Shown here: one piece after another, positions 1 to 64,000 of the stretch
How positions within the stretch are numbered: position 1 is the stretch's first letter
Layout: each line of letters starts with the position of its first letter
Origin: Acidobacteriota bacterium
Lineage (GTDB): Bacteria; Acidobacteriota; Terriglobia; Terriglobales; Acidobacteriaceae
Assembly (NCBI GenBank): GCA_003225005.1
Contig: QIAN01000108.1
Span: forward strand, 1 to 64,000
Direction of reading: 5' to 3'
Length of the DNA: 64,000 bases
Made by a program: the position numbers and the translations under genes
The notes under the pieces: generated by a model
The model's input: only the letters and a program-made list of their open reading frames with translations
Database searches by the model: none
What the model was told of the DNA's origin: nothing

Positions 1-196
1 TCTCTTCTACCAGCTCTTGAAATCCCAACTTCTCCAGCATCGTGGCCACCCGAAGCAGGCCGCCATAGGGAGTTAGATTTTTGCCGGAGAAGTCGAATTG
101 CGTGGAAGCCCCAATTTTATTGGCCTCCGTCTTATCTCGCTCCGTCTCTTGTGGGGCGCGGGTTTCCTCGCTATGCTGTGGACTACGCTTAACCAT
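1..196 (-). CDS. IS1380-like transposase, N-terminal part (runs off left edge)
   Basis: Reading the minus strand from the ATG at 194-196 gives 65 uninterrupted codons that continue past the window edge. After a polar, charged start comes a conserved-looking stretch (NLTPYGGLLRVATML, then EKLGFQELVEE) of the kind that opens IS1380-group DDE transposases, where the N-terminal segment precedes the DNA-binding and catalytic core. The catalytic residues lie outside the window. It sits immediately downstream of a tatC gene that stops abruptly, so the element probably inserted there. The family is recognised by memory of its N-terminal motif, so the exact IS family is uncertain. Confidence 0.6.
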   Translation of the reverse strand, partial: MVKRSPQHSEETRAPQETERDKTEANKIGASTQFDFSGKNLTPYGGLLRVATMLEKLGFQELVEE

Positions 197-336
197 TTGG
201 GCGGCTCCTGGAAATCGGCTCACGAAGGTGCAAACTTTCGCGGCCTCTCTGTTTTACGACAGGATTTCCAGGGTCTCCAAATGGTTCTTCCCTTCAGTCG
301 TTTCTGATCAACTCAGAATCTGTGCATAGGTCAGGT
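1..336 (-). mobile_element. Right-hand part of an insertion sequence abutting tatC
   Basis: The stretch from about 336 down to the transposase start at 196 has no gene of its own and separates the truncated tatC from the transposase. Read on the minus strand, the element would begin near CCTGACCTATGCACAGATTC, just after the last tatC-like codons (FGY). IS1380 elements commonly start with CCT, which fits. The other end and the target-site duplication are outside the window, so the boundary is an inference. Confidence 0.45.
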
Positions 337-747
337 GTAACCAAACAAACCTCCAGCTATGAACAAGCCGACCGTACTGAGTAAGAACGGCAGAGCATAA
401 CGCTTCCTCGCGATACAGACCCGGAGCGATAAACCACCACAATTGATAGAACACAAATGGAGAGGCTGCAAATGTCCGGCAACAAACGTCACGTCGAGAT
501 AGAGATTAAAGGGCTCAGTCGGGTTTAAATACACCAACCCGCCGCCGAGCCCATGGTGACGTAGCGCCTGAATAATGGGTTGTTGCATTAAACCGAAAAT
601 GCGGTCAGCAAACGACCAGCACGAGAGAAATCCGGCGAGCACCGCAACGACTGAACAAATGATTCGTCTCCTCAGCTCCTCCAGGTGGGCCAGGAGCGGC
701 ATGGAGTGCGTGCGTTGTGCCAGCCCGAAGGCAGTCGTGTCAGACAT
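331..747 (-). pseudogene. tatC: TatC fragment, interrupted and frame-shifted
   Basis: The N-terminus (HLEELRRRIICSV) and the segment RYALPFLLSTVGLF are typical of TatC, the multi-spanning core subunit of the twin-arginine translocase in the inner membrane. Only 138 codons remain, against about 240-260 in intact TatC, and the frame stops just after FGY, where an insertion sequence appears to begin. Between codons of VTFVAG and RYALPF the reading frame is wrong. The +1 frame there reads FAASPFVFYQLWWFIAPG, which is the expected TatC sequence, so two compensating indels flank about 60 bp. The gene cannot make a full translocase subunit. It is the last member of a minus-strand run with the membrane protein at 794-1267. 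Several proteins in this window carry TAT signals, so another tatC must exist elsewhere if they are exported. Confidence 0.8.
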
Positions 748-793
748 GGAAAGCCTCTCCGATTATGTGTCAAAGATCGCCCATGACCGGGCA

Positions 794-1267
794 CTACTGG
801 AACGGCGCCACATACCATGCGCAGTACGTTCCTATGCCACTGAGCAGAACAATCACCCAAAGCACGAGCTCTGTGCGCATCCACCACTTCCAATGTCTGA
901 ACCGCAGCCACCGTGGAAGCACGTTCGTGCCGGCTGCGATGACGATATATAGTCCCAGAAGCTCAGCCGTTGTCCCCAGGAGCGCGTGTAGCATCGCCAC
1001 CTCGTAATACCACTTATGAAGACCCTTAGACAGCGCTGGCTTCACCTGTTGCCGGAAGGACGGCCACATCACCAGTCCGATCATGAACAGGTTCAAGAGA
1101 AGCACGGTCGTCTGGCAGATACCGTGAGCTTTGTAGCGTTTGTGTTTCGCGAGACGAGCCCCAGCGATCAACGCTGTTCCCATGATGAGTTGCACGACGA
1201 GGTTGAGATCTGCCCCGAAAGTTGCGCCGGTGCCGAGAAAGCCCTTCATGGGAGGCATATACAACAC
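794..1267 (-). CDS. Small membrane protein, DUF420-like
   Basis: 157 residues with about four hydrophobic segments (roughly 20-38, 52-70, 88-110 and 130-150) and a histidine in the second half (MLHALLG). The order and spacing resemble the DUF420/YozB-type cytochrome-oxidase-associated membrane proteins, but I cannot confirm the family by eye. It appears intact, unlike both neighbours, and lies 46 bp upstream of the tatC fragment and 36 bp downstream of the reductase fragment in the same direction, so it was probably part of an operon. Function unknown. Confidence 0.6.
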   Translation of the reverse strand: MLYMPPMKGFLGTGATFGADLNLVVQLIMGTALIAGARLAKHKRYKAHGICQTTVLLLNLFMIGLVMWPSFRQQVKPALSKGLHKWYYEVAMLHALLGTTAELLGLYIVIAAGTNVLPRWLRFRHWKWWMRTELVLWVIVLLSGIGTYCAWYVAPFQ

Positions 1268-1303
1268 CGTTGGTCGTCCACTGCACCCGCGGATTTCCGA
1301 TTC

Positions 1304-1639
1304 TCAATAGCCGGCAAACTCTTCCGTCCGAATATCGTCTTCATCTACCCCCACCTCAGCAAGCGTGCGGCGCGTCGCCGCGACCATCGTTGGTGGCCCA
1401 GCTATGTAATAGATCGGGCCCCGTACGATTCCTATTTGTGTGAAAAGCATTTCCGCGCTGATGTGTCCAGTTTGCCCTGTCCAAGCTCCGTTATTGTCCG
1501 GGATGCGGGTGAGAGCGGAGTTCCCTTTTTTTCCGAAGTATTTGTTTAATCCTTCCCGAAGCTGCAACCGGGCTCGCCATTCTCCATCTGGTTGATTCGC
1601 ATCACTGTGAACCGGTCGCTGATGAAGCTGCGAAAGCAA
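1304..1639 (-). pseudogene. Ferredoxin/flavodoxin reductase-like C-terminal fragment
   Basis: The last 55 residues (GHISAEMLF, then IYYIAGPPTMVAA and EEFAGY at the end) match the C-terminal NAD(P)-binding half of FNR-type oxidoreductases, including the GPP motif. The preceding part of the frame is not recognisable and the FAD-binding half is missing. Intact members are about 230-250 residues, so only the C-terminus survives. The frame opens with a TTG that is unlikely to be a real start. Confidence 0.6.
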
Positions 1640-1763
1640 CGCACCGTAAGAGAGTTGTCCCTGGATGGATTTTCAGGGCGATGGAGACATGCTTCCAATA
1701 GAGGTCACCGATTGGGCTCCGAATCCTGAACAACTCTACTGGGCGTCTGAGTTACGCCACATC

Positions 1764-2039
1764 TTAACCCAGACCCTGGAAGCGGTACGGCCGCCCCTTT
1801 TGGGAATCCTCCCGAAATTGGTCCAAGTTTTGGAAGGCCTTCAAAAAGGCTTCCTGAACCGCGTCTTGAGAATCTTCCCTGTTACGCGTAACGCTTTGGG
1901 CGATTCGGAGAAGTTTGCGATCGTATCTGTTTACGAGTTGCTCGAAAGCAGCGACATCCCCATTCTTGCTGGCATGGACGAGATCCAGGTCGGCGGTCGC
2001 TACCGCCCTCACTTCGAATTGTGCCGCGTATGCCGCCAT
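1764..2039 (-). pseudogene. ECF sigma factor N-terminal fragment
   Basis: The segment DVAAFEQLVNRYDRKLLRI followed by DAVQEAFLKAFQNLDQFRED is region 2 of an RpoE-type ECF sigma factor (core-polymerase and -10 binding). The frame goes out of register right after FREDS, where family members continue through the rest of region 2, and no region 4 follows. About 75 recognisable residues remain of an expected 190 or so. It cannot act as a sigma factor. Confidence 0.75.
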
Positions 2040-2142
2040 AATTGTTCACCTCGCTTTGGAGAACAACCGCTTTGTTACAGCAAGTGGAACCGAATGGAAA
2101 TGGAGGGCCGTTTTCGTTGCAGTGCCATCTGGAAATCCGGGC

Positions 2143-2502
2143 TCATTGCACCACGACCTTGCCGGTCATCTTCGGATGGACCGAGCAGTAGTAGGGATAC
2201 GTTCCCGCTTTCGCGAACGTGTAAGAGAACTTTTCGTCCGTATCGCGCACCTTGGAGTTGAACAGGCCATCTGTGCTGACCACCGTATGGGGAATATCAT
2301 CACGGTTGGTCCAGGTCACCGTAGCTCCAACGGGCACCGTGACCGTCTGCGGCCCAAAACTGAAGTTATCAATTTTCACCTCGGCGTTTGCTGCGGAGGA
2401 TTGGTCATTGGCCGCGACGCTCGGTGATCCCGCTAACTGCAATACAATCGCAATAACTACCGCCGCTGCGAAACTTGCAACCCACACGTTTTTACCTGTC
2501 AT
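2143..2502 (-). CDS. Cupredoxin (plastocyanin/amicyanin-like blue copper protein)
   Basis: 119 residues. A signal peptide (about 1-30) is followed by one cupredoxin domain. The type-1 copper ligands are visible: His in DDIPHTVVS, then Cys, His and Met in YYCSVHPKMTG. It should be a periplasmic single-electron carrier. The start is the ATG at 2502, preceded by AGAAAGGA. It is followed upstream in the same direction by a metallophosphoesterase and a DUF2231 protein; a cupredoxin next to a metallophosphoesterase is a recurrent pairing in Acidobacteriota as I recall it. The redox partner is not in the window. Confidence 0.92.
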   Translation of the reverse strand: MTGKNVWVASFAAAVVIAIVLQLAGSPSVAANDQSSAANAEVKIDNFSFGPQTVTVPVGATVTWTNRDDIPHTVVSTDGLFNSKVRDTDEKFSYTFAKAGTYPYYCSVHPKMTGKVVVQ

Positions 2503-2617
2503 TGTGCTATTCCTTTCTAAATTTGATCTTCTTGTTTAGACCAGAGCCCTGGCGGTCGACCCAGTGATCAAATCAACTTCTGCCTGGCCGCCTTTATCTC
2601 ATGAAGCCAAAGAGCTC

Positions 2618-3595
2618 CTATGCCCCGAGTGGCGAATCGACGATTGCGAGGCTGCGACCGCTGACCACATAGTTCACATCGGTAATACCCAACACCCGCT
2701 GCAACTGGTCAGCTGGCACCTTCATCGGTCCGGCTGAGGGCGCGGTTCCCGGCGCAGGTTGAGGGAAAGCGGTCGACATCGCGGTGTGGAACGAAACCTT
2801 GCCTTCGACCTTCTGCATGATCTGGTGAATGTGCCCGTTTAACACCGTCACGGAACCGAACCGCTTGACGTAAGACAATGCTTGTTCGCTGTCATCGGTT
2901 CCCCAGCCCCAATCGGGGTAGATGGTCCACAGCGGAATGTGTGCGAAGAGCACAATCGGAGTGCTAGCGGGGCGGCCCTTGAGATCGTCTTCCAGCCACT
3001 CCAGTTGGCCGTGACCGAGGGACCCCATGCCTCCGGCTTTCAAATTGGCGACATTTACGAGACCAACGAAATGCGCGCCCTTGTGATCGAAGCTGTACCA
3101 CCCTGTCCCTTTTGTCCCCTTCCCATAGCGCTGGAGATATTGCTCGCCGTTATCGGTCAGCATGTCGTGCTCACCCGGCACAAAGTAAATCTGTTTCGCG
3201 GATGCTCCTTTCGATGCCTGGTCAAGCGTGTCGAATTCACTCGGCTTCGAGAGCTGACTCAGATCACCGGTGTGAATGATGAAGTCCGGTTTGTGGGGCA
3301 TCGCGTTGATCTTGTTGATCGCCGTCTCGAGAGTAGCGGTGACGTCGGGATTGGCCGGCTTGTTAAAGCCGATGTGGCTATCGCTGATCTGCACAAAGCT
3401 GAAGTCCCCGCCTTTGCCGGCATCTTTGCCGTAGTTTTTAGCGAATGCGCGGGAGACCGGAATGCCGCCGCTTAAGGTCCAGACCAAGCCAGTACCCGCC
3501 CATGCCATGCACTTCAGGAATCCGCGACGATCAACGCCGTCGTTGTTGAGGTCCTGTAATTTTTGATCGATAAGATCTTGCTTCTTGTTGGGCAT
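2618..3595 (-). CDS. TAT-exported metallophosphoesterase
   Basis: 325 residues from the ATG at 3595, which has a GGAGG six bases upstream; a longer reading frame to 3802 lacks both a ribosome site and family resemblance. A twin-arginine signal (DRRGFLK) lies near residue 24. The calcineurin-like catalytic blocks follow in order: ISDSHIG (DxH), HTGDLS (GD), PGEHD (in place of the usual GNHD, so Asn is replaced by Glu), LFAHIPLW and LNGHIHQ. These bind a dinuclear metal centre. The substrate is unknown. The Glu substitution is typical of some cupredoxin-linked members but would alter the phosphate-side ligand. The upstream neighbour is the DUF2231 membrane protein. Confidence 0.9.
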   Translation of the reverse strand: MPNKKQDLIDQKLQDLNNDGVDRRGFLKCMAWAGTGLVWTLSGGIPVSRAFAKNYGKDAGKGGDFSFVQISDSHIGFNKPANPDVTATLETAINKINAMPHKPDFIIHTGDLSQLSKPSEFDTLDQASKGASAKQIYFVPGEHDMLTDNGEQYLQRYGKGTKGTGWYSFDHKGAHFVGLVNVANLKAGGMGSLGHGQLEWLEDDLKGRPASTPIVLFAHIPLWTIYPDWGWGTDDSEQALSYVKRFGSVTVLNGHIHQIMQKVEGKVSFHTAMSTAFPQPAPGTAPSAGPMKVPADQLQRVLGITDVNYVVSGRSLAIVDSPLGA

Positions 3596-3906
3596 TTGCC
3601 CTCCGTGGTTTGTAGCGTTCTGAGGTGATAACCGGCGCAAGTCACTTTTATTCCACTGATTTATTCTGCCGTCTAAACTTTTCTGGTATGGCGGACACGA
3701 GTGTCTCTGGCGGGGACAAAAGCAGGTCAGGCCGTTTACGTCATTGAGGTGGAAGGAGCAGCCGCGTGATCCAACATTGAATGACGCGTCGCAGGGAGAC
3801 ACGTTTGGACAGCCCAGCGGGATGCTATCGGTTTCTAAGGGACTGGGACCTGGCCACTTAAGCCACCGAGAACCTCGTCGGTCTCCTCACCGATTCGTGC
3901 TGAATT

Positions 3907-4356
3907 CTAGCCAGGCGTGTTTACGCCGCTTAGGAAACCGCCCAAATGCGCTGTCAGTGCCACGATGATGAGTGCCAGAAACTCAACGGCTAGACGGTAG
4001 GTCGGCAGGTATACTGTCCGTCGTCGAGCGCGGAAATGCACCCACCACACTAGCCAGATCATCACGGTCGAGATGCACGCAAGTACCAAGTGCAGCAAGA
4101 GGATTCCCTTCAGCTTCTGCCCCTCGAGTTGGAACTGCCATGCGAGTAGCCCAGTGACAAGAACCGGGAGTGTTGAAATCGCTGCCGCCAGTAGGTTGTA
4201 GTAAGCTGCGTCTGCGAGGCCACGTCGCTTCGTCCCGAGCGCGATGAGGTCGAATGCGATTGCCGCAACAAACAGAGCGATTGGAAAATGTATCAGCACC
4301 ACATGTTGTGCGTGCTTCTCCAGAAGTACGGTCTTGAGGTCGAAAGGATTTACCAT
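3907..4356 (-). CDS. DUF2231 membrane protein
   Basis: 149 residues with four hydrophobic segments. The N-terminal block (HAQHVVLIHFPIALFVAA) with its conserved histidines is characteristic of DUF2231 integral membrane proteins, which are often found near heme or copper redox genes. The ATG at 4356 follows a GGGAG ribosome site. It lies 311 bp upstream of the metallophosphoesterase in the same direction, so the two may or may not be cotranscribed. Function unknown; a role in a respiratory or redox module is an inference from neighbours. Confidence 0.85.
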   Translation of the reverse strand: MVNPFDLKTVLLEKHAQHVVLIHFPIALFVAAIAFDLIALGTKRRGLADAAYYNLLAAAISTLPVLVTGLLAWQFQLEGQKLKGILLLHLVLACISTVMIWLVWWVHFRARRRTVYLPTYRLAVEFLALIIVALTAHLGGFLSGVNTPG

Positions 4357-4502
4357 GGCTGCTCCCGTCTCTTAGATTTTGTCAAAGTCACTAAATGCAC
4401 CAACCCGACTGTGAGTCTTACGCCCTGCACCGTTCAAGGGGGTTATTCAGCTGTTTCGGAGTTCCAGCTCCGAGATAGAGTTGTTAATCTGAAAGACCAG
4501 TT

Positions 4503-4871
4503 TCAAGCCATAGGCCAGGAAGCGATAGGCATTCGCACCGCACGGTCGTCCGGAAGGGTCATATACATCACGTGATCTCCGAGATCGACCTGGATTGGGT
4601 GATTGGTGGCGAAGACTGCCGGAAGATAATCGAAAGCGGAAGCATAACTTGTTCGGTACAGGGTAGAACCCACCTGTATGCCGATGTCATAGGAGTAAAT
4701 CTGTGGCTGCAGTGGGAGGTCTAATGGACCGGCATAATTGGAATTGGATTGCGGGTCGTGGTTCTCGACACTGACAACAATGGCCGGTTGATCTTCAGTT
4801 TTCGCAGCTCCGTGCATACTCGCTGACAGCACGCCGGACATGAGCGCAAATAGCGTGGCACTGGTTTTCAT
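4503..4871 (-). CDS. Small secreted protein of unknown function
   Basis: 122 residues with an N-terminal signal peptide (MKTSATLFALMSGVLSASM). The start is strongly supported by GGAGGAAAT just before the ATG. The mature part is rich in Tyr, Asp and Pro and contains no family motif I recognise. It lies 146 bp upstream of the DUF2231 gene in the same direction. Confidence 0.65.
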   Translation of the reverse strand: MKTSATLFALMSGVLSASMHGAAKTEDQPAIVVSVENHDPQSNSNYAGPLDLPLQPQIYSYDIGIQVGSTLYRTSYASAFDYLPAVFATNHPIQVDLGDHVMYMTLPDDRAVRMPIASWPMA

Positions 4872-5455
4872 ATTTCCTCCAGCCGCACCGTCAATGGTCT
4901 CCCTGTTCCGGCGCTCACCACAGATAACCGGGCAGACGGTGATTTATTCCGCCGCCGAAATGATTGTTTGTCGGAAGGAATAAAAACCCCACGTGCCGGT
5001 TTAACCATGTGTGGATGTTAGGAGTTGGTTCTCAACCCGACTCGTTCGTTTTTTTCGACGGTGCGGAAGTGCTCGTCCATCCGGTGGAGACCAAGCAACA
5101 TGTCCTGAAAATTGTCCGGGCCGCGCCAGAAGGATGGCAGCGACTGGAGTCGCGAGGGTAGCCGACATCCCTGGCTCCCCTGCCTTCGCTGCATTCGGTC
5201 AACACCGACTGAAAGGTGGTCAACAAGCAGAACGACGTCGAGTGTTTGGCAAGCAGGGGAGTGAACACACCCGTTGCAATACCTCCGAATTCTGTATGCC
5301 CTGAGATCGTCTCTTACGAGCCTTTAACAAAACCGAGAGCCAACCGCTTTTGCTCCTTATCTTGCAAGTGCAAGAGAACCGCCTCGATAGGATATCTCGC
5401 CTTCCAAGGAAATCGGTTTGCTCCGAAGCCGCTTCGCGACAGTCGGGTGGAACAG
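4872..5455. other. 584-bp gap without a recognisable gene
   Basis: Several short open frames exist on both strands, but none has a convincing ribosome site or family resemblance. The gap separates the secreted-protein gene from the C-terminal end of the glycosyltransferase gene; both are on the minus strand, so it should contain the promoter of the former. Confidence 0.5.
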
Positions 5456-6163
5456 CTAGGCTCTATGGACTGGATCGTCGCGGCGCCTACCATACCACGG
5501 TCCTTGCCGGGTTCTGAAGAACCCCGGGCCACGCAATGCGAAGCCAACCACGATACCCAGAACCTCGAAGGCAGAGTGCGAACGTAGATTCCGTCCTGAC
5601 GTGACCACCTCCTCCGGCAGGATCACCAATCGACCCAAGCGCCTGAGTCGCCTGCTCAGTACGACGTCCTCGGCAGCGTACAGGGTCTGGTCGAACCCAC
5701 CTGCGGCCTCAAAGGCGTCACGCGCGCAGAAGAGGAAGCAACCGGAAGCGAGGTGTCCGAACCGCTGGATCCACAGCCATAGCCACGCCAGAATACGCCC
5801 GTAGATTGGGACGGACCCATCGAACCTTGCCCTGGCCCCGCCGCCGACCGCGCCGGTCCGCATTGCGTGTACGGCCGCGCCGACAACCGCCCCAGGGACA
5901 TGGGTGTCGGCATCGACGAACACCAGCAGGTCACCTTGAGCTTGCGCCGCTCCCGCGTTGCGGGCTGCGGCAATCTGCCGACAATTGACCGAGACGACGC
6001 GAGCGCCGCAACGCGCCGCCACCGTGGCTGTCGCGTCCGTCGACGCATCATCCACAACGATGATCTCGTACGGCTCGTTCATAGCCCCGCCCGCATGGAG
6101 CGCGCTGATCGTACGACCAATCAGGAACTCCTCGTCATGGGCCGGAATGATGAAGGTAATCAT
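5456..6163 (-). CDS. Family 2 glycosyltransferase
   Basis: 235 residues. The GT-A fold starts at once with FIIPAHDEE, then VVDDASTDAT (nucleotide-sugar binding), a conserved AAARNAG block and VDADTHVPG (the DxD-like metal site), and later GGFDQTLYAAEDV (the acceptor-side ED motif). A single hydrophobic stretch near 125-145 may associate it with the membrane. The length is normal for stand-alone GT2 enzymes. Sugar donor and acceptor cannot be deduced. The ATG at 6163 directly precedes the conserved N-terminus. Confidence 0.9.
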   Translation of the reverse strand: MITFIIPAHDEEFLIGRTISALHAGGAMNEPYEIIVVDDASTDATATVAARCGARVVSVNCRQIAAARNAGAAQAQGDLLVFVDADTHVPGAVVGAAVHAMRTGAVGGGARARFDGSVPIYGRILAWLWLWIQRFGHLASGCFLFCARDAFEAAGGFDQTLYAAEDVVLSRRLRRLGRLVILPEEVVTSGRNLRSHSAFEVLGIVVGFALRGPGFFRTRQGPWYGRRRDDPVHRA

Positions 6164-6252
6164 GCATGCGCAAGAGACACCGGCCTAATAAACCGAGGAA
6201 ACAAACATCGCTAGTGCCAGCCGACCAGAGCCTTGCCAATTAGATTACGGCT

Positions 6253-7497
6253 TCAGTCCCAAGCAAAGCCAATCATAGCTACCTGTTTCACCATCGGCAT
6301 CGGATGGTCGGTGTAACGAGGTGTAACGACGCAGCCAAGAAGGAAGTCGCTCAACTCCAGGATGGTCGCCAACACGGAAAGCACCCAAAAGCAGGCTTCT
6401 GAGAAGTTGGCATCGTCTCGGGCGCAGGGATAGCTGTACAAACCGAAGAAGCTGACTGGGCCTCCGCTGGTGATGCTGACCCCGTAAACGCCCATGGCAT
6501 AGTCAGTGGTGGCATCGGAAATGATGACGCCCCCGAAGTTAGGGTAGAAGGCGAAGGTCAGATTCCCATTGGCGCAACCATTGGGCACCTGCCCGGTCAC
6601 TTCGGTCAGACGTTGCGACTGCGCATCGTAGGTCCAAAAGCAGTTGAAATTGCCGCGCAAGTAGCCCGTCGGAATGGCAAGGGTGCCGAAGGTGGCAGCC
6701 GGAAGCTTCAGATGGGCGCTGTATTTGGCTACTGGTCCCATGTTGTTGAAGTTCAGGGTGAGATCTTTGCCGAGAATCAGACTGTCCCAGATGACGGGGT
6801 GATCCAAGTCACCGCCGAAAACCGCGGGGTCCCAATTCAGCGGGACGGCGCGGGTGATTTGAGTATTGTCCTGATTTTCGAAGCGTACCGTCGGCGAGCC
6901 GCGTCCGGCATCGAGGCCCGCAGGAGCATAGCCGTTTCCCGCTTCATTGGGGTTCAGGTTGGGGCCAGTGCCAAAGTAGAATGCTGCCTGGATTTGCGAG
7001 CCGTAGGCGAAGTGATTCTCAAACTGCATTCCGTTCCAGAACCAGCGGCAGGTGACGCCTCCCGCCGCTTTATTCGATTCTACGGTCACTCCTCCCGCTG
7101 ACAAGCTGAGTAAGACTTCAGTGCTGTTCACGAATCGCGGGTAGCCATACACGCCGAGTGGGCTGCGATTGTAGCCGGGAAGAGTCTCCGAAGGAGCAAC
7201 CAGGGCGTAGTCACCCGTAGCTGGATTAACAGCTTCCGAAATGAGTTCGAGACCAGGGAGCGAAGCCTGCGTCCAAGGATAGCCCAGAGTTTCCTCCAGA
7301 CTGTAGCCATCGGGTGGGTCTATGCCATCCGCGTGGTCGGTTGCTCCCGCGTTGAGGTAGCGATTCAGCGGGGTCCGGCCGCTGCCTGGTTGGTCGGATA
7401 CGTAGTAGATTTCTCCGTCGAAAGGATATACATTCCGCTCGTTGAAGTCGAAACTCGTCATTCGATCCGTACCGCTGTACAGGAAACGGTACAACAC
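6253..7497 (-). CDS. Large beta-rich protein with DUF5648-like repeats, probably missing its N-terminus
   Basis: 414 residues. The first 130 contain spaced motifs of the type LYRF...GTD, then PLNRYLNAGATDHAD and a GYSLEETLGY block, which resemble the DUF5648 repeat (LYRF-DHFYT-GY pattern) of secreted bacterial proteins. The rest is beta-strand-like with no recognised catalytic motif. There is no signal peptide, and the frame begins at a point where a TPR gene on the other strand also begins mid-domain, so the 5' end has probably been lost. The C-terminal 40 residues look unlike the rest and may follow a frameshift. Confidence 0.5.
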   Translation of the reverse strand: MLYRFLYSGTDRMTSFDFNERNVYPFDGEIYYVSDQPGSGRTPLNRYLNAGATDHADGIDPPDGYSLEETLGYPWTQASLPGLELISEAVNPATGDYALVAPSETLPGYNRSPLGVYGYPRFVNSTEVLLSLSAGGVTVESNKAAGGVTCRWFWNGMQFENHFAYGSQIQAAFYFGTGPNLNPNEAGNGYAPAGLDAGRGSPTVRFENQDNTQITRAVPLNWDPAVFGGDLDHPVIWDSLILGKDLTLNFNNMGPVAKYSAHLKLPAATFGTLAIPTGYLRGNFNCFWTYDAQSQRLTEVTGQVPNGCANGNLTFAFYPNFGGVIISDATTDYAMGVYGVSITSGGPVSFFGLYSYPCARDDANFSEACFWVLSVLATILELSDFLLGCVVTPRYTDHPMPMVKQVAMIGFAWD

Positions 7498-7508
7498 CCG
7501 TAACGTGG

Positions 7509-8120
7509 TTGGAGTCGGGGGCGGCGGCGGGGCATCACTTATTTGGCTTGTACCTCGCGATGATGGGACGCTACGAGGAGGCCTATACCGAGTTTCAACG
7601 AGCCATTCGCCTAGATCCTCTAGCTGTTAGCCAAAACCTGCTCGGCTTCAATTGCCTTTATGCGCGCCGATACGATCAAGCGGTCAGTGAATTTGTGAAG
7701 ATACTCGAACTGGACCCACAGGACGGCCCGGCGCTGTGTGGACTGGGCTGGGCGTATTCCTGGAAGGGACTGCATGAACTGGCAATCGCCGCATTGCAAA
7801 AGGGCGTTAACCTCTGGCCGGGTACGAGCCCCCTTACCATGCTCGCGGACGCATACGCGGCGGCAGAGCAACGCGACGACGCGCAGAAGGTACTAGAACA
7901 GTTGTTCGTGCTATCGAAGGAGCGCTACGTAACACCCTACGGTGTGGCCAGAATCTATAACGCTCTGGGGCAAAAAGACGAAGCCCTTCGGTGGCTCGAG
8001 ACCTCCTACCAACAGCAGGCAGAGTGGCTTTTATTACTGAAGGTCGATGCCCGTTTCGATGACCTGCGTTCTAACCCGCGCTTCCAGGACCTGATGCGGC
8101 GCATGAACTTTCCGGCGTAG
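7509..8120 (+). pseudogene. TPR protein C-terminal fragment (kinase/HTH-TPR type)
   Basis: 203 codons consisting of TPR repeats from the first residues (LYLAMMGRYEEAYTEFQRAI, then a LDP turn), ending in a FDDLRSNPRFQDLMRRM motif. That ending is typical of Acidobacteriota proteins in which a Ser/Thr kinase or winged-helix DNA-binding domain is followed by TPRs. No such N-terminal domain is present: the frame opens in the middle of a repeat, without a ribosome site, about 10 bp from where the neighbouring minus-strand gene also begins abruptly. Probably a remnant, although the TPR part itself is undamaged. Confidence 0.7.
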
Positions 8121-8208
8121 AGACAGACCAGCTTCATGGATTCGGCTTTCGTAAGAAGAAGGGGGGTTTTGTTAGACAGTCTGAGAACTGTTTTTATGTC
8201 CTGCGACT

Positions 8209-8405
8209 TTACGTTTTCCATCCGACCCGCTGCATCAATTCTCCAAACCTTGGCTCTCGGCGCGTATTCCGCCGAAAACCGGTTCGGAATTGAGCTTGAT
8301 CAGGTCGGGATTGCCTTCCTTATACGATGTTTCCAGCCACATGAACACTTTCTCGACGTCATCCATGGCGGCGTAGATCTTCGCGATGTGAGACCAATAT
8401 CTACC
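8209..8405 (-). pseudogene. TPR protein C-terminal scrap with frameshift
   Basis: On the minus strand the frame reads SHIAKIYAAMDDVEKVFMWL and then ETSYKEGNPDLIKLNSEPVF, the last TPR of the same kinase/HTH-TPR family. It breaks after GIRAE, and the +1 frame continues with PRFGELMQRVGWKT and a stop at 8209-8211, as expected for the family end. Only about 65 residues remain. It directly abuts the stop codon of the receptor-like gene at 8401. Confidence 0.7.
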
Positions 8406-10638
8406 GGCGGGCCGGCCTGAAGTGGTAGATGAAGCTGGCTCCCGCATAGGATTGGTTGCGCACGCCCACGACCCGTTCGGTTCGTATTGTTTCGTTCGGC
8501 AGCTGGAGGGTCTCTAAAGTCTGCCCGGTGTAGCCGTCAGCGAGCAGGAAATGGACTTCCACTTCGAACGATTCGCCGCGGAAGCTACGGGTCAGAGAGC
8601 CGCGAATTTCGCGCACGGGAACGGCGGTGAATCGATCTCCCAGCGCCTTGCGCCCGACGTACTCGAATTCAACCGAAGCCCGTAATCGTGCTGGCAAGCG
8701 GAGCGTCGTGGCGGAAACGTCCCAGATCAGCCGGGGAGCCTCTGGGACGTCCTGACCAGTGAGCCGGTTCTTCGCTTGCGCGCGGGCAAACGTGGCTTGG
8801 AGTGAGCCAAAAGAAAAATGCCGCTGAGCGGATACAGTTAGAGCTTGCACCAAGGACGGCCCGACACTCTGCTGCAGCCCGGTATCCGGATCAATCTTTG
8901 CCAATTCCTGCGAGTTGCTTACGCGCACCAGCGACAATCGAAGCCGTGCGCCCAAGACCGATTCCGTCGCCACGAATTGGTTCGCATGCGAGATTGCCAT
9001 GGGCGTGCTGTGAGTCGTGCCCAAGCCGATGCGGGGGTCATTGCTATGAAACGCCTCGCCAGAGCTGAAGGTTAAGACCGGAAAGTGAGAGCTCGGAACG
9101 CGAAACAATAGTGTGCCTCGGGGCGAAGTTCGTCCCGCGCCAGTTTCGTATGAATCAGCCGGAGTGAGCCGGTCGTTGTTGCTGAATGAAAGTGCGTCGT
9201 AGCGGGCGCCGACACTGTAAGTGAGGAATTGCGAAATCGATCCATCAACGGAGGCATACGGAGCAAGATCGCTGATCACGAAGTTATTGCGCGTGACTGG
9301 CTGAAAGACGCCACTCGCATCGGCACGAGCAAGTTCGGCGCTCCGCGGAGAATCGCGACGGAAATCCAGGCCCGCCGACAATGAAATCGTGGGTTTTACT
9401 CGTCGATGATAAGAAGTGTTGCCCCCCGTGATTGTGCGGAATTCGGATTGCCGAAGTAAGCCATCGCCGAAATCCGACCTAAGATCCAGGCTGTAGGTGC
9501 GGAAATATTCCGAAAACTGAAGCTGTTGCCGATCCGCTATCTGCCACGTGTCGGAAGCTACCAACAAAGCCGTATCCGTGCGGTCGGACTGGCGAGCATC
9601 AATCGTGTCTTGCGGGACTCGCATAGCAATGGGTATGAGGCCGGGGATGCGGGACTGCCCGTGGTAACTGGCTCCGAACACCGTCAACAGGTGATGGCCG
9701 AAGGCGTAACTGCGCTGGCCGTTGACTTTGTACTGATGGCGGTGCTCGGGAAGCGCGAGAAATCCGTCGCCGCCAGCGATTTCCATCCCCAGCCACGCGC
9801 CCGTTTGCGGATTGCCAGGACTCCATCCGGAAACAAAATCGTAATCGTGCGGGTCAGTGGAAATCTGAACAAAGGGTTCCAGCCTCGGGACCAAACCGTA
9901 AGCCACGGCAAGATCAACCGCGTTATTACCGTGCCGCACATCGAATGCTCCTGCATCTGATTCCACAAAACCGATCGCATTCGGTATAAGCAGATTGGGA
10001 TCGGCATAACCGTTGGCGTGCGCGTTGGCCGGTAGATTGTTCGGAAACAAGAAGTCACCAATGCGAATATATTGTGCGATCGGCTCGCCGTGATCTCCCG
10101 CCACCCCAGGAGCAAAATACTGGGGTGCTTTCACTCCGCCGGATGCGGTTTCTGAAGGATAACCCGGCAAAGCCACGGGGACACCGGGCTGACCGGGCTG
10201 TGCTTGCGGCAACTCGTCAGACTCAAAGATTTGCGTTAAAGCAGCGGAAATTGGACTGTCCACTTGCACGCTGACGGTTGTCGTGGCGGAAAGCTGCAGC
10301 TCGAATTTCAGATTGGTATCAGCAGAGATTAAAACGGGAACGGAAAGAGGCGTGTAACCGCTCGCTGAAATCGAGATCTTGCTCTCTCCTGAGAGGGCTA
10401 GCAACTGAAAGCTGCCTTGCGCATCCGTTCTCGCCGTCGCGCTCCCCAGTTGAACCTCAGCCTTAGCGATGGGCTCTCCATCTGCGGCGACCACATAGCC
10501 GCTCAAAACGAATTTCTCGGCGCGGGCGCCGGGGGCCGCGCCTACTGTGGCCGGATTCGGTCCGGCCACAGCATCTTCCGCCAGCAAGCAACCTGTAAGG
10601 ACGCTGACGGCCATCGCAATGAGGAGCGCGTTTCGCAT
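8401..10638 (-). CDS. TonB-dependent-receptor-like outer membrane protein with carboxypeptidase-regulatory-like domain
   Basis: 745 residues from the ATG at 10638. A signal peptide (about 1-22) is followed by a CarboxypepD_reg-like beta-sandwich (about 40-120: SGYVVAADGEPIAKAEV, TDAQGSFQL) and then a long beta-barrel-like region ending in an aromatic residue cluster (ASFIYHF). I see no clear plug-domain signature of the usual kind, and the protein is shorter than typical Oar-like receptors of 1000-1200 residues, so the transport role is inferred. The start codon lies two bases after the stop of the upstream TPR gene, so translation is probably coupled. It forms an operon with the TPR and DUF4331 genes. 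Confidence 0.75.
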   Translation of the reverse strand: MRNALLIAMAVSVLTGCLLAEDAVAGPNPATVGAAPGARAEKFVLSGYVVAADGEPIAKAEVQLGSATARTDAQGSFQLLALSGESKISISASGYTPLSVPVLISADTNLKFELQLSATTTVSVQVDSPISAALTQIFESDELPQAQPGQPGVPVALPGYPSETASGGVKAPQYFAPGVAGDHGEPIAQYIRIGDFLFPNNLPANAHANGYADPNLLIPNAIGFVESDAGAFDVRHGNNAVDLAVAYGLVPRLEPFVQISTDPHDYDFVSGWSPGNPQTGAWLGMEIAGGDGFLALPEHRHQYKVNGQRSYAFGHHLLTVFGASYHGQSRIPGLIPIAMRVPQDTIDARQSDRTDTALLVASDTWQIADRQQLQFSEYFRTYSLDLRSDFGDGLLRQSEFRTITGGNTSYHRRVKPTISLSAGLDFRRDSPRSAELARADASGVFQPVTRNNFVISDLAPYASVDGSISQFLTYSVGARYDALSFSNNDRLTPADSYETGAGRTSPRGTLLFRVPSSHFPVLTFSSGEAFHSNDPRIGLGTTHSTPMAISHANQFVATESVLGARLRLSLVRVSNSQELAKIDPDTGLQQSVGPSLVQALTVSAQRHFSFGSLQATFARAQAKNRLTGQDVPEAPRLIWDVSATTLRLPARLRASVEFEYVGRKALGDRFTAVPVREIRGSLTRSFRGESFEVEVHFLLADGYTGQTLETLQLPNETIRTERVVGVRNQSYAGASFIYHFRPARR

Positions 10639-10640
10639 GG

Positions 10641-11909
10641 TCAGTTCTTCTTGGGTGCGGAAAGGCTGGCTAGCAGTTCCCGCGCCAGGCTCGATCCAGG
10701 AGCGTTCATTTTCGTAGCATCGAGTAAAAGCCGTTCCCCGGCGGCACGGTCGCCGCAACTCAAAGCAATCTCTCCGGCGTGGCGAAGCATTTTGGCATCG
10801 CGCACACCCACGGCGAGTGCTGCTGCGATTTGCGTTCGAGCTTCGGTGTCGCGTCCGTTCACGTGAAGAGCCCAGGCATAGGCGTCGAGCGTGAACACGT
10901 CGTGCCTCCGGGCGTATTCCGCTTGGGCAACCTCCAGGGCTTTTGCCGGCAGGTGGGCATGGTCAGCGTAATAAAAAATCAGTTCGCGGTTGGAGTTGTC
11001 TGGGCGAATGCTCTCTAGCTGTGACTTAGTCTCAAATTCTGCAAAAGCTTTTTTGGCTTGGTCTCGGTGGCCAGCGAGTTCCAAAGCTTCGGCCAAGTCG
11101 TAGAGATTCTCTGCGTGTTGGGCCGCGTGGTAACGCTGCTCGAGAACATTGACCGCATCTTCATATCTCTTCTGCTCGATGCGGACTTTGGCAAGATTGC
11201 CCAGCGCGTAGTGATATCCGGGAAAAAGTGCCAGCGCTTGCTGCAACGTGTCATCCGCCTCGGTGATCTTCCCGGACATGAGCTGCAAGTGGCCGATCTG
11301 GCTGAGAATCCAGGCCCGGTCTTCGGCTTCGTTCGGTGGCGTGGACTGATAGGCCATGGTCATCAGTTCGACCGATCCATCAAGGTCGCCCAACAGTTCG
11401 CGGAGATAAGCGGCACGTGTGAGTCCCGGAAGGTTCCCGGGACGCAGATCCAGCATTAACTGGGCCGAGTCTTCCGCTTGCTTGTAGTTCCCCAGTTCCA
11501 TGTTGGCGTCGGTAAGAAATCCGTAAACCATCACGTCATCGGGCATTTTCTGGTTGAGATTGCGCGCCTCTACGCGAGCTGCTGCGAATTCGTGCTTTCC
11601 CAGCAGCAGCCAAACATGGATTCTTTCTCCATCGAAGTTACCGGGCGAGACTTCGAAGGACTTTTTCAAAGTCTCTTCGGCGTGCGCGTAAAAGATGACA
11701 TCGGAGGTTTCTCTGGCGCGGCGCGAGAGCGCGAGGGCGAGAGCGTTGTAGGCTTCGAAGTTCTTCGGATCCTTCTCGATGAGCCGATTGGCTTGAGCCA
11801 TGCTTCGCTCGGCAGGAGAAGGAGTCGCACCGGCAGAGAGAGTTGTGGTTTGTGCGACCGCCGCCAGGGCGGCCATGAGCATCAGCAGGAGAACAACTAG
11901 TTTCTTCAT
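10641..11909 (-). CDS. Secreted TPR protein
   Basis: 422 residues from the ATG at 11909 (GAGGAGTGAT upstream); a longer frame to 12017 would run through an intergenic hairpin and is not used. The N-terminus is a signal peptide (MKKLVVLLLMLMAALAAVA). The remainder is tetratricopeptide repeats with the usual A/L/Y spacing, about eight units, separated by linkers. It is likely a periplasmic scaffold for its operon partners, the DUF4331 protein upstream and the receptor-like protein downstream, but no partner is proven. Confidence 0.88.
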   Translation of the reverse strand: MKKLVVLLLMLMAALAAVAQTTTLSAGATPSPAERSMAQANRLIEKDPKNFEAYNALALALSRRARETSDVIFYAHAEETLKKSFEVSPGNFDGERIHVWLLLGKHEFAAARVEARNLNQKMPDDVMVYGFLTDANMELGNYKQAEDSAQLMLDLRPGNLPGLTRAAYLRELLGDLDGSVELMTMAYQSTPPNEAEDRAWILSQIGHLQLMSGKITEADDTLQQALALFPGYHYALGNLAKVRIEQKRYEDAVNVLEQRYHAAQHAENLYDLAEALELAGHRDQAKKAFAEFETKSQLESIRPDNSNRELIFYYADHAHLPAKALEVAQAEYARRHDVFTLDAYAWALHVNGRDTEARTQIAAALAVGVRDAKMLRHAGEIALSCGDRAAGERLLLDATKMNAPGSSLARELLASLSAPKKN

Positions 11910-11938
11910 ATCACTCCTCGCTTGTCTGGATAAGAATT

Positions 11939-11969
11939 CGTGGCCGCTGCCTCTCGGGCAGCAGCCACG
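11939..11969 (-). terminator. Intergenic hairpin between DUF4331 and TPR genes (attenuator or processing site)
   Basis: CGTGGCCGCTGCC and GGCAGCAGCCACG flank a five-base loop. On the minus-strand transcript this is a 13-bp stem whose only non-Watson-Crick pair is a G-U wobble; on the plus strand the same position is a C-A mismatch, so the stem suits the gene direction. No U-run follows, so it is not a classical terminator. It could reduce downstream expression or protect the 3' end of the DUF4331 message. Confidence 0.6.
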
Positions 11970-11977
11970 ATTGAGGT

Positions 11978-13471
11978 CTACTTCACAGGACAGATACCAT
12001 TGGATTGACCACTGCACCCCCTCTGTCCAGGGCCTGTGTGATGGCTGTCGCGACCGCTATGGGCAGGAAGCACGTATGGGAATGTTTTTCCATAACCGAC
12101 TTCGTTTGTGTTAACACCATCACCGACGCGTGCTCCGTACTTCACCGGATCGACGAGGATGCCGACGACGGCGCGTGAGGCGATGTCAACGACATCGTCG
12201 ATAGGCCGCCGCCCTTGCGGGAATCCGGCAAGATCACCCGCCAGGAAGCCAAGACGCTTCTGGCTGCCTACTGGAGTAGGAGGGATACCAGTATTTAGCC
12301 GCAGCAGGTCAGCGACCGGGCCCGCATCGTTCGGACCGCACCCTGGACAAATCGGTGCCATGTACTGGACCAGTGGAAGCAGGTCGGTACGAGGCGCCGG
12401 CGGAATCGGAATATGGAGAATCGAAGAGTAGAGGTGCGCCAGCAAGGGATCAAGGAAGAAGTTGGCGAACTGCCCATCTTTCTCCGGATCGGAGACACTA
12501 AACAGATCCTTCGAGCCGGTTGCGATGATCAACTCATTAATCAGTGAATTGCCTTCACGGTTCACCTGACGCCACGCGCCCTTGCTGTCCACTTGTCCAT
12601 TGAGGCGGTGAATGGTGATCCGCTGGCGGTCGGTTTCTCCGTAAGTGCCGATCACTGCTTGCTTCTCGCCGGCGGTATGCAACTTGCCGTCTACCGTCAG
12701 CATGGTGATAGGAACTTCCAGCACGATAGAGTTGACGTTGAAGCCAGCCACCGCGTCTGGTGCGTAGTTGTGAGTGTCGTCCGCGTCCACCGCAGGGGTC
12801 AGGATTCCTCCCACGCCCATACGAAAATTGAAGGAATCAAAAGCAGCGCCAAGGTCAATATAGAAAGGATCATCCACTGTTCCAGCAAATACCCGGACGC
12901 CATTGCCGAGGTCATAAATACCCTGGTTGAAAAGGTCCCGATACTCGGGCATGGTGAGTGGTCCGACATTGGACGGCACGGCAAACAGTGTTTGCCCGTT
13001 GGTCAGATCGGTAGCAACACCGTTCTTGATCATGGTTACTGTATAGGTCTGTCGCAAGCTCAGGCCTTCGGAGCCAGCACCGTCCAGCGAAGTAATTTGG
13101 GGGAAACCTCCGATTCCGCCCACAAAGCCGGTGAAGACTCCGGGCTGACGGATCTGAGTGTTGAAACGGAATTGGAAACTGATGTCAGTTTTTCCATCCT
13201 GATTATTGTCGACGTTCATTGCGTAACGAACGTTGGGATCAAAGGGAAAGTAGTTGGGTCCGTTGGAGGGCTCGAGGAACCCGTCGACGTTGAGGATCAT
13301 GGTTACGCGGTCGGGGTGATCGTAACTGACAAAGGCGTACCAGTCAGTCACGTCCGCGCTGTGGTCGAGTGCGGAGATTGGGGCCTCGCGATGGCTGGAC
13401 GCAAACAGGCTGGCAGGAACCAGCACCATCAGCGCCATGGCGAGGGCCACAATTGCTTTAAGTCGCTTCAT
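11978..13471 (-). CDS. DUF4331 family secreted protein
   Basis: 497 residues from the ATG at 13471, preceded by GAGGAAAATT. A signal peptide (about 1-23) ends before SSHREAPISALDHSADVTDWY, the diagnostic DUF4331 N-terminus, and acidic residues typical of the family recur through the beta-rich domain (VDNNQDGKTD, VDADDTHNYAPD). The family has no established biochemical role. The gene leads an operon with a TPR protein and a TonB-receptor-like protein, and diverges from an ECF sigma/anti-sigma pair about 810 bp away. This suggests control by that sigma factor. Confidence 0.92.
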   Translation of the reverse strand: MKRLKAIVALAMALMVLVPASLFASSHREAPISALDHSADVTDWYAFVSYDHPDRVTMILNVDGFLEPSNGPNYFPFDPNVRYAMNVDNNQDGKTDISFQFRFNTQIRQPGVFTGFVGGIGGFPQITSLDGAGSEGLSLRQTYTVTMIKNGVATDLTNGQTLFAVPSNVGPLTMPEYRDLFNQGIYDLGNGVRVFAGTVDDPFYIDLGAAFDSFNFRMGVGGILTPAVDADDTHNYAPDAVAGFNVNSIVLEVPITMLTVDGKLHTAGEKQAVIGTYGETDRQRITIHRLNGQVDSKGAWRQVNREGNSLINELIIATGSKDLFSVSDPEKDGQFANFFLDPLLAHLYSSILHIPIPPAPRTDLLPLVQYMAPICPGCGPNDAGPVADLLRLNTGIPPTPVGSQKRLGFLAGDLAGFPQGRRPIDDVVDIASRAVVGILVDPVKYGARVGDGVNTNEVGYGKTFPYVLPAHSGRDSHHTGPGQRGCSGQSNGICPVK

Positions 13472-13837
13472 TGAATTTTCCTCTCGGGATCTGAGTTTGG
13501 TGGACGTTGCCATCGCGATACTGCCTCTGCCGCGCGACGCCGCGCCGCATCGGTTACGATTGGAATCCGTCTACGAACTGAAGTACGGGGCAGCGCTGAA
13601 GTCAGATTTGTGGGGGCGCCAAATTTTTACGAGACATTCATCGTTTAAGGATTTTCTCGGTTGCAGCAATCCGATTGTCAGCGCGTCTCGTATATGAGCA
13701 AAATCGATTCACTCCCATCTCGATGAGCGTGTGAAAGCGAGTATGAGCGGTTTTTGGGGTTTTCCATGCTTCTGCCAATCCGACGAGCGCGATGCGGCGT
13801 ATCTCTCATCGAAGCTGCTTAAATCCAAGGAGGGATC

Positions 13838-13945
13838 ATGAAGAAGAAAATTGCAGTTTTGTTGCTGGACATCCGGGCCCTTCCGGTTCCAAGAATCCCG
13901 CAGCTGGTGGGCAGGAAATGTATCCGACCAGGGACATTTAATTAG
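13838..13945 (+). CDS. Possible 35-residue ORF, perhaps a remnant of a secreted protein
   Basis: An AAGGAGGGATC ribosome site directly precedes the ATG, and the first residues (MKKKIAVLLL) look like the start of a signal peptide. The frame then becomes arginine- and proline-rich and stops after 35 codons. In the neighbouring frame the sequence reads GPSGSKNPAAGGQEM, which looks more protein-like, so an indel after codon 10 of a longer gene is plausible. Apart from this ORF the divergent region 13472-14283 contains no recognised gene and should hold the promoters of the flanking operons. Confidence 0.3.
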   Translation: MKKKIAVLLLDIRALPVPRIPQLVGRKCIRPGTFN

Positions 13946-14283
13946 AAGGTTCCGCCGATCTCGCCACTGGGCGCTCCTGACAGGCGCGCCTTGTCTTTCC
14001 CGATCCCCGACCAGAGCGGGCAAAATTCTACTCAATTGGAGAGATCCAAGCCGCTGAGCGAATTCGTATCTCCTGTTAACATGGTATGCGCCGTGGCCAC
14101 CCATCCCGCAGCCGACCGGTCCGAGGACGAGCGCTCGTGGTATGAGCTCACTGATCTGCTCTCGAAGGCGTCTGATCGCTGTTCGTGCTCAGGCGATTCC
14201 GGACTCTATCTTCTTTCACGAACACCGGGAAAGGCAATCCGCTGACGGCTGCCAGACGTACTCAGAAAGGAAGAGATACTGGC

Positions 14284-14832
14284 TTGTCTCGCGCTACCTC
14301 CACCGTGGTCTCGTCTGACGCCATGCTGGTGTCGGCGATTCGCTCTGGCGATGAGCAAGCCATGGCGCAGCTTTACGAGCGCTACTCTGCCATCGTTTAC
14401 TCAGTGGCGCTGAGAGTTCTGGGCGATACTGGAGTGGCGGAGGACATTCTGCAGGAAGTTTTCATGCGACTCTGGCGTAGTTCAGATACGTTCGATGCGA
14501 CTCGTGGCAGTCTGCCGGGATGGCTGGCGGTGATCACGCGGAATCGGGCGATCGATTCCCTCCGCAAGCGACGGCCGGAGGCGGACATTACCGATGTCGT
14601 CGTATCCATCGAACCCGACATTGCCGGCGCTGCCGATTCGAGCCGCGCGCTCGAAAAAATTCGAGGTGCCCTCGGAGGCATGCCTCTACCACAGCGTGCT
14701 GCATTGGAAATGGCTTTCTTCGAAGGTCTCTCTCATACCGAGATTGCGGAAAAGACCGGCGAGCCTCTTGGAACCATAAAGACCCGCATTCGCGCTGGTC
14801 TACTGACCTTGCGCAAAGCTTTCAACCCATGA
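14284..14832 (+). CDS. ECF-type RNA polymerase sigma factor
   Basis: About 182 residues. Region 2 is clear (DEQAMAQLYERYSAIVYSVA, then EDILQEVFMRLWRSSDTFD), followed by the linker and region 4 with its helix-turn-helix (GLSHTEIAEKTGEPLGTIKT). The TTG at 14284 with AGGAAG upstream is chosen; ATG at 14323 (just before LVSAIRSGDEQ) is an alternative, and an in-frame ATG at 14185 has no family support. Its stop overlaps the anti-sigma start (ATGA), so the two are translationally coupled. It probably drives its own operon and the divergent DUF4331 operon. Confidence 0.9.
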   Translation: MSRATSTVVSSDAMLVSAIRSGDEQAMAQLYERYSAIVYSVALRVLGDTGVAEDILQEVFMRLWRSSDTFDATRGSLPGWLAVITRNRAIDSLRKRRPEADITDVVVSIEPDIAGAADSSRALEKIRGALGGMPLPQRAALEMAFFEGLSHTEIAEKTGEPLGTIKTRIRAGLLTLRKAFNP

Positions 14833-15599
14833 GCGTGCACGAACAATTCGTGGATGATCTCTCGCTGTACGCGCTGGGAGCGCTACAAGGTGAGGAACGC
14901 CTGACTGTGGAGAAGCATCTGAAAGACTGTCCGGACTGCCGGCACGAACTTGCGCAGTTGCAGGGAGATTTGGCGCTACTGGCTCTTTCGGCCAGTGGCC
15001 CGAAGCCCCCTTTGCGTTCCCGCGAGCGCCTCATGGCCGCAATCGCAAAGGAACCTCGGAGGACCCGGGTTCGCCTCGTGAAGCGCAAAACGTGGTGGAC
15101 CGCATTGGAATGGGCCGCTGTGGCTGCAATGGTCATGGTGATATTGCTGTTGCTCCGTCAGAACACGGATCTGCGACAGCGCGTTGCTGCCCTCGAAGCT
15201 AATTCCGCAGGACAACACGAGCGGTTGCTTCAGGCGAAAGAGCTGATCGCAACATTGACCTCTGTTGACGCCGTGCATTTCACGCTAGTCGCAGGTAAAA
15301 CTCCTCCGCAACCGCAAGGCAAGGCGATCTACGTACGCAGCACCAGCACTCTCGTGTTTCTTGCCAGCAACATGCCAGAGCTCCCGCCGCAGAAGACCTA
15401 TGAATTGTGGTTGATTCCGACAAGTGGCGCACCGATTCCGGCTGGTCTCTTCAGGCCTGATACACATGGCAGCGCAGCTCTGATCAAGCCGCCACTTCCG
15501 GCGGGGATTGAGGCCAAGACCTTCGCCATCACAGTTGAGCCCGGGCCAGGTTCTGCCGCGCCCACATCAACGCCGATTATGGTCGGGATCGGAGGGTAG
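14829..15599 (+). CDS. Membrane anti-sigma factor (RskA-type)
   Basis: 256 residues. The N-terminal zinc-finger-like anti-sigma motif is present (His30, Cys34, Cys37 in EKHLKDCPDC). One transmembrane segment lies near 96-115, a short coiled coil near 118-145, and a C-terminal RskA domain (about 150-255) is outside the membrane. It should bind and silence the ECF sigma factor encoded just upstream, with which it overlaps by four bases. The inducing signal is unknown. Confidence 0.92.
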   Translation: MSVHEQFVDDLSLYALGALQGEERLTVEKHLKDCPDCRHELAQLQGDLALLALSASGPKPPLRSRERLMAAIAKEPRRTRVRLVKRKTWWTALEWAAVAAMVMVILLLLRQNTDLRQRVAALEANSAGQHERLLQAKELIATLTSVDAVHFTLVAGKTPPQPQGKAIYVRSTSTLVFLASNMPELPPQKTYELWLIPTSGAPIPAGLFRPDTHGSAALIKPPLPAGIEAKTFAITVEPGPGSAAPTSTPIMVGIGG

Positions 15600-15843
15600 T
15601 AGGCACACCCCCGACATTGCTGGAGATTTCAGCCCGTTTCCGCACCTACGCTCGCTGTAGAATTATCGGACCTAAGTCGCTACTGACGGGGTGCAATGCA
15701 TGTTGATCGTGAACGGTCTTCTGCCGTGGGTTGCGGTGCGTTCTGTAGCGTTGCCGGACAGCAAAACGTATGGAACCGCCCAGTTCAGAACTATTCAGCT
15801 AGCTCCGAAGGCTGTGTTTTATTGTGTTCTGACACAATAATAG

Positions 15844-17457
15844 ATGGAGCACCTACGATATCCCGCTCGCACTGTTTCCGCCTACCTTGGGTCGACGCTT
15901 GTGAGATACGTTCTTCTGCTTACAGCGTTTATGGCTACCGCGCAGGCTCGCGGCCCGGTCGTGTGGACCGCAAGCGGCATGGACCGGGTCGGCCAGACAG
16001 TGGCGGCGCGCAAGAAAACGACAGCGGGGTTGTTCGCCGCGCGCGGGGAGTACGAGCCATTTCAGGTTGTCGTGAGGGCGCCCGTGGGCGGACTCCGGAA
16101 CGCGACCTTCTGGATCGGGGACCTGAAGGGGCCACATGGCCACGTAATTGCGCGCTCGAACCTGACGGTTTACCGCGAGCATTACGTTCGCGTGGAACAT
16201 GGCAGCCCCGTGCAGAAGAATATGGGACGCCCACCACTCGGCCCCGGCTGGTACGCGGATGCACTCATTCCGGAGGTGAGTGACGTAGCAAACGGCCGCC
16301 TGCGTGCGTTTCCATTTGATTTGGAAGCAGGCAGGAACCAGCCGATCTGGGTTGACATATTCGTTCCGCGAGACGCCGTAGCAGGAACGTACACCGGCGC
16401 CTTCGAGGTGAGGTCACTGCAAGGAAGAAATCGCGGCCGGGTGCGGCTAACGGTCTGGAATTTCGAACTGCCGGTTAAGCCGTCGTTGGCTTCGTCGTTC
16501 GGACTGCAACGCGACCGCAGCACCGCAGCGTACGAGCTGATCCTTCGCCACAAGCTCATGCCTATTCCGGTTTCTAACGATGAAACCCCCATTCCTATTC
16601 CGGCTTCGGCTGAGAACGCCGGTCGTTTCGCCAGGGAATTCGGCTTGGAATGGTTCGACGTGGGTTTTCCAAGCGGCGCATCTTGGGATACGGCGAAGAT
16701 GCGGGAGCCTCCTTCAGTGGACACGATCGAGGCGAGAGCCAAGAGTTTTCCGGCCGGAGCAAAGCTGTACAACTACACGGCGGATGAGATCGTCAGGTTC
16801 CCCGAGTTATACCCGCGAATTCGCGAATGGGCCAGGACGCTGCATACCGCGGGCGTGTTGAACCTGATCACGATGGCCCCCGTCCCCGCCTTGTTTGACG
16901 ACGGCAATGGCCGATCGGCAGTCGACATCTGGGTGCTGCAACCGGAGTATTACGAAACTTCACCCGTGAACGTCCGGGCGGTGCAAGCAAAGGGCGATCT
17001 CGTATGGTCGTATGTTGCGCTCGTGCAGGACGATCATTCGCCATGGTGGGAGATCGATTTTCCTCCGGTGAATTACCGGGTAATGCAAGGATTTATCAAT
17101 CAAAGTCTGGGATTCACGGGCCTCCTCTACTGGGTGGTCGATTTATGGACGGCCAAACCGTGGGAAGACGTGGACACTTATTCCCAACCCGATGCACATT
17201 ATCCCGGTGAAGGCATGCTCGTGTATCCCGGCGATGCTGTGGGCGTGCCGGGAACGGTCCCGTCGATGAGGCTGAAATGGATCCGGAAGGGAGTGGAGGA
17301 CTACGAATATGTCGAACTCCTCAAAAAGCGCGGGCGCGGCCAGTGGGCCCTCTCGATAGTTCGAGAGGTGGCGACCGACTTCCAGAACTGGTCCGATGAT
17401 CCAGCAGCGATCGAACGCGCGCGGCGGATGATGGGCGAAGCTTTGAGCCGGCACTGA
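15844..17457 (+). CDS. Secreted DUF4091 protein (GH123-like)
   Basis: 537 residues as drawn. An N-terminal beta-sandwich (about 40-215, with VWVDIFVPRDAVAGTYTG-like strand motifs) is followed by a TIM-barrel-like part. The C-terminal DUF4091 block shows GEGMLVYPG and SMRLKWIRKGVEDYEYVELL. DUF4091 proteins are related to GH123 beta-N-acetylgalactosaminidases, so a secreted glycosidase is likely, but the catalytic pair cannot be assigned by eye. The signal peptide (VRYVLLLTAFMATAQA) begins at a GTG at 15901, which may be the true start. Neither start has a good ribosome site. Confidence 0.8.
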   Translation: MEHLRYPARTVSAYLGSTLVRYVLLLTAFMATAQARGPVVWTASGMDRVGQTVAARKKTTAGLFAARGEYEPFQVVVRAPVGGLRNATFWIGDLKGPHGHVIARSNLTVYREHYVRVEHGSPVQKNMGRPPLGPGWYADALIPEVSDVANGRLRAFPFDLEAGRNQPIWVDIFVPRDAVAGTYTGAFEVRSLQGRNRGRVRLTVWNFELPVKPSLASSFGLQRDRSTAAYELILRHKLMPIPVSNDETPIPIPASAENAGRFAREFGLEWFDVGFPSGASWDTAKMREPPSVDTIEARAKSFPAGAKLYNYTADEIVRFPELYPRIREWARTLHTAGVLNLITMAPVPALFDDGNGRSAVDIWVLQPEYYETSPVNVRAVQAKGDLVWSYVALVQDDHSPWWEIDFPPVNYRVMQGFINQSLGFTGLLYWVVDLWTAKPWEDVDTYSQPDAHYPGEGMLVYPGDAVGVPGTVPSMRLKWIRKGVEDYEYVELLKKRGRGQWALSIVREVATDFQNWSDDPAAIERARRMMGEALSRH

Positions 17458-17477
17458 TTTGCACGGCTTGCGAATTC

Positions 17478-17582
17478 TTACCCTTGCCCGCCGCCCGCTT
17501 GCAGCCATTCCTCGATCCCGGCGAAGGCGTCATCCGATATCGGCACCGTGAAGCTGTGGCGCACGTCGTAAAAGCGCGATTA
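17478..17582 (-). pseudogene. C-terminal scrap of an alpha/beta-hydrolase
   Basis: On the minus strand about 34 codons read FYDVRHSFTVPISDDAFAGI, then EEWLQAGGGQG and a stop at 17478-17480. The VRHSF motif resembles the catalytic-histidine end of dienelactone-hydrolase or esterase proteins. Upstream sequence is unrelated, so only the tail remains. Confidence 0.35.
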
Positions 17583-17909
17583 GGAACTGGAAGGTATCTG
17601 GCTTTGTTGACATCTTTGGCACGAGGGTTGGTTTAGAGATCGACAAAAAGGAGCGGTGGTTGTTTTCTGATGAGGCAGGAGGGACGGTGGCCGAGGTCGG
17701 ACTCCTACCGTTCGCGCGTGTGGCGCGGGAAGTGGCGCGTTCTGCCCGCCTACCGCAGCCGTTTGAGCAAACGCCAGTTCAACCAATACCTGGAGAGAGT
17801 GGATCCAAAACAGATTTGAAGGTACACGCGCTGCACGTTTGATAATGAAATGAGAGGGCCTGGCGCAGGTAGTTTCATCTGTGCGAAGAGCAAAGGAGAA
17901 ATAGCGAGC
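17583..17909. other. 327-bp stretch without a recognised gene
   Basis: It holds short frames on both strands with no family resemblance. Its right part should carry the promoter of the hydrolase gene, and an AAAGGAGAAA ribosome site lies at its end. Confidence 0.4.
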
Positions 17910-19931
17910 ATGAAGAAGACTTGTCTGAGCGTTCTGCTCCTCGCGTGCTGTCTCATCAGCAATTCCGTTCAAGGACAGGCCACCAGCCTCCCATCGGTCG
18001 AGCAGGCGCTGGAGAAGCCCGTGCAGCCGTTCGCAGTCACGGAGTTTCAGTTGCAGCAATATCTGATGGCTCGCATTCCGCCACTGCCCTCCCCGACAAC
18101 GCCCGCCCAGTGGAAAACGGAGCAGCAGCGGCTGCGAAGGCACATTCTCGGTGAGATTGCATATCATGGCTGGCCTCACGAATGGATTGATTCCGCTCCA
18201 CGTTTTGAGCAGGTAGGAGTGATCGAAACCGACCATGGCTACCGGATTCGCAAGTTGCGCTATGAAATTGTGCCGGGTTTCATGTCTACCGCGCTGCTGT
18301 ATGAACCCGAAAAGATCGCCGGACGAGCCCCTGCCATTCTCAATGTAATCGGTCACGAGCCGGAGGGTATCGCGGTTGAATATGAGCAGAAGCGGTGTAT
18401 CAATTTTGCCAAGCGCGGCATTATCGCCCTAAACCTCGGATGGATGGGCTTCGGTGAACTCTCGCAGCCGGAGAACGCTCACGATTACAGCGCGCATCTT
18501 AGCCTGGTTGGCTCCAATGCGCTGGGGTTTTTCTATCTTGCAATGCGGCGCGGACTCGATTATCTGGCGGCTTTGCCCGAAGTGGATTCCACCCGGCTTG
18601 GAGTTACCGGACTCTCCGGGGGCGGCTGGCAGACAGTTCTGCTGAGCGCTCTCGATGAGCGTGTCGCCGTCTCCGTAGAGGTGGCAGGTGTCGGATCGCG
18701 CGAGTCTAACCTTACCCGTCCGCTGGATACGGATGAAATAGAAGAGGACGCTCCGGATCTTACTCAGGGTGAAGACTACCCGGAATTCATCGCCATGCGT
18801 GCGCCTCATCCCACGCTTCTGATACACAATGCCGTGGATAGCTGCTGCTTCCTGGCGCCGCTTGTGAGGCCGTATGTATATGATCAGGTAAAGCCTTTTT
18901 TTCAGATGTTCGGTGCTTCCGATGCTCTTGCCTGGCATGAGAATTTCGATCCCGGCACGCATAACTATCAATTGGACAATCGGGAGCAGGCCTACCGGTT
19001 TTTCACGGAGCATTTCCATTTGCCTGTCGCTGAAAGCGACATCTTCAGTGATGGTGAGATCCGGACCGCGCAGGAACTTACCATTGGAGTGCCGGCTGAT
19101 AATTTGACCATCCTTGGTCTCGCGAGAAAGCTGGTCAGGCAGATCAAGCGGGAACCGATCCCGGCCGATGGCGCACAACGCAGCTCCTGGATCGCGTCTG
19201 AGCGAGGGAAGCTGAAATCGGTGATCCGCTATACGCCGGTTTCCGCGCTGCGCGTCTTGAGAATGAATAACGGCAGAGGCACCGACCTTGACGGCAGAGG
19301 CGTATCTTTCCAATTTTTGTCCTATCGTTTCGATCTCTCGAACGGACTCAGTGCCACCGGCATATGGTTTAAAGAAAATGCCGCTCCGCAAAACGCGCCA
19401 CTTACGATTGTGCTCAATGACAAGGGCTATAAGGCTGCCGGAGAAGCCGTATCCGAGCATGTTGATCATGGGGAACAAGTGCTCGCGTTAGATCTGCTCT
19501 TCAATGGAGCTACGGTACCTGAGTCGCCCGATCCCAGCGATTGGGAAATGCTGGTAGACAGTAGTGGCGAGCGCCCATTAGGTCTGGAAGTAGCTCAGTT
19601 GATTACAACCGCAAACTGGCTTCGATCTACCGGGCACAGTCAGGTCCAGGTGGAGACTGACGGTATTCGCAGTCAGGTAATTGCGGTGATGGCGGCTGCC
19701 ATCGAGCCAGATGCATTTTCTCGCGTAGTGAGCCGGAACGCGATGAAAAGCCTGGCCTACCTAGTAGATACCCCCGTGCCCTTTCGCTCCGCTCCGGAAC
19801 TGTTCTGCCTGGACCTATATAAAGACGTCGATCTCGATTCTCTCGGGGCGCTCGCTGCTCCCGTGAAGTTGACCATAACAACTCTCGCCGATGTGCCTGG
19901 CCCCTTGAAGGTGAAAAGCAATACCCCCTGA
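17910..19931 (+). CDS. Large secreted alpha/beta-hydrolase (acetylxylan-esterase-like)
   Basis: 673 residues from the ATG at 17910 (AAAGGAG upstream). A signal peptide (about 1-23) is followed by an alpha/beta-hydrolase with nucleophile elbow GLSGGGW (Ser236), a likely acid Asp310 in HNAVDSC and a likely His351 in DPGTHNY. The remaining 300 residues form a second domain that repeats hydrolase-like strand features (VLALDLLFNGA) but lacks a clear second nucleophile. The length is well above typical CE7 esterases of about 320 residues. The substrate is probably an acylated polysaccharide, by context. A paralogue with the same layout is at 43865-45874. Confidence 0.82.
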   Translation: MKKTCLSVLLLACCLISNSVQGQATSLPSVEQALEKPVQPFAVTEFQLQQYLMARIPPLPSPTTPAQWKTEQQRLRRHILGEIAYHGWPHEWIDSAPRFEQVGVIETDHGYRIRKLRYEIVPGFMSTALLYEPEKIAGRAPAILNVIGHEPEGIAVEYEQKRCINFAKRGIIALNLGWMGFGELSQPENAHDYSAHLSLVGSNALGFFYLAMRRGLDYLAALPEVDSTRLGVTGLSGGGWQTVLLSALDERVAVSVEVAGVGSRESNLTRPLDTDEIEEDAPDLTQGEDYPEFIAMRAPHPTLLIHNAVDSCCFLAPLVRPYVYDQVKPFFQMFGASDALAWHENFDPGTHNYQLDNREQAYRFFTEHFHLPVAESDIFSDGEIRTAQELTIGVPADNLTILGLARKLVRQIKREPIPADGAQRSSWIASERGKLKSVIRYTPVSALRVLRMNNGRGTDLDGRGVSFQFLSYRFDLSNGLSATGIWFKENAAPQNAPLTIVLNDKGYKAAGEAVSEHVDHGEQVLALDLLFNGATVPESPDPSDWEMLVDSSGERPLGLEVAQLITTANWLRSTGHSQVQVETDGIRSQVIAVMAAAIEPDAFSRVVSRNAMKSLAYLVDTPVPFRSAPELFCLDLYKDVDLDSLGALAAPVKLTITTLADVPGPLKVKSNTP

Positions 19932-20517
19932 CCCGGCGGTATGTGAGCGGGATCTGGCCATGTTGACCGCGAGATGAGACGTTGAGTGCCAGGTCAAGTG
20001 GTTACGAAAGCGTTTACGTCTTTTCACGCGGGCGCCTCGGTCGTAAGTTTGACCCGCCAGTAGCGGATGGGCTACCCCTGTGTTAGTTTGGGAGAAAGAG
20101 CAGCAGTGAGGAAGGCCGCGTTAAGAACCATGGTCTCGGCAATCGGCGATGACCGCGGTACGCCTTTTCGCCAGCCCGACCAAATATGGAACGGGATCGC
20201 GCGACATATCGTGAAGATCATGGATTTATCATCATTGTGTAATCGAAGTTGCCGTTCGCTGGATAGAAATTGGCTTGAAGCCTGCGACCGGAACGACCGC
20301 GCTGCATATTGATCTTAAATGACCGAAATCCAAAAACAGGAGAGTGTGAATACTTTGACTGGTGCGGACTTAAGGATTTCCATGATCCATCAGGCTTTGG
20401 AGAATTGGTCTTGCAGGGCGAAACACGCTGTACGCTGAGTGAACGCCGAGGCCAGTCACCGGTGTAAGAACTACTTCTTAAGGTTGGCGCACTCTCGTCT
20501 GCTCTGATGGAGGTTGT
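19932..20517. other. 586-bp gap without a recognised gene
   Basis: Short open frames (for example 20067-20312) have no ribosome site or family likeness. The right end provides a GGAGG ribosome site for the oxidoreductase gene. I see no repeat or RNA gene. Confidence 0.45.
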
Positions 20518-21867
20518 GTGTCTGTACGAAAAGCTTCACGGCGGGACTTTCTGAAACTCACCAGCGCCGGTGTAGCCAGCGCTGCTTTGGGCGTCCCCGC
20601 ATCCAGCTACGCAAGAATCATGGGCGCGAATGATCGCGTCGGCGTCGCGATCGTTGGTTTTTCCGACCGCACACGAAGTAGTTTGATTCCTTCCTTCTTG
20701 AAAGTCGCCGGCGGCCTCAATTTCGAACTGGTCGCCCTCTCCGACATCTGGGGCCGGCGACGCGAAGAAGGAGCAACTTACATCGCGAAGCTCACCAATA
20801 AACAGGTGGCCCTCGCCCGCAACAACGAAGAGCTCTACGACAACAAGGATGTGCAGGCCGTCATCGTCGCCACCGCCGACTTCCAGCACGCGTTCCACGG
20901 AGTCGAAGCCATCCGCGCCGGCCGCGACGCCTATGTCGAAAAACCGCTCGCCCACACCATGGAGGACGCACAAGCCATTCGCAACGCCGTCAAGGACAGC
21001 GACCGTGTCTTCGCCGTGGGCACGCAGCGACGCAGCTCTGCCACCTATCAGAAGGCCTACGAATTCATCAAGTCCGGCCAGTTCGGCGACATCGTCTCCG
21101 TCGAGATGACCTGGAATGTCAACCAGCCTGGCCGCTGGCGCCGCCCCAAACTCGTTCCGCAGCTGCGTGAAGCGGACACCGACTGGAAGCGCTTTCTCAT
21201 CAATCGCCCCTTCGAACCGTTTGATGCCCGCAAGTATCTCGAGTTCCGTCTCTTCTGGCCTTTCTCCTCGGGGATTCCCGATCAGTGGATGGTCCACCAA
21301 ATCGACACGGTCCATTGGTTCACGGGATTGCCGCGTCCGCGCAGCGTCGTTGCCAATGGCGGCATCTACCGCTGGCACGACGGCAGAAAAAACTGGGACA
21401 CCATGACTGCGGTCTTCGATTACGGCCCGCTTGACGACCCCACCAGGGGATTCCAAGTCATTTACTCATCTCGGATGACCAATTCGGCCGGAGGCGTCAA
21501 AGAGTTGTATTATTCCAACGGCGGCACCATGGATCTGGACAAAAAACAGATCACTTCCGAAGGTGGACTCACCGAAAAACTCGCAGGCGAAATGGATATG
21601 AAAGCGAATCTTCTCCCAGCCGTTTCGCTCACCCAGGCTGCCTCCGCGGCCACCACTGCCACGGACGCCGGCGACGACGACATGACGGTCGACAACGTTC
21701 GGAACTGGCTGGAGTGTATCCGCAGCCGCAAAACCACCAACGCCTACATCGAAGCGGGCTACAGCCATTCCGTCGCGCTCTGCATGACCATTGCCGCGAT
21801 TCAGACCGGACAAAGAATCACTTTCGACGACGCAAAGCAGCACGTGGTCGTGAGAGGCCGCAGCTAA
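20518..21867 (+). CDS. TAT-exported Gfo/Idh/MocA-family oxidoreductase
   Basis: 449 residues from the GTG at 20518 with GGAGG upstream. A twin-arginine signal (RRDFLKLTSAG) at about 6-30 is followed by a Rossmann domain (VGVAIVGFSD) and the family-typical EKPLAHTMEDA block, with the catalytic-type Lys in EKP. The C-terminal substrate domain includes a WMVHQIDTVHWFTG motif carrying the conserved His pair. An exported sugar oxidoreductase or GH109-like redox glycosidase is likely. The next gene (DUF6807) starts two bases after its stop, so the two are cotranscribed. Confidence 0.92.
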   Translation: MSVRKASRRDFLKLTSAGVASAALGVPASSYARIMGANDRVGVAIVGFSDRTRSSLIPSFLKVAGGLNFELVALSDIWGRRREEGATYIAKLTNKQVALARNNEELYDNKDVQAVIVATADFQHAFHGVEAIRAGRDAYVEKPLAHTMEDAQAIRNAVKDSDRVFAVGTQRRSSATYQKAYEFIKSGQFGDIVSVEMTWNVNQPGRWRRPKLVPQLREADTDWKRFLINRPFEPFDARKYLEFRLFWPFSSGIPDQWMVHQIDTVHWFTGLPRPRSVVANGGIYRWHDGRKNWDTMTAVFDYGPLDDPTRGFQVIYSSRMTNSAGGVKELYYSNGGTMDLDKKQITSEGGLTEKLAGEMDMKANLLPAVSLTQAASAATTATDAGDDDMTVDNVRNWLECIRSRKTTNAYIEAGYSHSVALCMTIAAIQTGQRITFDDAKQHVVVRGRS

Positions 21868-21869
21868 CC

Positions 21870-22934
21870 ATGCGCATTCCCATTGCCGGTGCATCTCTCA
21901 TCCTCGTTGTTGTGGCTGCGTTTCTGACGTCTCTCGTCTCCGCCGGCCCCCATCCCCCCGACCGCGTTACCGTCGTCGTCAACGAACAAGCCCGCCGCGT
22001 CGACATCTCCATCGATGGCCAGCCATTCACATCCTACATCTGGCCGGCGACCCTGAAAAAACCCGTGCTCTATCCGCTGCGCACCGCCAAGGGCACCATC
22101 GTCACTCGCGGCTTTCCTCTCGAGCAGCGCCCCGGCGAACGCGTCGATCACCCCCATCACTCCGGCCTCTGGTTCAACTACGAGAGTGTCAACGGCATCG
22201 ATTTCTGGAACAATTCCGACGCCATCAAACCCGAAAATGCCCCAAAGATGGGCACCATTCTCCATCGTGCCATTGTTTCGGCAAAAAGCGGTTCGGAACA
22301 GGGCGAGCTCGATGTGGAAACGGATTGGCTCACCTACGACAAGAAAGTATTGCTCAAGGAGCATACCCACTTTGTCTTTCGTGGCGGGCCTGGATTCCGC
22401 AGCGTCGAGCGCATCACCACCCTGCGCGCTCTCGATGAAAAAGTTTCTTTCCCTGACGAAAAAGACGGCCTCTTGGGCCTTCGCGTAATCCGTGCTCTCG
22501 AAATCCCTTCCGGCAAACCTGAGGTCTACACCGACAGCAGTGGCCGCGCCACTACCGTCTCCAAGCTGGACAACATCGGCGTCAACGGCACCTACCTCAC
22601 CAGTGAGGGTAAAAAAGGCGACGCCGCCTGGGGCACGCGCGGCCGCTGGTGCAATCTCAGCGGTTTCGTCGGCGACGAGCCCGTCACCATCACCATTCTC
22701 GACCACCCTGCCAATCCGGGCTTTCCAACCTACTGGCACGCTCGTGGTTACGGTCTTTTCGCCGCCAACCCGCTCGGGCAGAAAATTTTCAGCGAGGGCA
22801 AGCATGAGTTGAATTTCTCTCTGCCGCCCAATGCCAGCGTCACGTTCCGCTATCGCATCTTGATCTCTTCGGCGATCGCCACGCCCGAAGCCACCGAAGC
22901 GGCCTACAAGGATTTCGTCGCCGCCTATCGTTGA
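21870..22934 (+). CDS. Secreted DUF6807 (PmoA-like) protein
   Basis: 354 residues from the ATG at 21870, two bases after the previous stop. A signal peptide (about 1-26) precedes a single domain with the characteristic DHPHHSGLWFNY block and the GFVGDEPVTITILDHPANPG region of the DUF6807/PmoA family. These proteins commonly sit beside Gfo/Idh/MocA genes in planctomycetes and Acidobacteriota. The biochemical role is unknown; a sugar-binding or sugar-modifying function is inferred only from partnership. It is unrelated to membrane methane monooxygenase despite the name. Confidence 0.9.
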   Translation: MRIPIAGASLILVVVAAFLTSLVSAGPHPPDRVTVVVNEQARRVDISIDGQPFTSYIWPATLKKPVLYPLRTAKGTIVTRGFPLEQRPGERVDHPHHSGLWFNYESVNGIDFWNNSDAIKPENAPKMGTILHRAIVSAKSGSEQGELDVETDWLTYDKKVLLKEHTHFVFRGGPGFRSVERITTLRALDEKVSFPDEKDGLLGLRVIRALEIPSGKPEVYTDSSGRATTVSKLDNIGVNGTYLTSEGKKGDAAWGTRGRWCNLSGFVGDEPVTITILDHPANPGFPTYWHARGYGLFAANPLGQKIFSEGKHELNFSLPPNASVTFRYRILISSAIATPEATEAAYKDFVAAYR

Positions 22935-23174
22935 TTCGACGGGTCCTGTTGTCGAGAGCTCACCCTCCAGGGCTGAGGTCTTCGCAATCCACCACTGCAT
23001 CCATCCATCGGACGCGGTCAACCAAATACAAAAATCTTCCACTTCGTCTCTTGCCAAAAATGGAACACTGAACAACAGATCACGTCTTAAAAAGGTTCTC
23101 GAATCAAACAGCGCAGTCTCATCGGATCATTTGGAAAAAATCACAAATCCGATTATTCTTCTTCTCTTACTTAG

Positions 23175-23199
23175 AACTGAAAACTGACAACTGAAAACT
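23175..23199 (+). repeat. Short direct repeat before the second oxidoreductase gene
   Basis: A unit starting ACTGAAAACTGACA is followed at once by ACTGAAAACT, ending five bases before the ATG at 23204. Similar CTGAAAACTGA repeats are scattered in acidobacterial genomes. It occupies the place of a ribosome site, for which there is no other good candidate. Confidence 0.6.
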
Positions 23200-23203
23200 T
23201 TCC

Positions 23204-24229
23204 ATGACCACCCACATCGGCCTCGTCGGCGGGGGCAACATCACGGTGACCCACGCCCGTGCCGCCCGTGCCATTTCTGGAGTCGAAATCTCCGCGATCC
23301 ACGGCACCAACGCCGAAAAACTCGCCCACCTCTGCCGCGAATACGGCGGCACGCCCTACCACGACTTCGACGCCTTCCTCCAGCATCGCCCCATGGATCT
23401 GGTGGTCATCGGCAGTCCTTCCGGACTGCACGCCGCGCAAGGCATCGCCGCGGCCACTCACGGCCTGCACGTCCTTACGGAAAAACCGATCGAAATCAGT
23501 ACCGCACGCGCCGACGCCCTCATCGAAGCCGCAAAACAATCCAAAGTCCAGCTCGGCGTGATTTTTCAGGACCGCATGAAGCCGCACATTCGCCAACTCA
23601 AAAACTGGGTCGATCAAGGCCTGCTCGGCAAGCCCTTGTTCGTCGACGCCCGTGTGAAGTGGTATCGCCCTCCCGAGTACTACGCCAATTCGCGCTGGCG
23701 CGGCACTCTGGCACTCGACGGCGGCGGCGCCTTGATCAATCAGGGTGTTCACACCATCGATCTGCTCCTTTGGCTGCTAGGTGATGTGGTTCGCGTTCAG
23801 GCGCGAACCGCCACTACGCTCCACAAGATCGAAGCCGAAGACACCGCCGTTGCCATCCTCGAATTCGCCAGCGGCGCCTTGGGCGTATTTCACGCCACCA
23901 CCGCCGCCTATCCCGGCTACCCCCGCCGCGTCGAAATCTCCGGCTCCGAAGGCACCGTCATCCTCGAACACGACCGCATCATCGCCGCCGATCTCCGAAA
24001 CCCCCCAGCCGCCACCACCGAATCCGCCGCCCTCGACGAAAACCAAAGCGCCTCTTCCGCCGTCGTCAGCGATTTCCGCAGCCACCAAGCCGTCCTCGAA
24101 AATTTTCTCCAAGCCATCCAACAAAACCGCGCCCCTGCAAGCGACGGCCTCGAGGGCCGCCGCAGCATCGCCCTCATCGAAGCCATCTACCGCGCCACAA
24201 AAACTCCCGATCGGGTCGCAGCCGTCTGA
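23204..24229 (+). CDS. Cytoplasmic Gfo/Idh/MocA-family oxidoreductase
   Basis: 341 residues without a signal. The Rossmann motif GLVGGGNITVTHARA comes first, then the EKPIEIS block and the C-terminal substrate domain with a GGGALINQGVHTIDLLLWL motif containing the catalytic-type His. It should oxidise or reduce a sugar or sugar acid with NAD(P). It lies 269 bp downstream of the DUF6807 gene, so it may have its own promoter. It differs from the 20518 gene in lacking a TAT signal, so the pair could act on opposite sides of the inner membrane. The substrate is unknown. Confidence 0.92.
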   Translation: MTTHIGLVGGGNITVTHARAARAISGVEISAIHGTNAEKLAHLCREYGGTPYHDFDAFLQHRPMDLVVIGSPSGLHAAQGIAAATHGLHVLTEKPIEISTARADALIEAAKQSKVQLGVIFQDRMKPHIRQLKNWVDQGLLGKPLFVDARVKWYRPPEYYANSRWRGTLALDGGGALINQGVHTIDLLLWLLGDVVRVQARTATTLHKIEAEDTAVAILEFASGALGVFHATTAAYPGYPRRVEISGSEGTVILEHDRIIAADLRNPPAATTESAALDENQSASSAVVSDFRSHQAVLENFLQAIQQNRAPASDGLEGRRSIALIEAIYRATKTPDRVAAV

Positions 24230-24512
24230 GCCGCAACCAAATGGCTGTTACCCACTCTCTATCTCACAAGCTGAGCGAACCATTTCTCTCGTGCTCGCCT
24301 TCCGGTTTCTTGGCAACGGCTCAGCTTCCGACATCCGGACTACACATCCAAGTGAAGTTAGTTAGGCCCACCGCAACTCCTCAGAACGGGACTTGAACGG
24401 AGCCGCCCGGTGGCGGACGCTACGCGTGAGGTGAACGGAGCAGCAGTTGCCTAACGGATGAGATAGGTTTGGGTCAGAACGAGGTGTCCCTGTGCCTATC
24501 TCGGAAAAATAA

Positions 24513-24690
24513 TGCTGGAGGAACCCCAGCGTCGCCTGGTTGCGACCAAAGCCCGATGTATTTCCTGGCAAGCGTGGTCATAGCAGTGATCGCCCCATCA
24601 CTCTCAAGCTGATCTACCATGCCTGTAAAAGAGCCGCCCGGCGGGCCGCACTCCAGAAAGGCGTGCATCCCCACACCTTGCCGGCGTGGA
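24513..24690 (+). pseudogene. Tyrosine recombinase (integrase) C-terminal fragment
   Basis: The frame reads LRPKPDVFPGKRGHSSDRPI, then KLIYHACKRAARRAALQKGV followed by HPHTL. This matches the segment before the HxxR box of XerC/D-like or IS-associated tyrosine recombinases, which normally continue RHSFATHLLEAG. Here the sequence diverges right after HPHTL, and no catalytic Arg/His/Tyr remains. A stop lies in frame upstream at 24510. Confidence 0.65.
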
Positions 24691-24774
24691 CGGCTGGGCG
24701 TTGCCAATGGCGCATGCCAGCATTTGCATTACTTCTTTCGGCACGAACGCCTGCAGGCAGGAGGCACAAGCGTA

Positions 24775-26643
24775 TCACTTGAGTTCCAGCTTCCAACTGT
24801 GGGTTCCCGTGCCGGCTGGAAGGTGGATCAGCACGGGCCTTTCAGCCAATTGCGAAGTGTTGAGAGGCCCGGCCATCCGGCCATCCACAATCATGTTCGC
24901 AGTGGCTGACTGCTTGATTTTGTCTACAAGCGGATCAGCCAAGAGCAGCCTCCACGACGAAGGGTGATTCCCGAAGTAGGCGCCATAAGGTTCTTCATAC
25001 TGAAAGCCAAATTCGATGCCTTCGCTAGCAGAGGTGACCTGAGCGTGCAGAATTCCGACGTAGTGGTTCATGCTTAACGTCATCGTATCTTTCGGTAAAG
25101 CATTGAACGTACGCTCGACGAAATCGTGTTGCAACGAAATGTCGCGATCGTGGAAGAGAAGCACAAATGGGCCGTCCGAATGCTGCGGCCACTTCTCGGG
25201 ATGCAGCTCGCGATCGTATTGGTGACCCGAGGCCGGCGAAATGCCCGTCATGTCCAGCGCCAAGTCGCGATCCAGATAGAAATAGCTCTCGTTGATATCG
25301 AAAAGCCCGAAACCAGCTTGGGCAGCCACACGCGCGCTGTGATTCTGATAGGACTTCGACCAGCCGCCGCCACCGATAATGACGGAGAGTGGGCGCGCGC
25401 CGAAGTCCTGGCGCAAGTAATCCAGCGACCGCTTTAAATGGAACAACTGGGCAAGCGCCGGAGCTTCGACCCCGCGCCGCGTGTCTTCAAACTCTTCGTA
25501 CCAGCCACCGACAGATGCCTCGCCATCCAGATCGGCGGTCCACCACGGGCCTGGCGGAGAATCCAGGTCGGGCTGCATGTGGGTCCAGCCATGGCTCTGA
25601 ATCTCGAGCACTCCTGCTTCAACCGCAGCCTTCAGACCGCGCTGCGTCGATCGGTAGTCCTGCTCGACGCCGTAGTCATCCGTAAATTTCTGGTTCCACG
25701 GAGAGATGACGCGATGGGTCTTGCGATCGACAAAACCCGTGACCACATTGGCGGAGACAACCGCATGATGGTGGGCCAGAACGGGTATGACTTTATCGCG
25801 TATCAACTCCTCGGTAACCGTCTGATAACGCCAGTAAGAGAGGAAGGATTTGTCCGCGGCTCCCCAGTCGTCGATCATCACGAGCACGCGTCGGGAGTAA
25901 TCCACGTCCGGCAAAACCAGATATCGCAAGCCCCACAGCAGAGAACGCTGGAAGATGTTTCTCCAGTACGGCGAGTCGAGTAAGGATCGCATATCGGGCG
26001 CGCCTATCCAAACCGCGGCCGTGTCCGGGCTCGGCTGATACACAGTCAACACCGGGTGGCGGCCCTGGCTGAGGAGCGCCTGAGCACCGCGGCATTCCAC
26101 CCAAATATGTAAGGACTGTTCGCGCCCGGGTTTTGTATCATCCATCAACTCGCGCGTGATGAAGTGGACCGGCCCACGAAGAACCGGATCAGGGGCGCGA
26201 TAGTCCGCTTTGTAATGGAGGCCTAGAATCCGTTCCAGCGCGGGGTCGGTAAATCGCGAAGCGGCGACAATGATGCTGGTTCCCTGCTGCACCGCCTCGG
26301 TGAGCATCGCCAGATTCTTCCCGGCGTAGGACGGCATATCAGCGAGCCAGAGCATTGCGCCATAGCGCACTGCGCCAGAACGATCGAACAGGTACGAGGC
26401 CCCGAGGGTCTGCTGGTCTAACCGGAGAATATCGAAGGGAACGGACCAGGCTTTGAGCAGCGCGGCTACGGGCTGGAAAGCGTCTTTCTCACCGATCACC
26501 TGGCTGGCCGGATCACCCCAGCCCGCGACAACCACGAGCACACGGTAAGGTTTCAGAACGCACGGTTTCGGAGGCGCCTGACCCTGAATCGCACAGAGGG
26601 CCAACAATGCGACAGCGAGTAAACGGCCCATATGCAACTGCAT
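24775..26643 (-). CDS. Secreted two-domain protein with NodB-like deacetylase motifs (copy 1)
   Basis: 622 residues. A signal peptide (best read from the second Met at 26631) is followed by an N-terminal Rossmann-like domain (about 30-240) with no known catalytic motif. The second domain carries polysaccharide-deacetylase hallmarks: Asp258-Asp259 in MIDDWG (TFDD position), His351 and His355 in HGWTHMQPD (HxxxH zinc pair), and a late LLFHDRD motif (LxH position). A metal-dependent N- or O-deacetylase acting outside the cytoplasm is the best guess; no member I know of has this layout. Its start lies three bases after the stop of the acetyltransferase gene, in an operon with a TonB receptor. A paralogue at 58903 keeps all motifs at the same numbering. 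Confidence 0.75.
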   Translation of the reverse strand: MQLHMGRLLAVALLALCAIQGQAPPKPCVLKPYRVLVVVAGWGDPASQVIGEKDAFQPVAALLKAWSVPFDILRLDQQTLGASYLFDRSGAVRYGAMLWLADMPSYAGKNLAMLTEAVQQGTSIIVAASRFTDPALERILGLHYKADYRAPDPVLRGPVHFITRELMDDTKPGREQSLHIWVECRGAQALLSQGRHPVLTVYQPSPDTAAVWIGAPDMRSLLDSPYWRNIFQRSLLWGLRYLVLPDVDYSRRVLVMIDDWGAADKSFLSYWRYQTVTEELIRDKVIPVLAHHHAVVSANVVTGFVDRKTHRVISPWNQKFTDDYGVEQDYRSTQRGLKAAVEAGVLEIQSHGWTHMQPDLDSPPGPWWTADLDGEASVGGWYEEFEDTRRGVEAPALAQLFHLKRSLDYLRQDFGARPLSVIIGGGGWSKSYQNHSARVAAQAGFGLFDINESYFYLDRDLALDMTGISPASGHQYDRELHPEKWPQHSDGPFVLLFHDRDISLQHDFVERTFNALPKDTMTLSMNHYVGILHAQVTSASEGIEFGFQYEEPYGAYFGNHPSSWRLLLADPLVDKIKQSATANMIVDGRMAGPLNTSQLAERPVLIHLPAGTGTHSWKLELK

Positions 26644-26646
26644 CCG

Positions 26647-27807
26647 TCAAGCAGTAAGGAAAATCTTGCGCTTGTACATCCAATACAACACAAGCCACTC
26701 GATGGTTAGAACGGCAATCGCATGAAAAAGCGGTGTGAACGAGCCCAGTGTTCCGCCGAGCGAATGCGTAAAGATCGCTACTATATTGCTCCAGGGGATA
26801 ATGCTCTCCGACATGTAGATCGCCACCGCATTCATGCCGATCACCAAAAACGGGAAGGCCAGTTTTCTATAGCCACGGACATCCACCAGCCAGTAAAAAA
26901 CGAGAAACATCAGGCAGGCAAAGCCGGCCGACGCCAGTCCATAGGAGGTGGTCCAGATCTTCATCACGATTGGGATCACAGGGTTCAAGGCCCAACCGAG
27001 CACGACGCCGGACAGCCCGACCATACCGATGGTTTTCATTTTGCTCGCCGTGCTGCGGTTCGTCATAAGAAGCTCGCCCAGTAGCATGCCGACGATCGTG
27101 GTGGAGATGGTCGGCAGGGTGCAGATGACCGTGCCCCAGTGCTCGGGCAGCACGCGGCCCACGGTGACCAGATCGGTCCACAGAACTAAGTTCGCGTTTC
27201 TGTCGTAGCTGCCGGCAGGAACGCCTGGCGCTGGTACGAATGCCAGCAGAAGAGCATAGAAAACCAGGATTCCGGCGCCCACCGCGGCCTGGAACCGCCA
27301 TGATCTGCGCACGATCAGAAAAGCCGCTAGGTACGCAACTGCGATCGGCTGTAACGCACTGCTCAGCTCGATGAGGTAAGGACGGTTGAAATGAATGGAC
27401 TCCCGAAGCGAGCCTAGCAAAAACAGAACGAGGAACCGGCGCAAAACGCGCATCAAGATCTGGCGATGAGTTTGCGTGAGCGACCGCTTGGCGTAGGAAA
27501 ACGGCAGCGACATGCCCGTCATCAGCATGAATGACGGCCAGATCAGATCATAAAACCGCAGGCCTTGCCAATCTGAATGATTGAGCTCGTAGACCAGGGC
27601 GTTGATCACGCGATTGGCGTTGAGTGCTTGCAGTCCGGCAACCAGCGCCGATCCCCCCACAATCCAAAACATGGTCCAGCCGCGAAATGCGTCAAGCGAA
27701 GATAGTCGTTTGGTTCCCGGGGAGATGTCCATGCGCAGCGAAGACGAAGTCGCTGGCTCAGCTTTGGTTTCCGTTGCGGTTGCGGTGGTGGAACGGCCGA
27801 TGGCCAT
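26647..27807 (-). CDS. Polytopic acetyltransferase, DUF5009/NagX type
   Basis: 386 residues from the ATG at 27807, with GGAG upstream. After a short polar N-terminus comes RLSSLDAFRGWTMFWIVGG, the signature of the DUF5009/COG4299 family related to heparan-alpha-glucosaminide N-acetyltransferase, including the conserved DxFRG. About ten transmembrane helices follow. Relatives move acetyl groups across the membrane onto amino sugars. It starts 19 bp after the receptor stop and ends three bases before the NodB-like gene, so the three are one transcription unit. That it acetylates the sugar released or modified by its neighbours is an inference. Confidence 0.88.
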   Translation of the reverse strand: MAIGRSTTATATETKAEPATSSSLRMDISPGTKRLSSLDAFRGWTMFWIVGGSALVAGLQALNANRVINALVYELNHSDWQGLRFYDLIWPSFMLMTGMSLPFSYAKRSLTQTHRQILMRVLRRFLVLFLLGSLRESIHFNRPYLIELSSALQPIAVAYLAAFLIVRRSWRFQAAVGAGILVFYALLLAFVPAPGVPAGSYDRNANLVLWTDLVTVGRVLPEHWGTVICTLPTISTTIVGMLLGELLMTNRSTASKMKTIGMVGLSGVVLGWALNPVIPIVMKIWTTSYGLASAGFACLMFLVFYWLVDVRGYRKLAFPFLVIGMNAVAIYMSESIIPWSNIVAIFTHSLGGTLGSFTPLFHAIAVLTIEWLVLYWMYKRKIFLTA

Positions 27808-27826
27808 CAGAACACTCCATGGGCTC

Positions 27827-30800
27827 TCAAAATTTGAGCTTGAGGCCAAATTGGATATCACGCGGGCTGGCAGCGCTCGTGAGTTGGCCGAACGCGCTGG
27901 TAGCTATGGTGGCGCCGGGGGTGCCGAAATTAGGGTGATTGAATATGTTGAAAAACTCGGCGCGGAATTCAAGGTTCACCTTCTCGGTGATCGGATTTCG
28001 CTTAATCACAGAGACATCCCACTGCTGGGTGCCCGGTCCGATCAATATATTGCGGCCGGCATTCCCAAAGCGAGGCGTCCCATTGGCCAAAGCTTGCGCC
28101 AGTGCGGTGGTCGAGAAGCAATTGACATTGAACCACTCCGCCACAGTTTGGGGACCGGCGCCATTGCATATGCGATCCGGCCTCGGAGCATATGCGTCGG
28201 TGTTGGAGAAATCCTCGTTCGCCAGGACGGAAAAGGGGAAGCCGCTCTGAAACGCAATGATGCCAGAAAGTTCCCATCCCCCCGCCAGAGCATTAACCAG
28301 TCCGCCACTGTTCAAGAAGGGTTGGCTTTTTCCAAACGGTAACTGCCAGATGGGACTGAGGACGAGCCGCTGTTTAATGCTCAAGTCCGACAAGCTATAG
28401 TCTGCCCTCTGATTATTGTCGTTCTGGTCCGCGGAAACAAAATCTGAGTTGCCTCCGTTGAAATCGAGCGCCTTGGAGTAGGTGTAGGAGATCAGAGCCT
28501 GGAAACCCTTGGACAACCTCTTGGTGACTTTAGCCTGAAGGCCATTGTAGTTGGAGATGCCGTCAAAAGTGTCGTAGAGCATGGTGTTGAAGTCGGGCCA
28601 GGGGCGACGAGGCTGTACGTCGCCGACTCCGGGCACTGCTTGATTGCCCCATTGATGAGCATTGTCAATGTGGACGCCCCGATTGCCAACATACCCAATC
28701 TCCACCGCCAAGTTCTGCATTACCTGTGACTGAATGCTGATACTCCACTCGTATATGGTTGGCGTATGGTAAAACGGAGTCGGCATGAGCTGCGAAAGGA
28801 TCTGAGACAGAGGAACCGATGCGGCATTTGCAAACATAATCTGTGTTGTGGTTGGTACGCCGTTGGTCAGCGGAGGCGGAGAACCGACGGCCGTGTTGTA
28901 AGCAGGCGATTGAGTCGATACCGGGTTGTTGTTGACATAGGAACCAATGGAGTTGGTGATGGGCAAATCATTGAATACACCGGCGCCGGCGTGAACGATG
29001 AGCTTGTCGGAATTGGGCCGCCAGGAGATCCCCAATCGTGGCGCAAAGCTCCCGTGGCCGGGACCATAGCTGAGTTCCCGCAGCTTATTACCCGTCAGTC
29101 CAACCCGCGTCCTCATTGCCGAGCTCATGATCACACACTGTCCGTTAATGTTGAGGTAGTGGGGGTCCGAGCAGAGCGCGTCGTTCACCGCGGCAGGCAG
29201 AGCAGTGACCAGCAAAGCATCTCCCGGCGTCGAGTTGTGCGCCAGAGGGTAGATGGTGGCCAGCTGGTTGTTCTGATCATAGGGCTGCTTACGATACTCC
29301 CACCGTAGCCCGACCTCAACGCTCAATCTCGAGTTGACGCGAATATTATCCTGGGCAAACAAGCTAAACCATCCCCCGCCGAGCAATTTATTGACAAACG
29401 GATTCTTCGTGAAAAATCCGTCCGAAGGGTAACCCAACTCCAGATCGGCCAGGTCGGAAACTGCGCTAACTCCCGGTATTTCAGCCGCCAACGAGGAGAA
29501 CTGCCCGTTGAAAGTGAGGGATCCATTCAGCTCGATGGGGTCTTCCACTGCGGGGGTCTGCCAGAAATTCAGATCGCCGCCGACGTTAATGGTATGCTTC
29601 CCAACGATTTTGGTGAGAGTATCTTCGTACTTCTCAATCCTATCCTTAAGAACATCCGGGCTATAACCGCCGTCCCCCCACCCGGCGAAATTGGTAAAAT
29701 TAACCAACGGATACTCCTCGAACTGAGGCGAACTCGCCTGCAGGTTTTGAATACCAAAGCTGGCCAAAAGTCCGCTTGCGCGGGGGAAGCCCTGAGGAGC
29801 GCGGATCAGATAATCCTGCTGGTAACCTACGCGCGCGTCGTTGATCAAGGTGGGGCTGAAAATGTGGGTCCAGCCCCCCACCACGTTCTGGCCTCTAAAA
29901 TGTTGATAGAGGTTAAACGGATCGAAATTTCCCGGAAACAGTTGGTTCGAATTGCCAAACAGGTAACGGCCAAACAAGCGGTCCTTGTCGGACAGCACCT
30001 CGTCGACGCGCACGTCAAATTGTTCGTCCTGGCGCCGCGCCGGCGTCTGGTTGATATAATTCGGGTTTCCGGAGCGGTTGGGCGCCGGAAAAAGCGCCAA
30101 GACCTTTTGCGCCACCGGATCGATATTGGTAACGATATTTCCCGACATCGGCGTACCCACCAGAACTGTGGAGGTCCCCGCGCTGGGGTTTGCCGGGTTT
30201 GGCGGACACGGGAAAAGGTGCTCCGAAGCCGGATTGAACAATTGACCCGTGTCGAAGTTGAGGTTGGCAGGAGCGGCGGAGCCACTGGCGGCGCAGAGGT
30301 TAGCGGTTTGTCCGGTAAGAAAAGAACTGAAATCTCCCGCTTTCTCGGCGGCCGTGGGAACGAAACTGCCCTGGGTCTGGCCTTGAATCAATCGCAGTCC
30401 TTCATAGCTTCCAAAAAAGAACGTCTTGTTCTTCCGAATCGGACCACCCAGGGCGCCGCCATATTGGTTGCGGATGAATTCTGGTCGATCCGTGGCAAAG
30501 AAGTTGCGCGCATCAAGATCCCGGTTGCGCACGTACTCCCACGCGGAGCCATGAAAGCTGTTGCTGCCCGATTCCGTGATCAGGTTCATTGTTGTACCGG
30601 AGGTAATTCCAAACGCCGCGTCGTAAGTATTATTCTCGATCTTGAATTCTTTCACCATTTCCGGAACGGGTTGCAGAGCGAACCCGCCATTGTTGAGTGC
30701 CCGGGAGATCATCCCGTCGATCAAGATCAGATTGCCGGAAGAATGCCCACCCGAGCCGCTGTAGCTATTGTCGTTGAACCCGGACCCGTTGCCGTTTGCG

Positions 30801-31333
30801 GAGGCCAGCGATCTGTCGGTGGTGTCTACAGTGCCGGGCACCACCAGCGCAAGCGCTCCCGCGCGCCGCAAATTGAGCGGCAAATCCAGAATGGGTTGTT
30901 GGTCGACAACCGTTCCCAAGCTGGCGCTGGTGCCGTCCACCAGAGGGGCTGCGGCGTTTACGGTCACCGATCCCGTCACGTGGCCTACTTGCAGCACGAC
31001 ATCCAAGTTGGCCTTTTGGTCCACGTTCAGAGAAATGCCGGACATCACTCCCGTCGCGAAACCAGCTTTTTCCACCGAAAGAGTGTAGATTCCCGGAGCC
31101 AGCGCGAGGAAGATGTAGTCTCCAGAGGCGCCCGACGTGGTCCTTGTGACCAAGCCCGTACTGACATTGGTGGCCGCCAAGACGGCCTCAGGCACCATGG
31201 CGCCGGCCGGGTCTTTAACCGTACCGGCCAGTCTGGCCGTCACTTCCTGAGCCCTGCTGGGCCACACCGAAAGCAACATGATCAACACCAGCACACAACA
31301 GCCGCGCTGAAGCCTGCGATCCTTGGATGTCAT
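27827..31333 (-). CDS. TonB-dependent receptor with carboxypeptidase-regulatory-like domain (Oar-like)
   Basis: 1168 residues from the ATG at 31333 (GGGAGGAGATG upstream). The signal peptide is about 1-30. Next come a CarboxypepD_reg domain (about 32-115: ARLAGTVKDPAGAMVPEAV, SGDYIFLALAPGIYTL), a plug-like region, and a long beta-barrel that ends in FGLKLKF with the terminal aromatic residue expected for outer-membrane insertion. The APRPDRICNGAG, RAEFFNIFNHPNF and ASPRDIQFGLKLKF blocks are typical of Acidobacteriota receptors. It is the first gene of the operon with the acetyltransferase and the NodB-like protein. The minus-strand frame stays open upstream of the start to about 31585, but that part lacks a signal and a ribosome site. 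Confidence 0.9.
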   Translation of the reverse strand: MTSKDRRLQRGCCVLVLIMLLSVWPSRAQEVTARLAGTVKDPAGAMVPEAVLAATNVSTGLVTRTTSGASGDYIFLALAPGIYTLSVEKAGFATGVMSGISLNVDQKANLDVVLQVGHVTGSVTVNAAAPLVDGTSASLGTVVDQQPILDLPLNLRRAGALALVVPGTVDTTDRSLASANGNGSGFNDNSYSGSGGHSSGNLILIDGMISRALNNGGFALQPVPEMVKEFKIENNTYDAAFGITSGTTMNLITESGSNSFHGSAWEYVRNRDLDARNFFATDRPEFIRNQYGGALGGPIRKNKTFFFGSYEGLRLIQGQTQGSFVPTAAEKAGDFSSFLTGQTANLCAASGSAAPANLNFDTGQLFNPASEHLFPCPPNPANPSAGTSTVLVGTPMSGNIVTNIDPVAQKVLALFPAPNRSGNPNYINQTPARRQDEQFDVRVDEVLSDKDRLFGRYLFGNSNQLFPGNFDPFNLYQHFRGQNVVGGWTHIFSPTLINDARVGYQQDYLIRAPQGFPRASGLLASFGIQNLQASSPQFEEYPLVNFTNFAGWGDGGYSPDVLKDRIEKYEDTLTKIVGKHTINVGGDLNFWQTPAVEDPIELNGSLTFNGQFSSLAAEIPGVSAVSDLADLELGYPSDGFFTKNPFVNKLLGGGWFSLFAQDNIRVNSRLSVEVGLRWEYRKQPYDQNNQLATIYPLAHNSTPGDALLVTALPAAVNDALCSDPHYLNINGQCVIMSSAMRTRVGLTGNKLRELSYGPGHGSFAPRLGISWRPNSDKLIVHAGAGVFNDLPITNSIGSYVNNNPVSTQSPAYNTAVGSPPPLTNGVPTTTQIMFANAASVPLSQILSQLMPTPFYHTPTIYEWSISIQSQVMQNLAVEIGYVGNRGVHIDNAHQWGNQAVPGVGDVQPRRPWPDFNTMLYDTFDGISNYNGLQAKVTKRLSKGFQALISYTYSKALDFNGGNSDFVSADQNDNNQRADYSLSDLSIKQRLVLSPIWQLPFGKSQPFLNSGGLVNALAGGWELSGIIAFQSGFPFSVLANEDFSNTDAYAPRPDRICNGAGPQTVAEWFNVNCFSTTALAQALANGTPRFGNAGRNILIGPGTQQWDVSVIKRNPITEKVNLEFRAEFFNIFNHPNFGTPGATIATSAFGQLTSAASPRDIQFGLKLKF

Positions 31334-31597
31334 GACGTCATCTCCTCCCTCGAAAGTTCTCGAGCCACGCCCCTGATCTCGCTGTATCATGATGGCGCCC
31401 GTCACCAAACTCAATGTACTGACCGACTGGGCGCTGAGAGTGAGCTCGACTCGCGCGCCAGCCAGGCAGTTGCGCTCGATGGCGGTGCCGTCCACCTGCA
31501 CTTCGAAGCCGAACGTCTGCCCGCCGTTAGCCGCGCCGGTGAAGCTTCCGACGGTGGTGCCAGGCAGGCTGCATTTCTTGACCCTTTAGATTAGCGA

Positions 31598-32047
31598 TCA
31601 CGCTAGGGCGGCCGAATCCGCATTGTCAATCAAATTCGAGCACGGGCTCGACAATTTGTCTAATTGGCTGAACAGCCATATGCGTGACCGTTTCCCCGCC
31701 CAAGTCACTGCCCTGAGGATTCGATCTTGACCGGGATGAAACCTAGCGCCCTCGGAAATGTCGGCCGCGGTTTGTCGAACCAGTTGGCCGAAGTAGGTAA
31801 ACTCTTCCCTTCTGATCTTTGCCGTCGTGCCCGCCACGCTGATGGCTGCATTAACATTGCCGGAGTGGTCGAAAACTGGCGCTCCGGCTGAGGAGTTTCG
31901 AATGGCCAATCGGCTTTGCGCGCCTGTACCCGCTACCGCGATGGCGGCGATCCCACCGCCGGTAAGATCGAGGATTGGGTTGCCAACGCAAGGGCAGCCG
32001 ATCTCACCATCCTCGATGGCGCAGCCGATCCGGCCGATCTCCGCCAT
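31598..32047 (-). pseudogene. IclR-type regulator, C-terminal fragment with internal duplication
   Basis: The frame starts within the effector-binding domain and lacks the winged-helix DNA-binding half. The strand motif of the IclR domain appears twice in tandem: first with NPILDLTGGGIAAIAVAGTG, then with APVFDHSGNVNAAISVAGTT, followed by the normal REEFTYFGQLVRQTAADIS end. The intact regulator at 56554-57348 has this motif once (APVFDENQKAVAAISVAGTA). It lies upstream of the GH20-like gene on the opposite strand and may once have regulated it. Confidence 0.7.
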
Positions 32048-32226
32048 TTTGCAGCTTCAGTCTCCGGATCGAGTTATTGGGTTGCGGGTTAGGATGCTCG
32101 CCTGTGCCCGCACTATATGGCGGCGGTGCGCCCTTCAAAAAATGTTCAGCCTATTGGATGGCGCACGGCGACGCTGGCATATCGCGATTGTGCCGGGTTT
32201 GCCGCTGGCGTACGATAGGCAATTCG

Positions 32227-34290
32227 ATGGTGCAACTTCTCCTTTTTTGCTTGCCGTTTTTCCTGGTGACGCCTTTGCAGGCCGCTCACAGGCCGCTGGT
32301 GCCGCGGCCGCAGCAGATTCAATACGGCAATGGAAGGCTCGCGCTCAAAGGTATTGCGATTTCGTTCAGTTCGAGTCCGGCACCAGAAGACCGCTTCGCG
32401 GCAGACGAGCTGGCCTCAGCACTTTCAGAAATCATCGCTAAACCCGTGCCCGTAGTAAGTAGTAGAACCGCGGCTGGTGGCATCGTATTCTACCGGACGG
32501 GTGCTGTGGATGCATTGCCCGGCCCCGATGATCGTCCGGGGCCGGATTCCAGGGAATCGTACACGTTGAGCATTTCTGGTAGCAGGGCCGAAATTCGTGC
32601 ACGATCTTCGGCCGGCTTCTATTACGCCGTGCAGACCATCCGGCAGTTGGTGGAGGAAAGCGCTGGCGAGAGCTTTCTGCCGGAAGTGGTCATTCATGAC
32701 TGGCCGGCCCTCGCCTACCGCGGCTTCATGATGGACACCAGCCACGGACCGCTGCCAACCGAGGACGAGATCAAGCGGCAAATTAATTTCCTCGCCCGCT
32801 GGAAAGCCAACCAGTACTATCTCTACTCCGAAGCGAATATCGAGCTGCGCGGCTATCCGCTGATCAATCCTGGAGCACGTTACACAGAGTCACAGATCCG
32901 ACGAATCATTGATTACGCGAGGGAGAGGCACGTCGGCATCGTTCCTTGCCTCGAACTCTATGGTCACCTGCACGACGTATTTCGGGCGGAGCGGTACGCG
33001 GATCTGGCTGCGCTGCCGCACGGAGGCGAGATCAATCCACGCGATCCCCGGGTGCAGAGCATGTTGCATGACTGGGTGGAGCAACTTACGGCACTGTTTA
33101 CCAGTCCGTGGTTTCACGTCGGTATGGATGAGCCATGGGAATTAGAGAAAGCGGGCAGCAAAGCCGCCGGGGGCGTGGAGCCTGGGAAGCTGTACATCGA
33201 GCAGTTGAAGAACATCACCGCGCTGGTGCGGCAGTTTGGCAAGCGCCCGATGTTCTGGGCCGATGTAAACAGCGGCGCCCGAATCTTTGTCAGGTACCCC
33301 GAGCTGTTTGGGCAATTGCCTAAGGACGTGATTGCGGTGCCGTGGCACTATCATGTCGAGCCGGACTACAGCGGTTTTGTGGCCCCGTTCGCGCGGGAGA
33401 AAGTGCCGGAAGTGTTTGCCCCCGGCATCTGGTGCTGGGATGAAATTACGCCAGACTTTATCCGGACCTTCGAAAACATCGACGGGTTTTTGGCTGATGC
33501 GCGCAAATACGGCACGATGGGCATGATCAATACGGGTTGGGCGGATGCTTCGCAGGTGCTCTACCGGACCGCACTGCCCGGCATAGCATACGGAGCCGCC
33601 GCAGCGTGGCAGAGAGAACCCATGAATCGCGCGCATTTTTTTGCCGACTACGCAGCATCATTCTATTCCGCGCCGGTGGCGGCCGAAGTGGCGCCGGCGC
33701 TCGAGGCGCTGGCAAAAGCGCAGCAGCTTATGGAAGAGATCCTGGGTTCGGAGACCGTCTTTCGATTATGGGATGATCCGCTGACGTCGGAGCGGCTGGA
33801 GCGCCTCGCGGCGCACCGCGAATCATTCCGCAACGTCCGCCTTCTGGCGGAAGACGCCGAGGAGCACCTGGCTCGCGCCTTGAGCCTCGAGGAGGACGTC
33901 TACTCGATTCCGAGCCTGGTTCTGGGGGCGCGCATGCTGGACTACGCGGGAATGAAGTACATTTACGCACTGGAAATGGCCAGCTATTTCAATACGCTGA
34001 GCAGCCATCCCAGTCATGCCGACGTCCAGTTCTATCTGGGATGGGAATCGAGCGCGCGCAATCACGGACGCATCATGGACCTGATGGATGAAATCTCGGA
34101 TCTGCGCGAAGTGTACCGTGCGGCATGGCTGAGCGAATACACGGACCACCGGCTAAGCAGCGTGATGGGGCGGTGGAATGCCGAATACGAATATTGGAGA
34201 CGCTTACAGACCCGCCTGTGGGACGTGCTGAACGGTTTCAAAGATGGCGATACGCTGCCGACACTCGAAGAACTCCGGTCGCACATGTAG
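32227..34290 (+). CDS. Secreted GH20-like glycosidase (copy 1)
   Basis: 687 residues from the ATG at 32227. A signal peptide (about 1-18) precedes a GH20b/zincin-like N-terminal domain (about 22-135: PRPQQIQYGNGRLAL, RSSAGFYYAVQTIRQL). The TIM barrel begins at YRGFMMDTSHGPLPTEDEI. The Asp301-Glu302 pair in FHVGMDEP, with His297, matches the HxGxDE motif of beta-N-acetylhexosaminidases, where Glu is the acid and Asp orients the substrate acetamido group. A C-terminal helical domain (about 500-680) follows. The upstream frame to 31975 is rejected for lack of a ribosome site. A paralogue lies at 52263. Exact substrate unknown. Confidence 0.88.
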   Translation: MVQLLLFCLPFFLVTPLQAAHRPLVPRPQQIQYGNGRLALKGIAISFSSSPAPEDRFAADELASALSEIIAKPVPVVSSRTAAGGIVFYRTGAVDALPGPDDRPGPDSRESYTLSISGSRAEIRARSSAGFYYAVQTIRQLVEESAGESFLPEVVIHDWPALAYRGFMMDTSHGPLPTEDEIKRQINFLARWKANQYYLYSEANIELRGYPLINPGARYTESQIRRIIDYARERHVGIVPCLELYGHLHDVFRAERYADLAALPHGGEINPRDPRVQSMLHDWVEQLTALFTSPWFHVGMDEPWELEKAGSKAAGGVEPGKLYIEQLKNITALVRQFGKRPMFWADVNSGARIFVRYPELFGQLPKDVIAVPWHYHVEPDYSGFVAPFAREKVPEVFAPGIWCWDEITPDFIRTFENIDGFLADARKYGTMGMINTGWADASQVLYRTALPGIAYGAAAAWQREPMNRAHFFADYAASFYSAPVAAEVAPALEALAKAQQLMEEILGSETVFRLWDDPLTSERLERLAAHRESFRNVRLLAEDAEEHLARALSLEEDVYSIPSLVLGARMLDYAGMKYIYALEMASYFNTLSSHPSHADVQFYLGWESSARNHGRIMDLMDEISDLREVYRAAWLSEYTDHRLSSVMGRWNAEYEYWRRLQTRLWDVLNGFKDGDTLPTLEELRSHM

Positions 34291-34304
34291 GAGGTCCACA
34301 ACGC

Positions 34305-34620
34305 ACGACGTCCACAGGCGCGCCCCAATCCAGTGCTTTCTGGTTCTCGTGCTGGTGAACCTGACGTGGGCCTTTCAATTCTCCGGCACGAAGATCGACG
34401 ACCGAGCGCGTCGGCCCAATAGCCGTTGCCTTCATCCCGCGGGCGTTCTCGACCGTGCTGTTTGTACCGCTAGTGCTCATAAGCCGGGCAAGAAGCCCCA
34501 GCCGCGGTGGGCTCCCGTGGTTTGGCGGGACCTTTTCCTCGCTTCGACGCTTGGCATTATTCCAGCGCAGTTCGGCCTCGCCTGGGGTATGGCGCATTCG
34601 CGGCCCCGTGCATTCTTTTC
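34305..34620 (+). pseudogene. EamA/DMT-family transporter N-terminal remnant
   Basis: Three frames together recover an EamA start. One reads IQCFLVLVLVNLTWAFQFSG, the next GPIAVAFIPRAFSTVLFVPL, and a third DLFLASTLGIIPAQFGLAWG. These are consecutive parts of the first three helices of a drug/metabolite transporter, so at least two indels have broken it, and nothing recognisable follows. The remaining sequence up to 34838 contains no other gene. Confidence 0.65.
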
Positions 34621-34838
34621 GGTTATTCCGCCCAGGAATGCAACCGAGAGAAAAGGCTCTTGCCAAACAACAGCTGATTGGCTAAATAATGATGCTGTGC
34701 TGTGTGCCCGCTGTTGGCCGGTTTTGGGGTGACCACCGAGGTTGCCCGGCCGTCCCGTCGTGATTCAGATTCCGGCCGGGATGGGCAGTCGGCTTCCAGG
34801 TTCGGGCGCAAGCTTTCGTGCCAAAAGGAAAGAATACG

Positions 34839-36902
34839 TTGCCTCGTTTCACGTGCATTGCGCTTACCCTACTGACCTGCTCGCTCGGCACCGCCCAGCC
34901 GTCCACACCAGTCATTCTCATCTCCGTGGATACGCTGAGGGCTGATCGCCTTGGGTGCTATCAGGCGGGTAGGCGATTGACGCCGCATATTGACGCGCTA
35001 ACCAAGAACGGCACACTATTCTCCCAAGTTAGCGCCCCGGTTCCGCTGACACTGCCATCTCACGTTGCACTGTTCACGTCCACCTATCCTTTCGAAAACA
35101 CCGTGCAGGATAATGGTGTGCCGCTTGGGCCTACGGCGATTACGCTCGCCACTGTCTTGAAGAAACGTGGCTACCGAACAGCCGCGTTCGTGGGCGGATT
35201 CGTATTGGACCGCCGTTTCGGATTGAACCGCGGCTTCGACGTGTACGACAGCCCTTTTGATCTTCATAACAAGACCGTGACCGACGTGGGCGACCTCAAA
35301 CGACCAGGCGCTCACGTCGCTGGCGCTGCCATGCGTTGGCTGGAGCAAAATTCGAGTGCACCATTTTTTCTGTTCCTCCATTTGTACGACCTGCACACGC
35401 CCTACGATCTCCCCCAGGACTCGCGTCTACGTCACGGCGAGACGGGTTATGACGCCGAACTGGTCTACGTTGACCGAATTCTCGGTGAGTTCCTTTCGTT
35501 CCTCGACCGCCGTGAGCTTCTGAAGAGGGCCCTAATCGTGTTCACTTCCGATCATGGAGAGGGCCTTGAGGAGCACGGTGAGAGCACGCACGGCTATTTC
35601 GTCTACCAGAGCACTCTTCATGTGCCTCTCATCATCCACTGGCCGGCGGGAGCAAAGCGCTTTCCGCTGGACCGTGTGGATGAAGCAGCCAGCTTGCTCG
35701 ACGTCGCGCCATCGATTCTGGATGCGATTGGTCTTCCGCGTCCTAGCGCGATGCGGGGCCGAAGCCTCAGCAGCGCCAGGAGCACTGAGGAAATCTATTC
35801 AGAAAGCCTCTATGCGCGAAACCAGTTTGGCGGCGCAGCCCTACGAAGTTTGCGCGTGGGCCGTTACAAGTACATCGACGCTCCGAAGCCTGAGTTGTAC
35901 GATCTTTCCAATGACCCGGGCGAGTTGCAAAACCTCTACGAGCAACAGAGGTCAAGGGCCATGGCGCTAGGTGAACGAATCACCGCTCTGCGTTCGAGTT
36001 CTCCTCTCGGTCGCTCGAGCAATCCTCCCTCGCCCGCGCCGGAAACCGTCAATGCCCTCCGCTCACTCGGCTACCTGAGTGGAACCACAAGCTCCGGCCC
36101 CTTGGAATCGCGCGTGGATCCGAAAGATCGAATCCGCGATTTTGAACAGTACGGCCGCGCACTGGCGCTTGCTTCCGCCGGCAGGCTAGCTGAATCCAAC
36201 GACTTGTTGGAGAAGCTGCGCGACAAGTTACCCGAGGTCGCCGACATCTGGATCAGCCTAGGCTTGAACCAGCAACGGCTGGGACAGTATGAAGAGGCCG
36301 CGCGTGAATTCAGGCGAGCGCTCGATGAGGCTCCCTCGAACGCGCGGGCGCATTTCGATCTAGGGCTCTGTTACTTTCGGCTCCGCCAGCCCGATGACGC
36401 CGTCAAGGAGCTGCAGGCTGCGCTGGCCCTTGAGCCCTGGTATACGCGAGCGGAAGAGCTGCTTGCTGATACCTACATTCAGAAAAAGGATTACCCACAA
36501 GCCCGTGCCCATCTAGATCACCTCCTGTCCATTGATCCCAACAATTACGCGGCGCACTACAATCTGGGTGTCTTCGCCTCGCTCGAAAAGAACTGGAGCG
36601 AGGCTGAACAGCGAATGCGGTCTGCGCTGCGCACCGATCCTGGCTCGGCCGAGGCCCACAACACCTTGGGCAGCATCGACCTTCAGCGCGGCGAACTCGA
36701 ACGGGCGCATCACGAATTCGAGGAAGCCATCCGGCTGCAGGCGAAATTCGCCTCGGCGCATTACAATCTCGGTCTGGTTTTTCAAAAGCAAGGAAAGAAA
36801 CTGAGGGCCACGCAAGAGTTTAGTGCAGCCCTGGAAGCAGATCCACAATTTACATCCGCCCGCACGGCACTTGATCGAATCGGCGTCACGCCGAAGAGGT
36901 AG
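34839..36902 (+). CDS. Exported sulfatase-superfamily protein fused to TPR repeats
   Basis: 687 residues from a TTG at 34839, which has AAAGGAAAG at good spacing and opens a signal peptide (MPRFTCIALTLLTCSLGTA); a GTG at 34818 is the alternative. The alkaline-phosphatase/sulfatase fold spans about 24-400: metal residues in SVDTLRADRLG (Asp31), a TLPSH motif at 71-75 and TSDHGEGL. The usual CxPxR formylglycine motif is replaced by T-L-P-S-H, so Thr71 would be the nucleophile, as in phosphoethanolamine-transferase-like members, and it is unlikely to be a formylglycine-type sulfatase. Six or seven TPRs fill about 430-680. Neighbours do not reveal the substrate. Confidence 0.88.
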   Translation: MPRFTCIALTLLTCSLGTAQPSTPVILISVDTLRADRLGCYQAGRRLTPHIDALTKNGTLFSQVSAPVPLTLPSHVALFTSTYPFENTVQDNGVPLGPTAITLATVLKKRGYRTAAFVGGFVLDRRFGLNRGFDVYDSPFDLHNKTVTDVGDLKRPGAHVAGAAMRWLEQNSSAPFFLFLHLYDLHTPYDLPQDSRLRHGETGYDAELVYVDRILGEFLSFLDRRELLKRALIVFTSDHGEGLEEHGESTHGYFVYQSTLHVPLIIHWPAGAKRFPLDRVDEAASLLDVAPSILDAIGLPRPSAMRGRSLSSARSTEEIYSESLYARNQFGGAALRSLRVGRYKYIDAPKPELYDLSNDPGELQNLYEQQRSRAMALGERITALRSSSPLGRSSNPPSPAPETVNALRSLGYLSGTTSSGPLESRVDPKDRIRDFEQYGRALALASAGRLAESNDLLEKLRDKLPEVADIWISLGLNQQRLGQYEEAAREFRRALDEAPSNARAHFDLGLCYFRLRQPDDAVKELQAALALEPWYTRAEELLADTYIQKKDYPQARAHLDHLLSIDPNNYAAHYNLGVFASLEKNWSEAEQRMRSALRTDPGSAEAHNTLGSIDLQRGELERAHHEFEEAIRLQAKFASAHYNLGLVFQKQGKKLRATQEFSAALEADPQFTSARTALDRIGVTPKR

Positions 36903-37074
36903 AAGCGGGCACGCTTTTGACCAGAGGCCGGAGCCATTTTGCAGTATCAGCAATGCCAGCCGTTTTGCTTGACCAAGAAAGTGCCGCTGTGCAGACCTTG
37001 ATCCACTCACACAGTGGCGACCGGAGTGGCGCATATTTGGACGAGTTGCTCGACGGCTACAAGTGAAGACCTGG

Positions 37075-37326
37075 CTACCGGCCGGATTTAGCGCCCGATG
37101 CGGCACTTTCGTTTCCATGTATGAACTCGTGCATGCGCATATGCAGGACATTGAGCCACGGCTCGCGATCTTCGCCTGTAAGCTGAGTGCCGGACTCCAT
37201 CTTCCGCCGGTTCGCCACAGAGTGACAATGGTCGCCATCCTCGAAGCACGATCCAAGCCGAGTTGAAAGGAGGTTTCCGATCGTCGTCTTGCCAGCGCCG
37301 CTCACGCCGAAAAGAATCAGAATCAT
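37075..37326 (-). pseudogene. gntK: Gluconokinase N-terminal fragment
   Basis: The first 70 residues are a clear GntK N-terminus: Walker A in FGVSGAGKTTIGN, then FEDGDHCHSVANRRKM and GNESAAS. The frame ends after 83 codons, whereas the enzyme has about 165-175, and no continuation is visible in other frames. GntK phosphorylates gluconate. It would fit as the last gene of the hexuronate operon, starting ten bases after the uxaE stop, but is probably inactive. Confidence 0.8.
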
Positions 37327-37335
37327 GAGCCTCCG

Positions 37336-38607
37336 TTATCGCGCCGTGCCAAGAAACACCGGCCGGATATGGCGAGCATAGAGATTGTAAGTAACATTCT
37401 TGGCGATCACTTCTTGGTTTGCCTCCAGCAGATCAAGATATCTACATCCCATTTGTGCGGCTATCTTGAAGCCGACATGGAGCAACTGGCGAAAGCTGCT
37501 GTTGTAAGAATCCGAGCTGGGGTCGTGCCGGAGTGCGGAAGTGAACTCCTCGGACGACCACCGCCGAGCTTCCGCCGGCGCGGGAAGCTTGTGCGTGTCG
37601 ATGTCAATGACTGAGGCGTACGGGTGACACAGTTCTTCGCGGTGTGCATAGGCCTCGGCGTAAATCTCCTTGGCGAGGGCGAGCCCCTCTCCCCCCGCTT
37701 CGGCAAGGCCTATGATCTCTTCGAGCCACGTGGTTCCGGCAGTTTTGAGGTGTACACCCGCATTGCACTTCTTCAAAGCGGAATGAATCGCTGGATAGAC
37801 GGAAAATTTGTCGCTGCCCGAGTGTATGCTGAGTTTCAGGTTGCCTGGCAATCCGTATTGCCGGACGGCATGAGCGATCGCTGCTAGATCGAACTCCATT
37901 TCACGCGCAAACTGCGAGACGTCCCCAGCGTAGTCCACGCCCTTGTTGAAACGTCCACTGAACTTAGGCGCTATGGTTTGCAACGGAATGCCCTCGTCTG
38001 CGGCGGCAGCCAAAATGATGAGAAGTTCCAGCGGCGTCTGGGCAATGTCCGTTTCATCCATGGAGACTTCGGAAATGAAGTTGTCTTTCCCCTTTGCCGA
38101 TTCAATCCTACGGTATACTGCGCCGGCCTGCTCCACGGCAGAAAGAAACTTGCTCGCGACCTGCAAAAGGAACGCGGGCGTGATCTCGAAGCTTTCTTCG
38201 ACGCCCTCGATCTTGATTTCACCGACAAGCTCGCTGTGGCGGCGCACGAAGGTATCAATCGACGACGGGTCCGTTTTTCTTCCTATGAAATCCGACACGT
38301 CTATGGTGTAGAAGTCGGAGGAGGCGAGGAAGCGTCCGACGGTTTGGAGATTGATATGGTCAGCGTCGCAGTAGTAAGGCTTGGTCCAGTGGAGAGCCTT
38401 CACTGCGGCATCGGCTGCAGCACGTGTCGAAGATGGTTCGGAGCCGATAAGGTTGTGCTCCCGGTTCGATTTATTCCACACGGGAACAACTTCAACTCCG
38501 GCGCGTGAAGCACGAACGCAAGCCTCAAGTTGCGCTTTCGCCTGATGTGCGAAACGATCACCGACTCCGACCGAAAATTTATCAAGTCTAACTCCACCGC
38601 TGGTCAC
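37336..38607 (-). CDS. uxaE: Tagaturonate epimerase UxaE
   Basis: 423 residues. The N-terminal DKFSVGVGDRFAHQAKAQL and VPVWNKSNREHNLIGSEP blocks, and later KFSVYPAIHSALKKC, are characteristic of UxaE, which interconverts D-tagaturonate and D-fructuronate in the cytoplasm and replaces the reductase/dehydratase branch for galacturonate. The start is a GTG at 38607 with GAGGG just upstream, 12 bases after the end of the broken LarA-family gene. It is in the same operon as uxaC and exuT, which supports the assignment. Confidence 0.9.
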   Translation of the reverse strand: MTSGGVRLDKFSVGVGDRFAHQAKAQLEACVRASRAGVEVVPVWNKSNREHNLIGSEPSSTRAAADAAVKALHWTKPYYCDADHINLQTVGRFLASSDFYTIDVSDFIGRKTDPSSIDTFVRRHSELVGEIKIEGVEESFEITPAFLLQVASKFLSAVEQAGAVYRRIESAKGKDNFISEVSMDETDIAQTPLELLIILAAAADEGIPLQTIAPKFSGRFNKGVDYAGDVSQFAREMEFDLAAIAHAVRQYGLPGNLKLSIHSGSDKFSVYPAIHSALKKCNAGVHLKTAGTTWLEEIIGLAEAGGEGLALAKEIYAEAYAHREELCHPYASVIDIDTHKLPAPAEARRWSSEEFTSALRHDPSSDSYNSSFRQLLHVGFKIAAQMGCRYLDLLEANQEVIAKNVTYNLYARHIRPVFLGTAR

Positions 38608-38618
38608 ATTCCCTCGAT

Positions 38619-39003
38619 TCAGAATCTGCCTCGATAAGCCCGGAGGCCGAGACCGGGATTCGCGATGAAAAGCATTTTCTCACCATCGACCGTATTGTAG
38701 CCATGCTGGAGTATTGCCGGATCATAGCGTGAGAACATCGCCTTAAGCGAAGCCAACGCCTTCCACTTCTTCACGAGTCAGACGACCTGGGCACCAGGAT
38801 ACGGCTTCGAGTCGGTTGCCGTAATAGTCATATGCGTAACGGGTCAACTCGCCTGTGCGGGAGTCTCTGCGTGTTAGATCGGGCGGGACGGCGAGCGCAT
38901 GGCGGCGCTCTCCGAGTTCGGCCAGCGCTTCGAAGAGCAGGCTCTGCAACTCCGTAGAGGAGATTTCCAGGTCGGGACTGCCCTTCGCAACAGGGAGACT
39001 CAT
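38619..39003 (-). pseudogene. LarA/DUF2088-family gene with internal deletion
   Basis: The first 75 codons match the N-terminus of the nickel-dependent lactate-racemase-like family (LLFEALAELGERRHALAVPP, RYAYDYYGNRL). The frame then stops, and in the +1 frame the family C-terminus follows (AMFSRYDPAILQHGYNT, FIANPGLGLRAYRGRF, stop at 38619-38621). About 300 residues between the two ends are missing, and the active-site region is gone. Related genes often accompany uronate and sugar-acid operons. Its ATG overlaps the exuT stop. Confidence 0.8.
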
Positions 39004-40310
39004 GTGGTGAAATCCACTTTCTTCAGACCAGGAGCCAGGATGTGAAGGATAGCCATCGATATCAAATAGGCGCTGGCGGAGATGCCAAAAAGCGACACAT
39101 AGCTGTGGGTCAATTGCAAAATCTTTCCCGCGCTTACCGAGAAAAGCACGCCGCCGACGGCACCCGCCATTCCGCCAATGCCAACCACTGTGCCAACAGC
39201 ACTGCGTGGGAACATGTCAGAAGCGATAGTGAAGAGATTCGCCGACCACCCTTGGTGTGCGGCCGCCGCAAGGCTAAGCAATGCGATGGCGGCCCACTCG
39301 GAATTCAAACTGCCCGCCGTAAAAATGGGAAGTACCAGGCCCGCACAGATGAGCATGGCGGACATGCGCGCGTTGGCTGCATCCAGAAGCAGGCTTCGAA
39401 ACAGCGCAGGAAGCCATCCTCCAGCGATGCTGCCGATCGCCGAGACGTTGTAGACGATGATCAGCGGCAAGCCGAGATGCGAAAGGCCAAGGTGAAAGCG
39501 GGAGTCGAAAAAGGACGGCAACCAGAAGAGATAGAACCACCAGATCGGATCGGTGAGAAACTTCGCAATGGAGAATGCCCAAGTCTGCCGGTAAGTGAGG
39601 AGCTTCAACCAGCGAATGTGTGGTTCCATCTGTGTGCCCGCTTCGTGGTAGATATGGAGCAACTCGGGGCGCGTCAACCTGGAATGTTCCGAAGGCTTGC
39701 GATAGTTCTTGAGCCACCATGGGATCCACAGCCCGCCGAAGGCACCTGTGGTAAGGAATGCGGCACGCCAGCCGAAACGGAGAGTGATCCAGGGAACGAT
39801 GGCCGGGGCAATAATGGCACCAACGTTCGCGCCAGAGTTGAAAATGCCTGTGGCCAGCGAGCGCTCACTCTGTGGGAACCAATCCGCCACAGTCTTGATT
39901 GCTGCCGGGAAGTTGCCAGCCTCACCCAGGCCGAGAAAGAAGCGTGCTATGCCGAATCCAAGAGCGGAGCGGGCGAGGGCATGGGCCATCCCGGCTAGAC
40001 TCCATACGCCCATGAACAGTGAGTAGCCAACACGAGATCCCAACCGATCGACCAGACGGCCTGCGACAACCAGTCCGACTGCATAAGCCACCTGAAACGC
40101 GGCGACGATGTAGCCGTAGTGGACCTCAGTGAGGCCAATGCTGTTTTGGAGTGTCGGCTTGAGCAGGCCGATCACCTGCCGGTCCATGTAATTGATCGAG
40201 GTCGCCGCAAACAGCATGGCGCAGATGGTCCAACGAACTCGGCCTGGACCTCCCCCTAGGGAAATGCCTGCTTTCCGAGCCCGCTCTGTTTCCGCGTCGA
40301 CTTGATTCAT
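39000..40310 (-). CDS. exuT: MFS hexuronate transporter
   Basis: 436 residues from the ATG at 40310. Twelve hydrophobic segments, with SINYMDRQVIGLLKPTLQ in helix 1 and GLGEAGNFPAAIKTVADWF, are hallmarks of the anion:cation symporter family that includes ExuT (galacturonate and glucuronate uptake). It lies 16 bp downstream of uxaC and overlaps the next gene at ATGA. Inner-membrane uptake of hexuronates is well supported by context, although substrate choice within the family cannot be read from sequence alone. Confidence 0.88.
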   Translation of the reverse strand: MNQVDAETERARKAGISLGGGPGRVRWTICAMLFAATSINYMDRQVIGLLKPTLQNSIGLTEVHYGYIVAAFQVAYAVGLVVAGRLVDRLGSRVGYSLFMGVWSLAGMAHALARSALGFGIARFFLGLGEAGNFPAAIKTVADWFPQSERSLATGIFNSGANVGAIIAPAIVPWITLRFGWRAAFLTTGAFGGLWIPWWLKNYRKPSEHSRLTRPELLHIYHEAGTQMEPHIRWLKLLTYRQTWAFSIAKFLTDPIWWFYLFWLPSFFDSRFHLGLSHLGLPLIIVYNVSAIGSIAGGWLPALFRSLLLDAANARMSAMLICAGLVLPIFTAGSLNSEWAAIALLSLAAAAHQGWSANLFTIASDMFPRSAVGTVVGIGGMAGAVGGVLFSVSAGKILQLTHSYVSLFGISASAYLISMAILHILAPGLKKVDFTT

Positions 40311-40326
40311 AAGAGCGACCAGCCCC

Positions 40327-41721
40327 TCAAAACCTGTACGCACGACGCACGAGCTCGTACGCCAGGTCGCGCGCCACTACAAAGGCTTCGTCTTCGTCCA
40401 GCCGGTGCTCGGCGACAAGCTTTGCGAGATAAGCACAGTCCATCCGCCGCGCAACATCGTGCCGACCAGGGATAGAGAGAAATGCCCGGGTGTCGTCGTT
40501 AAAGCCTACGGTGTTGTAGAACCCGGCTGTTTCGATGACGTGCTCCCGGAATCGCATCATGCCCTCTGGACTGTCGTGGAACCACCAAGGGGGACCCAGC
40601 CGCAAACATGGGTAGTGTCCTGCTAACGGCGCGAGTTCCCGGCTGTATGTCGATTCATCTAAAGTGAAGAGAATGATGGTCAGATTGGGTTCGTTGCCGA
40701 AACGATCGAGCAGCGGCCGGAGGGCGTTAACGTAGTTCGTCGGAATAGGAATGTCCGCGCCGACGTCTCGCCCGTAACGCTCATAGAGTTGGCGGTTGTG
40801 GTTCCGCGCGCTGCCCGGGTGAATTTGCATCACTAGTCCGTCTTCGACGCTCATGCGTGCCATTTCTGTGAGCATCTGTGCGCGGAAAAGTTCCTGCTGT
40901 TGCGCATCGGCACGCCCGGCAAGCATCCGGCTGAAGAGATCCGACGCACCCTTTGGCGAGAGGTTTGCAGTGCGTGCGGTGGGGTGTCCGTGATCGGTCG
41001 CGGTGCATCCGAGGTCCTTGAATCGCGCCCGTGCCTTCTCGAGAGCCCGCACGTACCCTTTCCACCTGCCTGTGTCTTCGCCGGTCTGTTTTCCCAAGTT
41101 TTCTATGTTCTCGCGGAAGGCGGCGAAATCGGCATCGACAACCGAATCCGGCCGGAAGGTCGGGATGATGCGCGCCTTCCATTCGGAATCGCGGATCAGG
41201 CGGTGGTCATTCAGCGAGTCGATGGGTGAATCGGTTGTTGCCAAGACCTCAATGTTGAAGCGTTCGTAAAGAGCGCGGGGCAGGAACTCCGGTGTACGCA
41301 GCTTTTCCGAGATGGTATCGAAGATAACGTCGGCTGTTTCGGCCGAGAGACGCTCGTTTAGCCCGAATAGTTCCTGCAACGCAAAATCAAGCCATATTCG
41401 CGTGGGCGTGCCGCGAAACAGATAGTAGTGCTCAGCGAAGGTCCGCCACACCTTGCGCGGGTTCTTGATTTCAGGTGCGCCGATTTCCAGGTCTTCAAGC
41501 GAAAGGCCCTGACTGTAGAGCATGCGGTAGATGTAGTGATCAGGCTGAACGAAGAGCTTTGCCGGATTTGGGAAGGGCTGGTTCTGGGCAAACCATGCAG
41601 CCTGCGTGTGCCCGTGTGGACTGACAATAGGTAAACCGCGCACGCTCTTATAAATCCTCTTGGCGATGTCGCACGCAGATGGATCGGCGGGAAAGAGTCG
41701 GTTTTCATGGAGCAGGGGCAT
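40327..41721 (-). CDS. uxaC: Glucuronate/galacturonate isomerase
   Basis: 464 residues, the usual UxaC length. The N-terminal LPIVSPHGHTQAAWF (metal His pair), TTDSPIDSLNDH, and FNDDTRAFLSIPGRHDVARR near the end are diagnostic of this amidohydrolase-superfamily enzyme. It converts D-glucuronate to D-fructuronate and D-galacturonate to D-tagaturonate. It leads the minus-strand operon with exuT and uxaE, which continue the pathway; the 870 bp upstream hold its promoter and a decayed FAH-type gene. Confidence 0.95.
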   Translation of the reverse strand: MPLLHENRLFPADPSACDIAKRIYKSVRGLPIVSPHGHTQAAWFAQNQPFPNPAKLFVQPDHYIYRMLYSQGLSLEDLEIGAPEIKNPRKVWRTFAEHYYLFRGTPTRIWLDFALQELFGLNERLSAETADVIFDTISEKLRTPEFLPRALYERFNIEVLATTDSPIDSLNDHRLIRDSEWKARIIPTFRPDSVVDADFAAFRENIENLGKQTGEDTGRWKGYVRALEKARARFKDLGCTATDHGHPTARTANLSPKGASDLFSRMLAGRADAQQQELFRAQMLTEMARMSVEDGLVMQIHPGSARNHNRQLYERYGRDVGADIPIPTNYVNALRPLLDRFGNEPNLTIILFTLDESTYSRELAPLAGHYPCLRLGPPWWFHDSPEGMMRFREHVIETAGFYNTVGFNDDTRAFLSIPGRHDVARRMDCAYLAKLVAEHRLDEDEAFVVARDLAYELVRRAYRF

Positions 41722-41884
41722 TGTGTACTTCGTCTTCTTCCTAGTTCGATCTCAGTAGACTCCAAACTCGCATGCGGTAGAACCGCGAATCTGCCGAACC
41801 AGCAGCCTCCAGACTCGCAGACTGCTGGCCTTCTTAAGTCCCAGGTAGCAAAAGATTAACCGGTTTGTGGCTTGAGGCCCCCGC

Positions 41885-42320
41885 CGGATTCGGCCATGCT
41901 TCGGCGCTCCTGGGGTTGGTCGGCACAAGCCATAATGCGCTGCCGCCCCTCCCCGAGTCCGTCGATTCCAGACACCACCACATCGCCCGACTTCAGGTAT
42001 CGCGGTGGCTTGAACCCCAGCCCAACCCCCGACTAACTGATCAAGAACGGCACCCCGAAAATGAGGTCCGACGTGTTGGAGTCCTGCATCGTATGCCAGT
42101 TCACCTTGAGCCACAACCGTAGCTTGTGCGGATCCACCTCGTCCGCCGGTACCAATTCCGGGCCCAGCGGAGTGAAGGTGTCGCAACTTGCCCATCACCC
42201 ACTGCCCGCCTCGCTCGAATTGATAGGCACGCTCACTGTAATCGTTGTGAAGGCAATATCCGGCGACATGCTCCAACGCCTTCGATCTCCATTCCCTATC
42301 AGTGTTGGCGCCGAACCCGG
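41885..42320 (-). pseudogene. Fumarylacetoacetate-hydrolase-family remnant
   Basis: One frame reads LEHVAGYCLHNDYSERAYQF and then ERGGQWVMGK, the core FAH-fold segment. After an indel a second frame continues CDTFTPLGPELVPADEVDPH, IFGVPFLIS, stops, and resumes at GVGLGFKPPRYLKSGDVVV. The TGTPP-containing stretch and the N-terminal half are missing. Such enzymes handle 2-keto-3-deoxy sugar acids and aromatic products, which would fit the neighbouring uronate genes. Nothing recognisable lies in 42321-42591. Confidence 0.7.
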
Positions 42321-42591
42321 TACATCTGCTGGAGCCATGAAAAATCGCCAAGTAGTCCGACCACTATCGCTGGTCCGGATGTCGCTACCTCCTCTACTCT
42401 GGAACCACGTGCTGTCGTCACGGCCCCGCCATCGCCCTGCGCGAAGGCGCAGAGCGGATCATCGTGATGACAACCCCTGCAGCGCGTTGCAGGCTTCTTA
42501 GATGAGTGTGACCTTTCGAAGCGTGGAGAACTGCTCGATTGGTCGCTCATACTATTCTCGGAGTGAGCTATTCTGTACGCATGGCGTACTG

Positions 42592-43683
42592 TCAGGCAAC
42601 TTTCCCGCGCGCTGCTACCTTCCACTCGTCGACCACGTGCTCTCCTTCCACCACAAAGACGCGGTCATGCAGGTTAATGCAAGTGCATGCGTGATTCGGA
42701 ATGACCCTGAGCCGGTCGCCAATGTTAATCTTGGAGCCACTTGGAATGGTTAGGTGCCCGTGCTCTTCAGAGAGGTCTTCCAGTTTGAATTCCGGGTGTC
42801 CCAGCACGTAGCCATAACCCAGCCGGTCACCAGAGAGCAACGGATCTGCGGAAAGGGTCTTACTTCCTGAATCGATAATGGCACGTTGCGAAACACTTGT
42901 GCTGACGACTGTGACCAGCACGGCCAAAGCGCAGTTAGCAAACTCGGCCGATTCGGCATCCACGGTATTGCGGTCATTAAATACATACGTTCCGGGGCGG
43001 ATTTCCGTCAGCCCGTGGAAGCGATGGCTCGCAAAAGCCGCGGGCGTATTACCCCCGCTTACAACCGGATAGGGGATCGAAGCGGAACCGAGAAGCTCGA
43101 ACAATGCGTCCATGGTCTCATCTTCACGTTCTATGTCCTGCTCACGGATAGTTTGATTACCCATAATGTGCCCCGGATAAACCAGAATCCCGTCCCACCG
43201 CAGACCGGGAAGCGCAATTATCTTCTGAATTTCATCCATCGACGAAGCCGCTATGGGCCAGCCGCAGCGGCGGAATCCGGTGTCGAACTCCGCCCTAATT
43301 CCAATTTCTGTGCCTGCTGTCTTCGCGGCCTGTGAAATGCCGGCGGCTACCGCAAGCGAATCGACTGCCACCGTGACTCTCACGCGACTTGCAAGATCGA
43401 CCAGACGTGCCCACTTTTTCTCCCCCCACAATGGATAGACGATCAAGATGTCCTCAATGCCGGCATCTGCCATTACTTCCGCCTCGCCCAGCTTGGCTAC
43501 GGTTATGCCTGCTGCTCCCTGTTGCAGTTGCAGCCGTGCAATCTCAGGCATCTTGTGCGTCTTGATGTGGGGCCGCAGCGCGAGTCTATGATCGTTGCAG
43601 TACTGCGCCATTTTGCGTAGGTTGCGATCGAGCACGTTCACATCGATCAGAAGAGCAGGCGTGTCCAGGTCATGAATGTTCAT
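42592..43683 (-). CDS. D-threonine-aldolase/D-serine-dehydratase-like PLP enzyme
   Basis: 363 residues. The alanine-racemase-type barrel starts with DLDTPALLIDVNVLDRNL, with the PLP lysine in RPHIKTHK. The C-terminal domain (about 255-350) carries the metal-binding NHACTCINLHD typical of D-threonine aldolase and D-serine dehydratase (PF14031 type). It should cleave or dehydrate beta-hydroxy-D-amino acids in the cytoplasm. A decayed copy of such a gene lies beside the D-aminoacylase at 51792, which suggests a shared D-amino-acid pathway. Confidence 0.88.
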   Translation of the reverse strand: MNIHDLDTPALLIDVNVLDRNLRKMAQYCNDHRLALRPHIKTHKMPEIARLQLQQGAAGITVAKLGEAEVMADAGIEDILIVYPLWGEKKWARLVDLASRVRVTVAVDSLAVAAGISQAAKTAGTEIGIRAEFDTGFRRCGWPIAASSMDEIQKIIALPGLRWDGILVYPGHIMGNQTIREQDIEREDETMDALFELLGSASIPYPVVSGGNTPAAFASHRFHGLTEIRPGTYVFNDRNTVDAESAEFANCALAVLVTVVSTSVSQRAIIDSGSKTLSADPLLSGDRLGYGYVLGHPEFKLEDLSEEHGHLTIPSGSKINIGDRLRVIPNHACTCINLHDRVFVVEGEHVVDEWKVAARGKVA

Positions 43684-43864
43684 GAGGACCTCGACACTTT
43701 AGCGGAGTTTTGCGTTGCTCTGCTCCTGTAGCCATTTGCGTAGCACCCACTCAATTCTCTCGCGCGCATGGAAGTTAGTCGGTAAGATGGCGTCACGCAT
43801 TGAAAATGCGGTTCAACTGCTCCCCCAACGCGATGGGCCTCCCGCAGAGGCCAGAAGAACTCCT

Positions 43865-45874
43865 CTACTCGTATTTCTTGGTGTTTCCTTTTCGGGAAAC
43901 GGCTTCACCTCCGATTCGCTTCACTTCGGTCGGAAGGGCCATTAACGCAAGCCGGTCTAGGTCGAAGTACCTATAAAGATCAAGGCAGAAAAGTTCCGGT
44001 GCGGAACGGAAAGGCACCGAGTTTTTGAGTAGGTAATCCAGGCTCCCCATCGACTCACGACCTTCAATCCGCGCAAACGCAGTCGGTTCTAGCGCGGCAG
44101 ACGTCACAGCAATCACCTGGTTACGAATCCCCTCTGTTACAACATTAATACCCCTGCGGCCGTCGTTCGTCCGAAGCCAGGCGGCTACCGCCAACAGTTG
44201 CGCCGCTTCTAGGCCAAGTGGGCGATTTCCCGTCGTGGCCACCAGCATCTCCCAATCCGCGGGATTTTCTGGCGCAGTGGCTCCATTGAAAAGCAAATCG
44301 AGGGCGAGCACCTGTTCCCCGCGATTGACGTGTTCGGAAACCACTTCCGCTGCTGCTTTGTAGCCTTCATCCGCGAGCACGATGGTGACCGGCCCGTCTG
44401 ACGGGGCCGAAATGGCCTTGAGCCATATTCCTGTGGCGCTGAGCCCGTTCGAGAAATCAAAACGATAAGACAGGGTTTCCAATCCCAGACGCTTGCTGTT
44501 GTTTGTCCTCCAGGCATTCTCAACCGAGACCGGGGCATAACGAATCACATCCTTCAGGTGTTCTCGCTGAGACTTGATCCACAAAGCCCGCTCGCTGCCC
44601 GTTGGAATCGCCGTTTGGGCGATCTGACCGGCCAACTTTCTGGCAAGGCCCAAGATGGTCAAATTCTGCCGCGGCAAACCCACCGCGAGCTGCTGCGCCG
44701 GTCTGATCTCGTCATCGCTGGGTATCTCATTTGGCGTAATGGGCAAGTTAAAGTGTTTGGTGAAGAAACCATAAGCTTGTTCGCGGTTCTCAAGCTGGTA
44801 ATTATGAGTGCCAGGATCGCGATTCTCGTGCCACGCTAAACCGTCCTCTTTGCCAAACAAACGGAAGAAGGGCCGGACTTGATCATAAATGTAGGGCTTC
44901 ACCAGAGCAGCACGAAAGCAGCAATCATCCTCTGCGTTGTGAATGAGAAAGGTGGGACGGGGTGCGCGGATGGCCACAAAGAAAGGATAATCCTCATTTT
45001 GAGTGAGGTCCGTTGCGTTTTCCTCAATTTCGTCGGTATCAAGAGGGCGGGTGAGGTTGGACTCGAGCGCCCCAATACCCGCTACCTCCACGGCCACGGC
45101 GACACGCTCGTCGAGAGCACTCAGCAGCGTGGTTTGCCAGCCACCGCCCGACAAGCCAGTGACCCCAAGCCGGCGGGCATCGACCTGCGGCAGACTTGCT
45201 AGATAGTCAAGTCCCCGCCGCATGGAAAGATAGAAGAAGCCCAGCGCATTGGCGCCCACGAGATCGAGGTCAGCCGCATAGTCGTGGCCATTTTCCGGTT
45301 GCGCCAGTTCGCCAAATCCCGCCCAGGACAGGCTCAGCGCGAAAATCCCGCGCTTGGCAAAATTGATGCAACGTTTTTGCTCGTATTCCGCCGCATTCCC
45401 GGCAACCTCGTGGCCGATCACATTGAGAATGGCTGGTGCCTTCCCATTAATCTTTTGCGGTTCGTACAGGATTGCCGCAGAATCAAAACCTGGCACAATC
45501 TCATACCGGAACTTGCGCAACCGGTATCCCTTGTCACTCTCAATAACGTCGGTCTCCTGAAAGCGGGGGGTGGCGCCGATCCACTCACGAGGCCAGCCAT
45601 GAAAAGCCACATCTTCAAGGACATGATTGCGAATCCTTGCCTCTTCCGACCGCCACTTGTCCGAGCTGAGAGTAGTGGGTAGCCTGGGAATACGTTTCAC
45701 CAAATAACTTTGCAGCTGGAACGCAGTTACAGCACTGGGCTGGCTGCGCTGTTCGAGCACACTCTGCACGGAATGAGCTGTAGAATGAGCTGTAGTCTGG
45801 GAGCTGGCACTGACGAACATAGCAAGAGGCATTATGCAGCCCACAATGAACGGCGTCCTAGGCAACAAGCTCAC
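43865..45874 (-). CDS. Large secreted alpha/beta-hydrolase (copy 2)
   Basis: 669 residues from a GTG at 45874, decided by AAGGAG five bases upstream. It matches the 17910-19931 protein along its whole length: signal peptide, the shared HGWPREW segment, GLSGGGW (nucleophile Ser at about residue 245), HNAEDDCC, DPGTHNY, VLALDLLFNGA and a common RSAPELFCLDLY end. The two are clear paralogues on opposite strands about 26 kb apart. The substrate is probably an acylated polysaccharide or glycoside. No adjacent gene shares a tight operon with it. Confidence 0.82.
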   Translation of the reverse strand: MSLLPRTPFIVGCIMPLAMFVSASSQTTAHSTAHSVQSVLEQRSQPSAVTAFQLQSYLVKRIPRLPTTLSSDKWRSEEARIRNHVLEDVAFHGWPREWIGATPRFQETDVIESDKGYRLRKFRYEIVPGFDSAAILYEPQKINGKAPAILNVIGHEVAGNAAEYEQKRCINFAKRGIFALSLSWAGFGELAQPENGHDYAADLDLVGANALGFFYLSMRRGLDYLASLPQVDARRLGVTGLSGGGWQTTLLSALDERVAVAVEVAGIGALESNLTRPLDTDEIEENATDLTQNEDYPFFVAIRAPRPTFLIHNAEDDCCFRAALVKPYIYDQVRPFFRLFGKEDGLAWHENRDPGTHNYQLENREQAYGFFTKHFNLPITPNEIPSDDEIRPAQQLAVGLPRQNLTILGLARKLAGQIAQTAIPTGSERALWIKSQREHLKDVIRYAPVSVENAWRTNNSKRLGLETLSYRFDFSNGLSATGIWLKAISAPSDGPVTIVLADEGYKAAAEVVSEHVNRGEQVLALDLLFNGATAPENPADWEMLVATTGNRPLGLEAAQLLAVAAWLRTNDGRRGINVVTEGIRNQVIAVTSAALEPTAFARIEGRESMGSLDYLLKNSVPFRSAPELFCLDLYRYFDLDRLALMALPTEVKRIGGEAVSRKGNTKKYE

Positions 45875-46126
45875 GCAATCTCCTTATCTGAGGTGCTGTA
45901 GTGCTCGTCAGAAGCTGTAAGGCCACTTTGTGCACAAATGGGTGGGCTTACACTAGCCCTGAGTTCTGTGTTCCGGCGGCCCAGGGTGTACCGCAGGCGC
46001 TGCCCACTGCTCCATTGTCTTTGTCCTGTCCGTGTCTCCGCGGGAGAGCTGCGTGAGTGTGAAGAATGATGATGCAAGTGCCGATAAGAACAGTGATTCT
46101 GATGAATGGACCCGCTTCCAACTGGA
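45875..46126. other. 252-bp stretch between hydrolase and polygalacturonase
   Basis: It contains only short overlapping frames and no recognisable gene. It should include the promoter of the minus-strand hydrolase. Confidence 0.35.
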
Positions 46127-47764
46127 TCAAATGCGCCTCACCACACCTTGTTCTGATGCGCCATCTGCAAACACCACCTCTTGGGTTTGTTTCGAAACGC
46201 GATTCAAGGCAAGAGTTATGTCCCGGTTGCCGTCTCCCCGGAGTTGAACCAGTGCAGGGCTGCTCTCGGCAGCGGAGCAGGACTGCACCATTGCCTGGTG
46301 CACATTCTCAAGCGCAATGACCGGTACATTGGGTTGTGATTTCGGAGCCCGGACACGAATCAGTTCGAGATCGAGAGCATTCTTGCACTGTACCGAAGGT
46401 CCGCTGTTGACATGCACCACCGCGTTGCTCACGCTGAATTCGTGCACCTGGTAGCAGGAGATGCCTTTTTCAGCGGCCTTCACGAACACATTGTCCAATG
46501 ACAGCCCTTGAATCGGGCTCTCGGGCAGACCTTCGACGACGACTGCGCGCTCTGCTCCGTCCAAAAGAATATCGCTGCAGTGAAAATTGCGAAAGACCGG
46601 AGTGCGCACGTCTACCGAATGCAAAGTGCTTCGATCTTCGTCCTCGTAGAACATGCTGAAGATAATTCCTGTATCTTCGAGGTTTCGCATGACCACATTA
46701 ACCGCGGACACGTTTTCCACCACATTGCCTCGTCCGCGCGCGGTCCTGAAATATAGCCCGCAGGTCGTTCCGTCGCATACGCAATTGCTGATCGCGACGT
46801 TGCGCACTCCTCCAGCCGTTTCGCTGCCGATTCCCACTCCGCATCCGCCGGCGTTGAATACGCAGTTCGTCACGACAATGTTCTCCGAGGGCAGAAACGG
46901 TTTTCCGGGAATCTGCTTGTAGCCGGACTTCAGCATAATGCAGTCATCCCCGGTGCTGATGTAGCAGTTAGAGATGCGGACATTACGACAGGACTCCGGA
47001 TCAATGCCGTCCGTATTCCACGAGTGCGGCGGATTAATAATGGTGAGCCCTTCGATGTAAACGTCTTCACACAAAACCGGGTGAACTGTCCACGAGGGAG
47101 AATCATGAATGGTGAGGCCGCTAATCAGCACCTTGCGGCTGCGATAGAGATTGATCATTCGCGGGCGCGGCCAAGGCAGTGCAGAGCCGGGAGGGTTCTC
47201 GGGCTCTCTCCCTATGAGTCCCAGTTTCTTACGCAATTTTTCGGTTTTGCCCCATGCGTCCAGCCACACAGCTCCCTGACCGTCGAGAGTCCCCTGGCCA
47301 GTGATCGCCACATTCTCAACATCGGTGCCAGTGATCATGGAAGCATAGACCGTGCGCTCCAGGCCCTCCCACCACCCCGGAATCGTGGGATAGTCGGCGA
47401 AATTGGCGCTCCCGAGTAGAGTAGCGCCAGCCAAAACTTCAAACTCCAGATTGCTCTTCAGGAAAATCGGTCCGGTTAGATACTTTCCGGGTGCAACGAA
47501 AACCTTGCCGCCACCCGCCGCGGCACACGCATCAATCGCGGCTTGAATACTGGATGTGCACAGCGTCCGGCCGTCGCCAACCGCGCCGAAGTCTAGAATG
47601 TTCACAACATGGTTCGCAGGGACTTGCTTGGAAGCACTGGATACTCGCGCCGTACGTCCGGGAGAAAGCCAAGACCCGGGGCCAACCGCTGGGCGCAGAG
47701 CCGCTGAACTCGCGGCCAGGCCAAGAACGAAGTCGCGACGGCTGGCTTGGTTGGCCTTTATCAT
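46127..47764 (-). CDS. TAT-exported GH28 polygalacturonase-like enzyme with altered active-site residues
   Basis: 545 residues. A twin-arginine signal (SRRDFVLGL) precedes a parallel beta-helix starting NILDFGAVGDG. GH28 acids are present: Asp252 in NTDGIDP, and Asp273-Asp274 in TGDDC. The usual GHGG block before IGSE reads GGCG, so the active-site His is Gly307. The RIK motif reads YFR (Tyr338, Arg340). Either the substrate differs from polygalacturonate or activity is lost. The C-terminal 100 residues continue the beta-helix. It is in the same direction as, but well separated from, the hydrolase downstream. By family, it cuts pectin-type galacturonans, whose products feed the UxaC pathway. 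Confidence 0.88.
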   Translation of the reverse strand: MIKANQASRRDFVLGLAASSAALRPAVGPGSWLSPGRTARVSSASKQVPANHVVNILDFGAVGDGRTLCTSSIQAAIDACAAAGGGKVFVAPGKYLTGPIFLKSNLEFEVLAGATLLGSANFADYPTIPGWWEGLERTVYASMITGTDVENVAITGQGTLDGQGAVWLDAWGKTEKLRKKLGLIGREPENPPGSALPWPRPRMINLYRSRKVLISGLTIHDSPSWTVHPVLCEDVYIEGLTIINPPHSWNTDGIDPESCRNVRISNCYISTGDDCIMLKSGYKQIPGKPFLPSENIVVTNCVFNAGGCGVGIGSETAGGVRNVAISNCVCDGTTCGLYFRTARGRGNVVENVSAVNVVMRNLEDTGIIFSMFYEDEDRSTLHSVDVRTPVFRNFHCSDILLDGAERAVVVEGLPESPIQGLSLDNVFVKAAEKGISCYQVHEFSVSNAVVHVNSGPSVQCKNALDLELIRVRAPKSQPNVPVIALENVHQAMVQSCSAAESSPALVQLRGDGNRDITLALNRVSKQTQEVVFADGASEQGVVRRI

Positions 47765-48160
47765 CTAACCCTTTTTCTGGCTTCTAGGCTGACAACCAAC
47801 TCCCAGACTTGATCATGAATTGCTCTTGCCCACCCGCCTTACTTCTGCACCACACACTCCAGTCGCTGCAGGCGCAAATCCGCCAGTTTCTGCGGTGATG
47901 CCTCCTCAACACTAATCGTGTCGACACTTCACCGCACCACCAAGTCGCGGGTAATTTTCGAGTATGGTGGTTTGCCCGTCAAGGAGATTTCGCCCAAGTT
48001 TCAAAATAACGACCAATTAGCTGGACAACATCACTAGTTTCTCTGATCTTCTGAGTTACGAACTGCTCAAGAATCTGATATTTTTGTCGCCGCGGTTCTC
48101 GTTTTTCTGTGGCACATTCTTGACGACCATTGAGAACAATAAATAATGGAGAGACGCATA
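47765..48160. other. Divergent region between GH28 and RidA genes
   Basis: About 395 bp. On the minus strand a short frame reads SVEEASPQKLADLRLQRLEC and stops at 47839-47841. It looks like the tail of a lost protein, but I cannot assign it. The rest should contain the promoters of both flanking genes. Confidence 0.35.
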
Positions 48161-48541
48161 ATGGCTAAGCGCGAAATAAAGCACCCCGATAAACTCGTCT
48201 CCACCGGATCTTATTCGGCCGGCATTCAGTTGGATAACTGGTTGTTCATCAGCGGTCAAGGCCCTTTGAACCTACGAACCGGGGAGGTAGTGAGAGGGTC
48301 GATCGAGGACGAAACGCGATTGACTCTGTCACACATTGGGAAAATCCTTGAGGCAGCCGGATATAGTTTTGAGGATGTGGTGAAGTGTACTTGTCATCTG
48401 GCAGACATTCGGGATTTCGATGGTTTTGATCGGGTGTACTCGGAGTTCTTTTCTGGGGTTCGCCCTGCGCGGACCACAGTGCAGTCGGTTCTGTGGAACG
48501 GAATTAAAGTGGAAATCGACGCCATTGCGCGGAGAGTTTGA
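48161..48541 (+). CDS. RidA-family protein
   Basis: 126 residues from the ATG at 48161 (GGAGAG upstream; an ATG at 48146 is less likely). SAGIQLDNWLFISGQGPLNL, then ILEAAGYSFEDVVKCTCHL and VRPARTTVQSVLWNGIKVEI, are the signature blocks, with the Arg of RPARTTV that binds the 2-iminoacid carboxylate. RidA hydrolyses reactive enamine/imine intermediates of PLP enzymes. Its position near a D-aminoacylase and PLP-enzyme remnant suggests it protects D-amino-acid breakdown. Confidence 0.92.
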   Translation: MAKREIKHPDKLVSTGSYSAGIQLDNWLFISGQGPLNLRTGEVVRGSIEDETRLTLSHIGKILEAAGYSFEDVVKCTCHLADIRDFDGFDRVYSEFFSGVRPARTTVQSVLWNGIKVEIDAIARRV

Positions 48542-48691
48542 AGACTGGTTTATCGACAGAACCAATGTCACGGAGATCTGCGATAAAGAAGTGCCGGCAG
48601 CGCGGATCATGTGTCCTGGCCTCAATTTGACCTGATATTTGATAAACTCGCGCTACCAGCGCGGATGCATTCGGAGCGAGCGAGAATTCGT

Positions 48692-48769
48692 CGTCCAGCC
48701 GACTGTACGAAAAACCACGTCAGCGGCGAAACCGGTTGACCGCTCAGGCTAAAGGGAGCTATTTGCTGG
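48692..48769 (+). repeat. Dispersed 78-bp repeat, copy A
   Basis: This stretch aligns with 61244-61321 over its whole length with a single one-base gap and scattered mismatches. Shared blocks include CGTCCAGCC, ACGAAAAACCA, TCAGCGGCG and GGCTAA. Both copies lie a short distance upstream of a secreted-protein gene. It may be the end of a decayed insertion element. Confidence 0.6.
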
Positions 48770-48934
48770 AGAGTTCTAACCTCGGCTGTGACGTAATCGA
48801 AAGCAGATCGGCGTGGGAAGACCAGGAAGACGTCCAATGCACTCAAGGTTCAGATGTGGAGCATTGCCACATTGAGAGTGGATTTTGCTTGTGCATCTGT
48901 AATTCTCTCCATTCAAAAAGGGGGAACAAGTAAT

Positions 48935-50136
48935 ATGCGTTTCCATCGGCGGCGTTTTGTGCAGGTGTGTGCGACAGTTGCGATCGCTCTGATTTGGCAG
49001 CCCTGTCTAACCGCAAGGGCTCAATCCGCGCAACGGGCTGCTACTCCGCCAATGGACTGGAATAGCTGGAACCACTTTGCCGACAAGGTGACCGATGCCG
49101 ATGTGCGTGCAGCAGCCGATGCTATGGTCGCAAGCGGAATGAGGGATGCTGGCTACATCTATGTCAATATCGACGACTCATGGGAGGGCCAGCGCGACGC
49201 GCAGGGCAACATTCATTCCAACAGCAGATTTCCCGACATGAATGTGCTTGGCGACGATGTGCACTCAAAGGGATTGAAGTTCGGAATCTATTCTTCTCCA
49301 GGGCCGAAGACGTGTGGGGGTTATGAGGGCAGCTATGACCATGAGCAGCAGGATGCGAACACCTATGCCAAGTGGGGTGTGGACTTTCTGAAATACGACC
49401 TATGCAGCTACATGGAGATCATGAAGCTGCACGATCCCCACCAGGATCCGCAGAAGGCGCTGGCGATGATGCAAGAGGCGTACGGGAAGATGCACCAGGC
49501 TCTTGTGAACAACACATCGCTCCATCGTTTACAGCCTTTGTCAGTACGGTGTCGATTCCGTGTGGGAGTGGGGTCGGAAGGTGGGGGGATCTGTGGCGCA
49601 CAACCGATGATATCCGCGATAACTATGGCAGCATGGTGCTGATTGGTTTCTCTCAGGCGGGGCTGGAGAAGTTCGCCGGACTGGGCCATTGGAGTGATCC
49701 GGACATGCTCGAGATAGGCAATGGCGGCATGACAGCAGACCAATACCGCACCCAGATGAGCCTATGGGCGATGCTGGCCGCTCCGCTACTCGCCGGCAAT
49801 GACCTGAGCAAGATGGACGAGACGACCAAAAGCATTCTGATGAACAAAGAAGTGATTGCAGTTGATCAGGACGACTTGGGAATCCAGGGGAGCCGCATCG
49901 GGCCGCCTCAATTCTGGGTGAAGACGTTAAGTGGCGGCGCCAAAGCCGTAGCCCTCTTCAACTATGTTACGGACGATGAAGCGGAACCATTCACTCTAAT
50001 GCTGAAAGATCTGCGCTTCAGCGGTCCAGTTCATGCTCGTGATCTGTGGGCCCACAAAGATCTGGGTGTTCTCCACGGCTCTTATACCGTCACTGTGCCT
50101 CAAGGGGGTGTTGTCATGCTTCGGATGTGGAAATAG
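48935..50136 (+). pseudogene. GH27 alpha-galactosidase with two frameshifts
   Basis: The 5' part (signal peptide, then PPMDWNSWNHFADKV and YIYVNIDDSWEG) reaches WGVDFLKYDLCSY, with the nucleophile Asp. Near 49515 the frame changes to RSIVYSLCQYGVDSVWEWG, and in a five-G run near 49584 it changes again to DLWRTTDDIRDNYGSM. The rest then follows, with the acid/base Asp in HWSDPDMLEIGNG and the C-terminal beta domain. All parts are present in order, so two one-base insertions (or two-base losses) break one otherwise complete 400-residue enzyme. It would release terminal galactose outside the cytoplasm. Sequencing error is possible at the G run. Confidence 0.85.
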
Positions 50137-50164
50137 CGTTCCACATATTCAGAAAGGGGAGCCC

Positions 50165-50236
50165 ATGACTGACCAGCAAATAAGCAGGCAAGAGAACAGA
50201 GGCCCGGCCGCAGGATCTTCCCGGGAGCTGACGTGA
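50165..50236 (+). CDS. 23-residue ORF coupled to the D-aminoacylase gene
   Basis: AAAGGGGAGCCC precedes the ATG, and the ORF ends at TGA overlapping the GTG start of the next gene (GTGA at 50233-50236). The peptide starts MTDQQISRQENRGP and has no recognised family. It may be a leader peptide for translational coupling or a leftover of a longer gene. Confidence 0.35.
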   Translation: MTDQQISRQENRGPAAGSSRELT

Positions 50237-51771
50237 AACATCCTGCCCATACCATCCTGACCGGGGGCACCATCATTGATGGCACGGGGGCCCCTCCGTT
50301 TTCTGGCGAAGTCGTCATTTCAAGTGACCGGATTGTGTTTGCTGGCATCCCCGAACGCAACAGACCCATCACTGCTCCAGATAGCGGGTGTGAGGTCATC
50401 GACTGCACTGGGTGCGTCATCGCTCCCGGGTTTATCGATGCGCATAGTCATTCGGATCTTCAGATCCTGGAAAATCGAAACGAAAAGTTACTGCAGGGAG
50501 TGACGACCGAAGTTGTAGGCAACTGTGGTTTCTCAGCGTATCCATTGCCGGAAGACCCGCAGGTATTGCGGGATTTCGCAAACGGCATCTTTTGTGGGGA
50601 TAACAGCTGGGGGTGGAGCTCCGCCTCCGACTACCTTGCGAGCGCGAGCAGATCCAAGGTTGCAACAGTTGCGTCGCTTGTGGGGCATGGTTCGCTGAGA
50701 ATCAAAGTCGCCGGCAATACCTGCAGATCTCTCACGAGTCGGGAACTTGACACAATGTCGGGCCTGCTGGATGAGGCATTGCAGCAGGGGGCCGTAGGGT
50801 TCTCTTCGGGGCTCATGTACGCTCCAGGATCCGGTGCATCGGCGGAAGAGCTGGCGACACTCTGTCGCGTGGTCGCCCGGAGAGGCGGTGTGTATGCCAC
50901 GCATATGCGCAACTACTCCGACACGTTGGTCGAAGCGGTCGAAGAACAGATTTCTATTGCCGAGGAATCGGTATGCCGCCTCCAGATCTCTCATCTGCAG
51001 GCTGCTGGCCAGGATAACTGGCCCTTGCAGCAATACGCCATTGCGGCGATTGAGCAAGCGTCGGCGCGGGGCGCCGATGTGGCATTTGATGCGTATCCGT
51101 GGCTGGCCGGATCTACAGTACTTACGCAAGTGCTGCCGCAGACGGCGCTGGATGGGGGGATTTCCCAGCTCCTTTCGCGGCTCGCGGATCCCGTACAGCG
51201 TGAATCCATCCGGACTGAGATTAAGCCCGAGGCGCGCTGGGATGGCGTGGTGATAACGTCGGCTGCCACCGATCCAGCCTCACTGGTGGGCAGGTCAATT
51301 CAGGACATTGCAGACGAACGGGGAAGTGAACCCGACAACGTGGTGTTGGACATTCTGCTGGAACAACAGGGAAATGTGAACATTGTGGAGCACTGCCAGT
51401 CGATGGAGAATCTTCATGCGCTACTCACCCATCCCTTGGCGATTGTTATTACGGATGGGGTTTATACCACTGGGCGTTCACACCCCCGTTTATACGGAAC
51501 ATTTCCTCGGTTACTTGGGGATGTGGTCCGCGAGCTCAAATGGTTAAGTCTTGAAGAAGCCGTCCATAAAGTCACGGGCAAGCCGGCGGCGGCGTTTCAC
51601 TTGCACGATCGAGGCAGGATTGCGGGAGGTTACGCGGCGGATATCACCGTATTCGATCCGGAGACAGTTCGTACGGATGCCAGTTACGAGATTCCAGCCG
51701 TGGCGCCGGCGGGGATCAGGTCAGTGTGGAGGAATGGCAAGGTCGTGGTGAATGCAGGCGTGATGGTATAG
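50233..51771 (+). CDS. D-aminoacylase (N-acyl-D-amino-acid deacylase)
   Basis: 512 residues from the GTG at 50233 with GGGAG upstream. Amidohydrolase motifs are in order: APGFIDAHSHSD (metal HxH), TEVVGNCGFS (bridging-Cys region), VGFSSGLMYAPG, YATHMRNY, ISHLQAAG (metal His), HCQSMENL and the VITDGVYTTGRSHPRLYGTF region typical of D-aminoacylases. It removes the acyl group from N-acyl-D-amino acids in the cytoplasm. RidA upstream and a PLP-enzyme remnant downstream suggest a small D-amino-acid catabolic cluster; acylated D-amino acids from peptidoglycan are a plausible source (inference). Confidence 0.92.
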   Translation: MKHPAHTILTGGTIIDGTGAPPFSGEVVISSDRIVFAGIPERNRPITAPDSGCEVIDCTGCVIAPGFIDAHSHSDLQILENRNEKLLQGVTTEVVGNCGFSAYPLPEDPQVLRDFANGIFCGDNSWGWSSASDYLASASRSKVATVASLVGHGSLRIKVAGNTCRSLTSRELDTMSGLLDEALQQGAVGFSSGLMYAPGSGASAEELATLCRVVARRGGVYATHMRNYSDTLVEAVEEQISIAEESVCRLQISHLQAAGQDNWPLQQYAIAAIEQASARGADVAFDAYPWLAGSTVLTQVLPQTALDGGISQLLSRLADPVQRESIRTEIKPEARWDGVVITSAATDPASLVGRSIQDIADERGSEPDNVVLDILLEQQGNVNIVEHCQSMENLHALLTHPLAIVITDGVYTTGRSHPRLYGTFPRLLGDVVRELKWLSLEEAVHKVTGKPAAAFHLHDRGRIAGGYAADITVFDPETVRTDASYEIPAVAPAGIRSVWRNGKVVVNAGVMV

Positions 51772-51791
51772 GTCCGCTACCATCGGGGTCT

Positions 51792-51938
51792 TATGAACGT
51801 TTAAAACAGACTCCTGTAGTTCTGATCGACGCGGACACACTCGAGTGCAATCTTCGCAGAATGGCGAGTGATCGCAGGACGCACAACCTTGCGCTCGATC
51901 CGCATACATTGAAGACGCTCGCCGCAGCCATCCCGTGA
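51792..51938 (+). pseudogene. D-threonine-aldolase-like N-terminal fragment
   Basis: The frame reads LKQTPVVLIDADTLECNLRR, then THNLALDPHTLKT and stops. It is the first 45 residues of the family seen intact at 42592-43683, where the corresponding PLP-lysine segment is RPHIKTHK. Here the lysine block is altered. It lies 20 bp after the D-aminoacylase gene, so an enzyme of this type was probably once in that operon. Confidence 0.75.
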
Positions 51939-52262
51939 CTGCCGGTCGATAGAAAGTGCACAGCGGATTTTGGCGCTGTGTAACCTTTGGTGGGAGGCAG
52001 GATGATGTATTTCTTGTTTCCGGAGCTCAGGTTGGTGATCAATGGAAAGTTGCGGCCCAGCCCGGCCCGACATGGCTGCGGCATCTGATCCACATCCAAT
52101 AGGCTGGACGCAAATCGGAACCAGGATGTGCATTGGTCTTGATTTTGAAATTCGCTGAGGAGAAACTGTGTTCGCTGTTTCTTAGCTTGTCTTGCTGAGC
52201 AACTGTTGTGCCCTGAGTACGCACAGCGAATGCGATTGAAGCTAAGCCATGAAAGGAAGTTC
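51939..52262. other. 324-bp gap without a recognised gene
   Basis: Minus-strand and plus-strand frames cross it, but none resembles a family I know. The right end provides AAAGGAAG for the GH20-like gene. Confidence 0.4.
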
Positions 52263-54356
52263 ATGATCGCAAAGAAGTGGATTGTGTTGCTGGTGAGCGT
52301 GGTGGTATGCCATGCAGGACATGCGGAGAACAGTCCGCTGCTGCCGCGACCGCAGAAGGTACGGTACGGAAGCGGGAGGGTTGCGCTGCGCGGGATGCGG
52401 ATCATGTTTGCATCCGCTCCGGATGCGGAGGACCGATTTGCGGCCGAGGAGCTGCGATCCTGGATGCGGGAGCGGACAGGGCTGGAGATAAAGATCGGCT
52501 CGTATGGCAACGGGGATGATGGCGAACTGTCGATCCTTCTGGACCGCAAAGGGGCCAAGGATGAGCCTCTGGCGCAGCCGGGAGAGGAGCCTGGGCCGAA
52601 CTCGCGGGAAGCCTATGATCTGACGGTGACGGAGCGGGGAGTGAAGATCGATGCGCGGTCGTCGGCGGGGATCTTTTATGGAGTGCGGACGGTGCGGCAG
52701 CTCATCGAGGGTGAGGGCTCGCAGGCAGTGCTCCCGGTGGTGGAGGTTCATGACTGGCCGTCGCTGGCATACCGGGGAACGATGGTGGATATAAGCCACG
52801 GCCCGTTGCCCACAGAGAAGGAGATTGAGCGGCAACTTGAATTTCTGGCGCAGTGGAAGGCGAACCAGTATTACCTTTACAGCGAAGACAGCATTGAGTT
52901 GACGGGGTATCCGCTGCTGGACCAGGGGGCGCGCCTGACGAAGGAAGAGGTGCGGCAGATCGTGGCCTATGGCCGGCAGCGGCATATTGATGTGATTCCA
53001 AACTTTGACCTGTATGGGCACAAGCATGATTTGTTCCGGATCGAGAAGTACTCGGAGCTATCGGATGAGCCGCACGGGACTGAGTTTGACCCTAGAAATC
53101 CGAAGGTAACGCCGCTGCTATCGGATTGGGTGAACCAATTCGCGGATCTGTTTCCGAGTCCGTTCGTTAGCATCGGGTTCGATGAGACCTTTCAAATCGA
53201 AGCGGCGACGCATGCGACGGGAGCGGCGGCGGAGCCGACGGCATTGTTTGTGAAGCAGCTCACGACCGTGGCGGACTTATTTGTGAAGCATGGGAAGCAC
53301 GTGATGGCTTATGACGACATCATCGTGAAGTATCCGCAGATCATCCCCAAGCTTCCGCCGGGGCTGATCGCTGTCGCCTGGTACTACACCTCGGAAGACC
53401 CGACATACAAGCGCTGGCTTGATCCCTTAATCGCTCACCATATTCCGCATGTCGTGCAACCGGGAGTTACCAGCTATGACGACATTGCTCCCGATTTCGA
53501 CACGACATTTGAAAACATCGATACCTTTCTGGCGGCGGGGCGGCGCTCAGGCGCGCTTGGCCTGGTCAATTCGGTCTGGAGTGACGATGCACAGTTGCTG
53601 CTTCGCATGTCGCTGCCTGGCATGGCTTATGGGGCGGCGGCTCCGTGGCAATCCCTTCCCATGGACAGGGCCAACTTCTTCTCCGATTATGCGCGGCTGA
53701 TGTATCCGGCGGCGATGGCTCCAGATATTGCCTCGGCTTTGAGCAATATGACTGTAGCCGAAACCGATGTGAAGAAGCTGCTTGGAGACCAGTCCATGTT
53801 TGCGCTGTGGGAGGATCCGTTCTTCCCGCCCTACTACAAGCAGCTGGCAGCGCACCGGGAAGATTTGCATGCGACCCGAATGCATGCGGAAGAGGCCGAG
53901 ACGGCGCTCATCCATGCCAGGAATCTGGGCGTAGACCCGGAGACGGTAAATAGCTTGATGATCGGCAGCGAGTTGCTGGATTATGCGGGAGAGAAGTTCC
54001 AGACGCCGCTGGAGCTGAAGGCGATCTGGGACAACTTCGGGCCGACCCGACCCGACGCCGAGCGCTGGTGGAATGAGTGGGGATCGCGGGTGACCTATTA
54101 TGACCACTCATCGGTAACGGATCTGATGGACCGGATCACGGACCTGAAGCCAGCATACCGGGCGGAGTGGCTGGAGGAATATACGCCGTATCGTTTGGGC
54201 GCGGCGCTGGGGCGGTGGGACGCGGAATACCAGTACTGGCGGGGCGTACACGAGAAGCTGACGGAGTTCAATGAGAGCACGCATGCGGGAGATCCCCTGC
54301 CGCCCCTGGATGAGGTGATCGAAAGCCCCCGTCCTTTCTGGGCCCCGGCTCATTAG
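52263..54356 (+). CDS. Secreted GH20-like glycosidase (copy 2)
   Basis: 697 residues from the ATG at 52263 (AAGGAAG upstream). It is organised like the 32227 protein: signal peptide (about 1-21), GH20b/zincin-like domain (PRPQKVRYGSGRVAL, RSSAGIFYGVRTVRQL), barrel entry at YRGTMVDISHGPLPTEKEI, and the acid pair Asp307-Glu308 in SIGFDET. The histidine of the HxGxDE motif is Ser303 here, unlike His297 in copy 1. The C-terminal helical domain ends similarly (YRAEWLEEYTPYRL, GRWDAEYQYWR). Specificity may therefore differ between the copies. Confidence 0.88.
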   Translation: MIAKKWIVLLVSVVVCHAGHAENSPLLPRPQKVRYGSGRVALRGMRIMFASAPDAEDRFAAEELRSWMRERTGLEIKIGSYGNGDDGELSILLDRKGAKDEPLAQPGEEPGPNSREAYDLTVTERGVKIDARSSAGIFYGVRTVRQLIEGEGSQAVLPVVEVHDWPSLAYRGTMVDISHGPLPTEKEIERQLEFLAQWKANQYYLYSEDSIELTGYPLLDQGARLTKEEVRQIVAYGRQRHIDVIPNFDLYGHKHDLFRIEKYSELSDEPHGTEFDPRNPKVTPLLSDWVNQFADLFPSPFVSIGFDETFQIEAATHATGAAAEPTALFVKQLTTVADLFVKHGKHVMAYDDIIVKYPQIIPKLPPGLIAVAWYYTSEDPTYKRWLDPLIAHHIPHVVQPGVTSYDDIAPDFDTTFENIDTFLAAGRRSGALGLVNSVWSDDAQLLLRMSLPGMAYGAAAPWQSLPMDRANFFSDYARLMYPAAMAPDIASALSNMTVAETDVKKLLGDQSMFALWEDPFFPPYYKQLAAHREDLHATRMHAEEAETALIHARNLGVDPETVNSLMIGSELLDYAGEKFQTPLELKAIWDNFGPTRPDAERWWNEWGSRVTYYDHSSVTDLMDRITDLKPAYRAEWLEEYTPYRLGAALGRWDAEYQYWRGVHEKLTEFNESTHAGDPLPPLDEVIESPRPFWAPAH

Positions 54357-54489
54357 CCTGACGCAGCCGGGCCGTTGCCTCAAGCTGTTGGAGTGACGTC
54401 CCGGTAAGGCGCATCGGTTAATTGCCCCGGAAGGCAAGCTGAATCGCGCAGGCGAGCCCCTGACGGAGGGTGATTATCCGAAGTAATTC

Positions 54490-54630
54490 AACTTCGATCC
54501 AGATGGGAATTTCCTATACGTACGCAATCAGCGCAGTGATCAGATCACCTTATTCCGTGTCGAGAGGAAGACCGGACTGCTGACCTTTACGGGCGATATC
54601 AGCCCGTTGGGAACCCCATGTGCATCACGT
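54490..54630 (+). pseudogene. Seven-bladed lactonase (6-phosphogluconolactonase-like) fragment
   Basis: About 47 codons read NFDPDGNFLYVRNQRSDQIT and then LFRVERKTGLLTFTGDIS, one blade of the PF10282 lactonase beta-propeller near its C-terminus. No other blades remain. Confidence 0.65.
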
Positions 54631-54786
54631 TCCTCCGTGATCACAATGCAAATACCTCCTGGTGCGCACCGGTCGCGACCGTGAACAGGGATGCGAGGCC
54701 GAGCACGACTACGGGGTCAATAGGCTGCACTCATTTCTTCTGCATTCCATAGAGAGTGTTCGACCTTCGTCCTACCCTGTTCTACG

Positions 54787-55232
54787 GTGGCTCATTACCA
54801 TCATGACGTGACGTCGGGACAGCAATTATGGGGACGTGTCGCGCAGGATTACTCTAATACGAATTCACCCTCGCCGCGACCGGATCGCATGTGCAACGGA
54901 GCCGGTCCGAAGAAGATCACGGAGTGGTTCAATAACAGCTGCTTTGAAACAGCAGCTCTAGCACAGGCTTTGGCGAATCGGACGCTGCGGTTCGGGAGAC
55001 TCCGGCACGCAATATCCTAAATACAGCCGGGGTGCAAAACTAGGATATGCATTCATCAAGAAGGCAAATATCAGCAGCGGGACGACGGGGAATTCAGGGG
55101 AGAGTTCTTCAATGCGTTCAACCACACGAACTTTGGTATACCGGGGACGTCATCGGCACCAGCACGGCAGGCGTAATCTCTTCCAGTGGATCACCCAGAA
55201 ATTTTCAGTTAGCGGTAAAGTTAGAGTTCTGA
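54787..55232 (+). pseudogene. TonB-dependent receptor C-terminal fragment
   Basis: The frame reads SPSPRPDRMCNGAG and NSCFETAALAQALANRTLRF, matching the end of the barrel in the 27827-31333 receptor (APRPDRICNGAG, TTALAQALANGTPRF). After frameshifts it ends with IGTSTAGVISSSGSPRNFQL and AVKLEF. All upstream barrel and plug sequence is gone. The SDR gene starts 50 bp later. Confidence 0.8.
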
Positions 55233-55281
55233 TTTGCTCAGAACGGGTATTCGTTTCCACCGAATTCAACAAGGAGACGCG

Positions 55282-56034
55282 ATGAACAAGATTGATCTTG
55301 AGCACCGCTGTGCGGTTATCACCGGCGGCGCTCAAGGGATTGGATTCGCCATTGCCGAACGGCTGCTGGCTTCGGGCGCATCCCTCTCTTTATGGGATGC
55401 CAATGAGGAGTTGCTGAGGAGTGCTTCCCATGAGCTGAGCGCAAAGGGTGAGGTGCAATTTTGTCCGGTTGATGTAACAGATGCAGAAGCAGTTCAACGC
55501 GCAGCCGATTTGACGGAGGAGTCTCTGGGCAGAGTTGACATCCTCGTGGCGAGCGCGGGAATTACAGGCCCGAACGCAAAATGCTGGGACTATCCGGTGG
55601 ATGCATGGCAGCGGGTCATCGATGTCAATCTGAACGGGGTATTTCACTGCTGCCGGGCCGTAGTCCCGTTGATGTTAAAGCATGGCTACGGCCGGATCGT
55701 GAACATCGCATCGGTTGCCGGCAAAGAAGGCAATCCGAATGCCTCCGCCTACAGCGCATCCAAGGCAGGAGTCATTGCGCTTAGCAAATCATTGGGCAAA
55801 GAACTAGCGGAAAACAACATCGCGGTAAACTGCATTACTCCGGCAGCCGCACGTACACGCCTGTTCGAGCAGATGACTCAAGAACATATCGATTACATGT
55901 TATCGAAGATTCCGAGGGGTCGATTTGTACGGGTTGAGGAGATCGCCTCGATGGTGGCATGGCTGGTTTCCGAAGAAAACTCCTATACAACGGGCGCCAC
56001 TTTTGACTTGAGCGGCGGCCGAGCTACCTATTGA
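55282..56034 (+). CDS. Short-chain dehydrogenase/reductase
   Basis: 250 residues from the ATG at 55282 (AAGGAGACGCG upstream). Cofactor motif GGAQGIG, structural NAG-like ASAGITG, catalytic Ser in NIASVAG and YSASK (Tyr and Lys) are all present. Aspartate after the second strand (WDANEE) suggests NAD preference. Together with the nearby DHDPS-family lyase and uronate genes, a sugar-acid dehydrogenase is likely, but the substrate cannot be read from the sequence. Confidence 0.92.
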   Translation: MNKIDLEHRCAVITGGAQGIGFAIAERLLASGASLSLWDANEELLRSASHELSAKGEVQFCPVDVTDAEAVQRAADLTEESLGRVDILVASAGITGPNAKCWDYPVDAWQRVIDVNLNGVFHCCRAVVPLMLKHGYGRIVNIASVAGKEGNPNASAYSASKAGVIALSKSLGKELAENNIAVNCITPAAARTRLFEQMTQEHIDYMLSKIPRGRFVRVEEIASMVAWLVSEENSYTTGATFDLSGGRATY

Positions 56035-56553
56035 TTGCGCAGAAGTCCGTAGCTTCACTTCCGGTCTCAAATTGTCTCATTCACGCCGACGTGGGACGCC
56101 TCCATCAGCAGGCCGCAAACAACCCGCGTATGCAAGCTAGTAGGCGCATCCAGCCTATTGAACACAACATTTGAGCGAAGCTACGTTGTTCATAGGCCTG
56201 CTGACGGCCTACGAACGAACCACAATGTTGCGTACATCGACCGTGTGGAGAAATGGGCTGCTCTTTACACGACGAAGAGCCGAGAAGAACTTCTCGAACT
56301 GAACGCATCCCGCTCCCATCGCGATGAGAGTGTGGGGAGGGGTTGGGCCCATGCCGGCGATTGCAACGTTGGGCTCCCGGCGCGGTGATGCGCTCTCTTT
56401 TCCAAGAAAGGAATAAGCACGACTACTGGCGCATGCTGCAGATGATAACCGATTTCACGAATCAGCTCGCGTTAGATGCTCTCAGTGCTCACCATTCGTG
56501 ACTTAAGTGAGGCACTTTGCTGGAAGACGGCTCTCGTCTTGATTCGATGTACC
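56035..56553. other. 519-bp gap between convergent SDR and IclR genes
   Basis: It contains only short frames without a family likeness; one from 56158 to 56388 on the plus strand has no ribosome site. The genes on both sides end here. Confidence 0.4.
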
Positions 56554-57348
56554 CTAGTTCGCAATACTTCTTTCTTGTGCTGTATAACCCAGACGCGACG
56601 AAATTCCTCCTGCAGCCCGCGTCACCATGCGCGCCAGGATCGGAACACGATCGATTGTAATTTGGCTTGCAGTCCCCGCTACGCTGATTGCGGCCACAGC
56701 CTTCTGGTTCTCGTCAAATACGGGAGCTCCAATACAACGCAGTCCGGGTTCATCTTCCTCATCGTCAAGAGCGTACCCTGACTGCTTTACGAGCGTAAGT
56801 TCTCGCCTCAAAGCGCTTTTTGAAATGACCGTGCGGCTATTGTGTCGGGCGAAGGCTTTGGTTCTAAGCAGATGAGTAAGCTCATCCTCCGGGAGGAAAG
56901 CCAGAAGAACCTTTCCAACTCCGGTGCAATTGACATCCAGTCTGCGGCCGATCCATGAAGCTAGCCTCACCAATCCGGGCGCCTCAACTTTTTCAATGAT
57001 CACCGCTTCATCGCGTTCCAGCACTGCCATATGGACGGTGAGCCCACTCTCTTGCATTAGACACCGCAAAAAAGGTTGGGCTTCTTCGCGAAGATCCAGG
57101 TTCTCGAGCGCACTCCTGCTCAAGCTAACCAACTGCAGCCCAAAGTGGTATTTGCCAGTTTGCGTATTCTTCTGAAGGAATCCCCTTCGTTCTAAGGTTG
57201 TTAAGATCAGATGAGCCGAGCTTTTCGGAATCTTGAGCCTTCGACCGATTTCGGAAATTGAAAACCCGTGTTTCGAGTGGGCGAGACATTCAAGCATCGA
57301 AAGTGCCCGTTCGATCGACGGTACGGAGTATTCCTTAAGCGGGGCCAT
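56554..57348 (-). CDS. IclR-family transcriptional regulator
   Basis: 264 residues from the ATG at 57348 (GGAGG close by, unusually only three bases away; a TTG at 57381 is the alternative). The winged helix-turn-helix (about 8-70: SIERALSMLECLA, SISEIGRRLKIPKSSAHLIL) is followed by the effector-binding domain with NCTGVGKVLLAFL and APVFDENQKAVAAISVAG. It diverges from the DHDPS-family gene across 500 bp and probably regulates it and the NodB-like gene behind it, perhaps in response to a sugar acid. Confidence 0.92.
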   Translation of the reverse strand: MAPLKEYSVPSIERALSMLECLAHSKHGFSISEIGRRLKIPKSSAHLILTTLERRGFLQKNTQTGKYHFGLQLVSLSRSALENLDLREEAQPFLRCLMQESGLTVHMAVLERDEAVIIEKVEAPGLVRLASWIGRRLDVNCTGVGKVLLAFLPEDELTHLLRTKAFARHNSRTVISKSALRRELTLVKQSGYALDDEEDEPGLRCIGAPVFDENQKAVAAISVAGTASQITIDRVPILARMVTRAAGGISSRLGYTAQERSIAN

Positions 57349-57848
57349 GGACCTCCACGATGAATTAAGGAATTCGTCCAATCAGGTGGACGACCAGCAG
57401 CAAACCTACCAGAAACCGCTTGACAGATCAATCGAGAATGGAGGGATGATGCCACGTAGCTTGCGTGATTATGCGGATAGCAAGTTTTCTCTATTGCCGG
57501 TTAAACCGGTCGCAGCGGGCTCAATCACGTTGCTCGGATGTGGCTTCTACCACAGATAACGGAAAGCGGGAAAATGATGGCGACTCCGGCAAGGAGCCGG
57601 AAATTTGTGACCGTACGGGGCAGATCATCCCAATGCTGATGCTGCGGGATCAAAGGCTAGATTGCAAAACAATATTACCCATCGATCGGTTATCAGTGTT
57701 CGAGATTTGCTTCGAGGTCGTTGGACAAAGGATTACGGCACCATTGCAGCTCTGTAGCTTGGTAGTATTCGTTGGACATTATGGTTAGATTGTACGAAGC
57801 GAGCGGATGCGGGAGGCGGCTTCTTACGAAGTTTAAGGAGGAGCAGGC
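57349..57848. promoter_or_regulatory. 500-bp divergent regulatory region between IclR and lyase genes
   Basis: Both flanking genes read outward from this stretch, and no gene inside is recognisable. It should hold both promoters and the IclR operator; I could not identify a clear palindrome by eye. Confidence 0.4.
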
Positions 57849-58796
57849 GTGATTAATGCATGCGAGCTTCGCGTAAACGGTATCATCCCGATTATTCCGA
57901 CGCCTTTCACGGCAGAGGAGCAGGTTGATTGGCCGTCCATGAGGCGCCTGTTAGATTTCGCGTGCGCGGTGGGCGCTTGCGCCATATGCCTGCCGTCATA
58001 TGCCAGCGAGTTCTATAAACTCTCGGAGTGCGAGAGGTCGCGCGTGGTGTCCGAGGCTGTGAGGCAGACGGCTGGCCGTCTGCCAGTTTTCGCGCAGGTG
58101 AACTTCGCGTCGGTCGTGCAGGCAGTGGAGGCGGCTCGTGAAACTCAGAAAGCCGGGGCATCGGCAATTGCGATCGCCGTGCCGCGCATGTTTGCTTTCG
58201 GCGAATCTGATCTGTACCGGTACTTCGACCGGATCCTCTCCTCAATTGACATTCCGCTTCTGATTCAGGATGTCAACCATTCAGGGCCGACGATCACAGC
58301 TCGTTTCGCGTCAGAGTTGCATAAGGTTCATCCGCACTTTCGCTGGATCAAGCTGGAAGAACCGATGATGTCGTCGAAAGTGAGCTCCATTTTAGAAGCG
58401 ACAAATGGCGGAGTCGGCGTTCTCGAAGGCTGGGGCGGCACGTACATGCTGGACCTGATACCGGCCGGCATTTGCGGGGTTATGCCTGGGCTTGCCGTCT
58501 CGGATTTGCTCGTCAAAGTATTTCAGCTCGCCACGAATAACGAGATGGAAGAGGCCCACAAAATCTTTGAAGGAGTTCTCCCCCAGATTGTTTTCAGCCT
58601 GCAACATTTAGAGCTGTTCCATCACGCCGAAAAGCGGCTGCTCGCAGCTCGCGGCATCGTAGGAGAAACTGTTGTGCGCCAACTCACGTTGAGGCCGGAC
58701 AAACATCTCGAGGATCGGATCTTGTTTCTAAACCGGCAAATTCTCAACCTCCTCGATCGGCTTGGACTTCCCCACAACCCGATCGTGGTCGAGTAG
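57849..58796 (+). CDS. DHDPS/N-acetylneuraminate-lyase family protein
   Basis: 315 residues from a GTG at 57849 with AGGAGGAG upstream. The TIM barrel shows GIIPIIPTPFTAEEQVDW, and the Schiff-base lysine lies in FRWIKLEEP. The catalytic-tyrosine position of DHDPS (YNxP) reads DVNHSG, so it is probably not a dihydrodipicolinate synthase; sugar-acid aldolase or dehydratase is more likely. It is divergent from the IclR regulator and 106 bp upstream of the NodB-like gene. Confidence 0.88.
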   Translation: MINACELRVNGIIPIIPTPFTAEEQVDWPSMRRLLDFACAVGACAICLPSYASEFYKLSECERSRVVSEAVRQTAGRLPVFAQVNFASVVQAVEAARETQKAGASAIAIAVPRMFAFGESDLYRYFDRILSSIDIPLLIQDVNHSGPTITARFASELHKVHPHFRWIKLEEPMMSSKVSSILEATNGGVGVLEGWGGTYMLDLIPAGICGVMPGLAVSDLLVKVFQLATNNEMEEAHKIFEGVLPQIVFSLQHLELFHHAEKRLLAARGIVGETVVRQLTLRPDKHLEDRILFLNRQILNLLDRLGLPHNPIVVE

Positions 58797-58902
58797 CGGC
58801 CGGTGCGCGACGATATGGAGTACTAGCGTAATTGCAGATTGTGTGCCTTTACGTCAGGTTTACAATGGTTGCCGTTTTTGAACTCAACAAGGAGATTCCG
58901 GC

Positions 58903-60789
58903 TTGCGAGTGTTTCTGAGTTCCTCCTTCATGATCTTTGTTGCTTGCTTAGGAATGCTAGCCCAGCCTTGGCCCGTAAAGCCTTACCGCGCTCTTCTGGT
59001 TGTCGAAAAGTGGAACGATCCGTCTAGCGTTCTGGTGGACCACGCAACGGATGCCTTCCAGCCGGTCGCTGCCTTGCTCAAAGCCTGGTCCATTCCTTTT
59101 GATATCCTGCGATTAGACCAGCAGCACCTCGATGATACTTACTTGTTGGACCGGTCGGGACAAGCGCGCTACGGCGTGATTATCTGGCTCGCCGATTCTG
59201 ATTCGTACGCCAACCAGGATGTCGATTCTCTTGGAGAAGCGACCAAGGGCGGAGCGAGTCTTCTGGTTTGCCGATCTCGGTTTCTGGATCCCGCACTCGA
59301 ACGGCTATTGGGTTTGAAGTTCAAGGAAATCTACTCGGCAACCGACCCTCTCAAGGTCGTCCAGACGCATTTCATAACGCAGGAACTCGTCCGGCAGAAA
59401 ATGGAATCGCTGGATGTTTCGTGGCAATTTTCTGAGGGACCGTGGGTGGAACCAAGAGGTGGCGAGGTTCTCATCGACCAGAATCACCACGCGGTCCTTA
59501 CCGTCCGCCAACTGGGAGAAAGAACTTCTGCCATCTGGATGGGAGTGCCGAATTTGTCGATGCTTCGCGACTCAGGATATTGGAGGAGCCTGTTCTTTCG
59601 TTCGCTGGTTTGGAGCCTGGGGTATATCGTCCAACCCAACATCGACTATTCCCACAGCATTGAGATTGAGATCGATGATTGGGGGACGTCCGACAAAGGC
59701 TACCTTTCCTACTGGCGTTATCTGGAACCGAGCGAAGAAACCCTTCGCAAAGGGCTGATTGCCCCACTCGAGAAGAGACAGTTCGTCGTTGCGGCCAATG
59801 TTATTACGGGGTACGTGGACCGGAAGACAAAAAGAATTGTCACTCCCTGGGATCAGAAATTCACGGACCTCTATGGATTACAGCAGGACTACGCTTCTAC
59901 CCGAAGGGGATTAAAGGAAGCGGTGGAGGCAGGTGTCGTGGAGATTGAATGTCACGGCTGGACGCACATGCAGCCCGACCTCGAGTCTCCTCCTGGACCG
60001 TGGTGGAGTGCCGACTTAGCCGGAGAAGGCTCGGCCGACGGCTGGTACAAGGAGTTTGCGGACGAGCGCCGAAGACAGGAGTCCCCCGCTGTCGTACAGC
60101 TATTTCGCATGAGACGTGGCCTGGAGTATTTGCGAAAAGATTTCGGGCAGCAGGCGCTGGAGCTGAGGCCCGGTGGTTCCGGCTGGTCAAAGTCTCAGTT
60201 CAACAATACTGGTCGAGTGGCGGCCCAGGCAGGATTTGGACTCTTCCATGCCGAGCCGGATTCCTACTATTATCTCGATCCGGATCTGGTCTTGGATATG
60301 ACAGGCGTCTCGCCGCAAGTGGGAACCACGAGCTACGACCGGCTCGCTGCCTTGCACCCCGAAAGCTGGCCCGCTCATCCGGACGGGCCAGCGATGCTTC
60401 TGTTTCACGATCGGGATATAGCGATGCGGTCGGACTTCCTCGAACAGCTCTTGGAAGCCCTGCCGGCCAGCTACAAGACAATGACCACAAACCAGTATAT
60501 TGGACTCATCCACACTCAAATTGATTCATTACCGGAGAAAGGGTGGCAACTTGCGTTCAATTTTGACGGTCATTACTGCGCTTATTTCGGAAAGCATGCC
60601 TCCTCCTGGCAGTTATGGCTCTCCGACCAGCTACGTGACTCGCTCAGAAATTCGGGGTCACTCCTGGTCTCTGTTGATGGTAAGGCGGCCGGGCAATTGA
60701 GCGCGGCTGATTTACTCCATGAACATGTGGTGATTGACATTCCGGCAGGCCTTGGCACCCATGTGTGGGAGTTGACGCCAATACCGTAA
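58903..60789 (+). CDS. Secreted two-domain protein with NodB-like deacetylase motifs (copy 2)
   Basis: 628 residues from a TTG at 58903 (AAGGAG upstream). It parallels the 24775-26643 protein: signal peptide (about 1-23), Rossmann-like N-terminal domain (FQPVAALLKAWSIPFDILRL), Asp258-Asp259 in EIDDWG, His351 and His355 in HGWTHMQPD, and LLFHDRD near residue 500. All presumed metal and catalytic residues are conserved at identical numbering. Unlike copy 1 it has no adjacent acetyltransferase; instead it follows a DHDPS-family gene and precedes a TonB receptor, with IS debris between. Confidence 0.75.
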   Translation: MRVFLSSSFMIFVACLGMLAQPWPVKPYRALLVVEKWNDPSSVLVDHATDAFQPVAALLKAWSIPFDILRLDQQHLDDTYLLDRSGQARYGVIIWLADSDSYANQDVDSLGEATKGGASLLVCRSRFLDPALERLLGLKFKEIYSATDPLKVVQTHFITQELVRQKMESLDVSWQFSEGPWVEPRGGEVLIDQNHHAVLTVRQLGERTSAIWMGVPNLSMLRDSGYWRSLFFRSLVWSLGYIVQPNIDYSHSIEIEIDDWGTSDKGYLSYWRYLEPSEETLRKGLIAPLEKRQFVVAANVITGYVDRKTKRIVTPWDQKFTDLYGLQQDYASTRRGLKEAVEAGVVEIECHGWTHMQPDLESPPGPWWSADLAGEGSADGWYKEFADERRRQESPAVVQLFRMRRGLEYLRKDFGQQALELRPGGSGWSKSQFNNTGRVAAQAGFGLFHAEPDSYYYLDPDLVLDMTGVSPQVGTTSYDRLAALHPESWPAHPDGPAMLLFHDRDIAMRSDFLEQLLEALPASYKTMTTNQYIGLIHTQIDSLPEKGWQLAFNFDGHYCAYFGKHASSWQLWLSDQLRDSLRNSGSLLVSVDGKAAGQLSAADLLHEHVVIDIPAGLGTHVWELTPIP

Positions 60790-61022
60790 CGAACGGGTCG
60801 CTTCGGTCCATATCCAGCACCACCCGCTGGCGTGGATCCATGGCCTCCACCTTCGCCGGCAATTGCTGATTGATTCGGCTCAGACCTTTCAGGTTCTCGT
60901 CTTGGCTCAGCACCTCGGTCTCGAACCAGTGCAGACGCAACTGCAACGCTGTCAGCGCTCCCAGATCTTCTCTGAACCGATCAACCGGAGGGTCTGGTCT
61001 TGCGACAGACGGGGGGGTATCA
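60786..61022 (-). pseudogene. IS1380-family transposase fragment
   Basis: On the minus strand the frame starts at an ATG near 61022 (MIPPRLSQDQTLRLIGSEKI), shifts, and continues ALQLRLHWFETEVLSQDENL, GLSRINQQLPAKVEAMDPRQ and RVVLDMDRS, after which the DSTE-type catalytic Asp segment is cut. It is the middle part of an IS1380 transposase, related to but distinct from the one at the left edge. Confidence 0.7.
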
Positions 61023-61243
61023 TGTGTTTCAGGTGTTTCAAAACGGGGCCGAAATTATGTGAAACGCAAGGATACATACATCGCTCTATTTCAGCGGAGT
61101 TTCGAGCGAGGGCAGAAGTTTTTTGCTTTTCTTGAGTGCCACGACTTTACGTGAGCACGGCCGGAATCCGAACTCAGAATTCGTCCGTTGCCGCCAACCG
61201 GAATGTCTGTCTCCCTCACATACGTGCTACTGACCCATTTCAC

Positions 61244-61321
61244 CGTCCAGCCAATTGGACGAAAAACCAATTCAGCGGCGTAAATCAGTTGACAACTGAG
61301 GCTAAGGGGAACTACTTCATT
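61244..61321 (+). repeat. Dispersed 78-bp repeat, copy B
   Basis: Counterpart of 48692-48769 with the same order of conserved blocks, lying between the IS1380 debris and the TonB receptor start. Its location next to transposase debris supports an origin as a transposon end. Confidence 0.6.
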
Positions 61322-61414
61322 GCCTGCTGGATCGAACGTGGGGCCGTGTGTCTTTAAGCAGGCGACTCGAAGGCATAGGCGGGAATCCCTGGACTGGGAT
61401 GAACGGAGGTTGGC

Positions 61415-64000
61415 ATGGCTCTCCGGCGGTTGTCTTTTCTCTCTGCACACTTTGGCTTGCTGCTAGCTTGCACAACGGTTCTGCTAGCGCAGTTGAATCG
61501 AGGCGCGATCGAAGGCACCGTGACCGATCCTCAAGGGGCGGCGCTTTCGGGAGTGGATGTCACCATCACCGCGGTTGCGACCAATGTTGTAACAAACACC
61601 AAGACGAACAGTTCCGGCTACTATCGAGCGGAGGGTTTAGTACCAGGCACCCACCGTGCACATTTCGCAGTAAAGGGATTTGCTTCGCTGGACATTACAG
61701 CCATCGAAGTACCTGCTGCGCAGGTGATTCGGGCTGACGCCAAGTTGAAGGTCGGGTCGATCAACGAAAAAATAGAAGTCAAGGCCGAGTTGCCCATGCT
61801 GGAGACGGACGCCAGCAACTTCAGCAGCACGTTGCAAAACGACATCATCCAAAATGTCCCCCTGGCAGGCCGGGATCTGCAGCAGTTAACGTTCTTGCTG
61901 CCCGGAGTTAACAACGTAGGAGGCCCACCGGGAAGCAATTTCGGTTTTGACAGCCAATTCGGGACCTTCCCAGATCCGACCCACCTCATGGGTTCGGCGA
62001 TTGCCGTGAACGGCGGGCAGAGTGGAGCGAACGCTTGGTACCTCGACGGCAATCTTAACATTTCCAGCTTCGGGGAAAACATAGTGGTGAACCCATCTCC
62101 GGATTCCGTCTCGGAGTTCCAGGCGATCACCAACGCGTTTTCCGCCGAATACTCGCACACCGGGGGGGCCGTCTTTAGCACCGTCCTGAAGTCAGGCACG
62201 AACAATTTCCATGGAAGCGTTTACGAATATCTTCGCAACAGCGCAACCAATGCCACCAACCCGTTCAGCTCCCAGGGAGGGTTTGGCAAGAACCTGGTGC
62301 AGTTTAACAATTTTGGCGGGACCTTTGGGGGGCCAGTCACGATTCCTCATGTCTACAATGGCAAGAACCGGACTTTCTTCTTTTTTTCCTTTGACGCACA
62401 GATTCTTCACCAGAGCGGCAACAACGCTTTTACCGTTCCAACCCCGTTAATGCGCCAGGGAGACTTCAGCGAAGACCCAAGCGTCGTTAGTAACGGGATC
62501 TGGGACCCTGTTACCACGGCGGGACCGCAATCGGATGGCACCTTCCAGCGCACCGCCTTCGGGACACCCGTCAACAATACTTACGGGCCGGGCTGTTTGA
62601 ATACGTCGGTAGAGGCGGGAGCGGCGCAACCAGTACCGGTGCAAACGTGCAGTTTCAGCACCCAAATTCCGACCGTCAGGCTGGACCCCACGGCAATGTT
62701 CTTCATGAATTCCTTTCCCTTGCCGAATCACATTGACACCTTGGGGGGCTGCCCGCTTTCCAGCAACGGTCCGTACAGTATCTGCAACAACTACGTGGGC
62801 AGGACGGGAAGCAGCCAGGACCCCATTAATCTCTCGATCAAGGTTGACCATCAAACCGGCAAGGGGAAGTATTTCTTTGAGTGGCTATTTAGCCCTACCC
62901 AATATCGCAATTACGCTGTGCCCTGGACCGGTCCCACGCTTCCTCAAGAACTCATCGGGTTTGGATCGAATTATAATTTCGGCATTCGCAGCCAAATTAT
63001 TGCGTTGGGTCACACCTACACTTTCAGCGCTAAACTCATCAATGAATTTCGCGCCAGCTTCACCCGACAATTCCTCACAACTCTGAAGCACCCTTACCCA
63101 GACGGGGTTACATCTCAGTCGGCGGTGGAGCAGAAACTAGCGGCGAGCCTTCTGCCCACTAATCCTTTCTTTCCCACCCCGAATTTTGAGATCGACAGCA
63201 CGCCGGGAGGCGGATTCATTGACTTCGGTCCCACAGCTTGGGTCAATATAGCGACGGGAACGGAAGCTTATAACATTCTCGACAACGTAACCAGAATTAT
63301 TGGGAAGCACACCCTGAAAACTGGCTTTATTTATCGTCTAAACCATGCCAGTTATATCAGCGGCGATCCCACCACTCTCGACTTCAGCGGTTCATTGACT
63401 CAGGATCCGAATACTGGCAACGGGGGCAATGGCCTATCGCAATTCATGTTAGGAGCGGTCCCAGCGGACGGCAGCGGCTTTGCCGGGCGTTTGCAGCCGC
63501 CCTATATACGCTGGCGCGGCTGGAGCTTCTATATACAAGACGACTTTCACGTGAGGCCCAACTTCACCTGGAATTTGGGACTGCGCTACGACCTTAATGG
63601 TTACTTCAAAGCTCGTTATTATCCAATGGGGAACTTCTGTTTCACTTGCCTCAATCCGTTGACCGGCCTGAAAGGACAAAACATTTATGAAGGCGACCCG
63701 GGATTCCCTAAGGGCGATATCCTACCGGCCAACCATACCAGCATTGCGCCGCGCTTCAACTTTGCTTGGTCGCCCTTCACCAATCGCAAGACCGTCATTC
63801 GCGGCGGATACGATATTTTCTATAGCGATGCGATTGAAAACATTAACGCACCTGGCCAGTCAGTCGTCAACGGAGCTGGTTGGGGCCTAAGTGGAGATTG
63901 GAGTAAGAGTTTCTTTCCGCAATGCATCGCATTCAACGGACCTTGCGTGGCCTTCTCTTTAGGCGACACGACCAGCGACAAGACGAGCCTGCTCTTCCCG
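61415..64000 (+). CDS. TonB-dependent receptor with carboxypeptidase-regulatory-like domain (runs off right edge)
   Basis: 862 codons, open to the last base. The ATG at 61415 follows GGAGG. A signal peptide (about 1-28) precedes a CarboxypepD_reg domain (about 30-115: GAIEGTVTDPQGAALSGVDV), the plug (AIAVNGGQSGANAWYLDGN, SVSEFQAITNAFSAEYSHTG and GTNNFHGSVYEYLRNSATN) and about the first two thirds of the barrel (GKNRTFFFFSFDAQ, then RWRGWSFYIQDDFHVRPNFT and IAPRFNFAWSP). It should import a TonB-dependent substrate, most likely an oligosaccharide. It follows the NodB-like gene, reproducing the receptor/NodB pairing of the first locus. Confidence 0.92.
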   Translation, partial: MALRRLSFLSAHFGLLLACTTVLLAQLNRGAIEGTVTDPQGAALSGVDVTITAVATNVVTNTKTNSSGYYRAEGLVPGTHRAHFAVKGFASLDITAIEVPAAQVIRADAKLKVGSINEKIEVKAELPMLETDASNFSSTLQNDIIQNVPLAGRDLQQLTFLLPGVNNVGGPPGSNFGFDSQFGTFPDPTHLMGSAIAVNGGQSGANAWYLDGNLNISSFGENIVVNPSPDSVSEFQAITNAFSAEYSHTGGAVFSTVLKSGTNNFHGSVYEYLRNSATNATNPFSSQGGFGKNLVQFNNFGGTFGGPVTIPHVYNGKNRTFFFFSFDAQILHQSGNNAFTVPTPLMRQGDFSEDPSVVSNGIWDPVTTAGPQSDGTFQRTAFGTPVNNTYGPGCLNTSVEAGAAQPVPVQTCSFSTQIPTVRLDPTAMFFMNSFPLPNHIDTLGGCPLSSNGPYSICNNYVGRTGSSQDPINLSIKVDHQTGKGKYFFEWLFSPTQYRNYAVPWTGPTLPQELIGFGSNYNFGIRSQIIALGHTYTFSAKLINEFRASFTRQFLTTLKHPYPDGVTSQSAVEQKLAASLLPTNPFFPTPNFEIDSTPGGGFIDFGPTAWVNIATGTEAYNILDNVTRIIGKHTLKTGFIYRLNHASYISGDPTTLDFSGSLTQDPNTGNGGNGLSQFMLGAVPADGSGFAGRLQPPYIRWRGWSFYIQDDFHVRPNFTWNLGLRYDLNGYFKARYYPMGNFCFTCLNPLTGLKGQNIYEGDPGFPKGDILPANHTSIAPRFNFAWSPFTNRKTVIRGGYDIFYSDAIENINAPGQSVVNGAGWGLSGDWSKSFFPQCIAFNGPCVAFSLGDTTSDKTSLLFP

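Follow-up and report, generated by a model that had tools for sequence, protein, structure and literature searches.

A recurrent gene pair for a predicted NodB-like de-N-acylase and a NagX-like acetyltransferase in an Acidobacteriota operon

The operon and a second cluster in the window

The window, a stretch of 64,000 nt of DNA from a soil-type Acidobacteriota bacterium, contains a minus-strand operon that reads from position 31333 to position 24775. Its first gene (27827 to 31333) encodes a TonB-type outer-membrane receptor of 1,168 aa (CarboxypepD_reg and OMP_b-brl_4), which matches PF25183 (E = 7e-225) and PF13620; the second (26647 to 27807) encodes a predicted NagX-like, HGSNAT-fold transmembrane acetyltransferase of 386 aa, and the third (24775 to 26643) encodes a putative NodB-like de-N-acylase of 622 aa that is probably exported. 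The gaps between the genes are 19 and 3 bases; we confirmed the coordinates on which a preliminary description of this DNA had based its account of three closely spaced same-strand genes. Ahead of the receptor gene lie an IclR regulator remnant (31754 to 32014, minus strand), consisting only of C-terminal pieces spread over two frames, and a gene for a divergent GH20 family protein (32227 to 34290, plus strand) with a signal-peptide-like start and an HVGMDE motif, which reads away from the operon.

A second cluster in the same window comprises genes for a D-aminoacylase/OngB-like amidohydrolase (50233 to 51771, plus strand), a GH20 family protein with a VSIGFDE motif (52206 to 54356, plus strand), an intact IclR regulator (56554 to 57381, minus strand), a DHDPS-family protein that may be a KDG aldolase (57849 to 58796, plus strand), a second predicted NodB-like de-N-acylase of 628 aa (58903 to 60789, plus strand), and a second TonB-type receptor (61415 to 64000, plus strand), the open frame of which extends to contig position 65359. 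Beyond the window, after this receptor, a second NagX-like gene is found at about contig positions 67250 to 68374. The second NodB-like copy, which went unmentioned in the preliminary description, is 53 to 55% identical to the first. The genome has three NagX-like genes, and two of these sit in the clusters of its two intact NodB-like genes.

Sequence features and predicted folds of the two enzymes

The NodB-like protein begins with a hydrophobic stretch (residues ~1 to 21) and has the D-D, HxxxH, and LxH motifs attributed to it earlier, at Asp258-Asp259, His351-xxx-His355, and Leu496-Phe-His498. In an alignment of 23 homologues, Asp259, His355, and His498 never vary, and Asp258 and His351 hardly do: the protein of locus L037 has His at position 258, and that of L033 and the second copy of L034 have Gln at 351. 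No Pfam or NCBIfam model scored over its curated cutoff, and NCBIfam gave no match at all; Pfam Polysacc_deac_1 (PF01522) reached 15.2 bits (E = 0.022), below its curated cutoff of 23.1 bits, and matched 15 of the 23 family members at E values of up to 1 (best, 5.4e-7). A profile of the 23 sequences found no match among PDB chains at E values of up to 10, and none of 51 pattern stretches in the viral collection searched was a relative. Judged from the alignment only, the base-activating arginine of CE4/CE18 enzymes (MT3 or CM3) was not identified, and a GGGG stretch at residues 424 to 427 lacks the directly preceding Arg present in several homologues. PelA is active without such an arginine, according to the available portion of one report (PMC12022489).

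The structural model of the NodB-like protein (pLDDT, 87.3; pTM, 0.89) predicts a ThuA/GATase-like domain (residues ~31 to 241), a NodB barrel (~247 to 534), and a C-terminal beta domain (~540 to 622). Residues 247 to 534 match 3qbu (Z, 14.5; rmsd, 3.2; 209 residues aligned), and the motif residues lie at strand ends, a placement judged from the strand ends and not from coordinates. The model thus predicts the NodB fold that had been expected around Asp258, His351, and His355, with His355 in one of two segments (354 to 366 and 368 to 379) modelled below a pLDDT of 50. The proposed structure and family searches gave no curated family match, and it is by the predicted barrel and the Asp-Asp/HxxxH/His motifs that we assign the protein to the NodB/CE4-like fold superfamily.

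The longest structural alignments were with Agd3 (6nwz: Z, 16.3; rmsd, 9.0; 454 residues aligned), PelA (9cgy: Z, 13.8; rmsd, 5.4; 436 aligned), and human NDST1; the values for 9f6z were a Z of 16.4 and an rmsd of 9.9 over 394 residues. Since the rmsd is large (5 to 10), the relative placing of the domains differs between the model and these proteins. All three surfaced only in this second comparison and were absent from the 50 Foldseek matches listed, which were mostly to single domains and included GH enzymes, GMP synthetase, ThuA-like proteins, and polysaccharide deacetylases; their TM-scores by query length were at most 0.27. The N-terminal domain, previously called uncharacterised, has a recognisable predicted fold, and the model shares with CE18 (Agd3), CE21 (PelA), and NDST enzymes the order of an alpha/beta domain followed by a NodB-type domain. 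The same layout is described for the N-deacetylase part of NDST1, Agd3 (CE18/CBM87), PelA (CE21), and PelADA (CE26/CBM114) in the available portions of four reports (PMC7229062, PMC10864358, PMC12022489, and PMC13254593), in which the counterparts of D258/D259/H351/H355/H498 are D319/D320/H389/H393/H529 in human NDST1, D377/D378/H510/H514/H668 in fungal Agd3, and D262/D263/H350/H354/H488 in PelADA; PelADA also has an Asp three residues past the last His (D491, corresponding to D501 here). The NodB-like protein differs from NDST1, Agd3, and PelA in having no sequence similarity to them that the 23-member profile could detect among PDB chains and from NDST1 in being too short for a sulfotransferase part; unlike the genes of these enzymes and PelADA, its gene sits among catabolic genes and with a NagX-like gene.

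The NagX-like protein matched the NCBIfam NagX model (NF046061) at an E value of 3.6e-65 with 220.5 bits, short of the 480-bit equivalog cutoff, and fell just under the cutoff for DUF5009. Its length is inside the reported NagX range of 309 to 395 aa; unlike bacterial NagX, it reaches only part of the equivalog score, and its gene is paired with a predicted de-N-acylase gene. Its model (pLDDT, 75.7) matches HGSNAT (Z, 34.6; rmsd, 3.0; 339 residues aligned; 22% identity), although it is shorter (386 versus 663 residues) and the match begins at about HGSNAT residue 263. Among the structural matches listed, HGSNAT entries have Z scores of 30.5 to 34.6 and GWT1, another acyltransferase, has scores of 19 to 20; the remaining rows do not exceed 5.1. 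His77 aligns with HGSNAT His297 and is conserved in all 10 sequences aligned. The predicted HGSNAT-type fold and catalytic histidine bear out the earlier assignment to a membrane acetyltransferase family related to heparan-alpha-glucosaminide N-acetyltransferase.

Linkage of the pair and its neighbouring genes

A NagX-like gene was found near the NodB-like gene in 14 of 29 loci, so that the co-occurrence set beforehand as a test extends beyond this genome. In 13 of these 14 paired loci, the two genes adjoin or one gene intervenes; they are co-directional in all 14, and both gene orders occur. A search of 396 genomes of the phylum gave six strong NodB-like matches in 5 genomes (two in this genome and four elsewhere), each with a NagX-like gene nearby, adjacent except for one at 6.5 kb, and no NagX-like gene was near any of the seven distant homologues examined. 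Given this repetition, and with two of the genome's own three NagX-like genes in NodB-like clusters, we rejected chance adjacency. Five loci (L027, L033, L042, L043, and L044) have no NagX-like gene though ~4 kb or more flanks the NodB-like gene on each side, and the NagX-like gene of L037 is broken across two frames. Distances within the two protein families correlate (Mantel r, 0.55 for 13 pairs and 0.62 for 11 pairs; P = 1e-4, the lower limit with 9,999 shuffles); L037 was left out because of its split gene, and the stretches for L041, L051, and L070 are tblastn segments in whole or in part. We take the correlation as supporting evidence, as it still includes the shared species tree. The two protein trees agree in part, with A (the operon's own pair)/L024 and L030 placed differently. 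Nothing on this gene combination was found in the accessible parts of the open-access literature searched.

The receptor is not supported as a constant partner. Searches with both window receptors picked up a TonB-type gene in 5 of the 14 paired loci (both clusters of this genome, L024, L030, and L031); some of the contigs of the remaining loci are short. The window receptor family gave 75 match rows in the genome. Of the three-part module proposed in the preliminary description, the NodB-like/NagX-like pairing and the amino-sugar theme are supported, and the receptor as a fixed part is not.

Amino-sugar catabolism is suggested by the genes that recur near the NodB-like genes (GH20, OngB-like, OngC-like, and DHDPS-family). 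The GH20 proteins retain the D-E motif; the GH20 mechanism uses the 2-acetamido group of the substrate itself. OngB-like and DHDPS-family genes occur together in the fuller clusters (the second in the window, L029, and L031), with an OngC-like gene in L029 and L031; around the operon, the genes scanned (17850 to 36902) include none of the OngB-, OngC-, or DHDPS-like types. The OngB-like protein of the window matches PpOngB (9kb1) at an E value of 1.1e-61 and, better, D-aminoacylase at 4.6e-82, so that its substrate may be either GlcNAc1A or N-acetyl-D-amino acids. L031 resembles the ong cluster for oxidised chitin of Pseudoalteromonas prydzensis in joining a TonB-type receptor, GH20, and proteins of the OngB type (D-aminoacylase-like) and OngC type (an Ala_racemase_N/D-ser_dehydrat protein). 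It differs in its DHDPS-family gene and in the added NagX-like and NodB-like genes; an IclR regulator stands in place of MurR/RpiR in the second window cluster, L030, L036, and L039. Two further assignments were dropped: no protein named GH109 was among the 23 PDB sequences listed for a Gfo/Idh gene at 20518 to 21867 (phmmer, E ≤ 1e-5), and the L027 GH27 protein is closer to alpha-galactosidase (6f4c; E = 2.7e-103) than to alpha-N-acetylgalactosaminidase (1ktb; E = 3.5e-77), so that it lends no support to a GalNAc polymer.

Possible roles of the pair

From the genes, predicted folds, catalytic-type residues, and recurrent linkage, we infer activities, a substrate, an order of steps, and import by the receptor. 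The reading we prefer, at a probability of roughly 45%, is a unit of periplasmic amino-sugar glycan catabolism with de-N-acylation and re-N-acetylation before GH20 cleavage. The exported NodB-like protein, as a metal-dependent de-N-acylase, would strip N-acyl groups, probably acetyl, off hexosamine residues in a glycan that is either imported or at the surface; the NagX-like protein would transfer acetyl through the membrane via His77, with cytosolic acetyl-CoA as donor, and N-acetylate free or chain-terminal periplasmic amino sugars; and the exported GH20 protein would then free N-acetylhexosamine. In the fuller clusters, the OngB-like deacylase and DHDPS-family aldolase, with the OngC-like PLP enzyme in L029 and L031, may process an oxidised product of the GlcNAc1A type to KDG and pyruvate. 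In its favour are the linkage, the Mantel correlation, the deacetylase layout and residues, the HGSNAT fold and aligned histidine, fitness data that tie NagX to glucosamine use (PMC9007349), the GH20 motif, and the Ong-like neighbours. Against it, removing and restoring an acetyl group on one sugar would consume acetyl-CoA to no purpose, unless the two steps differ in acyl group, position, or substrate. The five flanked loci without NagX, the changed residues in L037, L033, and the second L034 copy, the split L037 gene, the arginine not identified, the low-confidence segments, the operon's lack of Ong- and DHDPS-like genes in the region scanned, the breadth of NagX-like genes in the phylum (44 of 149 genomes), and the partly discordant trees also count against it.

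A possible but less probable explanation is salvage, in which the NodB-like protein modifies a polymer or oligomer and the NagX-like protein only turns free glucosamine from any source into GlcNAc for uptake. NagX serves glucosamine use and has been proposed to acetylate periplasmic glucosamine, both from fitness data in the available portion of one report (PMC9007349). Salvage also fits the finding that NagX-like genes are widespread whereas few genomes have a strong NodB-like match. A specialised partner is suggested instead, though only indirectly, by the close linkage in either gene order and by the correlated distances, shared species tree included. Profile scores cannot decide here: the genome's own copies, being part of the query alignment, necessarily score high (651 and 644 bits), and several other NagX-like genes outscore the paired G243 copy (212 bits), so we dropped the idea of a specialised NagX group defined by score.

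A more specific proposal, which we consider unlikely, is an N-acyl-exchange unit in which an NDST/Agd3-like de-N-acylase and then an HGSNAT-like re-N-acetylase would act on the same residues in the periplasm, converting residues at which GH20 would be blocked by a free amine or a foreign acyl group into GlcNAc or GalNAc ends that it can cleave. It is quite improbable that the group removed is specifically a non-acetyl one (formyl, glycolyl, or hydroxyacyl), replaced by acetyl so that the sugar fits the GH20/GlcNAc pathway. Such a replacement would do away with the futile cycle and would fit the tight linkage of two opposed enzymes sharing a compartment with a GH20 protein, but the characterised structural relatives of the NodB-like protein act on N-acetyl groups, as far as the available portions of their reports go.

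We also strongly doubt a role like that of Agd3 and PelA, in which the operon would modify exopolysaccharide or envelope of the cell itself and the acetyltransferase would tune the degree of acetylation. These two proteins do give the longest structural alignments, and in L034 a gene for an HlyD-type membrane-fusion protein is found two genes ahead of NagX; however, the subset of neighbours scanned included none named as a polysaccharide synthase, and the GH20, GH27, OngB-like, OngC-like, and DHDPS-family neighbours are of a catabolic type. That the NagX-like protein is a sugar transporter without reacetylation, as suggested for TfMurT, a putative N-acetylmuramate transporter distantly related to NagX (PMC9007349, available portion), is highly implausible given the dominance of HGSNAT and GWT1 among the structural matches listed and the invariant histidine.

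The pair, a predicted exported deacetylase-like protein and a membrane reacetylase-like protein, is found again in related bacteria, in the company of sugar-degrading genes. Knowledge of how soil Acidobacteriota use glycans is limited. As a conserved pair of predicted opposed N-acyl enzymes, the two genes predict a processing step that textbook pathways of chitin and GlcNAc do not contain. The NodB-like protein is a candidate for a new carbohydrate esterase family, subject to CAZy agreement. The pair also provides a small bacterial setting for the study of NDST-like and HGSNAT-like enzymes; the human counterparts of both are important in heparan sulfate biology, and loss of HGSNAT causes Sanfilippo C disease. 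If the exchange unit were true, counterparts of the enzymes that start heparan sulfate modification and aid its lysosomal breakdown would stand together in one bacterial catabolic operon.

The operon and its two enzyme candidates

We confirmed the compact, one-strand arrangement of three genes: a TonB-type receptor gene (31333..27827; Pfam OMP_b-brl_4 and CarboxypepD_reg), a NagX-like gene (27807..26647) and a NodB-like gene (26643..24775) lie on the minus strand with spacings of 19 and 3 bases, in a host genome of 7.9 Mb in 550 contigs. The NagX-like protein scored just under the cut-off for Pfam DUF5009 and matched NCBIfam NagX (E 3.6e-65) with 220.5 bits against a 480-bit cut-off. The NodB-like protein (P0001, 622 aa) matched Pfam Polysacc_deac_1 under the cut-off (E 0.022) and had no match in an NCBIfam scan. 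Between the operon and a GH20 gene lies an IclR regulator remnant (31754-32014, minus strand; C-terminal pieces only, in two frames). A sulfatase with TPR repeats is encoded at 34818-36902 (plus strand), and at the homologous locus L024 a 67% identical protein is encoded directly 3' of the NodB-like gene.

By a crude hydrophobicity measure, the N terminus of P0001 looks like a signal peptide. The AlphaFold2 model (pLDDT 87.3, pTM 0.89) contains the NodB fold expected around Asp258/His351/His355: residues 247-534 matched NodB enzymes (3qbu; VIA-align Z 14.5, rmsd 3.2, 209 aligned), although His355 falls in one of two segments with pLDDT below 50 (354-366; the other is 368-379). In the model, strand 252-260 carries Asp258 and Asp259 close to its end, strand 346-350 is directly followed by His351, and strand 493-498 ends with His498. 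The deacetylase-type motif of the preliminary description was borne out, with Asp259, His355 and His498 kept in 23/23 sequences and Asp258 and His351 in nearly all (alignment A3). That description had called the N-terminal domain uncharacterised; the domain is present, but in the model it is recognisable as ThuA/GATase-like (residues 33-241; 2gk3, Z 18.0, rmsd 3.3, 194 aligned). The 50 Foldseek matches listed were mostly single-domain. Among the VIA-align matches listed, the most residues were aligned with the de-N-acetylases Agd3 (6nwz; Z 16.3, rmsd 9.0, 454 aligned), PelA (9cgy; Z 13.8, rmsd 5.4, 436 aligned) and human NDST1 (9f6z; Z 16.4, rmsd 9.9, 394 aligned; and 8ccy; Z 15.3, rmsd 10.3, 379 aligned). 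PelADA was absent from the matches listed, and a 23-sequence profile of the family reached none of the PDB chains, even at E 10. The reported catalytic sets are D377/D378/H510/H514/H668 for Agd3 (PMC7229062), D319/D320/H389/H393/H529 for NDST1 (PMC10864358) and D262/D263/H350/H354/H488, plus D491, for PelADA (PMC13254593). The counterpart set in P0001 is D258/D259/H351/H355/H498, with D501 beside it.

The NagX-like protein matched human HGSNAT by phmmer (E 6.7e-7), and its AlphaFold2 model (pLDDT 75.7, pTM 0.76) matched the HGSNAT fold with Z 34.6 over 339 residues; besides HGSNAT, only GWT1, likewise an acyltransferase, exceeded Z 5.1 among the structure matches listed. HGSNAT works across the membrane, acetylating amino sugars on its far side. 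The same far-side reaction has been proposed for NagX in a report that also names HGSNAT His297 as the histidine carrying the acetyl group (PMC9007349). His77 of the NagX-like protein aligned to this residue in the phmmer alignment (position counted by hand) and was kept in 10/10 aligned sequences.

Linkage of the NodB-like and NagX-like genes

We compiled 29 distinct loci from a peptide-pattern scan (25 loci), a search of 396 genomes of the phylum (at most three candidates scored per listed genome) and the two window copies. The 25-locus set is incomplete because it came from two short patterns over one collection; 21 of its 25 named loci are labelled as Acidobacteria/Acidobacteriota, Acidobacteriaceae, Bryobacterales or Solibacter, and the other 4 as KSB1, Alphaproteobacteria, Gemmatimonadales and Thermodesulfovibrionales MAGs. 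G004, G083, G361 and G414 were taken as L031, L032, L037 and L041, because their contigs agree in length and the gene positions correspond, and each was counted once; L025 and L026 share one MAG, as do L033, L045 and L048, so that these loci are not independent.

The two genes adjoin, or have one gene between them (L032), at 13/29 loci (the window operon, L024, L029, L030, L031, L032, L034, L036, L037, L038, L041, L051 and L070). At the second window copy, the NagX-like gene follows on the same strand, 6.5 kb downstream, giving 14/29 paired loci; co-occurrence thus extends to other genomes. NagX comes first in seven pairs and NodB in seven, and all 14 are co-directional. Among the 15 unpaired loci, the NodB-like gene is truncated by a contig or locus end at five (L040, L045 to L048), less than 2.5 kb is available on one side at five (L025, L026, L028, L035, L039), and no NagX-like gene was found at L027, L033, L042, L043 or L044, where each flank extends for about 4 kb or more. 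Matches at E < 1e-200 in the 396 genomes comprised six genes in 5 genomes (both window copies and one each in G243, G284, G361 and G414), five with NagX adjacent and the sixth being the second window copy. No NagX-like gene was found at seven distant-homologue loci (L022, L023, L072-L076; E 1e-4; L023 and L075 short on one side), a count that leaves out G150 (two matches) and G468. NagX-like genes in general are present in 44/149 phylum genomes, so that their mere presence would not account for the adjacency.

The distance matrices of the two proteins correlated (Mantel r 0.55 for 13 pairs and 0.62 for 11 pairs, p 1e-4), with species relatedness left in. Both trees group the window operon with L024, L029 with L031, L034 with L036 and L038, and L041 with L070, but the placements of the window operon/L024 and of L030 differ between them.

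In the host genome, a third NodB-like gene is in fragments (L019:7883-8370, G000:C511; pieces of 40% and 67% identity) beside TonB-type receptor matches and is a decayed copy. L034:5368-9005 holds tandem NodB-like genes. Gln replaces His351 in the second of these and in L033, and His replaces Asp258 in L037; these changes possibly entail loss or change of activity.

Neighbouring genes and the second cluster

The second cluster (48854-64000, continuing to contig position 68374) encodes GH27, OngB-like, GH20, SDR, IclR, DHDPS family, NodB-like, receptor and NagX-like proteins, including candidate parts of an oxidative GlcNAc1A pathway. Its IclR gene is intact, in contrast to the remnant beside the first operon. 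The GH27 gene (48923-50127, plus strand) is split over two frames, whose matches to the uninterrupted L029 protein overlap, reflecting a frameshift or assembly error.

A survey of part of the neighbouring genes found GH20 family members (at least 50% identity) at both window clusters, L027, L029, L031 and L046, with weak matches (22-23%) at L036 and L039; OngB-like amidohydrolases at the second cluster, L029, L031 and L036; and DHDPS family members at the second cluster, L029, L031, L039 and L046. Ala_racemase_N plus D-ser_dehydrat proteins occur at L029 and L031; OngC is described as a PLP deaminase of fold type III that is related to D-serine deaminases (PMC9537276). The window OngB-like protein matched D-aminoacylase at E 4.6e-82, versus E 1.1e-61 for PpOngB, and has four strong matches in its own genome, itself included. 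Both window GH20 proteins keep the Asp-Glu motif (HVGMDE, VSIGFDE); the genome gave six GH20 match rows, two of them in these clusters. An HlyD-type gene occurs at L034 and an oligopeptide-type ABC transporter at L030. Glycan genes also occur at loci without NagX (GH97 and GH2 at L042, GH32 at L043), and a heparinase II/III-like protein is encoded near the NodB-like gene at one such locus in a Gemmatimonadales MAG (L044:6677-8599, minus strand).

A possible role in glycan catabolism

The enzyme pair and its catabolic setting are well supported; the activities of the two proteins are predicted from modelled folds and conserved residues. The receptor, previously presented as the importing part of the module, may import a glycan, but a TonB-type receptor was seen at only 5/14 paired loci. 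The main weakness of the pair interpretation is the apparent futile cycle. GH20 enzymes require an acetamido group. The pairing would be understandable if de-N-acylation by the NodB-like protein created or exposed amines that then needed re-acetylation ahead of cleavage, or if the pair swapped a foreign N-acyl group.
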